Shown here: piece after piece, positions 1-42,364 of the stretch
Layout of the letters: each line of letters begins with the position of its first letter
Numbering within the stretch: the stretch's first letter is position 1
Source of the DNA: a virus
Length of the DNA stretch: 42,364 nt
IMG/VR virus record: IMGVR_UViG_3300047409_000472
Span: 1 to 42,364 of that record
Direction: 5' to 3' (one strand)
Program-made: the position numbers and the translations under genes
Notes under the pieces: generated by a model
The model's input: the letters and a program-made list of their open reading frames with translations, nothing else
What the model was told of the DNA's origin: nothing
Databases searched by the model: none

Positions 1-1
1 C

Positions 2-190
2 TATGGCGGATACGGAGTGGGCGGATCGAAAGGCTTGGGGATGCTAAAAGTCGATCAGGGCTTGGGCCCCTGGATGTTGTCCATGTCGTTCATGGGCAAC
101 GGCAAGGACGTGGCGCCCGCGGGGCTGGGTATCGATCAGGAATACGGATTCTCATTGGGCGTGGCCTACCGTTTGTCTTCCTTGCATTGA
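2..190 (+). CDS. 3' end of a host gene, probable outer-membrane beta-barrel protein (partial)
   Basis: An open frame enters from the left edge and stops at TGA 188-190, giving 62 residues. The visible tail is rich in Gly and aromatic residues with alternating hydrophobic positions, and ends FSLGVAYRLSSLH, resembling the last strand of an outer-membrane barrel. It is on the strand opposite to the phage genes and overlaps the last 25 bp of the integrase gene tail to tail. I infer it is bacterial chromosome flanking the prophage. The barrel assignment rests only on strand-like patterning of a short fragment; the family is not recognised. Confidence 0.5.
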   Translation, partial: YGGYGVGGSKGLGMLKVDQGLGPWMLSMSFMGNGKDVAPAGLGIDQEYGFSLGVAYRLSSLH

Positions 191-1404
191 TTGGAGGGAG
201 GGGCGGAGGGTGAGGGACTACCCGCCCTATGCCCGGCAAGCCCCGTCGTTATTGATTCGCTACGCATTCGCGCCTCCGATGCGTCGTCAGTGTGTTGGAG
301 TTCATTTTCCAGGCCCTGAGAAACGACGCGCTCCTCTTCGACCTCGGTGTTGATGTAATCTTGGGTTTGGGCCCAGGTCTTGTGGCGCATGTACCGGGAG
401 GCAAGGGCCGGCCCGACCCCGTGTCGGTCCATGCTCGTCGCCGTCGAATGGCCGAAGGAGTGGAAGTCCCGCTTCTTCCCGTGGGCCATCAGGGGGATTC
501 CCAGCCGTTCCATATCCCGGTGCAGAACCTCGGCCGCATGGCGGATTCCAAAGTCCAGGAGCGGGGCGCTCGGGTCCTTCCCTTGGGAGGCATCCCATAG
601 GTCTTGCAACAGGGCGTCCGGGACGGTCTTTACGGCGTCCTTCCGGTCCTTCGCATCCTTCGCGGCCAGCTTGACCAGGGCGGAGGCCCACAGCATCGAG
701 GAAACCCGCAGGGAGGCCAATTCCCGGCGGCGGAACCGCAGGAGGTAGGCGCACCGGTAGACCAGGCTCCGGGCCCAGGGAACGCCCTGGAATAGCTTCC
801 GCAGCTCGTCCAGCTTGAAATCTCCCCGTGGGGACTTCGGACTCTTTTCCAGCGACCGGAAGGAAATAGGGGAGGCGGGCAGGTAGCCGGCGCGGGCCGC
901 CCAGGAGCAGAACCCGACCACGGCGTAGCCGTAATGGTTCACAGTATTCGGCGCGAACCGCTTGGCCAGCCTGGCAATCTCCAGGTCGAAAGGCCCCTGC
1001 CGAAGGTCGGAAAGGGATTTCAGGCCCAGGCCGTCGATGAAGTGCTGGATATGGTCGCGCTGGTGCCGGTCATGCCCTTCGCCCCAGCCGTGCCCCCGCT
1101 TCCCGCCGTTAAGCTGGCCCCAGGCGATGTATTCCGCCAAACGGTCGGTGATCCCCTTGGTGTCGGCCACGGGCATATCCATCGCCAAAAGATGGGCCCG
1201 GCGCTCGACGGCCTGGCGGACCTGGTCCATCCATACCTTCGTCCCGTTCTCCGTTTCCCGGCCCTTGGGCGCTTTCCCAAGGGTGGGGTAGAGCTGCGCC
1301 AACGCCTGGTCCTCGTAAGCGGATTCGGTGTGAATCCGTACTCCGTAGTACGGCACGCGCTTTCCGCTGGCGAGCTTCCGGGGTTTGGTGGTGGAGTATT
1401 TCAT
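166..1404 (-). CDS. int: Phage tyrosine recombinase (integrase), probably catalytically impaired
   Basis: 412 aa, a normal length for a phage integrase. An N-terminal DNA-binding part and a core-binding domain (about 85-190) precede the catalytic domain (about 195-360). Visible catalytic landmarks are the first Arg in LRFRRREL (Arg225), His315 of the HxxR box, His341 in MRHKTW and the nucleophile Tyr350 in QDYIN. The HxxR box reads HSFGH: Gly318 (codon GGC) replaces the second catalytic Arg, a change one base away from CGC. The C-terminus beyond about 365 is a low-complexity tail rich in Ser, Glu and Pro that overlaps the end of the flanking host gene, as if integration had supplied a new stop. 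It is the last gene of the leftward operon. It would catalyse integration and excision if active. Confidence 0.9.
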   Translation of the reverse strand: MKYSTTKPRKLASGKRVPYYGVRIHTESAYEDQALAQLYPTLGKAPKGRETENGTKVWMDQVRQAVERRAHLLAMDMPVADTKGITDRLAEYIAWGQLNGGKRGHGWGEGHDRHQRDHIQHFIDGLGLKSLSDLRQGPFDLEIARLAKRFAPNTVNHYGYAVVGFCSWAARAGYLPASPISFRSLEKSPKSPRGDFKLDELRKLFQGVPWARSLVYRCAYLLRFRRRELASLRVSSMLWASALVKLAAKDAKDRKDAVKTVPDALLQDLWDASQGKDPSAPLLDFGIRHAAEVLHRDMERLGIPLMAHGKKRDFHSFGHSTATSMDRHGVGPALASRYMRHKTWAQTQDYINTEVEEERVVSQGLENELQHTDDASEARMRSESITTGLAGHRAGSPSPSAPPSNQCKEDKR

Positions 1405-1520
1405 CGGGTATTTTAAGGTACCGCTTAGTTAAAGTTTTGACTACTAATATTTAGAGATAATTTTGTTACTACGCGCATGGCGAGCATAGCGCGCAGGACG
1501 CGCACGGCGCGCGCCCATCC
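1405..1520. other. AT-rich gap upstream of the integrase, with repeats
   Basis: This 116-bp gap is strikingly AT-rich at 1410-1472, against a GC-rich background, then turns into alternating GCGC-type sequence at 1472-1512. The AT-rich part contains two similar motifs in direct orientation, TTTTGACTACT (from 1434) and TTTTGTTACTAC (from 1461). Integrase arm-binding or excisionase sites commonly sit beside int, so this is a candidate for such sites, but that is inference. I see no convincing -35/-10 pair and no clear Shine-Dalgarno sequence for the integrase. Confidence 0.4.
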
Positions 1521-1865
1521 CTACTTCCCCCTAGCCTTCACCACTTCGCGCACCAGATCGGTTGGTTCCTCGTCGCAGAAAATCAGGCCCCGAGGATTCC
1601 AAAACGGACTGACCATGGCCTGATCCAAACGCGGAGCGGTGCCGACCCACTCTCCAATGTAGGGCCACGGCTCTTTACCCTTGTCTATGCCAGTGATTTT
1701 GGCTTTGAACCTTCCGCAACGACTTTCGTAGGTCTTACCCACTTCCAGCCGAAACAGCTTCTCCTTCTTCGGCCGAAGGCCTGCCCGAGTCTTCGAGGGC
1801 GGAACAGATTTCGAAATCTTCCCCTTGGGCTTCCCGGGGGTCTTTTTTTTAGTGGCCACTTTCAC
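1521..1865 (-). CDS. Small basic protein of unknown function
   Basis: 114 aa, GTG start preceded by AAGGAAAGGAA. The first 35 residues are a Lys/Pro/Ser-rich, probably disordered tail (ATKKKTPGKPKGK), followed by a compact stretch with YESRCGRFKAKITGI and WPYIGEWVGTAPRLDQ that looks like a small beta fold. I do not recognise the family. It lies between the SSB gene and the integrase in the leftward operon, so it is probably expressed early. The basic tail would suit nucleic-acid binding, which is inference. Confidence 0.65.
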   Translation of the reverse strand: MKVATKKKTPGKPKGKISKSVPPSKTRAGLRPKKEKLFRLEVGKTYESRCGRFKAKITGIDKGKEPWPYIGEWVGTAPRLDQAMVSPFWNPRGLIFCDEEPTDLVREVVKARGK

Positions 1866-1949
1866 TTCCTTTCCTTAAGGGGTTGACGACCGCTCCCTCC
1901 TCCACCAGGGGTCCAGAAGGGGGGAGGGGAGGAGGGAACTGGTACGGTT

Positions 1950-2519
1950 TTAGAAGGGGAGATCGTCTTCTGGTTGCCGCTGCGCCGCGCCGGCCACGGG
2001 CTCAAACCCATAGCTCTTGGCGTTTCCGGATTCGTACTTCACAAGTTTCACGACCTGGACGGCGTTGAGGTAGAAACTGACTCCACCGCCGAAAGTCTTG
2101 TATGTGTTGGGCGAATAGTTCACCCGCACCTCGGAACCGTTCCCAATCATCACCCCATCCATGACTTCATTGCGGGCATCGAAAATCTTTGGCTTGAATT
2201 TGTCCGAGGTCTTGAAGGTGACATATAGGCGGCCGGTCTTCTGGTCGTTTTCGTCGTATTCCCATTTAATGGGCATCTGTTTGGGCATGGGCAAGCCGGT
2301 ATTATCATCGATGGTCGCGGGTATCGCGGCGATTTCGGCGCGTACCTTTGTACACCACTCCTTCCAATCCGGATTGGCTGGGTCGAAGCACAAATCGATC
2401 TGGTACTTCGGCTCTCCTTTCTCGCGGCCCCGATCATCCTTTTGGATTTTCGGTTTGTTCAACCAAGCCCACTTGGCGATACCAAGAGGGGATACGAATC
2501 TTTCTTTCTTCTCGGCCAT
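1950..2519 (-). CDS. ssb: Phage single-stranded DNA-binding protein (Enc34/DUF2815-like)
   Basis: 189 aa. The N-terminal part (SPLGIAKWAWLNKP then KYQIDLCFDP) and the later segment FDARNEVMDGVMIGNGSEVRVNY followed by GGGVSFYLNAVQVVKLV match the layout of the phage Enc34-type ssDNA-binding family, an OB-fold that coats single-stranded DNA in replication and recombination. The C-terminus is acidic and ends EDDLPF, like the protein-docking tails of SSBs. AAGGAG sits upstream of the ATG. It follows the coiled-coil gene by 14 bp in the leftward operon. Placement beside the integrase, far from the helicase genes, suggests a recombination role as well. Confidence 0.8.
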   Translation of the reverse strand: MAEKKERFVSPLGIAKWAWLNKPKIQKDDRGREKGEPKYQIDLCFDPANPDWKEWCTKVRAEIAAIPATIDDNTGLPMPKQMPIKWEYDENDQKTGRLYVTFKTSDKFKPKIFDARNEVMDGVMIGNGSEVRVNYSPNTYKTFGGGVSFYLNAVQVVKLVKYESGNAKSYGFEPVAGAAQRQPEDDLPF

Positions 2520-2533
2520 GATACAGACTCCTT

Positions 2534-3658
2534 TTAAGGGGCTTTGGGGGTGATGGGTGCGATAGCGTCGGCCCGCTTCTCGATGAAGGCGGCCATCTTA
2601 GAAACGGCGTTTTCGATCTCGATCATGGCGGCGTTGCCGGCGACGGTGACCGTCTTCGGCAGGGCAATCTCGCGTATGACCTGAGCCAGGGCGCGGATCT
2701 TCTCGGCGTCGGGCCGGGCGGCCTCGATGGCCTTGGCCCTGGCTTCTGCCTCGGCCCGCTCCCGCTCGGCGCGCTCCGCGGCTTCCCTGGCGTCCTGCTC
2801 GGCCTTGGCTTTCGCCTTCTCGGCTTCCTCCTTGCGGATCTGCTCCTCGCGGGCGGCTTGCTCGGCGGCGCGCTTCTTCGCCTCGAACTCCTCTTGTTCC
2901 TTCCGCAGGGCGGCGCGCTGTTCTTCCAGCACCTTGGCCGCGGCCTCTTGCTCGGCCTTGACATTGGCCAGGCGCTCGCGTTCGGCCTGCTCGGCGGCGG
3001 CGCGCTCCTGGGCAGCCTTTTCCTCGGCAGCCTTGCGCTCGGCTTCCTGCTTGGCCAAAGCTTCCTCGGCAGCGATGCGCAGCTTTTCCTTGGCTTCCCA
3101 GGCTTCCGTAGCCGACGCCAGGGCGAAATCGAATTGCATATCGCTCATGTTGGCGATCTCGGCCAGGGAAATCGGCGCCCCGACCTTCTGGAAGGCATCC
3201 ACGCGGGCCTGTATCTTGGCGTCGATTGCTTTTTGCTTCTCGGCCTTGATGCGCTCGACCTCGGCCTTGTAGGCGGCTTCCTCGGCGTCCAAGTGTTCTT
3301 CGGCGGGGGTAATCAGGCCGGTGAGGTACTTGGCAACGGAATTGCAGGTTTTGATTTGCGCCTGGTGGTAATCGTTTTTCCCCTTGCGGATATTATCCAG
3401 CCGAATCCGTGCGTCCCGCAGTTCGATGCGGGTAGCATGGGCCACGGCGTAGCCGGCGCGGTCTTCCGGCCCGTTGATTTTCAGCGGCAACCCGCGGGAG
3501 GCCATGGCAATCAAGTCGGTTTCCGTGACCTCGAAATCGGCCATGATATCCGTGGGCAGTTTCGGCCGCAGCGTGGCCGGTGGCGGGGTCGATTCTTCTA
3601 CGGCGTCCGCCGCATCCATGAATTCCTGGCGCATTGCCAGCCCTGCTTCTTCGCGCAT
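2534..3658 (-). CDS. Long coiled-coil phage protein (early operon)
   Basis: 374 aa starting MREEAGLAMRQEF. I chose ATG 3658 because GAAGGAGAAAGAGATC precedes it and because the frame upstream of it reads like a shadow (Arg-rich). Residues about 40-110 form a folded N-terminal part; about 110-310 is a long Ala/Glu/Lys/Arg/Gln coiled coil (AEEKAAQERAAAEQAERERL); the last 60 residues (KTVTVAGNAAMIEIENAVSKM) form a small terminal domain. Proteins of this build are common next to SSB or recombinase genes in temperate phages and may belong to the recombination module, but I cannot assign an activity. Confidence 0.75.
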   Translation of the reverse strand: MREEAGLAMRQEFMDAADAVEESTPPPATLRPKLPTDIMADFEVTETDLIAMASRGLPLKINGPEDRAGYAVAHATRIELRDARIRLDNIRKGKNDYHQAQIKTCNSVAKYLTGLITPAEEHLDAEEAAYKAEVERIKAEKQKAIDAKIQARVDAFQKVGAPISLAEIANMSDMQFDFALASATEAWEAKEKLRIAAEEALAKQEAERKAAEEKAAQERAAAEQAERERLANVKAEQEAAAKVLEEQRAALRKEQEEFEAKKRAAEQAAREEQIRKEEAEKAKAKAEQDAREAAERAERERAEAEARAKAIEAARPDAEKIRALAQVIREIALPKTVTVAGNAAMIEIENAVSKMAAFIEKRADAIAPITPKAP

Positions 3659-3842
3659 GATCTCTTTCTCCTTCAGGTTTGGCGAACATTTCCGCATCGC
3701 CGATTTCGTAAATCCAGGTCTGAAAATCCTTGCCGCGCCAGTCGATGTTGTACCCGTCCGCCTTCGATTCCTCCATCGGGCTCTTCTGGCGCGTAGCGCC
3801 CGCCGTAGCGCCAGCGAAGGCGGAACCATTCTTCCTAGTCAT
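3393..3842 (-). CDS. Small phage gene, possibly frameshifted into a long overlap
   Basis: Starts MTRKNGSAFAG at ATG 3842, with GGAGG eight bases upstream and an ATGA overlap with the preceding 22-residue gene, so initiation here is well supported. The first ~60 residues look like a real protein (DGYNIDWRGKDFQTWIYEIG). After AKPEGERDH the frame runs 266 bp inside the next gene and becomes Arg/Gly-rich shadow sequence, stopping at 3393 (149 aa). A TGA in another frame lies just after the AKP codons, directly before the next gene's ribosome-binding site, so a single-base indel would restore a ~57-residue gene. Either a true long overlap or a frameshifted gene. Confidence 0.45.
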   Translation of the reverse strand: MTRKNGSAFAGATAGATRQKSPMEESKADGYNIDWRGKDFQTWIYEIGDAEMFAKPEGERDHARRSRAGNAPGIHGCGGRRRRIDPATGHAAAETAHGYHGRFRGHGNRLDCHGLPRVAAENQRAGRPRRLRRGPCYPHRTAGRTDSAG

Positions 3843-3907
3843 CTTCCATACCTCCACGCCATCATTCCGTACACCAGGGCCGCCAGGGCCAGGATAAGCC
3901 GCTTCAC
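3839..3907 (-). CDS. 22-residue hydrophobic micropeptide
   Basis: GTG start, 22 codons, encoding a single hydrophobic segment (KRLILALAALVYGMMAW) with basic residues at both ends, as expected for a one-helix membrane peptide. Its GTG overlaps the TGA of the upstream gene, and its TGA overlaps the ATG of the downstream gene, so it fits exactly between neighbours by translational coupling. AAGGTG precedes the start. Function unknown; a single-pass toxin or membrane regulator are possibilities, not demonstrated. Confidence 0.6.
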   Translation of the reverse strand: MKRLILALAALVYGMMAWRYGR

Positions 3908-4113
3908 TCCTTCACCTTTTCCAGGATGACGCGGGGGCCATCTTCATCACCGTTCGAATAGCACACGCCAAAGCAAAACCACCGGCTCCAATAGTGCTCC
4001 CCTGGTTTGGGTCTGCGGTATTTCCCGGTGACGCGGTATTTTCCGCCCGCCCCTCCCTCGACAATCCCAAACCTCGTCGGCGGCCTATGCTCTTTCGGCA
4101 CTCGCACCTTCAT
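3904..4113 (-). CDS. Hypothetical small basic protein
   Basis: 69 aa starting MKVRVPKEHR. ATG 4113 is chosen because it forms an ATGA overlap with the stop of the preceding 49-residue gene; an in-frame ATG five codons earlier is possible. The sequence is Arg/Lys/Gly-rich in the first half (GKYRVTGKYRRPKPGEHYW), followed by aromatic and Cys residues (WSRWFCFGVCYSNGDEDG). The two Cys alone do not make a zinc site. Not recognised. Member of the coupled leftward string of small genes between the Cro-like gene and the coiled-coil gene. Confidence 0.6.
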   Translation of the reverse strand: MKVRVPKEHRPPTRFGIVEGGAGGKYRVTGKYRRPKPGEHYWSRWFCFGVCYSNGDEDGPRVILEKVKE

Positions 4114-4259
4114 TTCACACCAACCCAATCCACCCTACGGGCCGCGTAGTAGTACCGGCGAAAGCTCTCCACCAGCTCCGCGAAGGTCCGTGGGCATCCG
4201 GTCTTGAGGTAGTAGGCCTGCTCCTCGCGGATGTACTCGGCGTATACTTCGGGGTTCAT
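4110..4259 (-). CDS. Hypothetical 49-residue protein
   Basis: ATG 4259 (MNPEVYAEYIREEQAYY) to TGA 4110; GAAGGTGGC precedes the start. Both ends overlap neighbours by 4 bp (ATGA), which strongly supports the gene despite its size. It is helical, with many Tyr, Arg and Glu residues (YYLKTG, FRRYYYAARRVDW). Not recognised. Confidence 0.6.
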   Translation of the reverse strand: MNPEVYAEYIREEQAYYLKTGCPRTFAELVESFRRYYYAARRVDWVGVK

Positions 4260-4498
4260 GCCACCTTCCTCCGCGCTGCCCAAGCCGCCTCGCTGGCCTT
4301 CCGCGCACGCTCATCTTCCAGGGCTTGCCAGCATTCCCGGCCGACCAGGTAGGCGTTATCCAGGGGTTCCCAATCGAGGCCTTCCGGCGTAGCCGCCAGG
4401 GATTCCAGCTCGGGATCCGGGCGCAGGGCGTCCAGGTCCGGGGTGTACCCGTAGTCGGCGAGGCAGTCTTGGGTGTATTGATCCACTCCGTAGGACAT
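4256..4498 (-). CDS. Hypothetical 80-residue protein
   Basis: 80 aa, MSYGVDQYTQDCLADYGYTP at the N-terminus, acidic in the middle (DLDALRPDPELE) and a basic Ala/Arg-rich helix at the C-terminus (RARKASEAAWAARRKVA). Starts on the last base of the upstream gene's stop and overlaps the next gene by ATGA. No family recognised; an early small phage protein by position. Confidence 0.6.
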   Translation of the reverse strand: MSYGVDQYTQDCLADYGYTPDLDALRPDPELESLAATPEGLDWEPLDNAYLVGRECWQALEDERARKASEAAWAARRKVA

Positions 4499-4848
4499 CA
4501 GCGCGGATCCCCTTCCTTCACCGGGCCCAGCATTTCGGCGATCTCTTGCTCAATGGCCTGCTGGCGGTGCCTTTCCATGATCTTCCTCTGCGCCTCGACT
4601 TGAGCGCGTATCCAGTCGGTAGCTTCCTCCCAGGATGTTGCATAAGCGACAAGGGCGCTATAGGGTCGGTCCGGGGTCACCGGGTCCACCTTATGAGGTC
4701 CCGGATAGGGTAACTCGGGCACTACCTCCGGGGCCGAAGGCCCGGCGGAGCGTAGCGGAGCCGGAAAAGGCTTCTTCCTAGGCAACCTATCTGCTACCTG
4801 GATCAGGATGTAAAACAGGGCCTTGTAAAACCAATCGAGGAGGATCAT
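4498..4848 (-). CDS. Probable membrane-anchored small phage protein
   Basis: 116 aa. Residues 2-18 (ILLDWFYKALFYILIQV) form a hydrophobic segment followed by basic RLPRKK, consistent with an N-terminal anchor. A Pro-rich linker follows, coinciding with a GC-rich palindromic insertion in the DNA near 4740-4765 (peptide APLRSAGPSAPE), then a helical C-terminal region ending IAEMLGPVKEGDPR. Overlaps its neighbours by 1-4 bp. Function unknown. Confidence 0.55.
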   Translation of the reverse strand: MILLDWFYKALFYILIQVADRLPRKKPFPAPLRSAGPSAPEVVPELPYPGPHKVDPVTPDRPYSALVAYATSWEEATDWIRAQVEAQRKIMERHRQQAIEQEIAEMLGPVKEGDPR

Positions 4849-5486
4849 TTCGACTCCCCCAGGGATTCCGGGGACGGGGGCATGGGCTCAGGAATGGGTC
4901 CGGCAAACTCTCGATCAGGGTTCGCTACGGAAATGGCCCGAGATTTTCCGCTAGTGGTAAACATGATCAGTTGCCCGGTCATCTCTTCGATGTTTACAAG
5001 CTCCATTGGTCCGGGTTGAAGTTGGGTCCAGTAATACCCCTCGCAAGAGGGTTTTTCCTTCGTCCAAATCAGGGCCAGGGGTTGGGAAGAGGAAGGACGG
5101 GGAGCGGCGGGATCGGCCCCGGCAATCAGGGCGGCGATTTCTAGCGCTGAGGCTGCGGGGGATTCGGGGACGTTCTCAAGGTCTAGGCTCGACTCGATAT
5201 TCGTGAACAATCCATTCAAGCTCCAATCGCGCGTATACGTTCTCTGAAAGGGCGACAAAACCACTCCGACCACGGGCCTGGTAAGGCCATGATCGATCGC
5301 CAGGATGCGGACGGGGATTTTGCTTCCCTTGGTGCGCACCGGCTTGGTAAAGTCCACCGGGCCCGGGAAGGGTTTGGATGGGCCCGAGATCATGTCCTGA
5401 GAGCCCGCAGGGCTCGGTGAGCGGGCTTCCGCCGACTCGTCCCCAATCTCTTCTTGCGGGATCCCTGTTTGATTCGTATCGTTCAT
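4845..5486 (-). CDS. Phage accessory protein with DUF551-like C-terminal motif
   Basis: 213 aa starting MNDTNQTGIPQEEIG at ATG 5486, with GAAGGAGAAAGG upstream; the longer open frame upstream is Arg-rich shadow. The N-terminal 60 residues are low complexity and include a palindromic repeat insert (SAEARSPSPAGSQD). The C-terminal half has the pattern IWTKEKPSCEGYYW followed by FAGPIPEP, the spaced W..P...GYYW and GPIPEP arrangement found in small phage proteins of DUF551 type. Role unknown. The resemblance is from motif memory, not a search. Confidence 0.5.
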   Translation of the reverse strand: MNDTNQTGIPQEEIGDESAEARSPSPAGSQDMISGPSKPFPGPVDFTKPVRTKGSKIPVRILAIDHGLTRPVVGVVLSPFQRTYTRDWSLNGLFTNIESSLDLENVPESPAASALEIAALIAGADPAAPRPSSSQPLALIWTKEKPSCEGYYWTQLQPGPMELVNIEEMTGQLIMFTTSGKSRAISVANPDREFAGPIPEPMPPSPESLGESK

Positions 5487-5563
5487 GATGTCGCCTTTCT
5501 CCTTCAATCGTTGTGAGGTGACCACGGCTCCGAGGCGCGCTAACGCCTGCGGGGCCTTTTCGT

Positions 5564-5767
5564 TTACGCCTTCAGTCCTGTCCGCTTTGCTTCCATCAGG
5601 GCTTCCCACTCGTCTTTGGGCAAGTCCACTTCCCACGCCCTAGCGACCTTTTCGCCGTACGCCGAAATCATGGTGGCGCGCATCCGCATCAGTTCCACCC
5701 CCAGCCGGGGCCGGGCTGCTTGCGAGGGCTGGAGACCTTCGGGATTCTGGTGGATTTCGAGAGACAT
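5564..5767 (-). CDS. Hypothetical 67-residue early protein
   Basis: Start taken at ATG 5767 (MSLEIHQNPEGLQPSQAARP); an in-frame start 33 bp earlier exists but lacks a better ribosome-binding site. The C-terminal half is helical and charged (YGEKVARAWEVDLPKDEWEALMEAKR). A GC-rich imperfect palindrome lies just downstream (5529-5556). Second gene of the leftward operon after the Cro-like gene. Not recognised; a Cox/CII-like regulator is possible by position only. Confidence 0.5.
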   Translation of the reverse strand: MSLEIHQNPEGLQPSQAARPRLGVELMRMRATMISAYGEKVARAWEVDLPKDEWEALMEAKRTGLKA

Positions 5768-5829
5768 TTTGTTATTCCGGGCTCTTGATAGGGTTTGCAA
5801 GGGTGGTTAGCTCTATGGGTGATAGTGGG

Positions 5830-6033
5830 TTAGGCGGCCTGGGACTCAGCCTTGGCCTGGTCAGCGGCTTCTTGCAGGATGGCGGCGGTTTCGAGTTTGA
5901 TGGCATGCAAGAGGCCGGGGTGCCCGATTCCCTTGCTGCGAGCCGTGGAAACGGTCGGCGTCTTGTAGTCCGTTCCCAGGCGGCGGTTAACCCGTTCCGT
6001 CAGGGTTTCGAGAGATACGGAGGCTATGTTCAT
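5830..6033 (-). CDS. Putative Cro-like regulator
   Basis: 67 aa, divergent from the repressor gene with a 43-bp gap, first gene of the leftward operon: the usual position of cro. AGGAA lies nine bases before ATG 6033. The segment TLTERVNRRLG-TDYKTPTVSTARSKGIGHPGLL can be read as helix-turn-helix (second helix ending in RRLG, recognition helix TPTVSTARSKG). This is by eye and position; a different small early protein cannot be excluded. It would compete with the repressor at the operators in 6061-6119. Confidence 0.5.
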   Translation of the reverse strand: MNIASVSLETLTERVNRRLGTDYKTPTVSTARSKGIGHPGLLHAIKLETAAILQEAADQAKAESQAA

Positions 6034-6060
6034 TTCTATGTTTCCTGAAAACGTTTAAGC

Positions 6061-6119
6061 TATGACATAAGGTATCATGACAAATCATGATCGTCAACAT
6101 GAATCCATGATAAATCATC
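6061..6119. promoter_or_regulatory. Candidate immunity operators between Cro-like and repressor genes
   Basis: Two 13-bp repeats differing at one base, CATGACAAATCAT (6076-6088) and CATGATAAATCAT (6106-6118), lie exactly 30 bp apart, about three helical turns, on the same face. Each has ATGA/TCAT inverted arms. A looser copy (ATGACATAAGGTATCAT) occupies 6062-6078. They span the divergent start region and run into the repressor's first codons. This is the expected place for lysis-lysogeny operators; binding is inferred. Confidence 0.65.
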
Positions 6120-6472
6120 CCCGATTTAAAAATCTGGGAGATTGGATCTCTTTGGAATACGGCGATCAGGGTGCGTTGGCGGATGCGCTTAAGCCAAAAG
6201 TGGCGAAAAACACCGTTTCAAGCTGGAAAACAGGAAAGAACGGGATCCCCGGGGAATACCAGAAGCAAATCCGGAAGATGGGTTATGACGGCCCGTGGCC
6301 GCAGGAAGTGGCAAAGACCCCCGCAGCGCCGGCCGGCGTCAGCGAGCGCGAGATCGGGAAGCTGGAAGGACGGATCGAGGCTTTGGAGCGGGTCGTGGAA
6401 CGGTTGGCGGAGGCGTTCCGCCATCACATGTCGAAAGAGCCCGACGAAGCCCACCCGCAGGCGCGCACATGA
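6077..6472 (+). CDS. Phage repressor (CI-like), HTH plus coiled coil
   Basis: 131 aa. Residues about 29-68 form a helix-turn-helix domain: GALADALKPKVAKNTVSSWK has the scan-turn-recognition pattern of CI/Cro-type DNA-binding domains. A Pro/Ala linker (about 80-93) leads to a heptad-patterned coiled coil (SEREIGKLEGRIEALERVVE) that would dimerise it. There is no S24/LexA-type peptidase domain, so RecA-stimulated self-cleavage is not expected. ATG 6077 has AAGG five bases upstream; the in-frame ATG at 6107 has no ribosome-binding site. It faces the leftward early operon and presumably maintains lysogeny. Confidence 0.8.
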   Translation: MTNHDRQHESMINHPRFKNLGDWISLEYGDQGALADALKPKVAKNTVSSWKTGKNGIPGEYQKQIRKMGYDGPWPQEVAKTPAAPAGVSEREIGKLEGRIEALERVVERLAEAFRHHMSKEPDEAHPQART

Positions 6473-6749
6473 GGGCCCGTAAGATCGCTTCCGCATTCTC
6501 CCTGCGCGCAGCGCCCGCCGCAGGCGGAACAGCTTTCTTTCCCCGTAACTTCTGAGTTACCTTATCCATGAAGCCCACTTTCCCAAGTTCTCATTACCAC
6601 AGAAATAAGGTTATTCCTGATGCGGGGACGGGGTGTGTCCCTGATGAGTTGAGGTCCGTTGAAAAGGCGTTTACGCGCAATCTGTGCGTGTGATATGGCT
6701 CACGCTTGATTTACTCTGTAGGAACTATATTCCCGGTCTGGAGGCCAAA
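6473..6749. other. Intergenic region between repressor and lipoprotein gene
   Basis: 277 bp without a convincing gene. It holds a GC-rich palindromic repeat (about 6507-6533) of a type also found near 3788, and a perfect 6-bp inverted repeat GTAACT/AGTTAC (6545-6560) with a 4-base loop but no T-run. A short stem (GGGAC/GTCCC) lies near 6625-6643. The rest is less GC-rich and should contain the lipoprotein promoter; TTGATT near 6707 and TATATT near 6727 are spaced too closely to be convincing. Confidence 0.4.
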
Positions 6750-6938
6750 ATGATTCGACTTGCCATCGCTTTTTCACTCGCTCTCGTGTTTATAGGCTGC
6801 ATCACCGATTCTCCCAAGACCCGGGTGGTTCATGAGGAGTACACCATGGATCCCGCTTGCCTTCATGAGGATTCCACCACCTGGACGGATACCACGGAGA
6901 CGCGGAACATGTCGTGCGTCGTAAGCTTGCCCAAATAA
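6750..6938 (+). CDS. Small lipoprotein, possible lysogenic-conversion gene
   Basis: 62 aa. ATG 6750 is preceded by GGAGG six bases upstream. Signal peptide IRLAIAFSLALVFIGC ends in a lipobox-like FIGC; the mature part has only about 44 residues with the motif CLHEDSTTWTDTTETRNMSC. The lipoprotein at 32992-33201 shares this motif almost residue for residue (CLQYNSTTWTDTSEVTHMSC), so the two are paralogues. It lies behind the repressor on the same strand, the place for genes expressed in the lysogen, and converges on the end of the late operon with a 1-bp gap. Envelope location is inferred; superinfection exclusion is one possible role. Confidence 0.7.
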   Translation: MIRLAIAFSLALVFIGCITDSPKTRVVHEEYTMDPACLHEDSTTWTDTTETRNMSCVVSLPK

Positions 6939-6939
6939 C

Positions 6940-7098
6940 CTACGGCGCTGGCGGCACCGGGTTGACGCATTGCGGCATAGGCTGGCAGGTGTCCACCGGG
7001 GCCACCCTGGCAGGTGCAGGCGAGGGAGCGGTGGGGGCGTGGCAGGCCCGTATCCCGCCGCTGGCGAGGACCAGCATCGCCAGGCATGCCCACCTCAT
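6940..7098 (-). CDS. Rz1-like small Pro-rich exported peptide (candidate o-spanin)
   Basis: 52 aa starting MRWACLAMLVLASGG at ATG 7098, which forms an ATGA overlap with the stop of the DUF1353 gene. A hydrophobic signal is followed by a Cys in IRAC and a short tail with many Pro residues (APTAPSPAPARVAP, PMPQCVNPVPPAP). Size, signal and Pro-rich tail match Rz1-type outer-membrane spanins at the end of lysis cassettes. The lipobox is poor (Arg at -2) and there is no adjacent Rz partner, so the call is tentative. It is the last gene of the late operon. Confidence 0.5.
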   Translation of the reverse strand: MRWACLAMLVLASGGIRACHAPTAPSPAPARVAPVDTCQPMPQCVNPVPPAP

Positions 7099-7535
7099 TC
7101 CGCCACCATCGAGGCCAGGAACTTGTCCTTGTCCTCCCGGATGGACAGCATTTCCTTGATCTCGGCGATTTGCTTCCGGTCCTCGTCCGACGTGGGCCAA
7201 TGGGTGCCGCCGAACGCCCGCAAGGCTTCGTACAGGGTTTCCGCCTTGAGCATGGACATCCCGTCTTCCCGGCACCGATCGTGGAAATGCTTATCGGCCG
7301 TGGTCCGGTCGGTGGCGTGGAACAGGTACAACCAATCATGCTCCAGGCTTGCGCGCATGGAATCGGGCTCGAAGCGCCCGCCCAGCTCGGACCAGAGGGC
7401 TTGGGGAATGGAAGCGCCGTTCCAGCTGAACCCGGCAGGGATCCAGATTTCCAGGTCGCCCACCTTGAAGGAATAATCATCCTCCAGGGCGAAGCAGTCT
7501 TTCCCGGGGATGGCGACGTAGGCCGGCGCTTTCAT
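7095..7535 (-). CDS. DUF1353 family phage protein in the lysis cassette
   Basis: 146 aa. It shows the DUF1353 signature: a beta-rich start (FALEDDYSFKVGDLEIWIP), then FSWNGASIPQALW, then SLEHDWLYLFH and DRTTADKHFHDRC. The family is common in tailed-phage genomes near lysis genes and has no established function that I know of. Here it sits between a holin-like gene and a Rz1-like gene, the endolysin slot, and no other recognisable cell-wall hydrolase is visible in this window. Conserved His-Asp and the later Asp/His could be metal or catalytic residues, which is inference. AAAGGGT precedes ATG 7535. Confidence 0.75.
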   Translation of the reverse strand: MKAPAYVAIPGKDCFALEDDYSFKVGDLEIWIPAGFSWNGASIPQALWSELGGRFEPDSMRASLEHDWLYLFHATDRTTADKHFHDRCREDGMSMLKAETLYEALRAFGGTHWPTSDEDRKQIAEIKEMLSIREDKDKFLASMVAE

Positions 7536-7538
7536 GGG

Positions 7539-7730
7539 TTACCCTTTCGCCTGCGCAACGGCGAGGATGAGCTTGGTCACCGCGTCCCGGCCGGTGATGG
7601 CCGCGGCGCCAGTCGCGATCATGGGCGCGCCGGTCGTGACCTGGCCTGTATAGCAGAGGTAGGCGCCCGCTCCGACGCTTGCAAGGCCGGTCCAAAACGT
7701 CTTGGTCTTGAGAGTGGATAGATGAAACAT
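7539..7730 (-). CDS. Small holin-like membrane protein
   Basis: 63 aa starting MFHLSTLKTKTFWTGLASVG at ATG 7730, with AAGGA upstream; the longer upstream frame looks like shadow. Two hydrophobic stretches (about 12-28 and 31-46, Gly/Ala-rich) precede a polar C-terminus (GRDAVTKLILAVAQAKG). The pattern KTKTFWTG...GAGAYLCYTGQVTTGAPMIATG resembles small phage membrane proteins annotated as holins. It is the first gene of the trio holin-like, DUF1353, Rz1-like. Confidence 0.55.
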   Translation of the reverse strand: MFHLSTLKTKTFWTGLASVGAGAYLCYTGQVTTGAPMIATGAAAITGRDAVTKLILAVAQAKG

Positions 7731-7770
7731 GGAATCCTTCTTTCTTCCCGCCTTTGGCCGCGGGATAGCC

Positions 7771-8478
7771 TTACTTTCCGCCGCCACGTAGCAAGATGCC
7801 CGAGGGGGGCGCGCTCGATCCGGCGCCGGCAAGATCATTCCCATCCCAAGGACCGCCGCCAAAGCCGCCGCTGGCGGCATCGTTGTTGCCATATATGCCG
7901 TACGTTCCGGCCGTGAAGGCGCTGGATGCGTCGGTGATATTACTGCCGACTTGAGAAAAAGAGGTTGGGGAGGCGGCGAGGGCCTTCCAGATCTTTATAG
8001 TGACCGTGCCACCCGAAACCGTCTTTGAAATCTTGAGGCGGTCACCCGCAACACAAGATAACGAACCCGTAGACAAATCAGCCTCAACACCGGCCGTCCA
8101 TTTCCCAACAAAATAGTCGGGGCTAGAGCCCACTTTCGCGCCCCAAGCATAGCCGTCAGCCGCGCCGCTTGCGAGCCCTATGGAGGGCCCGGCATACCAT
8201 CCGGCGGTAACCCAAGATGCGGTGACCGTGACAATCGCTTCCTGGTCACCAGACGGAAGCGTCCCCGTCCAGCGTGCGAGGTTGTCCCCGGCCGTATTGC
8301 TGCGAAACTGACTAATGTTTCCCGTAGGGATGGTGAATCCCCCGAGAGTGGCCGCCCAATTAGAGGAGTAGGTCGCGATGGCCTGGCCGCTGCCGGTATT
8401 CTGATTGAAAGAATCGGAGGCCGCAAAGGGGCGCGCAACCAGGACGAGGAGGGCGAGTAGCCATTTCAGAAATTTCAT
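7771..8478 (-). CDS. Exported lectin-like (ConA-fold) protein 1
   Basis: 235 aa starting MKFLKWLLALLVLVARPFAA at ATG 8478 (GGGGT upstream, overlapping the previous stop). The N-terminus is a Sec signal peptide with a cleavage-like AAS. The mature protein is Ser/Gly/Thr-rich beta sequence with the LamG/concanavalin-like order: strands around WTGTLPSGDQEAIVTV, then CVAGDRLKISKTVSGGTVTI and a closing AGTYGIYGNNDAASGG. Such domains bind sugars. It forms a group with the next two exported genes upstream. Whether it is part of the virion or released to the envelope is unknown. Confidence 0.6.
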   Translation of the reverse strand: MKFLKWLLALLVLVARPFAASDSFNQNTGSGQAIATYSSNWAATLGGFTIPTGNISQFRSNTAGDNLARWTGTLPSGDQEAIVTVTASWVTAGWYAGPSIGLASGAADGYAWGAKVGSSPDYFVGKWTAGVEADLSTGSLSCVAGDRLKISKTVSGGTVTIKIWKALAASPTSFSQVGSNITDASSAFTAGTYGIYGNNDAASGGFGGGPWDGNDLAGAGSSAPPSGILLRGGGK

Positions 8479-9188
8479 GGTAACCCCGCAGCGGTATATT
8501 GGCTGATGCAAAAATCTTCGGGCGTTCCGCCGGGCCTGATGAAAAAGCCCATGCCGGGATTACCGTCCGTATAGGTGGCATCCGTGGCGGTCTGCACAAG
8601 CGATCCGTTCTTGTAAATATTGATGGTGCTGCCGACCATTGTCGCTTTGAGAATATCGCCCGTGGCTAAACTGCTGAGCCCGGTACCTGAACTAGAGAGC
8701 ACCGTTAGATTGCTATACGTCCCATCCCAGCGGACAACTTGCACGCCCGTCCCATCAAAACGAATGTCGATTTCATATCCGCGGGCATTGTGCGCCGTGA
8801 TCTGAAAGCGCAACAGGAGTTCTATTTCATGGCTATCTGGGGCCGTATAGCCCGATGCGTAATAAACTGTGGCTTGCGCGCTTTGGTTCGCCGGGAACCC
8901 CGACAGCACGGCGATACAATCGTTGTAATCGGAGGATGTTCCCGCCCCATACATGAGGTTGGGGGTGCCCGTGGTGGTGCGGGCGTTTTGCCAATCTAGG
9001 CCGGTAGTCCCGCCATTGGTCCATCGGCCACCCTCGGAGATCGGGTTTTCCGTGGCGGGGAAGCTGGTCGAATAGGACGGCAGGGAGCTCGGAGGTGGAT
9101 AAACGCCGAGAAGCTGGTTACCAGCCGCACTCCAAGCTGCGTTCGATAGAAGAAGGGCCCAAGCGAGGGCCTGGCGCAATAGATTCAT
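8475..9188 (-). CDS. Exported lectin-like (ConA-fold) protein 2
   Basis: 237 aa. Sec signal peptide NLLRQALAWALLLSNAAWSA, then a beta-rich mature chain with a LamG/ConA-type core: DSHEIELLLRFQI, YEIDIRFDGTGVQVVRW, GDILKATMVGSTINIYKNG, DGNPGMGFFIRPGG. It has the same architecture as the following gene and looks like a diverged paralogue. It starts 4 bp after the end of the 850-aa exported gene. A receptor- or polysaccharide-binding role fits its place among tail-fibre-type genes, but a signal peptide on such a protein is unusual. Confidence 0.6.
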   Translation of the reverse strand: MNLLRQALAWALLLSNAAWSAAGNQLLGVYPPPSSLPSYSTSFPATENPISEGGRWTNGGTTGLDWQNARTTTGTPNLMYGAGTSSDYNDCIAVLSGFPANQSAQATVYYASGYTAPDSHEIELLLRFQITAHNARGYEIDIRFDGTGVQVVRWDGTYSNLTVLSSSGTGLSSLATGDILKATMVGSTINIYKNGSLVQTATDATYTDGNPGMGFFIRPGGTPEDFCISQYTAAGLP

Positions 9189-9192
9189 TCAA

Positions 9193-11745
9193 TTACTCCG
9201 CGGTCGTATAGCCTTGGAGGTTGAACAGGACGCCGTTGGTCCCGGTCGCGGTTTTCTCCACGACCTTCAGCGAGTCGCCCGTATTGGGCGTGCAGACATC
9301 CACCGGCATGGGCGGGGCCGCGCCGCCGCCAGCTGCCTGCGCCCAGCCGCGCCAAAGGGTATCGGTCGCCGCGCCGGCGCCGGGGCTCGCATAAAGCACC
9401 ACTTCCGTGCTGATCGTCTGGTGCTCCGTCATTACCTGAAGCGAGGTTGTGCAAACCCGCAGGCCGGCGGCTCCGGACTTGGCCTTTACGGCGGTGGTGG
9501 AGGTCAGGCCATTGGCGGGAGGGGCGTAGAACCATTTCGAAGGCCTGATGGCGTAGGGCATGAAGACCGCTTTGCCATCAATGGTCGCAATCTGATCCAC
9601 GGTCTGGTCGTTGGAGACGACGGTGATATCCGAGGTCCGACCGCGGTTTCCCTGCCGCACCGGAGCGCCCGAGATGGCTGATCCGTGGGCAGCGGCGCCT
9701 ACGGCGGTCACCGTTCCGAGCGCATTCGAGCCCGCAGGTAGAGCGTTGGTGATGGCCGTGACTGCGCCAACGGTGGCAATCACGCCGGTCCCATCCGTCG
9801 GCAACTCCACACGCAGGGCGCCCGTGGCCGTGCCATGCCCCGTGGTGGCGTAGGAGACGGGCGAGGTGACGCCGGATGGGTCGACGGGAAGGCGACCGGA
9901 GGCGGGCGTATACTGGGCCAGGTTCACCCCGAACGCCGTCTGATCGTTCGCGATGGTCACCCGCGCAGATCCGGTGCCGGTGGCGCCGTTTCCCATCAGC
10001 GGGGTCACGCCGTTGATTTGGGCGACGTTCACCGTTTGATTCGCAGCCAGGGCAACAAGGTTCGTGGTGCCTGGGGTGGTCTGGTCGATGCCCACCTTCC
10101 CGATCACGGCCGAACTGGCTACAAGGGCGGGAGCCGTGGCTATGGAAACGGGCTGCGTCACGGCCGATCCGTCCACCTTGACCGCAGTTCCGTTTGCGGC
10201 GGTATTCGCGAGGGACACCTGAATCGGAGTCGTGGAACTCCCGAATACCGCGCCGGTCGAATCTCGAAGGGTTACGTGGAGCGCACGGAAGCGAGTAGCT
10301 TGGAATGCTCCCTGCTGCCCCGTGGTCAGGGGGTTTGAGGTTTGGGTGGCCTGGTAGAGGCCGCCATCAGGAACAAAGACCGAGGTCCCAGGCGTAAAGG
10401 TGGTCTCATCAGTCGCCGATACGCCCGATCCGGAGCAGTTCGAGCAGTTGACGGAAACGGCGGTGCCGTTCGATCCGGTATTGGCCAGGGAGACTTGAAG
10501 CGGAGTAGTCGAATTCCCCAAAACCGCTCCGGTGGAGTCGCGCAGGTTGATGTGCAACGCGCGAAAGCGGGTCATCTGGAACGCGCCCTGCTGTCCGGTG
10601 GTAACCGGATTGGAGGTTTGACCCACCTGGTAGAGGCCGCCGCCGGGGGCCAATACGGACGTTCCGGGGGTGAAAGTGGTTTGATCCGTCGCTGAAACTC
10701 CGGAGCCAGAGCAGTTGGCGCATTGCACGTTGAGGGCGTTGGCGGTGCTGGCGATGACATTGTTCGATCCGTCTACAAGCTGGGTTTTTTGGCTGCCGTC
10801 GCTCTGCTTGGTGCTGGTGGCGGCCAGGGTTGGAAGGCTCACGGTGCCGGATACGTTGGTCACATTCCAGGTTCCCGATTGCGCTGCGGAAACAGTCCCG
10901 GAAACGGGCTGCGTGACCGCGGAGCCGTCCACCTTCCACGCGGTCGTGTTGGCGGTATTCCCCGGCTGAACCGTCCAGGTCCCGGATTGAGTTGCTGCCA
11001 CCGTGCCCGATACCGGCTGAGTTGTCCCGGAGCCGTCCACACGGAGCCCGCCGGCCGTAGTCAGGGAGAGCGGGGAGGTCTGGGCGGTGGTATAAGTCGG
11101 GGGCGCCGTGGTGACTGCGCCCTGGGTGAGCCCGCCGGTTTGCCCGGAGGTCGTGGAGCCCTGGGCCACGGCGCCGGAGGATGCGCCGCTCTTGATATTC
11201 ACGTCCAGGGCGTTCGAGGTGGCGCCGATCACATTCCCGGAACCGTCCACGACCTGCGTTTTCTGCGCGGCATTGGTCTGGTTGGCGGACGTCGCCGCCC
11301 CCGTGGGAAGCGCCGAGGTGGTCACCGCCACGTTCGAGGATGCGCCCGCGCTCGATTGGTTTAGGAGGCTTACAACCCCTGATCCCTCGTTCGCCATCGC
11401 CTGGACCTTGATGGTCCCGCTGCTTCGTGCGGAAACCCGCGCGCGAATGAGTTTGAACCCATTCCCGGAAAGCAGATAGACGCCTTTGGCGGTGGCAACC
11501 GAATCAACAGCCCCGCCGGTCTGGTTCACGGCATAAACCGTGCGCCAATTAGTTCCGTTGATCGTCCCTTCAAACTTGACCGTGGCCACCCAAGTGCTGT
11601 CGAGCTGGAACGAAACGGAATTGTAGGATCCGGCGCTCATAGTGATGGCCGAATCGACCGCGCTTAGATTTTTGGAAAAGGTGGCCGTAATGGCGGCATG
11701 CGTCATGCCAACAAAGGCAAGCAGGGAAAAAATCAACTTCTTCAT
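9193..11745 (-). CDS. Large repetitive exported phage structural or adhesin-like protein
   Basis: 850 aa. Residues 1-18 (KKLIFSLLAFVGMTHA) are a clear Sec signal peptide. The body is low in charge and built of beta repeats: AVTQPVSGTV-type units followed by QSGTWNV (about 240-305 and 524-535), two KTQ-VVDGS-NVI-ATSNALDV units (about 162-183 and 320-341) and a tandem 89-residue duplication (343-522). The QPVSGTV...QSGTW repeats recall annotated virion or tail proteins of podo- and siphoviruses. The C-terminal third (about 690-850) is non-repetitive and may be a folded head. Between the Pal-like gene and two lectin-like genes. Exact role unknown. Confidence 0.65.
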   Translation of the reverse strand: MKKLIFSLLAFVGMTHAAITATFSKNLSAVDSAITMSAGSYNSVSFQLDSTWVATVKFEGTINGTNWRTVYAVNQTGGAVDSVATAKGVYLLSGNGFKLIRARVSARSSGTIKVQAMANEGSGVVSLLNQSSAGASSNVAVTTSALPTGAATSANQTNAAQKTQVVDGSGNVIGATSNALDVNIKSGASSGAVAQGSTTSGQTGGLTQGAVTTAPPTYTTAQTSPLSLTTAGGLRVDGSGTTQPVSGTVAATQSGTWTVQPGNTANTTAWKVDGSAVTQPVSGTVSAAQSGTWNVTNVSGTVSLPTLAATSTKQSDGSQKTQLVDGSNNVIASTANALNVQCANCSGSGVSATDQTTFTPGTSVLAPGGGLYQVGQTSNPVTTGQQGAFQMTRFRALHINLRDSTGAVLGNSTTPLQVSLANTGSNGTAVSVNCSNCSGSGVSATDETTFTPGTSVFVPDGGLYQATQTSNPLTTGQQGAFQATRFRALHVTLRDSTGAVFGSSTTPIQVSLANTAANGTAVKVDGSAVTQPVSIATAPALVASSAVIGKVGIDQTTPGTTNLVALAANQTVNVAQINGVTPLMGNGATGTGSARVTIANDQTAFGVNLAQYTPASGRLPVDPSGVTSPVSYATTGHGTATGALRVELPTDGTGVIATVGAVTAITNALPAGSNALGTVTAVGAAAHGSAISGAPVRQGNRGRTSDITVVSNDQTVDQIATIDGKAVFMPYAIRPSKWFYAPPANGLTSTTAVKAKSGAAGLRVCTTSLQVMTEHQTISTEVVLYASPGAGAATDTLWRGWAQAAGGGAAPPMPVDVCTPNTGDSLKVVEKTATGTNGVLFNLQGYTTAE
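10180..10719 (-). repeat. Tandem 89-residue duplication inside the 850-aa gene
   Basis: Protein residues about 343-429 and 432-522 are near-copies: each opens with a Cys pair (CANC or CSNC) then SGSGVSATD, TTFTPGTSV, GGLYQ, TTGQQGAFQ, TRFRALH, LRDSTGAV and ends SLANT..NGTAV. The Cys pairs could form disulfides in the periplasm, consistent with the signal peptide. Confidence 0.8.
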
Positions 11746-12257
11746 TTCAGATCCTCCAGAAGGAATTCAACGCGGCGGTTAAGGTGATATTGGGCTGGGT
11801 CCTCGGTGACGGGAGACTCCTCTCCAAACGATTTCCAGTTGATGCGCTCCTCGGCGATGCCTGCGGCTTCCAGGTAATCCCGGACCGCCTGCGCGCGGCG
11901 AGCGCCCAGAGCCAGGTTGTAATCGTTGGCTCCCTCCTGCGAGCAATGCCCGGCCAGGTCGACCTTTTTGAAAGGGTGCGAGAGGAGGTAATCCGCTAGG
12001 GCGTGGGCCTTGTCCAGATCTTTAAGGGAAAAGGAGTCGAAGGCGAAATAGAGGGGGCCTTTCGGTTGCATATCAATCCCCTTTTCGTCATCGAATTTCA
12101 GAATCGCTTCGTTAGGATCGAGCCGGGGTTTATCCTCCTGGAAGGGCTCGCCCCGCGTCACGGTCGGGGGACTGGATGGATGAATTGCCGGCCGTTTGGC
12201 GCAGGCGAACCCCCCGAGGAGGACAGCCCAACAGAGGGCGGGGAATAGGAATTTCAT
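11742..12257 (-). CDS. Pal/OmpA-like lipoprotein encoded by the phage
   Basis: 171 aa. Lipoprotein signal (FLFPALCWAVLLGGFAC, Cys19), a 50-residue linker, then an OmpA/Pal domain from about 68: LYFAFDSFSLKDLDKA, FKKVDLAGHCSQEG, YNLALGARRAQAVRDYL, INWKSFGEESPV and RRVEFLLED follow Pal in order. In Pal-type domains the box GH-A/T-D supplies an Asp that holds diaminopimelate; here it is GHCS, so that Asp is Ser, while the downstream Arg is kept. It would sit in the outer membrane facing the wall, possibly with weakened wall binding. It overlaps the inner-membrane coiled-coil gene by 4 bp, suggesting a linked function. Confidence 0.85.
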   Translation of the reverse strand: MKFLFPALCWAVLLGGFACAKRPAIHPSSPPTVTRGEPFQEDKPRLDPNEAILKFDDEKGIDMQPKGPLYFAFDSFSLKDLDKAHALADYLLSHPFKKVDLAGHCSQEGANDYNLALGARRAQAVRDYLEAAGIAEERINWKSFGEESPVTEDPAQYHLNRRVEFLLEDLK

Positions 12258-12658
12258 GGCTTGATCTCCGTGAGGTTGTCCAGTAGCGTTTGGTTTTCGG
12301 CCTTCTTTGTGGCTACGGAGGCGTTTTGCTTGCCAAGGTCTTGCACCGATTTTTTCAGCCCAGGGATCACCTCCATCATGGCACCGAAGAATTCCTGCTG
12401 GACCCGACCTTGCTTTTCCTGTTCGGCTTTCAGGTCGCTTACCTGCGCTTTGAGCGTGTCCACCTGGGCCTTGAGCGAATCCATTCCCGGCTTAACCGTT
12501 TCCAGGACCAGCTTCTGCCCTTCGACCTTGATCGTGTCTCGGCCGTGGGTCCAGACATAACCGCAAAAAACCGTAAGGAGCGCCAGAACGGCGCGACTGG
12601 GCCAATCCCGTAGAACCATGGATTTCCAATAGGCGATATCTTTGGGGGCGCGGGTCAT
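12254..12658 (-). CDS. Inner-membrane coiled-coil protein (candidate i-spanin or Pal partner)
   Basis: 134 aa. A positively charged N-terminus and one transmembrane segment (about 23-36, AVLALLTVFCGYVW) are followed by a long heptad-patterned region (MDSLKAQVDTLKAQVSDLKA, then LKKSVQDLGKQNASV). This is the topology of Rz-type inner-membrane spanins: N-in anchor with a periplasmic coiled coil. The overlapping downstream gene is an outer-membrane Pal-like lipoprotein, so the pair could span the periplasm. No homology to Rz is claimed. Confidence 0.6.
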   Translation of the reverse strand: MTRAPKDIAYWKSMVLRDWPSRAVLALLTVFCGYVWTHGRDTIKVEGQKLVLETVKPGMDSLKAQVDTLKAQVSDLKAEQEKQGRVQQEFFGAMMEVIPGLKKSVQDLGKQNASVATKKAENQTLLDNLTEIKP

Positions 12659-12706
12659 GATCCCCTCGGGTTGGCGGAAGGGCGGGGGTGGAAGTAGGTT
12701 TTGGGC

Positions 12707-12877
12707 ATGAGCCCATGGGCTATTATTTGGGCGGTCGGAGCGCTTGGCGCAGTCGCAGTTTGCCTTAAAGATGGTGCATGGCAGTTCGCGATCGGCGTAT
12801 TGCTTGTCCTCGGCCTGATCGGCATTGGCATCTTCGCCGAAACGATGGGATTCGACCCGCGTAAAAAGAAACCGTAG
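12707..12877 (+). CDS. Two-helix holin-like membrane protein on the opposite strand
   Basis: 56 aa, ATG 12707 to TAG 12877, lying in the only real gap of the late minus-strand block. Two hydrophobic helices (SPWAIIWAVGALGAVAVC and FAIGVLLVLGLIGIGIF) are joined by a short polar turn (LKDGAWQ) and followed by a charged tail FDPRKKKP, as in small class II holins. GGAAGTAGG lies upstream. The minus-strand reading of the same DNA is Pro/Ser/Thr-rich and looks like its shadow, although it would couple neatly at both ends. A plus-strand gene here needs its own promoter, which I did not find. Confidence 0.55.
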   Translation: MSPWAIIWAVGALGAVAVCLKDGAWQFAIGVLLVLGLIGIGIFAETMGFDPRKKKP

Positions 12878-12881
12878 CGGA

Positions 12882-15029
12882 TCACTTCATCCCTTTGATT
12901 GCGTTTTGAAGCTCGTAGATCAACCTTAAGCGCTCTTGCCCTGTTGCCGTTTTTAGCGCCTCGGTAATCCGTTGTGCGGCTTGGTTTGGTAGTTCCGCAC
13001 GCCCGGCGTTATCTAGGACCCGGCGCATGGCTTCCGGCTCTTGCGGGGTGGGAGGAAAGTTGGATGGGATATTTCCTACCGGCCGGCGCGGAGCGAGAGG
13101 AGCCAATAGGCGATCCGCTTCCGCTGCGCGGATATCTCCAAGCGCCCCAACATCCATTTCGGGATTGAGCGCACCCAGCGGTCGGCGCTGGATCTGCAAA
13201 GAAGACACCCGCGGCGGCAGGCCTTCGGTTGGCGGAGTTGGAGCCGGAGGCGGCGGATTCAGCGGTCGGCGCTGAAGCGCTTGCGGAATAACCCTGCGAC
13301 CCAAAGGGGCGTCGGAGGTATTCAGATTAAGCGGTTGCTGGAGCGCTTCCAAATTGGATTGAAGTTCTGGGCTCGGGGACGCGGGAGCCACGAGAGCAGG
13401 CTTCGTTCCGATCCGTTCCATAGCAGATACACTGCTATTCACGAAGCGATCGACGGCATCCGCACCCGAAAGCATACCGGCGGCCAGGCGAGGAGAGGAC
13501 AGAGCGAGCGCGGGCGCCCCGGCGACAGGATTCACGAAATGCCCACCGAGAGCGGCCACGGTAGGCCCTAAGGCGGCACGGCCGGTGAACTGCCGCGGAA
13601 GAAGTCCAGCCTTCCCTTCTGGGCCCAATTCGGCAGCCAAGTTTGCGAGCTTGGCTTCCGCGGTAAAGTCACCCCCAAAAAGCTGCTCCATAGCCTTAAC
13701 AGCCTCTTGACGATCGGTTTTGTTTTTTCCAAAAAGCGTCGAGACGAATGATTCTGCGCGCGTGTCGCGGGTCTGGGCTGATTTCCCAAGGAATGACTTC
13801 AGCTTATCGGCCACCTGTAATTTCTGCGACATGGACTTCATGGCATCCACATAATCCGGATTTCCAGAAGATTCCGCAGACTTTACCAGATCGTCCGCCA
13901 TCTGATAGCGGGATTGCTTTAGGGCGTTGACATAAGCCCCGGATTCCTTACCAAAAGAATCCCCGATCAGTCCGTCGATTTCTTTTCGGATTTGGCGGAA
14001 AACTGGCGCCGCAATATTCCCATCTTGGTCGGCTTTATTGGTTAAATCCGAAATCAGACCGTCGATCTTGTCATTGACGGCACGGGAACTAGACAAGACT
14101 CCGCCGGTCTTCGCCTGTTCCAGCACTTTGATCGTATTGGTGACCGGAACAGGTGGCATTTCGTGCAAGGCTTGATCTACCAGATGTTTTTCCGGGAGAT
14201 AGTCGTCCAGGTTGTCCAATACCTTTACCAGCTTTTGGCCGATTTCATGCTGCTTGCCTGCCGCCGCGGCCAAATCCTTCGCGCCTTGCCCGAAGCCTGC
14301 GCCGTGCGTTCGCAGCGCCTCTTCGGATACCCCGGAAAACTCTTGCGCAAGGCGACCCAAGAGCTTGTTTCCGCCATGGACTGCCATGCCTACGCCTTTG
14401 GCTACCACCGGAAGCGCCGCGCCCGCGGCGGCTTCGCCTAAGGCTGAAAGCGGGCTGACTTCTTTGCCTTGGACCGCATTATCCGTCTGGTGGATCGCTC
14501 CGCTTTCAGCGCCCATAAGTCCGCCGATGGCCGAAGCCGCCCCAAGCCCGGTTAGGCCGGCACTTCTTACCAGCGCACCGGCCGCGCCGCCTGTGGCGAG
14601 GCTTGGGAGAAGAGCGGGATCGCGGATGATTTTTCCGGGTAGATTTTGACCTTCGGTAGCCGCCATGGAGTTGGCGAACTGCCGACCGCCTTCGGCGGTA
14701 AAGGAACCTGGATCGCCAATCTTCGGGGCATTGGGCGCGCCGGCGTAGGCGAACGGGGCGATCGGCTTGTCGACAACCGCAGCGACAGCGCGGCCGGGAG
14801 CGGAAAGGGCGTCAAGTGCGCCTGCTCCCGCCTGGCGCAGCACGCCCGCATCCGCTTCCGCTGCCTTGAACGAGCGAGGGAGTAGCGCGCGCGCCACGGT
14901 TTCGGGGCCTCCGGCTCCGAGAGGGATACGGACGGGATCATCGGGAGCTTTGGCGGAATCCACCAAAGCGTCCCGCTCCCACGGAGAGGCGGTGGCGACA
15001 ATCTCATCCTTTTCCCAGGGCTTGGCCAT
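12882..15029 (-). CDS. Putative ejection (internal virion) protein
   Basis: 715 aa starting MAKPWEKDEIVATASPWERD; ATG 15029 has GGAGGAAG upstream and follows the previous stop directly. PWEKDE-type repeats at the N-terminus occur in podovirus internal virion proteins. Residues about 120-240 are Gly/Ala-rich and could enter membranes; about 240-470 is helical (QALHEMPPVPVTNTIKVLEQ), and the C-terminus is Pro-rich, then helical. As the last and largest of four such genes downstream of the tail block it fits the injectosome set that crosses the envelope during DNA entry. No lytic transglycosylase motif is visible. Confidence 0.65.
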   Translation of the reverse strand: MAKPWEKDEIVATASPWERDALVDSAKAPDDPVRIPLGAGGPETVARALLPRSFKAAEADAGVLRQAGAGALDALSAPGRAVAAVVDKPIAPFAYAGAPNAPKIGDPGSFTAEGGRQFANSMAATEGQNLPGKIIRDPALLPSLATGGAAGALVRSAGLTGLGAASAIGGLMGAESGAIHQTDNAVQGKEVSPLSALGEAAAGAALPVVAKGVGMAVHGGNKLLGRLAQEFSGVSEEALRTHGAGFGQGAKDLAAAAGKQHEIGQKLVKVLDNLDDYLPEKHLVDQALHEMPPVPVTNTIKVLEQAKTGGVLSSSRAVNDKIDGLISDLTNKADQDGNIAAPVFRQIRKEIDGLIGDSFGKESGAYVNALKQSRYQMADDLVKSAESSGNPDYVDAMKSMSQKLQVADKLKSFLGKSAQTRDTRAESFVSTLFGKNKTDRQEAVKAMEQLFGGDFTAEAKLANLAAELGPEGKAGLLPRQFTGRAALGPTVAALGGHFVNPVAGAPALALSSPRLAAGMLSGADAVDRFVNSSVSAMERIGTKPALVAPASPSPELQSNLEALQQPLNLNTSDAPLGRRVIPQALQRRPLNPPPPAPTPPTEGLPPRVSSLQIQRRPLGALNPEMDVGALGDIRAAEADRLLAPLAPRRPVGNIPSNFPPTPQEPEAMRRVLDNAGRAELPNQAAQRITEALKTATGQERLRLIYELQNAIKGMK

Positions 15030-15030
15030 C

Positions 15031-16206
15031 TTACGACTTCCTCCGGCGCTTCCCGTTCGGGTCGACATATTCCTGGCCTGGCTTCAGAGCGTTATAATCG
15101 GACTCGCCGGTGACTTGGGGAATATCCGCGGGTTTAGCAGAAGGTGTCGCCACGGCCGGAGTCGCTTCCCAGGCCGGTCCGGCGGAAGCCTTCATGTTCT
15201 CCATCACCTGCGCGCGGTTCGCGGCTTTTTGTGCCTTAACTTCTTCGGAATCTCCAGCACGCGGGAAATATTGCTTCTCAGCGTTGTCGAATTCCCCCGC
15301 GGAGATTGCGGCACCCGACTCCCGGCGAAGGGTGGCGTTGATGAAATTGCGCTCCGCCTGATCTTGTTGCTGGGATTGGGAGGATTTTGACACGTTTGGA
15401 GCCAATGCGCCAAGGCCGGCCGACACGCTTCCTCGGTCGTATCCACCCTGGATAAGCTTATCGAAAACCGCATTAGCCTGATCCATGCGACGACCGAAGC
15501 CGGCGGCGTCGAACTGTTCTTTATTTGGCTGCTTTCCTAATATCGCAGCCTTGGCTGCCTTGTCGGCGTTCGCGTTCGCCTCATTCGCTTGGGCGCCCAG
15601 CAAGGTGACTTTTGCCCCTGCCGCCGCAGGCTCATATCCCGATGCTAATGTTTTATTCTGTTCCTGTGTGAGTTGAAGCGGGCCCAATGCCTTCTTCTGG
15701 GACAGGTCGAAAGCGCCCGTATCCGCCTCGGTCTTGGCCGCGCCCAATTTGATCGGGTTGATCTGGGTTGCAAGGTCAATCGCCTGCCCTCGCTGGGTGT
15801 TCTCCTGCCCTAAGCCTGCGGTTTGCAAAAGTGCCTGCTTCGGCTTCTCTGCGTTGACTGCGTCCTCGTTGGCGATATCTTTCGCGCTGTACGGCCTCAC
15901 ACCGTATTTCATCGCGTACATCGCCTTAGCCGCCGCGGCAGCTTTGGAGTTCGCCACTCCTTGCGGGCCGTTGGTGACTCCCGTAGGCATCCCGGCCGCA
16001 TCCATACCGAGCTGCGGGCCGCCCGCCTGGCCCGTAGTCGAAGCAGGATCCGCCCCGGAGATCTGCTTCATCATGGCTTCTTTTTCCGCGTCATCCTTCT
16101 GGGCTTTCAGGGATTGGAAGTACCCCATGAAATCTTGCAGGGCCCCGCGCATCTTCTGGTCGCGCATCTGCGAGTTGGTCATCGCCATCATCGGGTTGTA
16201 TGGCAT
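15031..16206 (-). CDS. Putative ejection or internal virion protein
   Basis: 391 aa, helical and rich in Ala, Gln and Lys (NSQMRDQKMRGALQDFMGYF; KAQKDDAEKEAMMKQISG). The C-terminal part carries FINATLRRESGAAISAGEFD, a stretch often seen near the end of phage internal proteins (a substrate-like LRRESGAAIS segment), then a Pro-rich tail ending KRRRKS. Starts one base inside the stop of the previous gene. Function inferred from composition and position. Confidence 0.6.
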   Translation of the reverse strand: MPYNPMMAMTNSQMRDQKMRGALQDFMGYFQSLKAQKDDAEKEAMMKQISGADPASTTGQAGGPQLGMDAAGMPTGVTNGPQGVANSKAAAAAKAMYAMKYGVRPYSAKDIANEDAVNAEKPKQALLQTAGLGQENTQRGQAIDLATQINPIKLGAAKTEADTGAFDLSQKKALGPLQLTQEQNKTLASGYEPAAAGAKVTLLGAQANEANANADKAAKAAILGKQPNKEQFDAAGFGRRMDQANAVFDKLIQGGYDRGSVSAGLGALAPNVSKSSQSQQQDQAERNFINATLRRESGAAISAGEFDNAEKQYFPRAGDSEEVKAQKAANRAQVMENMKASAGPAWEATPAVATPSAKPADIPQVTGESDYNALKPGQEYVDPNGKRRRKS

Positions 16207-16604
16207 TATGCGACCCCCAGCGAAGCGTTAAAGGCGGATGGACCCGTGGGCTTGGCCTTAGCCATAGCGGAGAGGTAATTGGAGAACATGCCGCCGAACT
16301 GGTCCCAGGCGTGCCGCTTTTGCGCTTCCAAATCCTGCTGGGTATGCTTGTCCCTGATATCCAGCCGGTTCATTTCCAATTCTTGATCCCCGAGTTGGCT
16401 ATTCAGGCGCATTGCGCGTTTCTTCGCCGGGTCTTCTCCGCCCAGCATTCCAAGCAACGCGCCTCCACTGAGGAGGCCCCCGGCTACCCAGGGATTCGAG
16501 GCCATGGCAATCTTCGCGGCACCCATGCCCCCCAGCATGGTTGCCCCCATGCCTGCGCCCTGGAATCCGCCGCTTAAATCGCTCAATAAATCTTCCATTG
16601 CCAT
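16206..16604 (-). CDS. Small Gly-rich virion protein, possible ejection protein
   Basis: 132 aa. The first 55 residues are Gly/Ala/Met-rich and hydrophobic (GAGMGATMLGGMGAAKIAMA), like small podovirus ejection proteins that insert in the envelope; the rest is charged and helical (RLNSQLGDQELEMNRLDIRD). AAGGA precedes ATG 16604. Lies between the 620-aa and 391-aa proteins. A tail-assembly role is possible. Confidence 0.5.
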   Translation of the reverse strand: MAMEDLLSDLSGGFQGAGMGATMLGGMGAAKIAMASNPWVAGGLLSGGALLGMLGGEDPAKKRAMRLNSQLGDQELEMNRLDIRDKHTQQDLEAQKRHAWDQFGGMFSNYLSAMAKAKPTGPSAFNASLGVA

Positions 16605-16616
16605 TTCGGTTCGTCC

Positions 16617-18479
16617 TTACCTGTATAGAACGGAATAGGAAGGATTGGGATTCGCGCTAAAGGTTCCCGCATCCGGATCCCAGTACATTTTGATACCGCC
16701 AAAAGCTCCCGGAACCGTTTTTACATATTCGCCGTTCGGCGCCTTCTGAGAGGCTTTTAAGGAATTGATGATGTCGGCTTGTTCTTTTTTGATCCCGGTC
16801 ACGATATCTGCGTTTGAATTCCCGGTTGTACCCGTTCCAACCGTAAGCGCACCGGATTTGATGCCTGCGGCAATCTGATCATCCGAAAGCCCCAGGGCTT
16901 TGCCCATCGTGGTCGCAAGCTGCTGCGCGAAGGGTTGCATGGCGTCTGGATTGTTCTTCGTGAGTTCCATCCCAATCTGGATCCGCTGCATGGAGTTTTG
17001 GAAGTCCGCGGACTGAAGCGCGGCATCCACCTGTTTCTGGTCGAGGCCGAATTGCTGCGCAAATTCAGAGGACTTTTCGGCCAGGGAGGCGTTGAACTCT
17101 GTAGCTTGCGCCGCGAGTTGGTTGTAATCCAAGCCCAGCTTGGCGCCAAACTGCTTGTCCGACTGCGCGAGGTCAGCCATGTGCATCGTTTCCTGAAGCT
17201 GCATCTGCTGGTTGGCCAAATTCGCCTGTTGGGCAAGCTGGGCGGTCTGCATGGCTGTATCGTGGTCGAAGCCCGCATCCGTCATCACCTTCGTGAACGC
17301 CTGCTGCGAAGCGGCCATCGCTTCGTCATGCGAGAACGTGCCGGCCTGCATCTTCTCGGCGAACGCCTGCGCGGCGGCAGTCTGCGCCGCCTGGAAGGCT
17401 TGGGTATTCCCTTGAAGCGTGGTCTGAAGCTGGCGATCGAGCGCCGACTGCGCCGCCTGGTAGGTTTGCTGGCTCTGGTTGACCAGAGTGGTGAATTCTT
17501 CCGAGGACAACCGCTCCCCGGTGGTCCACTTCCGCTCGATTTCTTTTTGGTTGGATTGCCAAGCCAAATCGGCGGTATGTTGGTCCATCCCGGATTTGAG
17601 CGCGAATTCTTGGAAAGCCGCTTGGGTGGCAAACTGGCTGGCCTGGTTCGCGACCTTCTGCTGCTCCAGGCTGAGATTTCCCAGCCCTATTTGCTTGTCA
17701 AAGGCGAGCTTTTCCTTGGAGATTCCTAGTTCGCCTTGACCCAACTGGGTATTGAGAGCGAGCTGGCCCTTGGACACGTCCAGGTTCCCGGCGGCGATAT
17801 CCGCCTGGGATTTGGCGGTCGCGGCCTCGATAGGCAGGTGCTCGTTGAACTGCCGCTGCGTCTCGGCCAAGGCGGCGGCGGCCTGCTCGGCGGAAAGCTT
17901 TTGGCCCGATTGCTGGAGCCCGAGCCCGGCGCCGGCCTGAAGCCCCTGTTGCTCGGCCGTGGCGCGGTCCGCGGCGGTCTTGGCGTCGAAATCCCGCATA
18001 CCGAGGGTCTGCTGATCGGTCTGCTGCTGGACCGGCGTAAACGCCTGTCCGGTGCCCGGAAGGAACTCAAGCGCCGCCTGGGTGCGCAAGTCTTCGTTCG
18101 CCTGTTGGTTGCCCTTGACGGCGTTCTGCCGGGCAATGGCCGCGTTGGCGTCGAATCCGCCGGTAGGATTGGAGAGGAGGCGGGAGATCGCACCGGATAC
18201 CGCACCCGAGGTATCCACCGGGGCGAAAGGATTAGACCCCGAGGCTTTCGCCGTGCCTCCCGCCTCCAGATCCTTGCTAAACGCGTCGAACCCTGTCCCC
18301 GGCTGCGATGGAGCAAACGGGCCAGTCGGAGCGGCCGGCGTCTTCATGGCCGCCGTGGTTTGCGCGGTCTGCCGGTCTAAGGCTGCATTCCGATCGTCTC
18401 GGAACATATAGGCCGGCGCCTGCGGGGCTTGGGCAGCCATGCGCGCGCGCTCGGCACCTAGGTAATCGTCGTAGGCCAT
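16617..18479 (-). CDS. Gln/Ala-rich helical virion protein (putative ejection protein)
   Basis: 620 aa. Outside a disordered N-terminal 100 residues it is almost entirely helical with very high Gln and Ala content and recurring units such as QQAFTKVMTDAGFDHDTAMQ and FNASLAEKSSEFAQQFGLDQ. The C-terminal 60 residues change character and end WDPDAGTFSANPNPSYSVLYR. There is no transmembrane segment. Position, length and composition suit an internal virion protein; a tape-measure role seems less likely because the rest of the tail genes are short-tail type. Confidence 0.55.
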   Translation of the reverse strand: MAYDDYLGAERARMAAQAPQAPAYMFRDDRNAALDRQTAQTTAAMKTPAAPTGPFAPSQPGTGFDAFSKDLEAGGTAKASGSNPFAPVDTSGAVSGAISRLLSNPTGGFDANAAIARQNAVKGNQQANEDLRTQAALEFLPGTGQAFTPVQQQTDQQTLGMRDFDAKTAADRATAEQQGLQAGAGLGLQQSGQKLSAEQAAAALAETQRQFNEHLPIEAATAKSQADIAAGNLDVSKGQLALNTQLGQGELGISKEKLAFDKQIGLGNLSLEQQKVANQASQFATQAAFQEFALKSGMDQHTADLAWQSNQKEIERKWTTGERLSSEEFTTLVNQSQQTYQAAQSALDRQLQTTLQGNTQAFQAAQTAAAQAFAEKMQAGTFSHDEAMAASQQAFTKVMTDAGFDHDTAMQTAQLAQQANLANQQMQLQETMHMADLAQSDKQFGAKLGLDYNQLAAQATEFNASLAEKSSEFAQQFGLDQKQVDAALQSADFQNSMQRIQIGMELTKNNPDAMQPFAQQLATTMGKALGLSDDQIAAGIKSGALTVGTGTTGNSNADIVTGIKKEQADIINSLKASQKAPNGEYVKTVPGAFGGIKMYWDPDAGTFSANPNPSYSVLYR

Positions 18480-18760
18480 TATTGGACCCTCACGGTGGCG
18501 GTTCCGCCGTCCAGGCTATAGGTGATATCGCTCCGCGCAAACCCGAGGTGGATCTGCTGCGCATCCTTGAAAATGGTGTAGCAGGTAAAGGGCTGGATCG
18601 CGGACTCCACCACATAAGCCTTGGTCGGAACTCGACCGAGCCCATGGGCAATCTTTGCCACCGTGCCGGCCGTGGGAACGGCCACGCGAACCAGAATCGC
18701 TCCGGTATCCCCATCGGGAACCTGGGAGTTGATTTCGAGTTGGGCGGTATTTTCGATCAT
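18479..18760 (-). CDS. Small beta-rich virion protein
   Basis: 93 aa, mostly strands (GAILVRVAVPTAGTVAKIAH, GGTATVRVQ). AGTVAKIAHGLGRVPTKAYVV resembles the HGLGRxP motif in phage tail-fibre and tail-tip accessory domains. It overlaps the fibre-like gene upstream by 4 bp and the 620-aa gene downstream by TAATG. A small tail component is the best guess. Confidence 0.5.
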   Translation of the reverse strand: MIENTAQLEINSQVPDGDTGAILVRVAVPTAGTVAKIAHGLGRVPTKAYVVESAIQPFTCYTIFKDAQQIHLGFARSDITYSLDGGTATVRVQ

Positions 18761-19974
18761 TGGAGCGTATAGGGGAAGGTGTAGCCGTCGGCACCGCTCG
18801 GGGAGTAAAGCCCCTTTTGGCCGGAAGAAGTGAACGTGGTCGACGTGCCGCTGATATACAGTTGCATCACACCATTGGACTGGATTGCCAACGCGGTGCC
18901 AGTCACTATAGAGCTATTGTTCATCACGAATGGCGTAAAACTCTGGGTTCGAGCCGGGGTGATCCCTGCCGGCAAGCCCGTGATCGTGCAGGTGGTCGCA
19001 TTGCTGGTGCCGACCAGGTGCGGGATATACAGTGTGACTTGTTTTTTAATACGGGCATAGCGCGCGGTGGCCGTAACCGATCCGGACACCCCTGTCAAAG
19101 TGACGGTGAAGGTGTTTTCTTCGAAATCCTTAGCAGAAATCAGCGAGTCGGCCGTGACGGTGCTGGAAAAGGTGGCGGCGCCTCCGGTCGTTATCGTAAG
19201 TGCGGTGCTGGTCCCGACCGAGGAGCTAGGCCCGATCTTGAGCTTATCGGAATCGATATTATCGACGCCAACCGACCAATCGGATCCTCCCAGAATACGC
19301 AAGAGAAGGAGTGGATTCCCTCCAGCCGTTCCGCCCACGTAGGCCCCGAGCCGCGCATGTGAGCTGGTGCTGGTATTGTCGGAGTTTCGCACTACACCGA
19401 GGACGGTCCCGCCCGCCATGGATTTCGTGACATCAAGATTGAATTCAGGGGCGGAGGTGCCGATTCCCAAAGAGCCATCGATGGATAGCGAATCCGCCAT
19501 CCGCAGCATGTGCGTTCCATTGCGATAAATCTTGGTGTCAGATCCAATGCGAAGGCCCAGGGTGGCCACGATAGAGTCGGAGCTGGTGATTTTTCCGGTC
19601 GTCGCAAGCGTGCTATTGAGTGTTAGAGGGCCATAAAACTTCGCGGTACTATCCTCGCGCACCGTGAATAGGGAATCCCCGGTTCCCGACTCCACCAGAA
19701 GCCGCGCGGTCTCGCTGTTGTCCGCATCAAGCCTTAAGCGCAGGTTGGAAAGCGACGCAACCGCCAGCGATCCCGTATACCCGCTCATCCGAGCGGTCAC
19801 CTGCGCGATAGAGTCGCGAACTTTATTCCCCCAAGTCTGGATCGCGGTGAAGTTTCCCGAAAGGTTGGCGCGTGTGCCGGTCGTGACCGAGTTGAAATCG
19901 GTCGGCACCGAGAGCGTATCCACAGCCTGGGATGTGGACAAAAGAAGAAGCAAGGCGATCAGGATGCGGATCAT
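18757..19974 (-). CDS. Tail-fibre-like protein with a signal peptide
   Basis: 405 aa starting at ATG 19974 (GAGGA seven bases upstream). Residues 1-16 (IRILIALLLLLSTSQA) are a Sec signal peptide. The next part (DTLSVPTDFNSVTTGTRANL then FTAIQTWGN) resembles the start of many phage tail-fibre proteins, followed by beta repeats (GPLTLNSTLATTGKITSSDS) and a C-terminal module (TVTLTGVSGSVTATARYARI...) of the kind that ends fibre and tail-collar proteins. The signal peptide is the odd part: fibres are normally assembled in the cytoplasm. Confidence 0.65.
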   Translation of the reverse strand: MIRILIALLLLLSTSQAVDTLSVPTDFNSVTTGTRANLSGNFTAIQTWGNKVRDSIAQVTARMSGYTGSLAVASLSNLRLRLDADNSETARLLVESGTGDSLFTVREDSTAKFYGPLTLNSTLATTGKITSSDSIVATLGLRIGSDTKIYRNGTHMLRMADSLSIDGSLGIGTSAPEFNLDVTKSMAGGTVLGVVRNSDNTSTSSHARLGAYVGGTAGGNPLLLLRILGGSDWSVGVDNIDSDKLKIGPSSSVGTSTALTITTGGAATFSSTVTADSLISAKDFEENTFTVTLTGVSGSVTATARYARIKKQVTLYIPHLVGTSNATTCTITGLPAGITPARTQSFTPFVMNNSSIVTGTALAIQSNGVMQLYISGTSTTFTSSGQKGLYSPSGADGYTFPYTLQ

Positions 19975-21986
19975 CGGAAGGTCCTCGTGCGAATGGCGGT
20001 GCTGTACCGAAGCGCGTAGGCGTAGAACACGAAATCGCCGGACGGGTCCGCGTTCGTAAAGTCGAACTGGAAGAAGTTGCCCACGGCCGACCACGGCATA
20101 CAGACCTCGCTATGCCAGGTGTTGTATTGCCAGGTCAGATCTTGCCAGGTGATATCTTGCCACGGAAACGCATAGTTCGTGGCTTCGACCAGGATATCGC
20201 TCTGGTCATAGAGGCCATTTTCGGCGATGATGCGCAGCATGGAATCGGTATTCGTGAACGCGAACAGGTCCAGGTAATGGAGTTTGTTCCGCGCCATCTT
20301 GAACTCTTGCATCGCCGGGCCGGTCAGGATGCGTAACGCCGCGGTGACGTTTGCACCCCCGATCCAATCCGAATAGCTGGTCGCATGACGATAGAGGATC
20401 GTGAGGTCCTGGTTATCCAGAAGAATCAGCCCGCGATTGGCTTGCGGGATGAAGAGTCCGTATCCATTCCCCTGCCACGGCCCCGCCCACCGGCTGAGGG
20501 CTTTTCCCTCCAAGTCACCGGGGCCGGCCGCGCTCTGAAAGCTCTTCATGAACTTGAGGAGATCGAGGCAATACACCTTATTGGCGCAAGCCTTCGTGGA
20601 GTCATCCTTTACGGTGACGAGCAGCGTATCGCCATCCACCGCGTAGGTGATATCGGTGTCGGATTGGTTGGCGGTGAGGTTCTGATTCCCTCCGCCGGTA
20701 AAGATGGGTGTAATCTGGTCGGACACCAAGTAAATCACCTGGCCCGAGCCCGGCCAAAATTCCACTCCGCGACGCGATTGGAAAAAGATCCCTTGGCCAT
20801 ACTGCGCATGCGCACGCTGGCCGATGCACCCGAGCTGGGAGCTGATCTCTTGCAAGGGGTTGTTAGGGTTGGACTCGGGAAGCAAGTAGCAGGACGTTTC
20901 CTGCGCAACCCAAAGATCGTTTGCCTTTTTCGACTGCGCGCCTGTCTCACCCAGGGCGCGCGCGGCCTTGATCTTTCCCAAGCCTGGCAAAATGGTCTGG
21001 TGATTCCCACCGGAGTAAAACTTCAGGTTCACGGTATCGTAGGTCGGGAAATTCTCGATGATGAACGAATCCACGCCCGCGATGCTGCTTTGGAAGGCGT
21101 TCCCCTGGCTCGCGAGCGCCAGGATATGCAGCCGGCCGCCGGCATGGACGATGAATTCCCCCACAGGCGGGGCGCCGTTCCGGTATTGCAGGGGCGCGGG
21201 ACGGTTGCCCACCACCAAGGCGTCGGAGGTGTTATCCGTGTAGGTCAGAGTCCCCACGGCCACCTTACCGAGGTAGTACATCACCGATCCGGTGGCGTCG
21301 GTGCCGTAGATGTAGTAGTGGGTCACCCGTGCGTCCGCGGTGGCGTTCCAGGTGTAGACGCGCTGCTTTGCGGCGAGCGTGATGGTGGCTAGGTTCGACC
21401 AATCCGACTCCAGCACCTTGACTCCCGACTCCTCGCGGACAGCTGTCACGATGCCGAGATAGGTTCCCGTGAGTATGCCTGCGGCGCCAGCGGCAATGCC
21501 CACGCCGGTAATCGGGACGGGTGGGCCCATGGTCCGATCGGTGCAGGCCGTGCCGGCTACGCTATTCCCGTCAATCCTCCGGGGGGCGTCCTGGCCGTTG
21601 ACGGCGAAGAGCGCACCGAACGCGGGGGCGAAGTGGATTTCCTGGAGGGTAGCTAATCCGCTCTTGATGGTCGCGTGTGCGCTCGCGCTTTGGATTTCGA
21701 GGATTTTTCCGGCATCGGTCCCAACGAGCAAGCGCCGATTCCCCCAGCGGTCGATGAACTCAATCCCGCCGCGCCATTTGTCCCCCCAGGTCTCGGTGGA
21801 ATCGAGCTGAAACCCCTTCCGGCGCTGCAAGGTGTTCCGGTTCCAGACTAGGTTTTTTAAGATGCACGCATCCTCCCGGTCCATTTCCAGGAGGTTGTCA
21901 TTCAGGTTCAGCCCGCGGGAGAGTTTGACTTCCGCCGGGCCCAACTGCGGGTTGGGGTAGATTTTCAGGTCCGGGAAAGCAGGCAT
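19971..21986 (-). CDS. Large tail or neck structural protein
   Basis: 671 aa. It starts PAFPDLKIYPNPQLGPAEVK and continues with repeated strand motifs containing Trp and Asp (WGDKWRGGIEFIDRWGNRR; KILEIQSASAHATIKSGL), which suggest a beta-propeller-like fold, then WQDITWQDLTWQYNTW near the C-terminus. Large beta proteins of this type sit just after the head-tail adaptor in podovirus-like genomes and form tail tubes or hubs. No precise family is recognised. Confidence 0.55.
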   Translation of the reverse strand: MPAFPDLKIYPNPQLGPAEVKLSRGLNLNDNLLEMDREDACILKNLVWNRNTLQRRKGFQLDSTETWGDKWRGGIEFIDRWGNRRLLVGTDAGKILEIQSASAHATIKSGLATLQEIHFAPAFGALFAVNGQDAPRRIDGNSVAGTACTDRTMGPPVPITGVGIAAGAAGILTGTYLGIVTAVREESGVKVLESDWSNLATITLAAKQRVYTWNATADARVTHYYIYGTDATGSVMYYLGKVAVGTLTYTDNTSDALVVGNRPAPLQYRNGAPPVGEFIVHAGGRLHILALASQGNAFQSSIAGVDSFIIENFPTYDTVNLKFYSGGNHQTILPGLGKIKAARALGETGAQSKKANDLWVAQETSCYLLPESNPNNPLQEISSQLGCIGQRAHAQYGQGIFFQSRRGVEFWPGSGQVIYLVSDQITPIFTGGGNQNLTANQSDTDITYAVDGDTLLVTVKDDSTKACANKVYCLDLLKFMKSFQSAAGPGDLEGKALSRWAGPWQGNGYGLFIPQANRGLILLDNQDLTILYRHATSYSDWIGGANVTAALRILTGPAMQEFKMARNKLHYLDLFAFTNTDSMLRIIAENGLYDQSDILVEATNYAFPWQDITWQDLTWQYNTWHSEVCMPWSAVGNFFQFDFTNADPSGDFVFYAYALRYSTAIRTRTFR

Positions 21987-22690
21987 CAGAGCCGCCGGAT
22001 CCAGCGTTGCGGGCCGCGCAACGGTAAGGGGTCGGCCATGCCGTCCAGGGAGAGGCCATTAAGCCCGCGGGGGGACATCTGCCGCTGCCGGGCTTGGCCC
22101 TGGTTATAATCCTGCCAAGCTACCTCCAGAGCCTCCATGCCCTTCTGGCGCTCGGGCTCGGCCAGGCCGGCGAATTGGGGCGAGTCCTCGTATAGACTCA
22201 CCTTCGACAAGTAGCCCAAGGCCCGGAAGACCGAACCCGGGAACAAGCTGATCGTAGCGGCGAGGTTGGCCACGTCGTCATCGAATTCGGCTTGGTAATT
22301 CAGCGTGAGCGTGGTATCGCCCGGGGAGTTCGCGAAGAATAGCTTTCCCGTTTCCACGTCGATCCACAGGAAATAAGCAGCGGTCGCCGAGTCCTTGATG
22401 GGAGCCAGGATTTGCGCTTCATCGCAGGCGAACCGGTACAGGTTCAGCCGCTGCGCGAGCTTGTAGAAGTCCGCTGGCGGGTCGTAGGGGCCCTTGCCGG
22501 TTGCCGTGCTCGTGGTCAGGCTGGCGGTTTGGTTCTTGAACCGCCATTCCTTGGCATGCCAGATGACCCGCAGCCCGTCGAGGATGGCCATGCGGAGGCG
22601 TAATAGGTCAGGCGTGGACGTGAACGTGCCCAAGGCGGTTTTCAGCCGCTGTTGGAGTTCCGCTTCGACCACGGCCTGACTGAGCGCCAT
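21986..22690 (-). CDS. Head-tail adaptor (P22 gp4-like)
   Basis: 234 aa. Helical N-terminus with LRLRMAILDGLRVIWHAKEW, then PPADFYKLAQRLNLY, a segment typical of head-completion or tail-accessory adaptors that bind the portal ring, followed by strands (TGKLFFANSPGDTTLTLNY) and a helical end. Portal, scaffold and capsid genes are upstream and the tail hub is directly downstream, which fits the adaptor position. GGAAGG precedes ATG 22690. Confidence 0.6.
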   Translation of the reverse strand: MALSQAVVEAELQQRLKTALGTFTSTPDLLRLRMAILDGLRVIWHAKEWRFKNQTASLTTSTATGKGPYDPPADFYKLAQRLNLYRFACDEAQILAPIKDSATAAYFLWIDVETGKLFFANSPGDTTLTLNYQAEFDDDVANLAATISLFPGSVFRALGYLSKVSLYEDSPQFAGLAEPERQKGMEALEVAWQDYNQGQARQRQMSPRGLNGLSLDGMADPLPLRGPQRWIRRL

Positions 22691-22693
22691 CCG

Positions 22694-23143
22694 TTAGGCG
22701 CCTTCCGGAACATTGAGGCCGGCGTCGAGCAAGGCTTTCCGCAAGACCTCGTTCGCTGCCTTCTGCTGGTCGCGCTCTTGGAACGCCGCCTTGACCGTGG
22801 CATCCATGGCCTTCTCTTCGTCCGACATCGGGCGATCTTCCCAGAGGCAGACTTGGTTATGCCCGTTGCCGATTTGGGAGAATATGAAGTCATGCATCTT
22901 CTGCGGATCCACGCCGCGGAAGGTGATGTTCTTCCCTTCGGGGCCGCATTCGAGGAACGGGTCGAATTTCTTCCCGCGCTCCAGGCGAACGGTAATCGCC
23001 CGCGTCTTGATATTGATCGGTGCGCCGACGTAGGCCTGTTGGGACTCGGGACGCTGGAAGATGAGGACGTCCGACCCCCGGCCTTTCTTGGTGGTGAAGG
23101 TGTGCCGGACCGGCGCCTCTTCCTTGGTTTCCTTTTTTGCCAT
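22694..23143 (-). CDS. Hypothetical head or neck protein
   Basis: 149 aa. A basic N-terminus (AKKETKEEAPVRHTF) precedes a beta-rich core (SDVLIFQRPESQQAYVGAPI, AITVRLERGKKFDPF) and a charged helical tail (DEEKAMDATVKAAFQERDQQ). Not recognised. It is the first gene after the intrinsic terminator that follows the capsid operon segment, so it should be made at lower level than capsid. Confidence 0.55.
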   Translation of the reverse strand: MAKKETKEEAPVRHTFTTKKGRGSDVLIFQRPESQQAYVGAPINIKTRAITVRLERGKKFDPFLECGPEGKNITFRGVDPQKMHDFIFSQIGNGHNQVCLWEDRPMSDEEKAMDATVKAAFQERDQQKAANEVLRKALLDAGLNVPEGA

Positions 23144-23151
23144 CGCATAGC

Positions 23152-23190
23152 CTTTCGAAAAAGAAAGGCCGGGGATATCTCACCCCGGCC
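23152..23190 (-). terminator. Intrinsic terminator after the capsid/decoration genes
   Basis: On the minus strand a perfect 8-bp GC stem GGCCGGGG/CCCCGGCC (23190-23183 with 23174-23167) and an 8-base loop is followed by TTTCTTTTT. It lies 9 bp after the stop of the exported protein gene and before the next head gene. A strong terminator directly downstream of the capsid cluster parallels the arrangement after the T7 capsid gene, tuning expression of downstream tail genes. Confidence 0.85.
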
Positions 23191-23199
23191 CGGTTGAGG

Positions 23200-23739
23200 T
23201 TACGGCGTGAACAGTCGCCCGTTCTTGGGCCGGTTGAGAACGATATCCTTGGCGACACTCTTCAGCGCCACCGCGGAATTGCTGGGATTCCCTACGGTGA
23301 ACATCAGGGCCATGTACCCCTTGGAATTGATCACCGCCGTAGGCGTGGCCGCCGTGAAGGTGGTGATTGCGTTTCCGGAGGCGGTCACGGAATCGATCTT
23401 CGTCCACAGCCCACCGCCATCGGCGCGGGAGTTCCCGTACCAGATGACGCGGACGCGATCGGAATCGCTTCCGGTCGAGTCCTTATGGGCGAAGTGCAGC
23501 CACCCTACGGTGTCCAACGCGCCCGTCACGGGCTTGTCGGTCAGGTCGTAAAAGAAGTACGACGTATCGATTTCGCTGGTGTCCAGGTTGACGACGGCGC
23601 CCATAACGGGAACCGCGTTTCGCTGGGCGCCGAACAGCGCGATCGACTGGCCGATATTCCCCTTAGGGGACTGGCTCTTGGTGGGAGCCGCACCGGCCAG
23701 GGAGGCGAAAGCAAACAGGGCGACGAGAATCTTTTTCAT
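23200..23739 (-). CDS. Exported protein next to the capsid gene (possible decoration protein)
   Basis: 179 aa. ATG 23739 is preferred over the ATG two codons earlier because AGGAG is correctly spaced only for it. Signal peptide KKILVALFAFASLAGAA, cleavage-like AAP. The mature part is beta-rich (FGAQRNAVPVMGAVVNLDTS, DRVRVIWYGNS, INSKGYMALMFTVGN). Position immediately after the major capsid gene is where decoration proteins are encoded, yet the signal would send it out of the cytoplasm. Function unresolved. Confidence 0.6.
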   Translation of the reverse strand: MKKILVALFAFASLAGAAPTKSQSPKGNIGQSIALFGAQRNAVPVMGAVVNLDTSEIDTSYFFYDLTDKPVTGALDTVGWLHFAHKDSTGSDSDRVRVIWYGNSRADGGGLWTKIDSVTASGNAITTFTAATPTAVINSKGYMALMFTVGNPSNSAVALKSVAKDIVLNRPKNGRLFTP

Positions 23740-23750
23740 GGTCATTCTCC

Positions 23751-24983
23751 TTATGCCAGCCAGTTCGTCAAGAAGACGATGCTGTCCGGGTTTTGCGGGA
23801 GCAGGGTCTCGCAGGTGAGCCAGGCTTCGGTATCCTGGAGGACGTTGTTATTGGCCAGACCCTGCATATAGGTCGTGTCCAAGTTGGGGAGGAACCGACG
23901 TACCAGGTTCTCGGGCTTGAACGCCACGGCCTGGCCTTCGCGCTCCTGGAACGGCTGGGAGGTATGCAGGATCAGGTCGCCCATGGGCAGCGAGAGCGAC
24001 TTGGTTTTCACGCCGAAGGTCGCCTGGTCCATGTTGGTGATCAGCTTCTGCTCGGTGAACCCGAAGATGCTGGATGCCACCGTGTTTCCGTGTAGGAGGT
24101 GGGCGTCGCCGCCGCCGGCCTGCTGGATGAACGGCATAATAACCAGCTTCAGGATGTCCCACGTCACCGATCCGCCGCAGTCCAGGGACAATCCGGACAG
24201 CCCTTCCAGGCCGTTCATCATGTAAATCTGGTCGCCGTTGACGGTAATCGATCCCACGGCCGGAGCCACGGAGAACAAGAACGCGTTCTCGCGGTCCTGG
24301 TTGTGCTGGATCTGCGCGACCATGCGGTCGGTCTCGAAGGCGTTATCCTGCATCGGGAACAGCTTCAGCTTGTCCGCCAGAATGCCCTTCGATACTTCAT
24401 TCACATGAAAGTGCATGAAGTTTTGGTTCTTGACCGGCGTGGTCTGGAAGCCGCCGCCGACCGTGGCGCCGTCCGGGTAGCCGGTGCCGATGAGGTCCCA
24501 CACGTCCGTGGCCGCCCAGGCGTCCGTGCCGTCGCCGGCCGCGCCACCGGAAAGCGGGTAGCAAGTGGCATTCAGCGCGGAGACGCTGGACACCATGATC
24601 TGCGCCTTGGTGTTGCGGTTCTTGAGCTGGCTGTACTTCTTCAGCCCGTTCACCGAGGACAGCGCGAGGGTAAAGGTGGAGCCTACGCCCGACGTGGTTC
24701 CCGCCGCGGTGGGCGTGAAGTTGGTTGGGATCTTGTTGTAGTCGTAGGAAATCGGGTTCATCGAGTAGTCCACTTCGGACCGGATGAGCCCGCCGCCGGC
24801 GGACTTGATGCTGGAATTCCCCATGCCCTGGGCATCGCCGGGCACGTCGGGGGCGCCCAGGAGGTTCAGGAAGCGAAACTTGTCGCGGGTGAAGATATGG
24901 CGGTTCTTGAGCACCGAGGGTACCCATTGAGCGGAGGCGCTTCCCGCCAGACGAGGCGCAGCCGCAAAAGTTGCGAGAGACAT
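23751..24983 (-). CDS. Major capsid protein
   Basis: 410 aa starting SLATFAAAPRLAGSASAQWV, with AAGGAG upstream of ATG 24983. The sequence has the sections expected of an HK97-type coat protein of this phage class: an N-terminal arm (VLKNRHIFTRDKFRFLNLLG), IKSAGGGLIRSEVDY, a Gly/Ala-rich middle, QDRENAFLFSV, and a C-terminal part ending in TCETLLPQNPDSIVFLTNWL. It follows a scaffold-like gene and precedes a putative decoration gene and a terminator. The identification rests on gene order and general character rather than a specific motif. Confidence 0.8.
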   Translation of the reverse strand: MSLATFAAAPRLAGSASAQWVPSVLKNRHIFTRDKFRFLNLLGAPDVPGDAQGMGNSSIKSAGGGLIRSEVDYSMNPISYDYNKIPTNFTPTAAGTTSGVGSTFTLALSSVNGLKKYSQLKNRNTKAQIMVSSVSALNATCYPLSGGAAGDGTDAWAATDVWDLIGTGYPDGATVGGGFQTTPVKNQNFMHFHVNEVSKGILADKLKLFPMQDNAFETDRMVAQIQHNQDRENAFLFSVAPAVGSITVNGDQIYMMNGLEGLSGLSLDCGGSVTWDILKLVIMPFIQQAGGGDAHLLHGNTVASSIFGFTEQKLITNMDQATFGVKTKSLSLPMGDLILHTSQPFQEREGQAVAFKPENLVRRFLPNLDTTYMQGLANNNVLQDTEAWLTCETLLPQNPDSIVFLTNWLA

Positions 24984-24995
24984 TGTAAATTCTCC

Positions 24996-26210
24996 TTAGG
25001 AGTAGCGTTTCATATGGTCGGCCATCTTCGCTTCGAGCGCGGTGATGGTTGGGTTCTGGGGCGCGCCGGCATTCGCCGGACTCGCTCCCCGGGGAGGCGC
25101 TCCCGCGGCGTTGTTCCCGTTTTGCTTCTTCAGCCAGGCTGCTTCATGGGCGGGCAGAACCTTGCTCTCCATGTTTTTTGCGAGCCAAAGGCCTTTTGCG
25201 AGGTTCACGTAGTACCGAGCGGAATCGATGGAGGCGCCGAACGCCTTGCCGGCCGTCAGGCCCTGGGCATGCAGCATGCCGCCAGGCGCGAACGCGGGCT
25301 TGATCGCTTCGTAATACTCCCAGAAGTTCGGGTCGTTCATCTCCCGCTCCAGGGTCGTCATATTGGCTTGCGCCGGCGCCTTATAGCGTTCATTGGGGTT
25401 CCCGATATTCGGAGTAATGCCGGCCGCCTTGGCCATGGCTTGCAGTTCGGTTTTCATTTCCTGCTTACGCTGGATATCCCCGACCTTCGCCTGCGTCTGG
25501 CTGCTGAGAGCCGCCAAGGCGCGGTTGATGACGGGGACGGATCCTTCGGGCAGGTCTTGGGCGACCGCTTGCAGCGCCTGCAACACGGAGGCGTAGCCGT
25601 CGTTCAATTCCTTGATGCGGTCTTCCGGACCGCGGGTATCGAACTTGACCTCGCCGCCGAAGTGCTGGACCATCTTGGCGATCTCGGCGGGGTCGCCGGA
25701 GGCCAGGACGGACTTGAAATCCTCGATGGTTTGGTTCACCACGCCGAGGTATTGCTGCCCCTGCGTGAACTTCCCTTCCAGCTCTCGGTACTGGCTGGAC
25801 ATCTTCGCCACCGCGGGGTGGTCCGGCATGTCCGCGAACACCGGGTCTTTCTTCGTCCAATACGCTTTGTCGTCTGGCGACAATGCCCCCTTAACTTCCG
25901 CCGGCGGTTGACCATTCGCCGGGGCGGTTGAGCTGGTATCGGGTGCAGGCGTGCCGCCCTGCGCGGATGATCCCTGGCTACCACCCTCGACCACCGCAGG
26001 AGCGGCGGGCGTCTTGTTCCCGGTGACGGGCGGTTGCGGTTGCGTCGGGTTCGGTTTGATCGGGTCTTCCCAAAGCTGCTCCATGCTGGAGCCGCCATAG
26101 GCCATCGGGCCGTTATGGGCGGGCTGGGACGGTTGGGTAGGGGCAGCGACGGCCGGGGCAGCGCCGCCGGCATCCGCGGTGGGATCGCGGTAGAGTCGGA
26201 GTTTAAACAT
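24996..26210 (-). CDS. Capsid scaffolding protein
   Basis: 404 aa. A Pro/Ala/Gly/Gln-rich disordered N-terminus (about 10-110), a helical middle (DHPAVAKMSSQYRELEGKFT, LQALQAVAQDLPEGSVPVIN) and a basic C-terminus ending EAKMADHMKRYS. Length, acidic/helical composition and the place between portal and capsid genes match podovirus scaffolds, whose basic C-terminal helix binds coat protein. No protease domain is visible. Confidence 0.75.
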   Translation of the reverse strand: MFKLRLYRDPTADAGGAAPAVAAPTQPSQPAHNGPMAYGGSSMEQLWEDPIKPNPTQPQPPVTGNKTPAAPAVVEGGSQGSSAQGGTPAPDTSSTAPANGQPPAEVKGALSPDDKAYWTKKDPVFADMPDHPAVAKMSSQYRELEGKFTQGQQYLGVVNQTIEDFKSVLASGDPAEIAKMVQHFGGEVKFDTRGPEDRIKELNDGYASVLQALQAVAQDLPEGSVPVINRALAALSSQTQAKVGDIQRKQEMKTELQAMAKAAGITPNIGNPNERYKAPAQANMTTLEREMNDPNFWEYYEAIKPAFAPGGMLHAQGLTAGKAFGASIDSARYYVNLAKGLWLAKNMESKVLPAHEAAWLKKQNGNNAAGAPPRGASPANAGAPQNPTITALEAKMADHMKRYS

Positions 26211-26574
26211 TGGTCATTCCTTTCTGGACGGGCTTGGCCCGAAGCAGTTCGTTCACTTTCGCGGATGCGAATTCAGGCAAGCCGGCAAACATGTGCAGGA
26301 CTTCCATCTGCGCGTCCTTCACCAGGCGCGCGCGGTCGCCCTCGGAACCGATCGGGTGAAGGGTGCGATTCAACCCTTCGATCTTCAGGTGGATGAATTC
26401 CTCGAGGTCCGGACAGCTCTTGAACACCTGCGCCAGGGATTGCCACTCGGCGATGGTGAAGGTTTCTTTGGCCTTTCGGAACTCGGTCTTAATGCCGAAC
26501 TCCACGCGCATCGGCCGCGTCCAGCCGAGGAGGCGCAGCACGAACGCGCCGAAGGCTTGCCAATGCTTACGCAC
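26203..26574 (-). CDS. Hypothetical protein between portal and scaffold
   Basis: 123 aa, GTG start with GGAGG six bases upstream, start overlapping the portal stop codon. It begins with an amphipathic segment (WQAFGAFVLRLLGW), then helical charged sequence (FRKAKETFTIAEWQSLAQVF, FASAKVNELLRAKPVQKG). Not recognised; probably a small head-assembly protein. Confidence 0.55.
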   Translation of the reverse strand: MRKHWQAFGAFVLRLLGWTRPMRVEFGIKTEFRKAKETFTIAEWQSLAQVFKSCPDLEEFIHLKIEGLNRTLHPIGSEGDRARLVKDAQMEVLHMFAGLPEFASAKVNELLRAKPVQKGMTNV

Positions 26575-28486
26575 TCGGGGCCTCCTCTAAGGCAGCAGGG
26601 GGCGGGGCGGGCTGCGCGGACGCCATAGGCGCTTGCGCTGGTTGTGATCCTAGGGCCGGCAGGGCCCCGCCTTGCTGAGGTGGAGGCATGCCGGGAGGTT
26701 GACCGGGCGGCCCGCCAGCCTCGGGTGGCTTGGCGAGCGGGAAGTAGCGGTTGAAGTCGTCGGGCTTGATCCCCTTGTCGCGGGCGATATCCCGAAGGAA
26801 CTCGATCACATGCGAAGCGTCGCCGTTGGCGGTGACAACCTGCATGATCACGTCCTTGGCCATGTTGTAGAACTCGGCCTTGTTCATCGACTCCTGGTAG
26901 GGGTCCTGCGTGATGCTGTCGTGCTCTTCCCAGTTGTTGTTTTGCAGGATTCCGATCAGTTCTTCGTTGGAGAACTTTTGCAGATCCTTCATGGTGCGGT
27001 TGCGGCAGGTGAGCATGGTCAGGTGGCGCCCAATGGGTCGAATCCCGGTCTTGCAAATGGTCGCGATGCCGGCAGAGTCCCGGCGGCTGCCGATGGACGC
27101 CATGATCTGCGCGGCGGTCGCGGTGCCATTCTGCGCGCCTTCCTTCAGGCCCTGGGCGGTATCGCTGCGACCGGACTTCTGCTGATCGGGCTTGATAAAC
27201 CGGTCCATGAACTCCATCGAGTCCTGCATGATCCCGGAGCGCCCCTCGCCGATGAGGCGCGGGAGAAGGTTCGGATTCGCGTTGTTCTTCATCCATACGA
27301 ACCCGCGGGCGCCTTCGGGATTCAGGATGTCATTCGGGTTTTCGAGCTGGTCCGCCCAGAGGGCGATCCCGAGGTGCTGGCGGATGAGAATGTCATCCAC
27401 CGAGAGGTTGACCATCAGGTTTTGCAGCTTCTGGTGCGTCAGGTTCGGCGCCAGCGGCGACCGGCCCTGCGGGAAGCTGTTGAATACGCTCGCGCGCGTG
27501 CGCGTGAACGGCCGGAACTGCTCGCCGCCGATATAAATCGGGTTGTAGTTGAAGCGGAGCAGGTTGTTATCCGCCCACATCACCACGTATTCATGGGGAT
27601 CGTCCTCGAATCCCTTCACGCCGGTGAGGTCGCCCCAGTACTCGTAAGCGATGGTGCGTGGGCTGGTCTGATGCGGCAGGCCGCCGTTGGCATTGTCCGG
27701 ATGGTAGAAGTAGGGGTCGGTGGTGGATTTCTTATCCCGCATGGATGCGAGGAGCGCGCCCACGCCGTCCTGCAAATACATGCGATCGCCCTTGAGGCGC
27801 TGGACATCGGCGATGCGCCACTCGCGCATGCAGCCTTCCCAGGACAGGTCTCGGCTCTTGCGGTAGTCGCCGGCCCAGTTCAGCGGGTGGATGCGCTCCA
27901 GCTCCGGGCCGTTGAGGATGGTTTGGAACCCCTCCTGCCAGTCGATCATAGTCCCGCCCCAGACCTGGGGGACGACCACGGGGAACTGGCCGTACTTCTG
28001 CACGCTTTGCCATTTGGTGTAGGAAATGCCGGACCCGAAGATCCAGGTATCGTCAAGGATTTCTTGGAACTTATCCATGCCGGACATGGCGTCCCATTCG
28101 TCGTTGACGTGCTGCTGGATCTTGTCAACCGTATCCTGCTGGAACCCGGGCTTTTTGCGGTAGATGAAAAGCGGGTTCGCCTTGGCGAAGATGTTGGTTG
28201 CGCCCTCTTTCAGCCCGTCGTATTCCGCCCGAAGCGCGGCGAGATAGAATCCGGAGCGGGTCACCTGCTCGGCGGTGCGGTAGCGCTGCTCAACGGCGTC
28301 GGATATGGCCTCGGACTGCCGGCGCCAGTTCTGGAAGGCGGTGGAGCGGTGGTAGGATTCAAACTGGTATTTGCAGTAGGCGATAATATCCTGCTGCATC
28401 TCCGGCGTGAGCCCAGCCTGGCCTCCAGCGGGCGCGCCTCCCTGCTGGGGGATGGATTGGGTCTGCATGCCGGCCGGGAGAACCAT
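26567..28486 (-). CDS. Portal protein
   Basis: 639 aa. Helical N-terminus (IIAYCKYQFESYHRSTAFQN) leads to a long alpha/beta body with FGSGISYTKWQSVQKYGQFP, the kind of sequence seen in portal subunits, then a helical C-terminal region and a disordered Pro/Gln/Ala-rich tail (PPGQPPGMPPPQQGGALPAL). It lies directly after the large terminase (TGATG overlap), the standard order. Twelve copies would form the DNA-entry ring at one capsid vertex. Confidence 0.85.
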   Translation of the reverse strand: MVLPAGMQTQSIPQQGGAPAGGQAGLTPEMQQDIIAYCKYQFESYHRSTAFQNWRRQSEAISDAVEQRYRTAEQVTRSGFYLAALRAEYDGLKEGATNIFAKANPLFIYRKKPGFQQDTVDKIQQHVNDEWDAMSGMDKFQEILDDTWIFGSGISYTKWQSVQKYGQFPVVVPQVWGGTMIDWQEGFQTILNGPELERIHPLNWAGDYRKSRDLSWEGCMREWRIADVQRLKGDRMYLQDGVGALLASMRDKKSTTDPYFYHPDNANGGLPHQTSPRTIAYEYWGDLTGVKGFEDDPHEYVVMWADNNLLRFNYNPIYIGGEQFRPFTRTRASVFNSFPQGRSPLAPNLTHQKLQNLMVNLSVDDILIRQHLGIALWADQLENPNDILNPEGARGFVWMKNNANPNLLPRLIGEGRSGIMQDSMEFMDRFIKPDQQKSGRSDTAQGLKEGAQNGTATAAQIMASIGSRRDSAGIATICKTGIRPIGRHLTMLTCRNRTMKDLQKFSNEELIGILQNNNWEEHDSITQDPYQESMNKAEFYNMAKDVIMQVVTANGDASHVIEFLRDIARDKGIKPDDFNRYFPLAKPPEAGGPPGQPPGMPPPQQGGALPALGSQPAQAPMASAQPAPPPAALEEAPSA

Positions 28487-30252
28487 CAGTAGTTCACCAA
28501 GGCTTTCGAGCCGTTGCTGGCGTTGCGGATCGCTTGCTGCTTCAGGCCGCCGATCTCGGTCGGCGCGAACTGGCGCTCGGCGCGGACGCGCTCGGGCGGA
28601 GGCATCGAAAGGGCGCCCATCTCGCAGACCATGGCGCCAAGTACCAGATCGTCATGAACTCCGCCCTGGCCTTCGGGCTTGGTCTTGCCGGGCTTCACGG
28701 CGAATGCGGCAGCCTCGGTGTAGAACTCGTCATAGGGGATATGCAGCGGGTCGGCCTGGTCCTCGTAGGCCAGCTTGAGGTGGTCCAAACCGTCCTTGCG
28801 GGATTTCTCATTGGTGAGCCAGCCCAGGCCCTTGTAAGATTCTGCGTCGGCGTCGTGCTTGTAGATGTTCGCGTATTCGGATTCGAAGACCTTGACCTGC
28901 ACCGCCGTGCCGTGGTTGTTGGTTTCAAAGATGACCTGCGCGTTGTCGTACCACTTGGCGATGAGCAGCAGCCGGCGGGCGAATTCCTGCGGCCCCCAAT
29001 TGCCATGGGCGACGGCGACCATCTTGTTGGTGGCCCGGTCCTTAACCCAGATGCAATCCCGATCCCCGTCCGGATGGCCGCCACCGACGTCGCCGCCCAC
29101 GGAATAGCGGTTCCGCCAGCCCAGGATCGGCGCATCCCAGACGGTCAGCCAGGACTCGCGCGGGTCGACGCGGACGCTATGGCCATCGGCCACCAAGCCG
29201 AATTGCAAGGGCGGGTGAAGTTTGTTCTTGGCCTTCCACGCCTCGCGCAGGGTGTCGGTCAGGGTCAGCGAGAGGAAGGCATGACCCGAGGTCTGGAAGG
29301 CGTGGCGGTAGTTGCCCGGGTACTCGCGATCGGTGTCCTTGATCGCGCCCACGGGGTCGCGGAAGAACCCCTTCTTCTTCAGCCGGGCCCGGCGCCAATA
29401 GAGCGCGCGCTTGATCTCATGCGGAGCGAGGCCGTAAGGCTTCATGTCCGCCATGTGTTCGAGTTCGGATTCCTTCAGGTAATAGCGGGCCTTGGAATCC
29501 AGCGCCTCGCCGGCGAATGGATCCTCTTCCATGCGCCGCTCGGGGTTCTCGAACCAGGCGAGGAAGATGGCGGTACGATCACCCCAGCGGTACACACCGG
29601 GCTCGCCTTCGACGGGCTCGCCCTTTTCCACGATCTCCATGAAATCCTCGTAGGCGCCGCCCTGCGCACCGTTGCCGGTGGATTCCAGGAGGATGCGCGC
29701 GCCTTCGGGAAGCGTGTCCAAGGTGCCGTTGAGGATGGCGCGATACCATTCCCAAAAGCAGACCTCGGTCCCGTGGAAGAAATTGCAGTTGAAGGAGCGG
29801 CCAAGCTTATCCGCTTCTTCTTCGCCCATGCTGGCCTTGATCGACCAGGCGTCGAAGCTGCTGCGGTGCTTGAGTTGCAGCTTTTGGACGTTGTTTCGCT
29901 CGGGCTCGGCCTTCATCCAGGCGGGCCATTCGGTGAAGAAGGTCCGTACCCGCTCGAACATCTTCTGCGTGGTGTCAGCGTTCATGTTCAGCGCGAGCAC
30001 GTCCTGGCCGGGCTTTTCCATCATCTGCCAAAAGCCGATACCATTCCCGAGGCTGGTCACGCCGTCGCGGCGTGGTTTGATGACGAGCGTGAATTCGCTC
30101 ATGTTCCGCGCGACCTTCTGCTGCACGCTATTGGGGACGAACGGGCGCATCACACCTTGCTTATCCTTGATACGCAGGAACTCGGGGAAGCCTTTCCCGT
30201 AGGGATCCTTACGAGCCGCGGTAATCCTCGCCTTGGCCTCGGCGGGCGTCAA
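28486..30252 (-). CDS. terL: Terminase large subunit (TTG start)
   Basis: 588 aa. The N-terminal ATPase has a Walker-A variant KPRRDGVTS (59-67), a Walker-B-like FFHGTEVCFW with Glu163, and LLESTGNGAQGG (188-199, coupling motif). The C-terminal nuclease has GGDVGGGHPDGD (Asp388), IFETNNHG (Glu443) and HDDLVLGAM (Asp534/535), the RNase H-fold acidic residues. It powers packaging and cuts the concatemer. The start is TTG 30252, overlapping the previous stop as TTGA, with AGGTGG upstream; no better start is available. Confidence 0.93.
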   Translation of the reverse strand: MTPAEAKARITAARKDPYGKGFPEFLRIKDKQGVMRPFVPNSVQQKVARNMSEFTLVIKPRRDGVTSLGNGIGFWQMMEKPGQDVLALNMNADTTQKMFERVRTFFTEWPAWMKAEPERNNVQKLQLKHRSSFDAWSIKASMGEEEADKLGRSFNCNFFHGTEVCFWEWYRAILNGTLDTLPEGARILLESTGNGAQGGAYEDFMEIVEKGEPVEGEPGVYRWGDRTAIFLAWFENPERRMEEDPFAGEALDSKARYYLKESELEHMADMKPYGLAPHEIKRALYWRRARLKKKGFFRDPVGAIKDTDREYPGNYRHAFQTSGHAFLSLTLTDTLREAWKAKNKLHPPLQFGLVADGHSVRVDPRESWLTVWDAPILGWRNRYSVGGDVGGGHPDGDRDCIWVKDRATNKMVAVAHGNWGPQEFARRLLLIAKWYDNAQVIFETNNHGTAVQVKVFESEYANIYKHDADAESYKGLGWLTNEKSRKDGLDHLKLAYEDQADPLHIPYDEFYTEAAAFAVKPGKTKPEGQGGVHDDLVLGAMVCEMGALSMPPPERVRAERQFAPTEIGGLKQQAIRNASNGSKALVNY

Positions 30253-30614
30253 CGGATTTCCACCTGTTCACCCTGCACAATGCGGAGGCACACCATCGAC
30301 CAGGCGCCGGGAGGGGTGATCTCGGGGCAATAGAAGGAAACGGAGGTGGTGATGGACCGGGCGATGAGGGTGAGTTCGGTAGGGGCGCGGCCATGGATGC
30401 GGTGGAACTCAAGGATTCCTTCCTTGATCCACTCGCTGGAGGGAAGCTTGCCGTCGATGAAGGTCTCGTGCAGCTTGATCACGTTCTTCTTCGGGATCTC
30501 GACGCCCTGGTAATTGGTCTCGGCCTTGTTCGCGCGGTCGGCGCGCTTGCGCTGCTCGTTGGTGATCCAGCGATCGCCGTGGCGGGTGGGGCGGACGTTG
30601 GGAGCGTCGCTCAT
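30249..30614 (-). CDS. Hypothetical protein between TerS and TerL
   Basis: 121 aa starting SDAPNVRPTRHGDRW at ATG 30614 (ATGA overlap with the 58-residue gene; the longer frame upstream is Arg/Gly shadow). Basic N-terminal half (EQRKRADRANKAE), then IHGRAPTELTLIARSITTSV and a beta-rich end. Not recognised. Position suggests a packaging accessory protein. Confidence 0.6.
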   Translation of the reverse strand: MSDAPNVRPTRHGDRWITNEQRKRADRANKAETNYQGVEIPKKNVIKLHETFIDGKLPSSEWIKEGILEFHRIHGRAPTELTLIARSITTSVSFYCPEITPPGAWSMVCLRIVQGEQVEIR

Positions 30615-30787
30615 ACCGGCAAGGCCTCGGGCACGGTGGCGGATTCGAGGATCTTTACCCTGACTTCCAACGCGGCGTATCGCTCGGCGTACTCGGTCAG
30701 GTCTCTGGTGAGCAATTCGACCTGGGCCATCAGGCCCACGCAAGCCTTCTTTATGGCCGCCCATTCTTCTTGTTGCTTATGCGTCAT
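30611..30787 (-). CDS. 58-residue coiled-coil protein
   Basis: ATG 30787 to TGA 30611; both ends make ATGA overlaps with neighbours. The sequence is a single long amphipathic helix (MTHKQQEEWAAIKKACVGLM, then VELLTRDLTEYAERYAALEV) with heptad spacing, so it probably oligomerises. It lies between the small terminase and the 121-aa gene. Function unknown. Confidence 0.6.
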   Translation of the reverse strand: MTHKQQEEWAAIKKACVGLMAQVELLTRDLTEYAERYAALEVRVKILESATVPEALPV

Positions 30788-31215
30788 GAATGCCCCTGAA
30801 AGAAGGCCAGCATCTCGGCGGGGAAATCGACGGCAACGGACTCTTGGGCCTTTAGGCGCGGGATGATGCGTTCGGCATGGGTCAGGCCCTTGTCGATGGC
30901 ATCCAGGTTCGGTTGGCCCTTGTTGTTGCGGGCTTCCAGCAGGGTATGCAGCTTGCTAGCGAAGTAGTCGTCATCCATTCCGCGGCGCTTAGCGGCCTCC
31001 AGCATACCCTCTTCACGCTTTTCCTGCACTTTCCTTGCAAGGGATCCCTTTTCCCAAGGACCCTTCAACGGATTGGGCAAACCACGCTCGGCCCAATTGG
31101 CAATGGTGCGCGGGGATACGCCTACGCGCTCGGCAATCTCAGGATGGGACAAGGAGTCTTTTTCCCACAGGATGCGTGCGCGGGATTGCTTTTGGGCGGG
31201 GGTTTCCTTAGCCAT
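30784..31215 (-). CDS. terS: Terminase small subunit
   Basis: 143 aa. The N-terminal 55 residues hold a helix-turn-helix (LSHPEIAERVGVSPRTIANW) as in small terminases that bind the packaging site; the middle is charged and helical (KGSLARKVQEKREEGMLEAA), suited to ring assembly, and the C-terminus (VAVDFPAEMLAFFQGHS) could contact TerL. First gene of the packaging cluster, two small genes upstream of terL. Confidence 0.8.
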   Translation of the reverse strand: MAKETPAQKQSRARILWEKDSLSHPEIAERVGVSPRTIANWAERGLPNPLKGPWEKGSLARKVQEKREEGMLEAAKRRGMDDDYFASKLHTLLEARNNKGQPNLDAIDKGLTHAERIIPRLKAQESVAVDFPAEMLAFFQGHS

Positions 31216-31336
31216 GCCATGCCCGCCAAGCGTCGGCGATTGGTAAGGCTACGGGGGATAGGGCGAGGAATAGGCCGACGACGGCGCATGTGGCAAAGCC
31301 CCAGATCACAAACAAAGCAGCGCGGTCCTGGCCCAC
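31208..31336 (-). CDS. 42-residue single-helix membrane peptide
   Basis: GTG start at 31336, stop TAA overlapping the first codons of terS by 8 bp. One hydrophobic stretch (ALFVIWGFATCAVVGLFLAL) is followed by PVALPIADAWRAWHG. No good ribosome-binding site is seen, so translation is uncertain; hydrophobicity and the snug fit to terS are the support. Confidence 0.4.
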   Translation of the reverse strand: MGQDRAALFVIWGFATCAVVGLFLALSPVALPIADAWRAWHG

Positions 31337-31423
31337 ATAGGCAAGGGTAGGTCACGCGGGAGTTACGGTGTCGATTAGTAGGGGTTAACCTTGTCCATTA
31401 GAGGCAACATTGTCCGCGATTGG

Positions 31424-31439
31424 TGGTATATTTGGCTCA
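31424..31439 (+). promoter_or_regulatory. Extended -10 promoter giving a possibly leaderless mRNA
   Basis: TGG followed by TATATT (31427-31432) is an extended -10 element. Transcription would begin at or next to 31439, the A of the regulator's ATG, so the message may lack a leader. Two TTGTCC copies (31391-31396 and 31410-31415) precede it and could be operator half-sites. Confidence 0.45.
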
Positions 31440-31639
31440 TGGTCACCACCGAAATGATTTCCCCGGCACAGTTCAAAGCGCGGCGTATTCTGGCGGGGCA
31501 CAAGCAAGAATCCCTGGCGTGCGCACTCCGTTGCTCACGGAGCACCATCAAGAATTTCGAGCGGGGAAAAGTCCACCGGTTACATGTGGTCCGGTGGGAA
31601 GACTTGGCCCGGGAGCTACGGCTGGACCGGGCGGCGTAG
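31439..31639 (+). CDS. XRE-family small regulator
   Basis: 66 aa starting VTTEMISPAQFKARR. It is essentially one helix-turn-helix domain: FKARRILAGHKQESLACALR, then CSRSTIKNFERGKVHRL with the recognition helix SRSTIKNFERG. No ribosome-binding site precedes ATG 31439, matching a leaderless transcript. It is on the plus strand between the packaging genes and the accessory early genes, and its end overlaps the converging gene by 24 bp. It may control the late or accessory operon, or itself; this is inferred. Confidence 0.7.
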   Translation: MVTTEMISPAQFKARRILAGHKQESLACALRCSRSTIKNFERGKVHRLHVVRWEDLARELRLDRAA

Positions 31640-31867
31640 GCTTTCTACCCGCTCAGATTCCCGCTTTTTATGCTCTTCCGCAGCCTTTTCGCCGCACCAC
31701 CATTCCGGCTCTGGCCATGCCCCATTCAGGAAATCGCGCAGGCGGGCTATCCCGTCAGGATCCAGGGTTAGGGTCACCGCGCAGTCCTCATAGCTCGCGC
31801 AAACAGCAAGCGTTCCGTCTGATTTCTTGGCAACGTCCAGGTTGGGCAGCGAGATCGCGTCCTTCAT
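31616..31867 (-). CDS. Hypothetical 83-residue protein
   Basis: Starts KDAISLPNLDVAKKSDGT at ATG 31867, with GAAGAAGG upstream and an ATGA overlap. A beta-rich first half (GTLAVCASYEDCAVTLTLDP) and a helical second half (IARLRDFLNG) end in a charged tail. Not recognised. Its 3' end overlaps the convergent XRE gene. Confidence 0.55.
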   Translation of the reverse strand: MKDAISLPNLDVAKKSDGTLAVCASYEDCAVTLTLDPDGIARLRDFLNGAWPEPEWWCGEKAAEEHKKRESERVESLRRPVQP

Positions 31868-32097
31868 CCCTTCTTCTCCCTCATCCGCCCCGCCAAGGCC
31901 ACAAAAAGCACGCCATAGCATTGCCGGCATTTCGAGCATACGTATTCCGGACGGCGAGGCCGCTTACGCAACTTCCCGGGTAGCCTGTATCTGCAATCGG
32001 GGCAAAACCTTGCATCAAGTTTTACCACCGTCTCCATCTTGCCAAACGGAGACTCTCGCCACCATTTCCTGATAACTCGTCGGCCCTGCGCGTTCAT
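31864..32097 (-). CDS. Zinc-ribbon-like small protein
   Basis: 77 aa from ATG 32097. Cys pairs CPDC and CSKC (plus CRQC) are spaced 23 residues apart in a basic context (GKLRKRPRRPEYVCSKCRQC), a treble-clef or zinc-ribbon arrangement that would bind one Zn2+. Possibly nucleic-acid binding. It couples by ATGA to genes on both sides. Confidence 0.6.
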   Translation of the reverse strand: MNAQGRRVIRKWWRESPFGKMETVVKLDARFCPDCRYRLPGKLRKRPRRPEYVCSKCRQCYGVLFVALAGRMREKKG

Positions 32098-32249
32098 CCC
32101 CGTTCCTTCATCCACAACCTAAGCGCATAGCCGAATTGGCTTAGACCAGCAGAAAACCACCCAAAAAAAGCATACCAATTTCTCTCCGCGATCCCAAAAG
32201 CAGAAGCCCCAAATGCGGACGCTGCCCCGACAGTAGCAACCCATTTCAT
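32094..32249 (-). CDS. Small membrane protein
   Basis: 51 aa from ATG 32249 (AAAGGATCC upstream). Two weak hydrophobic segments (WVATVGAASAFGASAFGI and WYAFFGWFSAGLSQFGYAL) with a basic end (RLWMKERG). Overlaps both neighbours by ATGA. Function unknown. Confidence 0.5.
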   Translation of the reverse strand: MKWVATVGAASAFGASAFGIAERNWYAFFGWFSAGLSQFGYALRLWMKERG

Positions 32250-32395
32250 GTTTTCGGATCCTTTCCCGCCATCCACTCCATGGCCGCCCCGCGTGTTTCT
32301 CCGGATACGCAGCCCCCGGATCTATTGGCCCAATCGCCGGGATAAGCTGTCGCCAAAAGTGCCGATAACGACAGGCATATTTTCCGGTTTAACAT
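32246..32395 (-). CDS. 49-residue exported-looking peptide
   Basis: ATG 32395, with AAGGTG six bases upstream, to TGA 32246 (ATGA overlap). The first 17 residues (LNRKICLSLSALLATAY) look like a short signal or anchor; the rest is polar (GDWANRSGGCVSGETRG) with one Cys. Not recognised. Confidence 0.5.
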   Translation of the reverse strand: MLNRKICLSLSALLATAYPGDWANRSGGCVSGETRGAAMEWMAGKDPKT

Positions 32396-32401
32396 GGTGC
32401 A

Positions 32402-32821
32402 TCACCTTCCTTTCTTGTTTAGGAATTCTTTCGCCGCAATGTAGGCGCGACAGATGGCCTCGGGGCGGGTGGGGGCTGAGCCATCCTTTATGAAGCAGCA
32501 TTTTAAGCCGCCGGGAATTTTCAAGGCGATATCCCCGTCCCTCGAAATTATCCCAAAGGTGGCGATCCACTTCTTTTCCTCAGTGATTTGCAAAGCGAAG
32601 TCGCATTCGCACGCGGTCAGGATCTCGTCCACCAGATCCAGGGCCTTGGTGTCGGAGGTGGACCAGAGGCCCAGGCGCTGAATTTCTCCCGTTTCCACGC
32701 TCTTTACCATCAAGCCCTGTGGCGCCGCAAAGAAATCCACCTCCGGCCATTGGCTTTCGTTGAAGGTTCCGATTACCTCCCACCCCTTCAGCCAGGCTAT
32801 CTTCCGGTCAAGGTCGTTCAA
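32402..32821 (-). CDS. Hypothetical phage protein (TTG start)
   Basis: 139 aa starting NDLDRKIAWLKGWEVIG after a TTG at 32821. The start is chosen because GAGGGGGG lies just upstream and TTG overlaps the stop of the 23-residue gene (TTGA). The LDRKIAWLKGW opening and the C-terminal FIKDGSAPTRPEAICRAYIA followed by KEFL are typical of small phage accessory proteins of unknown role (an N-terminal helix and a C-terminal PEAICRA helix). Confidence 0.6.
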   Translation of the reverse strand: MNDLDRKIAWLKGWEVIGTFNESQWPEVDFFAAPQGLMVKSVETGEIQRLGLWSTSDTKALDLVDEILTACECDFALQITEEKKWIATFGIISRDGDIALKIPGGLKCCFIKDGSAPTRPEAICRAYIAAKEFLNKKGR

Positions 32822-32889
32822 TGCGCCCCCCTCACGATGCAGGTGGTGATCCCCAGGAACAAGGCGTAGCAAACGATAAAAGTGAACAT
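32818..32889 (-). CDS. 23-residue hydrophobic micropeptide
   Basis: ATG 32889 follows a strong GGAGG site (AACCTTTGGAGGAAAG-like context) and the frame ends at TGA 32818 overlapping the next gene's TTG. The peptide is one hydrophobic helix (FTFIVCYALFLGITTCIV) ending RGAH. A strong ribosome-binding site and perfect coupling support translation. Confidence 0.55.
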   Translation of the reverse strand: MFTFIVCYALFLGITTCIVRGAH

Positions 32890-32902
32890 CTTTCCTCCAA
32901 AG

Positions 32903-32928
32903 GTAAAAAGCCGGGGAACCGCCCCGGC
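32903..32928 (-). terminator. Intrinsic terminator in the accessory early region
   Basis: On the minus strand GCCGGGG (32928-32922), a 5-base loop, CCCCGGC (32916-32910), then TTTTT (32909-32905): a perfect 7-bp GC stem with a T-run. It ends the transcript just downstream of the 12-residue peptide gene; later genes may need antitermination or a new promoter. Confidence 0.8.
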
Positions 32929-32944
32929 GGCGGGCTGATTTAGA

Positions 32945-32983
32945 TCAGCGCTTCACCTTGCCGCCTTTCTTCTTCTTGGCCAT
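32945..32983 (-). CDS. 12-residue basic micropeptide with a perfect Shine-Dalgarno
   Basis: ATG 32983 to TGA 32945 encodes MAKKKKGGKVKR. It is preceded by AAGGAGGTGATC, an extended match to the anti-Shine-Dalgarno end of 16S rRNA, embedded in the last codons of the lipoprotein gene. The intrinsic terminator follows. Very short Lys-rich phage peptides are plausible nucleic-acid or ribosome ligands, but no function is known. The ribosome-binding site is the main evidence. Confidence 0.55.
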   Translation of the reverse strand: MAKKKKGGKVKR

Positions 32984-32991
32984 GATTTTGA

Positions 32992-33201
32992 TCACCTCCT
33001 TCCGGGGTTGATGGTGCAACTCATGTGTGTTACCTCGCTGGTATCGGTCCAAGTGGTGGAGTTGTATTGGAGGCAAGAGGCGGGGGCCTCGTGATCCTCG
33101 TAGATGGTCTTGGGTTCGGTCAGACAGCCAGTTAGAGCCAAGCCGGCAGCAATCACCAGGCCGCGGATCTTCTTGAGCTTGTTTCCTGATTTGGATTTCA
33201 T
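32992..33201 (-). CDS. Small lipoprotein, paralogue of 6750-6938
   Basis: 69 aa. A basic start (KSKSGNKLKKIRG) and hydrophobic LVIAAGLALTGC give a textbook LTGC lipobox; the mature part has about 43 residues, with CLQYNSTTWTDTSEVTHMSC matching the motif of the plus-strand lipoprotein at 6750-6938. AAAGGAA precedes ATG 33201. One copy lies behind the repressor, this one in a leftward early operon, so the two may be expressed in lysogeny and lytic growth respectively (inference). Confidence 0.75.
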   Translation of the reverse strand: MKSKSGNKLKKIRGLVIAAGLALTGCLTEPKTIYEDHEAPASCLQYNSTTWTDTSEVTHMSCTINPGRR

Positions 33202-33905
33202 AGGATTCCTTTGGTTTTAGATTGGGATTCTGGTTGCGGTTCGCGCGGGGCGCTCACCGAGCTGCGCTCTAAGAGCGGGCCAATATGCGCCAATAATGCG
33301 TCGGCTTCAGCTCGCCAACGCTTTTTCTCGAAATCGTTTTCGTAAATCCACTTGGCACCTTGAGAGTCCATATTGTACAGATATTCGGCCACCGCCTCCC
33401 GCAGGGCGTCCAGGCTCCCCACGGGGCGGGCGCGTAGGCGTTTGACCTCGGCAATGAGGGCGTCGATATCCTCCCGTGCATGAGCGACGAATGCGGCATC
33501 GTTTCCGCCTTGCAGCCCGCTGGACATGACGCGGAATAGCTGACGGCCGGGAAGCGCGGTAATCACCCCGTCGATTTCAACGCCCCGGTGAATTGTCCAC
33601 CAGTCTCCGCCGCGCTCGGAATGGCAGCATTTGACCCACGGGCAATCCGTGGTCGCCTTGCGCCTGCGCTCGATGGCATCCAGGTCCAGGCCCTTGCCTC
33701 CCCCTTCCCCGGCGCTCGCCTCGGGACAAGGCTTGGAGCGCGCCGTGATATGTTGGATGGCCTCGATGGCCAAGCCGCGGATGATATTGTCCAGCCCAAA
33801 TTGGTCGCAACGGGCAATAATCAGTTCCATGCAGGTTTTTATCCCCTGAATGTCCGAGGCGGGGACGATTAGGTGCGCGCTGTTGAAATTTGATGAATTT
33901 TCCAT
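33198..33905 (-). CDS. Phage accessory protein with a duplicated module
   Basis: 235 aa. An N-terminal helical part (DIQGIKTCMELIIARCDQFG) precedes a middle module (about 72-152: LDLDAIERRRKATTDCPWVK, GGDWWTIHRG, GRQLFRVMSSG, GGNDAAFVAHAREDIDAL), shared with the 668-aa gene, and a C-terminal helical region and disordered tail that contains a palindromic insertion (SVSAPREPQ). The middle resembles Ead/Ea22-type modules of phage early genes, function unknown. GAGG lies upstream of ATG 33905; a divergent regulatory gap follows. Confidence 0.6.
   Translation of the reverse strand: MENSSNFNSAHLIVPASDIQGIKTCMELIIARCDQFGLDNIIRGLAIEAIQHITARSKPCPEASAGEGGGKGLDLDAIERRRKATTDCPWVKCCHSERGGDWWTIHRGVEIDGVITALPGRQLFRVMSSGLQGGNDAAFVAHAREDIDALIAEVKRLRARPVGSLDALREAVAEYLYNMDSQGAKWIYENDFEKKRWRAEADALLAHIGPLLERSSVSAPREPQPESQSKTKGIL
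33451..33692. repeat. 242-bp direct repeat, copy A
   Basis: Matches 37439-37680 over 242 bp without gaps, with about 15 mismatches counted by eye. It lies inside the 235-aa gene and encodes its middle module. Confidence 0.9.
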
Positions 33906-33938
33906 TAGTTACCTCGCCGAAAGATATTTTTGAAATCT

Positions 33939-33979
33939 CAATTAAAACCCTTGCTTCGGGTGTACAATGGGTGTACATT
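33939..33979. promoter_or_regulatory. Divergent promoter region with tandem TGTACA operators
   Basis: GGGTGTACAAT and GGGTGTACATT lie in tandem, placing palindromic TGTACA sites at 33961-33966 and 33972-33977, 11 bp apart. They fall in the spacer and -10 of a plausible plus-strand promoter, TTGCTT (33951-33956), 17-bp spacer, TACATT (33974-33979). The ribbon-helix-helix protein encoded downstream is a natural autorepressor candidate. A weak leftward promoter (TTGTAC, 17 bp, TAATTG) could overlap. Confidence 0.5.
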
Positions 33980-34006
33980 ATAGGCATGAGCAACACGGAG
34001 ACCTCG

Positions 34007-34180
34007 ATGAACACCATGACCCTCGCCCAGCAGATTGCCGACCGCATCCACGCCGAATCCAAGGCCAATCCTCGCGGATTCTATACCGCCGCCGCCCGCC
34101 GTGCTGCCGCCCAAGACAAGAGGATGGAAGAGGCCAAAATCGCACGCCTCCGCAATGGCGGGATCACGGAAAACGACTGA
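34007..34180 (+). CDS. Small protein of the ribbon-helix-helix operon
   Basis: 57 aa starting NTMTLAQQIADRIHAESKAN at ATG 34007, with CGGAGA seven bases upstream; an ATG at 33986 is also in frame. Helical and basic (FYTAAARRAAAQDKRMEEAK). Its stop overlaps the next gene's start (TGATG). Could be the partner in a toxin-antitoxin-like pair or a regulator; no toxin fold is recognised. Confidence 0.5.
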   Translation: MNTMTLAQQIADRIHAESKANPRGFYTAAARRAAAQDKRMEEAKIARLRNGGITEND

Positions 34181-34359
34181 TGCCAGCCAAGAAGTACGAC
34201 GAGCCCATCCGACTCTCCCAGCGGTGGCCAAAGACGCTTCTGGATGCGGTAGATGCTGCCGCCGCAGCCCGAGGGTGGACCGCGACCCAATGGCTTCAGG
34301 AGGCCTCCAGGAACGAGCTACGCCGCCAGGAGCGGCGAAAGCGAAACGCCCAGACCTAG
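34180..34359 (+). CDS. Ribbon-helix-helix (Arc/CopG-like) DNA-binding protein
   Basis: 59 aa. A strand PIRLSQRWP is followed by helices TLLDAVDAAAAARG and TATQWLQEASRNELRRQERR, the strand-helix-helix order of Arc/MetJ repressors, where two strands pair in the DNA major groove. TGATG coupling to the 57-aa gene makes a two-gene plus-strand operon in a minus-strand region. It probably binds the tandem TGTACA sites upstream. Confidence 0.65.
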   Translation: MPAKKYDEPIRLSQRWPKTLLDAVDAAAAARGWTATQWLQEASRNELRRQERRKRNAQT

Positions 34360-34373
34360 CCCCGGCGCTCGCG

Positions 34374-34745
34374 TTACATTGCATAGTGCATCCTCAGATA
34401 GCGGTTAGGTTTGATCTCGACGTAGACGAATCCCGCATAAGAATCGCCGCTGTACCCGCCGTTTTCGTACTGGTAGACCCACTCCCATTTAAGGGCTGGG
34501 TATTCGCTCTTTTGCTTCTCCGCGCGCGGCGTGCTCTTGGTGAAAGCAAGCGTGTGGCACCCGATTTCCTCCATCAGCTCGCAAAGCTGGGTCATGTACT
34601 TTTTCGTGCGGAGTGCGGCGACAATGCTTAGGCGCCGGCCTTCATGCCTTCCGTGCCGCTCCCACTCCCGCTCCATCTGCTTTTGGTAATCGTCCATGGT
34701 GCTGGAGGTATCTACGGCCTCCCCGGCGCTCGGATGGCTAGACAT
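34374..34745 (-). CDS. Hypothetical phage protein
   Basis: 123 aa from ATG 34745 (AAGGAGG six bases upstream; overlaps the previous gene by 8 bp). N-terminal disordered part (SSHPSAGEAVDTSSTMDDY), then a helical region (KYMTQLCELMEEIGCHTLAF) and a beta-rich end with WEWVYQYENGGYSGDSY and FVYVEIKPNRYLRMHY. Not recognised. Confidence 0.55.
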   Translation of the reverse strand: MSSHPSAGEAVDTSSTMDDYQKQMEREWERHGRHEGRRLSIVAALRTKKYMTQLCELMEEIGCHTLAFTKSTPRAEKQKSEYPALKWEWVYQYENGGYSGDSYAGFVYVEIKPNRYLRMHYAM

Positions 34746-34941
34746 GGGGGGCCTCCTTGGATTTGGCAATAGAGTCCGGGTGCGGCCCTAACCCGTGCAC
34801 GTACTGGATGTGCTCGTAGATCCCTTCCTCTTTTTGCGTGTCCGGGTGAACGATGGTAATGACTCCGCCGGCCGCCTGGTAGACTAAGGCGTGAGCACGG
34901 GCTAACTCGGCTATTTGGTCGTATGCTTCGCTCGGCGTCAT
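34738..34941 (-). CDS. Hypothetical 67-residue protein
   Basis: 67 aa (TPSEAYDQIAELARAHALVY...) with a helical first half and GGVITIVHPDTQKEEGIYEH in the second. Overlaps its neighbours by 4 and 8 bp. Not recognised. Confidence 0.5.
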   Translation of the reverse strand: MTPSEAYDQIAELARAHALVYQAAGGVITIVHPDTQKEEGIYEHIQYVHGLGPHPDSIAKSKEAPHV

Positions 34942-35276
34942 GCTTCCTTCCCCTTCTCCCCGGCCCCGGGTCTTGGAATGGATGGATCATAAGCCCATGG
35001 CCGCTCCGCGCGGTCTTTACGATCGCAAGGCTCTTGCCGATCGAGCATGGCCTCTAAATTTTCCTCGCTCCATTCCAGCATGCCGGAATCGGAATAAGAG
35101 CGTTCATCGGCTTCGGAAATACATTCCAGATTGCATCCCAAATGGAACATGAGGAATTTAGGCAGGACCAACCATGAATCAATTAGGACGTTCGGACCCT
35201 TCGGCGTACCGCTAGTAGAGGCCGCATTGCAGGTTTCGTTGCAGTCCTTGCAGAGCATGAAATAGTAGGTGCTCAT
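34938..35276 (-). CDS. Cys-rich hypothetical protein
   Basis: 112 aa. Cys residues cluster in the first half (CKDCNETCNAAS, then FHLGCNLECISEAD), compatible with a small metal-binding fold, followed by an acidic helical part (EWSEENLEAMLDR) and a basic tail (RKDRAERPWAYDPSIPRPG). Overlaps both neighbours by 4 bp. Function unknown. Confidence 0.5.
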   Translation of the reverse strand: MSTYYFMLCKDCNETCNAASTSGTPKGPNVLIDSWLVLPKFLMFHLGCNLECISEADERSYSDSGMLEWSEENLEAMLDRQEPCDRKDRAERPWAYDPSIPRPGAGEKGKEA

Positions 35277-35716
35277 GGCTGGGCCCCCTTCTCCCCGGTG
35301 ATCTCAGGGGCCCCGCGCAGGGTTGGAACGTTTGGGTATATCCCCATCATTTTTTCCACGTTGCAGAGCATGTTTTGCGCAACAGCTAGCTCGTCAGGCT
35401 CAAAGCCGGCAGGGGGCGGGTCGTAAACCATTTGATACCGCCACTTTCCCGATTCGACGAGGTGCCCACGTCCTGTCGCTTCCAAATAGCCCATGACATA
35501 GCAGTCTTTGAGGTCGCGCATGGTTAACCCGCGGATTTCAGTTTTTCCGCGTTCTCCTTGGTCGGTATGAGGCTGCCCATTATATGGCCTTTCCCGATCA
35601 TTGCGGTAATCGGAACTACCCCCAACCGACCAAAGAGCGAAAGCGAGATTCTTTGAGAATTTCGGGTCGCTCGCATCCAATATCGGTACCCCATCGGGCA
35701 ATAAAGCATTGCTCAT
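35273..35716 (-). CDS. Hypothetical phage protein
   Basis: 147 aa, SNALLPDGVPILDASDPKF at the start. Two-part sequence: a polar N-terminal half (YNGQPHTDQGERGKTEIRGL) and a C-terminal half with MRDLKDCYVMGYLEATGRG. Not recognised; a short early phage gene, coupled on both sides. Confidence 0.5.
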   Translation of the reverse strand: MSNALLPDGVPILDASDPKFSKNLAFALWSVGGSSDYRNDRERPYNGQPHTDQGERGKTEIRGLTMRDLKDCYVMGYLEATGRGHLVESGKWRYQMVYDPPPAGFEPDELAVAQNMLCNVEKMMGIYPNVPTLRGAPEITGEKGAQP

Positions 35717-37719
35717 TCCGCCCCTCCTTCCGGGGCCTGGGACACAGGTAACACGGGAGTTACGGGGGAAGATTGTTCCGCGTCGGAAGCCTCCGCGGGC
35801 TTCGCTTCGCTCGCCTGAAATTCCTTCCAGCAGGCATCCACGCCTTTTACACCTCGCAGATGCTTAAAACTTTCCTTGTAGCCCGGCCCCTGGGCGGCTA
35901 TCGCCGCATCCCATCCTAACGAGAAAGCCGTATAGAATGCCTCCCGTATTTGGCCGTCCCCGGCCCGCTGGAGCGGAAGCGGAGCGGAAACTCTCCTCTG
36001 TTCCTCATCGTATCGAAGTAGTGCCTTTTGGCTTTCAACGATCAGGCGTCCTTCTACGTGCCCCTTGTCCATGTGGTTACTGCAAAAAATGCACGCCCCA
36101 AAACGATCCCAATATCTTCCATCAGATACCGCCAGCTTCCGCAACTGGCCGATTAGATTCAGGGCTGAAAAATAGGCACACACCAATTTCACCAATTTTG
36201 GATCTAGCCCGGCTCCCTCCTTCTCTCCCTCCTCACTTCCCACCCTCGCATAAGGCGGCAAGCAATTACAGGGCTTTGAAGCGTCGATCGTTTTCACGCA
36301 GAAATCCCAATGCGCTCCTTTCGCCGCCTCCCGTCCCTCCCCCGCCTGGTACCTTTCGATTTCCTCATTCAGGACGCGGCACGCCCAACCCATCACCTCA
36401 GCCCGGAATTCATCCGCGGGAGCGGTATCCCAATCGTCGCGCATCACCCGCAAAGTCCCGCAGCATAGAACTCCGTTGTTATAGCGCCACTTGCCGGTAA
36501 GGGGAGGCTTTGTCACTGCGGGACCCGTGGACGCTGATCCGGGCTGGGCGGCCCATTCTTCCTTTTCCTGCTTTTGCTGTAGGATATCTCCGAGGCCTTC
36601 CGCTTCGTTGCGCATCCGGCCTGCATAATCCACCAGCGTTCCGATCGCGCCAGATAGATCCTTTGCTTCGCTGGTTATGCTTTCGCCGATTTCCCCCGGG
36701 AGCTTGTCTACCGCTTCCCGAATCGCCTCCCATAGTTTTTCCGGGGGCTCGTTCGGACAGATATCGTACTCACCATCGCTGGAATGATCTCCCATCCTCC
36801 ACCCGCAGGAACGGCAACGGGCATCGTAATCTTCCGGTATCACGGGGGCGTCGGTGGAAGTGGGCACGGGAGCGGCCAGAGCTGGAGGCTTGCAGCCTTC
36901 AGGACAGGGCATACGAAACCGATCGGACGCGAGATATCCCGTATCCCCGCAGCGGTAGCACGGCCCGGCGGCGGGCACGGCAGTCGTCAAGGATTCCTTG
37001 GCTACTGGGGTGGACAGGGTGGCGCGATTCTTTTCCCACGCGGCTACGGCGCATCGTCTGCATCGATATGCGCGTTTGTCCGAAACGAATGGCTGTTTGC
37101 AATCGGCGCAATGACCGCCATACCCTCCTGGAGCGTAGCCGAATGGCCTCAAATCCTCATCTATGGGGGTGGCCAGGCCGCTGCACGAAGGTTGATAAGC
37201 GAGGTTGACCTTGAGACCAAAATCATCGTAACAGCCCGCCAGATAGGCGGTCAGGTGCGAGAGTATAGACTCGCCCGAGGTAGACCGGACGATGCGGCAT
37301 AGGTCATGCAGCGACCGCCAGAGGTCCCGGTTAATTCCCGCGGGTGGGGCTTCTCGATCCGCCGTCCAATTCGGGTCCAGCCCGGCGGCCGGCACGGGAG
37401 AGGGGGAGGCCAGGGCGGCGCGGAGGCGGCGAACTTCGGCCATGAGGGCGTCAATATCCTCCCGAGCATGAGCGACGAATGCGGCGTCGTTTCCGCCTTG
37501 CTGCCCGCTGGACATGACGCGGAATAGCTGACGGCCGGGAAGCGCGGTAATCACCCCGTCGATTTCAACGACCCGGTGAATTGTCCACCAGTCTCCGCCG
37601 CGCTTGGATTGGCAGCATTTGACCCATAGGCAATCCGTGGTCGCTTTGCGTCTGCGCTCGACGGCTTCCAGGTCCAGCCCGGCGGCCGGGGACCCAGTGT
37701 TCGATCCCTGGGGGGTCAT
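35713..37719 (-). CDS. Mosaic multi-zinc-ribbon phage protein
   Basis: 668 aa, much longer than its neighbours. Segments: Ead-like module (about 13-100) nearly identical to that of the 235-aa gene; then three Cys clusters, CADCKQPF...CRRC (204-223), CYRCGDTGYLASDRFRMPCP (254-272) and CRSCGW...CPN (302-322), resembling zinc ribbons or a DnaJ-type finger; then unrelated helical segments with CCGTLRVMRDDW and CIFCSNHMDKGH further on. Short (V)PAAGLD linkers recur at segment joints. It looks assembled from several small genes. Nucleic-acid binding is plausible for the fingers only. Confidence 0.6.
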   Translation of the reverse strand: MTPQGSNTGSPAAGLDLEAVERRRKATTDCLWVKCCQSKRGGDWWTIHRVVEIDGVITALPGRQLFRVMSSGQQGGNDAAFVAHAREDIDALMAEVRRLRAALASPSPVPAAGLDPNWTADREAPPAGINRDLWRSLHDLCRIVRSTSGESILSHLTAYLAGCYDDFGLKVNLAYQPSCSGLATPIDEDLRPFGYAPGGYGGHCADCKQPFVSDKRAYRCRRCAVAAWEKNRATLSTPVAKESLTTAVPAAGPCYRCGDTGYLASDRFRMPCPEGCKPPALAAPVPTSTDAPVIPEDYDARCRSCGWRMGDHSSDGEYDICPNEPPEKLWEAIREAVDKLPGEIGESITSEAKDLSGAIGTLVDYAGRMRNEAEGLGDILQQKQEKEEWAAQPGSASTGPAVTKPPLTGKWRYNNGVLCCGTLRVMRDDWDTAPADEFRAEVMGWACRVLNEEIERYQAGEGREAAKGAHWDFCVKTIDASKPCNCLPPYARVGSEEGEKEGAGLDPKLVKLVCAYFSALNLIGQLRKLAVSDGRYWDRFGACIFCSNHMDKGHVEGRLIVESQKALLRYDEEQRRVSAPLPLQRAGDGQIREAFYTAFSLGWDAAIAAQGPGYKESFKHLRGVKGVDACWKEFQASEAKPAEASDAEQSSPVTPVLPVSQAPEGGAE
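37439..37680. repeat. 242-bp direct repeat, copy B
   Basis: Gap-free partner of 33451-33692, offset 3,988 bp, inside the 5' part of the 668-aa gene. Same orientation, so recombination between copies could delete the genes between. Confidence 0.9.
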
Positions 37720-38093
37720 TTTGACCTCGCAGCATCGATCACCGATTGGACGGTGTACATTTCGGGGTTTGAAACAGCGATTGCGGCCTCATATCCATTA
37801 ATAATTGTTGCCGCTATCAAACCGATCATTATCAGGCCTCCGATGATGATCGTGAAGATATGGGCCGGATTTAGCGAATCTGCCTCACTCCATTTCTTTG
37901 CCGCCTTTTTAAAGCGGAAGAAAATGAAAAGAAAAACGCCGAGAGCCAGAGCACATGCCGCTGTGCAAATGATTTGCTGTGTGACAATAAACCGCACGTA
38001 TTTTTCTCCTACGTTTTGCAACGTTGGGGCCGCTTTCTGCCAACCTTCCGAAATCTTGGAAAAGGCAAAGTTGATCGTTGTCGTGTCGATCAT
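37716..38093 (-). CDS. Two-helix membrane protein
   Basis: 125 aa with AGGAG upstream of ATG 38093. Two transmembrane segments (about 36-60, QQIICTAACALALGVFLFIF; about 78-98, FTIIIGGLIMIGLIAATI) separated by a basic loop (RFKKAAKKW), with a soluble N-terminus and short tail. Holin-like in shape, but it lies among early accessory genes rather than the lysis cassette, so superinfection exclusion is another option. Function unknown. Confidence 0.55.
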   Translation of the reverse strand: MIDTTTINFAFSKISEGWQKAAPTLQNVGEKYVRFIVTQQIICTAACALALGVFLFIFFRFKKAAKKWSEADSLNPAHIFTIIIGGLIMIGLIAATIINGYEAAIAVSNPEMYTVQSVIDAARSK

Positions 38094-38611
38094 GGTTTAA
38101 CTCCTTGGGATGGGAACGGGGTGGGTAGCTGGGATGTTACGGGGTCTTGTTGCGGTTCGCTGGCGCTCACCGCGCCTGCGGCCAAGAAATTCCGGATGGC
38201 GGCTTCGGTCTCGTCCCATCCGTAGGTAACATGCACGTTAAGCCCAGAATGCCATTTGGATTGGGACTGGTGCAGCTTGCCGGCCTCGGTTTTGATCTCG
38301 ATGAACCGCACCTCATTGCGCCCACCCGGTAGCGGACGAAAGAGTAACAGGTCCGGCAGGCCGGATAGGTACTGGTAGACAAATACCCGCGTCCACTCGG
38401 GAGCGTAGACGCGCAGGAACCCGAGCAGCTTGTCCGGGATGCGGAAGAACCGGATCCCCAAGGCAATGCAGAGATCTTCCGCCATCGATTGAAGGTCTTT
38501 TTCCTTGATAGTGACCTTGGAAGTGCGGGGTTTCTTTCGGGAGCCAGGCGGGGCAATGAAACCCTTTAGCTTGGCCATCTCGGAATACTTGGGGTTGGCC
38601 TTGAGTTTCAC
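38090..38611 (-). CDS. VRR-NUC domain nuclease (GTG start)
   Basis: 173 aa starting VKLKANPKYSEMAKLK at GTG 38611, which overlaps the preceding stop (GTGA). The VRR-NUC core runs about 35-145: LGIRFFRIPDK, SGLPDLLLF (Asp87), VRFIEIKTEAG (Glu105, Lys107), HQSQSKWHSGL and VTYGWDETEAAI. These are the PD-(D/E)XK catalytic residues of phage-type VRR nucleases, which cleave branched DNA such as Holliday junctions. A palindromic repeat has added a tail (AVSASEPQQDP). It likely serves replication or recombination intermediates. Confidence 0.85.
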   Translation of the reverse strand: MKLKANPKYSEMAKLKGFIAPPGSRKKPRTSKVTIKEKDLQSMAEDLCIALGIRFFRIPDKLLGFLRVYAPEWTRVFVYQYLSGLPDLLLFRPLPGGRNEVRFIEIKTEAGKLHQSQSKWHSGLNVHVTYGWDETEAAIRNFLAAGAVSASEPQQDPVTSQLPTPFPSQGVKP

Positions 38612-38790
38612 CGGTTCGCCCCCGCCATCGTCGCTTCCAGCGTCACCCGCATTGGCAGCCACCACCGGGCCCGGTACCGCGCACAATCGCTCTCCGGGAT
38701 CTGGATCGTGCACCAGCAATCCTTCTGCTGAAGGTGCATGGTATGCTCGCACTTGCGGCACCACCAGCCCACTTGCTTTTCCCGCTTCAT
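38608..38790 (-). CDS. Small Cys-rich protein (zinc-binding?)
   Basis: 60 aa from ATG 38790 (GGAGGG upstream). Contains CRKCEHTMHL and CWCTIQIPESDC, a Cys/His-rich pattern that could hold one zinc ion, then an Arg-rich stretch (ARYRARWWLPMRV). Overlaps both neighbours (ATGA, GTGA). Function unknown. Confidence 0.55.
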   Translation of the reverse strand: MKREKQVGWWCRKCEHTMHLQQKDCWCTIQIPESDCARYRARWWLPMRVTLEATMAGANR

Positions 38791-39011
38791 CCCATCCCTC
38801 CGAGAGCCGAAGGCTCGGCGAGCGAAAGCGAGCCGGACAACTGCATTTCCCAATCTTCTCTCGCTTCCACGTAATCCCTTCCGTAAGCAATAGGCATGGT
38901 CTCGGCAGGGCAGAAGCACCAACCCCCGATCCGAACTTCTCCGGGGTACTCGTTGATATCCGCAGGCCATCCGCAGCGGCACGGGGTGGGGCGGAAGAGG
39001 TCGAGGGTCAC
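38787..39011 (-). CDS. Small Cys-rich phage protein
   Basis: 74 aa, GTG start (TLDLFRPTPCRCGWPADI). Cys pairs CRC and CFC suggest a zinc site; the middle (AYGRDYVEAREDWEMQL) is helical. The C-terminus (GSLSLAEPSALGG) derives from a palindromic repeat at 38813-38838. Role unknown. Confidence 0.55.
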   Translation of the reverse strand: MTLDLFRPTPCRCGWPADINEYPGEVRIGGWCFCPAETMPIAYGRDYVEAREDWEMQLSGSLSLAEPSALGGMG

Positions 39012-39025
39012 GCGAACATCCCAAC

Positions 39026-39328
39026 CTAGTTCGCATCTTCCACGATCGGCCGCTTAACCGGTCCCGGTGCATAGGTGATCTTCCGCAAGAGGTCGGTAGC
39101 GCACCATTGGCAGAAGAGTTTTTTCGACCGGTTCATCTTGACCGTTGTAAGCTGGCAGATCCCCTTCCGCTCTGGGTCCCGGGATTTCTCCAAATGCTTT
39201 TCTTGGCAGCGAGCAAACCCGGAGGTTCGGCCGACCCGGTACTCCATCTGGCACTGGCGCCCGCAGCCCTTGAGGAGGTCTCCGAATTCCTGTTCGGTGG
39301 TGGCTCCGCCGTCTTTGTTCTTTTTCAA
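39026..39328 (-). CDS. Cys-rich hypothetical protein (TTG start)
   Basis: 100 aa, KKNKDGGATTEQEFGDLL. The start is TTG 39328, overlapping the previous stop (TTGA), with GGAGGG five bases upstream. Cys residues at CGRQCQMEY, ARCQEKH, GICQL and FCQWCATD could bind one or two zinc ions. Not recognised. Confidence 0.55.
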   Translation of the reverse strand: MKKNKDGGATTEQEFGDLLKGCGRQCQMEYRVGRTSGFARCQEKHLEKSRDPERKGICQLTTVKMNRSKKLFCQWCATDLLRKITYAPGPVKRPIVEDAN

Positions 39329-39534
39329 AAGTCCCTCCTTTGGCTGGTCCAGCCGTTGCGCTTGTGGGTCACGATTCTCAGGCCGGCGCGGAGCGCGTTG
39401 ATTTGCCGGTATAGCTCCGCACAGCGTGCCAGGGTCCCCGGCGTGCGTTGACGGCTTTCCCAGGCCAACGCCTCACGCAGGTCCGCTACCGAACGCATGC
39501 GCTCGGCTTTCTTTTTCCGTATTTCAGGGGCCAT
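39325..39534 (-). CDS. Small basic helical protein
   Basis: 69 aa starting APEIRKKKAERMRSVADLRE at ATG 39534, overlapping the helicase gene by 11 bp. Basic and helical (LAWESRQRTPGTLARCAELY, then INALRAGLRIVTHKR). Possibly nucleic-acid binding; not recognised. Confidence 0.5.
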   Translation of the reverse strand: MAPEIRKKKAERMRSVADLREALAWESRQRTPGTLARCAELYRQINALRAGLRIVTHKRNGWTSQRRDF

Positions 39535-40879
39535 AGAAATCCCCATGGCTGGTTTGGCGGTCCTTGTAACTCTGGGGCGGTTCGGTACGATTTCCGCCGT
39601 GATTCTCGAAGCTGGATAAGGGGTGGTTGAAGCGCAGGAGAATGTCCCCCGGCGACCCGTTGCGGTACTTGGCGATAATCAATTCGGTATCTCCGTACTG
39701 ATCCTCTGGAACATCCTTGTATTCGCTTTCGCGATAGACGAAGAGAACGATGTCCGCGTCCTGCTCGATGTTGCCTGACTCCTGGAGGTCGGAGAGAACG
39801 GGCCGCGCATCGCTACGCATGTCTGGGCCGCGGGATAGATGGGAGATAGCGAGGATTGGAACATCCAAATCCTTCGCGGTGTTTTTTAAAGCTTCTGATA
39901 TTTCCGCAATGGCTAGGCGCTTATCCTTCTGCCCCGAATCCGGTCGCATCTTCTGAAGGTTATCGATGACCACCAGGTCGAGCCCATACTTGGCCCGATG
40001 CCGGCGAACCTTGGAGAGCATGCGCAACGGGGTAAGCATGGTGGCTCCGTCGATCATCCACTTCATTTTCCGGTCGTTGAATTGGGGCGCAGCCATGGCC
40101 AGCTTGGGATATTCCCGGTCCGGGAGCTTGCCCTTACGCAAGAGTTCGCCATTGACCCTGGCGCGCGTGAAGAGGTGCCGCTCTACAATCTGCCGGGCCG
40201 CCATTTCGAGGGAAAAGAAGCAGACTGATTTCCGTTGGTCGATGGCGACAGACCCGGTAATGTCCAGGGCGAGGGAGGTTTTCCCCATGCGCGGCCGCCC
40301 GCCAAGGATGATCAGATCCCCGCGCTGCAAACCGGAGAGGTGGCTATCGAGGTCGATAAGCCCCGTCCGAAGCCCGGTAATCGCTCCCTTCGACTGGCGC
40401 TCCATCACGTCGAAGACTTCCGGCATGTACTCCCAGACCATTTTCTCCGTCGCTTCGCCCCCGCCGGCGCCAACCAAGGCCGCAGCCTCGGCCATGCCTG
40501 CAATCTCCTGGATGGGTCGCGTAGCGTCTCCCAGGGCTTCCAAGGCCTGAGACAGCCGCGCCCGCATCTCCCGCCGCTGGCTGGCCTCCTGGACCGTCCG
40601 AGCGTATTGGAGCGAGTACCCGGGCCCTCCGAAGATTCCAGCCAGGTCAAGAACCATGTCCCCGGCCGCGCGGTCCCGTCCTGAGGCTGCCAGAGCGTTT
40701 TGCAGGGTCACGGCATCCACCTTCACGCCCGCGGCAGTCATGGCCACCAACTCGGCGTAAATCGCCTCATGCGGACGGAAGGTGAAGTCTTCCGGCTTGA
40801 GGAGGGGGATCACCTCCAGAATTTCATCCGGGTAGGAAATCAGGGCGGCAAGCAAGGCGCGTTCGGTTGTATCGCTCAT
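39524..40879 (-). CDS. Replicative DNA helicase (DnaB-type)
   Basis: 451 aa from ATG 40879 (GAGG upstream; the longer frame is shadow). An N-terminal domain (SDTTERALLAALISYPDEIL...) is followed by a RecA-like ATPase: GGRPRMGKT (193-201, Walker A), FFSLEM (Glu225), LDLVVIDNLQ (300-309, Walker B), ILAISHLSRG (342-351) and the Q-E-SG-IEQDAD segment before KYRNG (404-408, nucleotide and Arg-finger region). It unwinds the replication fork. It follows the DUF1376 gene, which likely supplies origin or loader function. Confidence 0.93.
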   Translation of the reverse strand: MSDTTERALLAALISYPDEILEVIPLLKPEDFTFRPHEAIYAELVAMTAAGVKVDAVTLQNALAASGRDRAAGDMVLDLAGIFGGPGYSLQYARTVQEASQRREMRARLSQALEALGDATRPIQEIAGMAEAAALVGAGGGEATEKMVWEYMPEVFDVMERQSKGAITGLRTGLIDLDSHLSGLQRGDLIILGGRPRMGKTSLALDITGSVAIDQRKSVCFFSLEMAARQIVERHLFTRARVNGELLRKGKLPDREYPKLAMAAPQFNDRKMKWMIDGATMLTPLRMLSKVRRHRAKYGLDLVVIDNLQKMRPDSGQKDKRLAIAEISEALKNTAKDLDVPILAISHLSRGPDMRSDARPVLSDLQESGNIEQDADIVLFVYRESEYKDVPEDQYGDTELIIAKYRNGSPGDILLRFNHPLSSFENHGGNRTEPPQSYKDRQTSHGDFYGP

Positions 40880-41730
40880 GCGGTAATCCTCGGGCGGGTT
40901 GGGCGCGGCCGCTCGTTCGGCGCGAGCTTGGGCGCGGGGGCATCCTTGAGGATTTCCCAGTTGGACAGGACCGCTTTCGGCGTGAACGCGGTGGAAAAGT
41001 GCAGGCGGTAGTTTCCGGCCCGGCGCTCCACCTCGGGGACGGTGGCGCCCTTGGTTCGGAAATCCACGCACTGCTGCCAAAGCCGCTGTTCGTCGGCGAT
41101 GGTCTTGGGCTCCAAGCCGAAGATTCGGCAGAGCGGATCCCAAAATTCGTCCTTTGCCGAAAGCGTTTTCAGCGCGGCCGCGGCGGCTCCGAGGTTCGGC
41201 GGGCCTGGGGGCGCGGGCATCAGATGCCCCGGATCGACCGCGGCCAGGACGGTTCGGACGTGCGCGGCCCCTCCCCTTGGATCCCCTCCGGGAGAGGAAG
41301 AAGAACCTTCTACCTTCACCCCCGCGGGGCAGTCCTCAAGGATTGCTTGAGGAATGCTTGGAGCATCCAAAGGACCGGGATGCCATCGAGCCGATGCTGC
41401 TTTTTTTGATTTTTCGACAGCACGGGATTTAAACTCTTTCGCCTTTCTGATTTCCTCCACTTGGCGCTTCTGCATCCAGCATGCTCCAAGCATCGGGTGA
41501 TCGATGAGGGTGAAGAACCGCTCAATCGTCGGTTTGATGGTTCGCCATTGGTCCACCGGAAGCCTGGATACCGCGGAAAGGTTTCGCTCATTTGCCGCGA
41601 TCATCCCGTCATTCCGCCAACCGTGGGCCAATATCAAGAGATATGCCCCATGTTCAAGCGTGGATAGGTGCATCGTGTCGGCGAGATATTCCGCAATATG
41701 CCAAGGCATCCAGGCGTCAATGTCAGCCAT
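40876..41730 (-). CDS. DUF1376 replication protein (putative initiator or loader)
   Basis: 284 aa. Residues 1-90 are a DUF1376 domain: DIDAWMPWHIAEYLADTMHL, STLEHGAYLLILAHGWRNDG, then W...IKPTIERFF. This winged-helix-like domain opens phage O-type replication proteins. A basic, Pro/Ala-rich linker follows, then a C-terminal part with KDEFWDPLCRIFGLEPKTIA and YRLHFSTAFTPKAVLSNWE, comparable to loader-binding tails. It overlaps the DnaB-type helicase gene by 4 bp. Origin recognition or helicase loading is inferred from that pairing. Confidence 0.8.
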   Translation of the reverse strand: MADIDAWMPWHIAEYLADTMHLSTLEHGAYLLILAHGWRNDGMIAANERNLSAVSRLPVDQWRTIKPTIERFFTLIDHPMLGACWMQKRQVEEIRKAKEFKSRAVEKSKKAASARWHPGPLDAPSIPQAILEDCPAGVKVEGSSSSPGGDPRGGAAHVRTVLAAVDPGHLMPAPPGPPNLGAAAAALKTLSAKDEFWDPLCRIFGLEPKTIADEQRLWQQCVDFRTKGATVPEVERRAGNYRLHFSTAFTPKAVLSNWEILKDAPAPKLAPNERPRPTRPRITA

Positions 41731-41914
41731 GGGCCCTTTCGATTTTCGTTGCGTTCGAGGTAATGGGAAAAGTCTTTGTATCTGGGGTATTCCGCCTTTT
41801 TGAGGCGGCAGGATAGAGAAAAAAAATATGGGTCGAGACAGGAAATCCGCTCCGAGGAGCGCGCCCCGCGCTCGGCGACCGCAGGGAGCCGTCCAGATCC
41901 TTCTCCCTCTTCAT
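41723..41914 (-). CDS. Possible small ORF upstream of the replication genes
   Basis: 63 aa (KREKDLDGSLRSPSAGRAPR...) that ends 8 bp inside the DUF1376 gene, like other overlaps here. GGTGAGGG precedes the ATG but is very close to it. About 20 residues are encoded by a GC-rich palindromic repeat (41849-41890), which weakens the case. The rest of 41731-41975 holds no better gene. Confidence 0.3.
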   Translation of the reverse strand: MKREKDLDGSLRSPSAGRAPRSGFPVSTHIFFLYPAASKRRNTPDTKTFPITSNATKIERAHG

Positions 41915-41975
41915 CCCTCACCACCATAATTAGTGGTATAGGATGGGAGGGGGCGGGCCGTAAGACCCGCGGGGA

Positions 41976-42209
41976 CTACCGGTAGAGGCCGGCGGCGATG
42001 GTATTGGCCAAGGTCTCTTCCACGGCCTGCGGCATGTTTTCCGGCAGGTGGTAGGCCACGGCCTCCAGGGCATGCGCCCGACGCCGAAACTCTTCCGCCT
42101 GCTGGAGGAGCATTTTCCGCGGCGAGACGCGCGAAATCGAGGCTTGTCCGCACAAATCCTGTGCCGGCTGCGGCCTGTATTCCTTGCCTAAAATATCTCT
42201 GTCGTGCAT
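41976..42209 (-). CDS. Hypothetical early protein
   Basis: 77 aa starting HDRDILGKEYRPQPAQDL at ATG 42209, with AAAGGA upstream. The second half is helical (RKMLLQQAEEFRRRAHALEA, VEETLANTIAAGLYR), similar to small phage proteins that carry a coiled C-terminal helix. It is the most upstream gene visible in the right-hand early operon. Not recognised. Confidence 0.55.
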   Translation of the reverse strand: MHDRDILGKEYRPQPAQDLCGQASISRVSPRKMLLQQAEEFRRRAHALEAVAYHLPENMPQAVEETLANTIAAGLYR

Positions 42210-42364
42210 ACGTTTCCTTTCGATAATCCGGGGTCCGCCCGGCGCGGTGATCCTGGGGCTCGGGGAGAGGGAAGATGGACGGCCCCCTGCCGCGCGTGAG
42301 GTCGCGGTAAGACAAGGAATGATCAGCCCCGGGGGACCGTCCAAAAGTGGCGCCAGGGCAGCAG
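42210..42364. other. Right-edge non-coding stretch with a long inverted repeat
   Basis: 155 bp in which I see no convincing gene. Arms GGACGGCCCCC (42277-42287) and GGGGGACCGTCC (42331-42342) can pair with a one-base bulge, enclosing a 43-base loop. It lies upstream of the leftward early genes, where an RNA control element could act, but no function can be assigned. Confidence 0.4.

Follow-up and report, generated by a model that had tools for sequence, protein, structure and literature searches.

The window analysed here, the complete 42.4-kb IMG/VR virus record IMGVR_UViG_3300047409_000472, carries within its virion gene block several genes whose products bear Sec/signal peptidase I signal peptides (SP). 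Judged from their sequences, these proteins are very probably exported by Sec in spite of their position among virion genes. We propose that they are surface appendages which join the virions at or after lysis, and give this explanation as a whole a probability of about 0.5. Export of virion-block proteins, the premise common to both readings offered in an earlier note on this DNA, was supported: the start codons appear genuine, the arrangement recurs in unrelated phages, the SP is conserved in a second family despite divergence of its sequence, and the cysteine patterns fit an oxidising compartment.

Signal peptides and start sites in the structural block

The main genes of the window lie on the minus strand, with an integrase at one end and a DnaB-type helicase at the other. 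The structural block, also on the minus strand, runs from the terminase (30252) down to 7771 in the order terminase, portal, scaffold-like protein, capsid. The earlier note had claimed five ORFs with signal peptides in this block; all five were found at their coordinates on the minus strand and all were called SP-positive. They encode a 181-aa protein (23200..23745, SP MTMKKILVALFAFASLAGA/A), a 405-aa fibre-like protein (18757..19974, SP MIRILIALLLLLSTSQA/V), an 850-aa protein with TQPVSGTV repeats (9193..11745, SP MKKLIFSLLAFVGMTHA/A) and two beta-rich proteins of 237 aa (8475..9188, N-terminus MNLLRQALAWALLLSNAAWSA) and 235 aa (7771..8478, N-terminus MKFLKWLLALLVLVARPFAAS). The mature 850-aa protein has six Cys, including two CxxC pairs, and the mature 237-aa protein has two. 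Each of the five proteins has a positively charged n-region, an uncharged hydrophobic stretch and a cleavage motif with small residues at -3/-1 located 15-21 residues from the start, and none of them has a later membrane segment.

The calls were made with a rule-based predictor rather than SignalP. In a calibration with 50 kb of E. coli K-12 sequence, 6/6 exported and 0/22 cytoplasmic proteins were called, and two inner-membrane proteins (tolA and ybgE) were miscalled. An SP-like start in a phage gene does not always mean export, as seen in another phage (L062:7263-8561), where the longest ORF of a P22-type major coat protein (phrog_283, 1e-64) has an SP-like N-terminal extension; the real start of this gene may be an in-frame TTG with AAGG upstream.

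A sixth SP gene of the block, absent from the list in the earlier note, encodes a 171-aa OmpA/Pal-domain protein (11742..12257, minus strand; PF00691 E=1e-14, E. coli Pal E=1e-16) which is a possible lipoprotein. SP genes thus account for 6/19 genes of the window block, against 0/123 in the structural blocks of six relatives that lack SPs (p=2.7e-6; p=2.6e-5 if only the first five SP genes are counted). These six records (HMO-2011, HTVC033P, RHph_Y1_10, Vibrio 1.182.O, MW202601 and MaAM05) were found through terminase or gp10 similarity. The MaAM05 record ('Microcystis phage', MW495066) is 274 kb long, includes lepA, proS and kimA, and resembles a bacterial contig with a prophage inside.

Shine-Dalgarno (SD)-like sequences precede most of the SP genes: the 850-aa gene has GGAGG, the fibre gene GAGGA, the 237-aa gene GGAG and the 181-aa gene AAGGAG. 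In three cases (the 235-aa, 850-aa and fibre genes) the start lies within the stop of the preceding gene, with an ATGA overlap in the 235-aa and fibre genes, that of the fibre gene being with the gp10-like gene. Because of these SD-like sequences and overlaps the SP start codons look genuine. The start of the 181-aa gene is most likely 23745 rather than 23739, since an SD-like AAGGAGA lies just upstream of the former, which is the first ATG; the SP is retained with either start.

The OmpA/Pal-like gene lies directly after that of a 134-aa Rz-like i-spanin candidate (12254..12658, minus strand; phrog_739 E=8e-6), and its product could be an o-spanin stand-in or an outer-membrane anchor during lysis. 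The window has no recognisable endolysin. Outside the structural block, a 69-aa lipoprotein-like ORF (32992-33201) with a clear lipobox (LTG/C) is a possible superinfection-exclusion protein, and the ORFs 33198-33905 and 35713-37719 have in common a near-identical stretch (ERRRKATTDCxWVKCC...GVITALPGRQLFRVMSSG), apparently the result of a recent duplication. Since the phage encodes an integrase it may be temperate. Searches with the major capsid, gp10-like, portal and terminase proteins found no close relative in IMG/VR, nor did a terminase search of GTDB contigs, and no prophage host came out of a pattern scan of GTDB.

Fibre, lectin-like and capsid-adjacent proteins

The fibre gene directly follows that of a 671-aa SP-less gp10-like tail protein (19971..21986, minus strand), the position in which a tailed-phage fibre is usually found, after the gp10-like or tail-tube gene. 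The gp10-like protein matched phrog_5107 (E=7e-8), phrog_8040 (head closure, E=4e-4) and the gp10-like protein of another phage (L013). The fibre itself showed weak similarity to a Pelagibacter phage tail fibre (E=0.01) and to phrog_3971, a family of no assigned function (E=8e-5). It was missed by an HMM of SP-less fibre N-termini, its likeness to the attachment motif being by eye only. AlphaFold2 models were poor for the fibre (pLDDT 32) and the 237-aa protein (pLDDT 40), and neither the fibre nor the 850-aa protein matched any PDB sequence. None of the SP-less proteins of the window could be recognised as a candidate fibre. After the fibre gene comes a 93-aa SP-less protein (18479..18760, minus strand).

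The 235-aa and 237-aa proteins had been described as lectin-like and secreted. Both were called SP-positive, and neither had a significant Pfam match, to a ConA-like lectin or otherwise. The 237-aa protein had weak PHROG virion structural and tail matches (E 0.0015 and 0.011), of which there were none for its 235-aa neighbour; in a forced pairwise alignment the two are 27% identical.

The description of one SP protein as following the major capsid gene also held, the 181-aa gene being directly 3' of the SP-less major capsid gene (23751..24983, minus strand). The latter was assigned by its position in the gene order and gave no match in the family search; the 181-aa protein likewise had no Pfam or PHROG family match and is a possible head decoration or head fibre.

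Recurrence in other podoviruses

The SP arrangement is not unique to the window phage. Three further podoviruses (L002, L004 and L112) have an SP-bearing fibre, and in these and in the window it lies one or two genes after the gp10-like gene. In podovirus ctLwi270 (L002; MW202554, Manatee Spring) a homologue of the 850-aa protein with an SP (14767-17307) is accompanied by an SP-bearing lectin, an SP-bearing capsid-region protein and, directly after the gp10-like gene, an SP-bearing tail-collar fibre. Re-reading of its starts added two SP genes, giving six in all. At 17288-17881 and 18513-20267 this genome has one unannotated SP gene and one gene annotated 'endopygalactorunase' with a misplaced start; read from a start codon further upstream, the latter also encodes an SP, which its annotation leaves out. 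Thus ctLwi270 resembles the window in having a repeat protein, a lectin, a capsid-region protein and a post-gp10 collar fibre, each with an SP. On the other hand, its repeat and lectin genes lie after the portal gene and clear sequence homology to the window is limited to the 850-aa protein. The ctLwi270 fibre carries a Tail Collar domain (the protein itself matched collar PHROGs, and in the set scanned one member matched PF07484 at 1.7e-23), and it matched a solved long tail fibre (8kec, 8e-6).

The second of these phages (L004, MW202801) has a terminase matching that of the window, and its SP-bearing protein near the gp10-like gene adjoins a homologue of the 93-aa protein. The third (L112) has the same SP-fibre pattern.

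Fibres of the SP-less relatives have their N-terminal motif right at the start. The HMM of these N-termini aligned to the ctLwi270 fibre within about 6 residues of the predicted cleavage site (E=3e-4). For the L112 fibre the two positions coincide exactly, with an E-value (0.12) that is not significant alone. That SP-less fibres start near the mature N-terminus does not refute export, because the SP start in the window has its own SD-like sequence and ATGA overlap. A scan for the AADFN-type fibre motif gave 21 stretches, some of them canonical SP-less fibres and none SP-bearing, and no cultured relatives were found for a Bacteroidota-like SP protein (L045).

Cysteine patterns in the TQPV-repeat family

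The repeats of the 850-aa protein are homologous to those of other phage proteins. A search of IMG/VR with the pattern TQPVxGTV gave 120 stretches, which yielded 109 non-redundant proteins with an intact N-terminus, 16 of them with an SP. CxxC or CxxxC pairs were present in 5/16 SP members and in 0/93 SP-less members (p=3.7e-5), so that the suggestion that the Cys pairs of the 850-aa protein suit an oxidising periplasm gained support across the family. The Cys content was 9.3 per thousand in SP members and 3.6 in SP-less members (p=1.3e-4). An even number of Cys, which Dutton and colleagues reportedly argued to be a sign of disulfide pairing in exported proteins, was found in 13/16 SP members against 28/63 SP-less members among those with any Cys (p=0.008).

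The signal peptides were also grouped by phage. Genes neighbouring SP members themselves encoded an SP in 19/69 cases, compared to 16/436 beside SP-less members (odds ratio 10, p=2.6e-9), and runs of three to five SP genes occurred at several loci (L044, L097 and L101). Such clustering is expected if whole sets of appendages are exported.

A second family in cultured phages

An SP-bearing protein of fibre type is also encoded by two cultured phages, Burkholderia phage BcepC6B (gp19, 'tail fiber protein') and Xanthomonas phage PBR31 (gp35, 'putative structural protein'). As in the window, a Sec SP stands at the N-terminus of a fibre-type protein; the genes of gp19 and gp35 close the structural block, next to those for spike and lysis proteins. 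Each is a single SP gene next to an SP-less spike or fibre, and the proteins are not homologous to those of the window. The SPs of gp19 and gp35 both have 17 residues. Identity between the two proteins is 47% in the SP and 77% over the first 39 mature residues. A pattern scan yielded 34 ORFs of this family, 33 of them with an SP, and in the remaining one the start is apparently truncated. Among 27 distinct sequences, identity is 26% in the SP region and 83% in the mature N-terminus. Divergence of the SP beside a conserved mature N-terminus is as expected if selection acts on the SP for function and not for sequence. The number of mature Cys was even in 20/22 members (p=6e-5, a guide only because the sequences are related).

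In its C-terminal domain gp19 shows homology to tail fibre gp47 (8vbx, E=9e-16), which was seen in the virion of Pectobacterium phage phiM1 (PMC11440229). Other Autographiviridae fibres have this domain as well, but the relatives examined (PP90 and SAA231) have a different, T7-type N-terminus and no SP. Since an SP-less spike or fibre adjoins the SP protein in BcepC6B and PBR31, the gp19-type exported protein need not be a virion part in these phages; SP-less spikes or fibres also precede several other members of the family.

Possible joining of exported proteins to virions

We suggest the following sequence of events. The five genes would encode surface parts of the phage (a tail fibre, lectin-like and repeat adhesins, and a probable head appendage), each synthesised as a preprotein. 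Sec of the host would export them and signal peptidase I would remove the SP, leaving a mature N-terminus that may correspond to the end by which fibres usually attach in relatives. The exported parts would fold in the periplasm, some of them gaining disulfides, while heads and tails would be assembled in the cytoplasm without appendages. Spanin-type lysis would then open the cell, the two pools would meet and the appendages would join the virions at or after lysis. Late attachment has precedents, as particles of P22 and T4 can acquire their tailspikes and fibres, respectively, in vitro. The coat proteins of filamentous phages carry signal peptides and take the Sec route on their way into the virion. 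However, those phages belong to an unrelated virus group and are extruded through the membrane without lysis, whereas the window phage is a tailed phage with lysis genes.

Joining to virions is favoured by the presence of SPs on bona fide fibre modules and by the lack of any recognised SP-less fibre in the window, and it fits both the position after gp10 and the grouping of SPs by phage. Alternatively, the exported proteins may stay with the host, in the periplasm or on the surface, and mask receptors or change adhesion, the virion using other parts; receptor masking would then serve superinfection exclusion or keep progeny off debris. The SP-less spikes or fibres beside the SP protein in BcepC6B and PBR31 and before several of their family members agree with this, as do the OmpA-like and small lipoprotein-like ORFs of the window and an integrase that points to possible temperance. 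We nevertheless hold retention by the host to be the less likely of the two, because the SP gene is at or beside the usual post-gp10 fibre position in four phages, the window phage has no recognised SP-less fibre to use instead, different surface families gain SPs together within one phage, and the genes lie inside the late structural block and not apart from it as morons do. A moron cassette of adhesins was likewise rejected as a full explanation, the SPs being spread through the block and recurring at the fibre position.

It is improbable that the hydrophobic N-terminus is an uncleaved membrane anchor or packing helix of a virion part, which would be assembled at the inner membrane or have the helix buried in the tail or portal. 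The predictor does confuse some N-terminal anchors with SPs, as with tolA and ybgE, and the coat protein of L062 has an SP-like extension. Against this, the h-regions are short, with small -3/-1 residues and the mature sequence immediately after them; in the gp19/gp35 family strong conservation starts at the predicted cleavage site and not before it; and Cys numbers are mostly even, with CxxC pairs limited to SP-bearing members. Wrong start codons or chance hydrophobic starts are very improbable as the source of the calls, even with a rule-based predictor, since SD-like sequences and ATGA overlaps fix most of the starts, nothing was called among the structural genes of the relatives or the cytoplasmic proteins of E. 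coli, and the SP recurs in nearly every gp19/gp35-family ORF. What the sequences themselves show are the SPs with their start sites, the recurrence and conservation of these SPs, and the cysteine patterns; SP cleavage, periplasmic folding and late joining to virions are what we infer from them.

Conclusion

Searches of the open-access literature found no paper that describes Sec signals as a general feature of the fibres of tailed phages. The closest remark in it concerns PBR31: in the passages found, a signal peptide is noted only on the esterase gp40, and that of gp35 is not mentioned (PMC10975493).

We tentatively suggest, at slightly less than even odds, that in a widespread group of tailed phages the receptor-binding fibres and surface decorations are exported via host Sec, the virions reach completion outside the cytoplasm, at or after lysis, and the adhesins are stabilised by disulfides. 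If so, assembly of a tailed phage would be divided between two compartments; to our knowledge, textbook accounts place it wholly in the cytoplasm. If the fibres are exported, the proteins that determine host range would mature in another compartment, where disulfide bonds are possible, they could be shared among phages at lysis, and cytoplasmic expression would miss them. The question is directly testable, since phages in culture, BcepC6B among them, have a fibre with an SP, and such an SP would be a cheap genomic marker of candidate receptor-binding proteins in uncultured phages.
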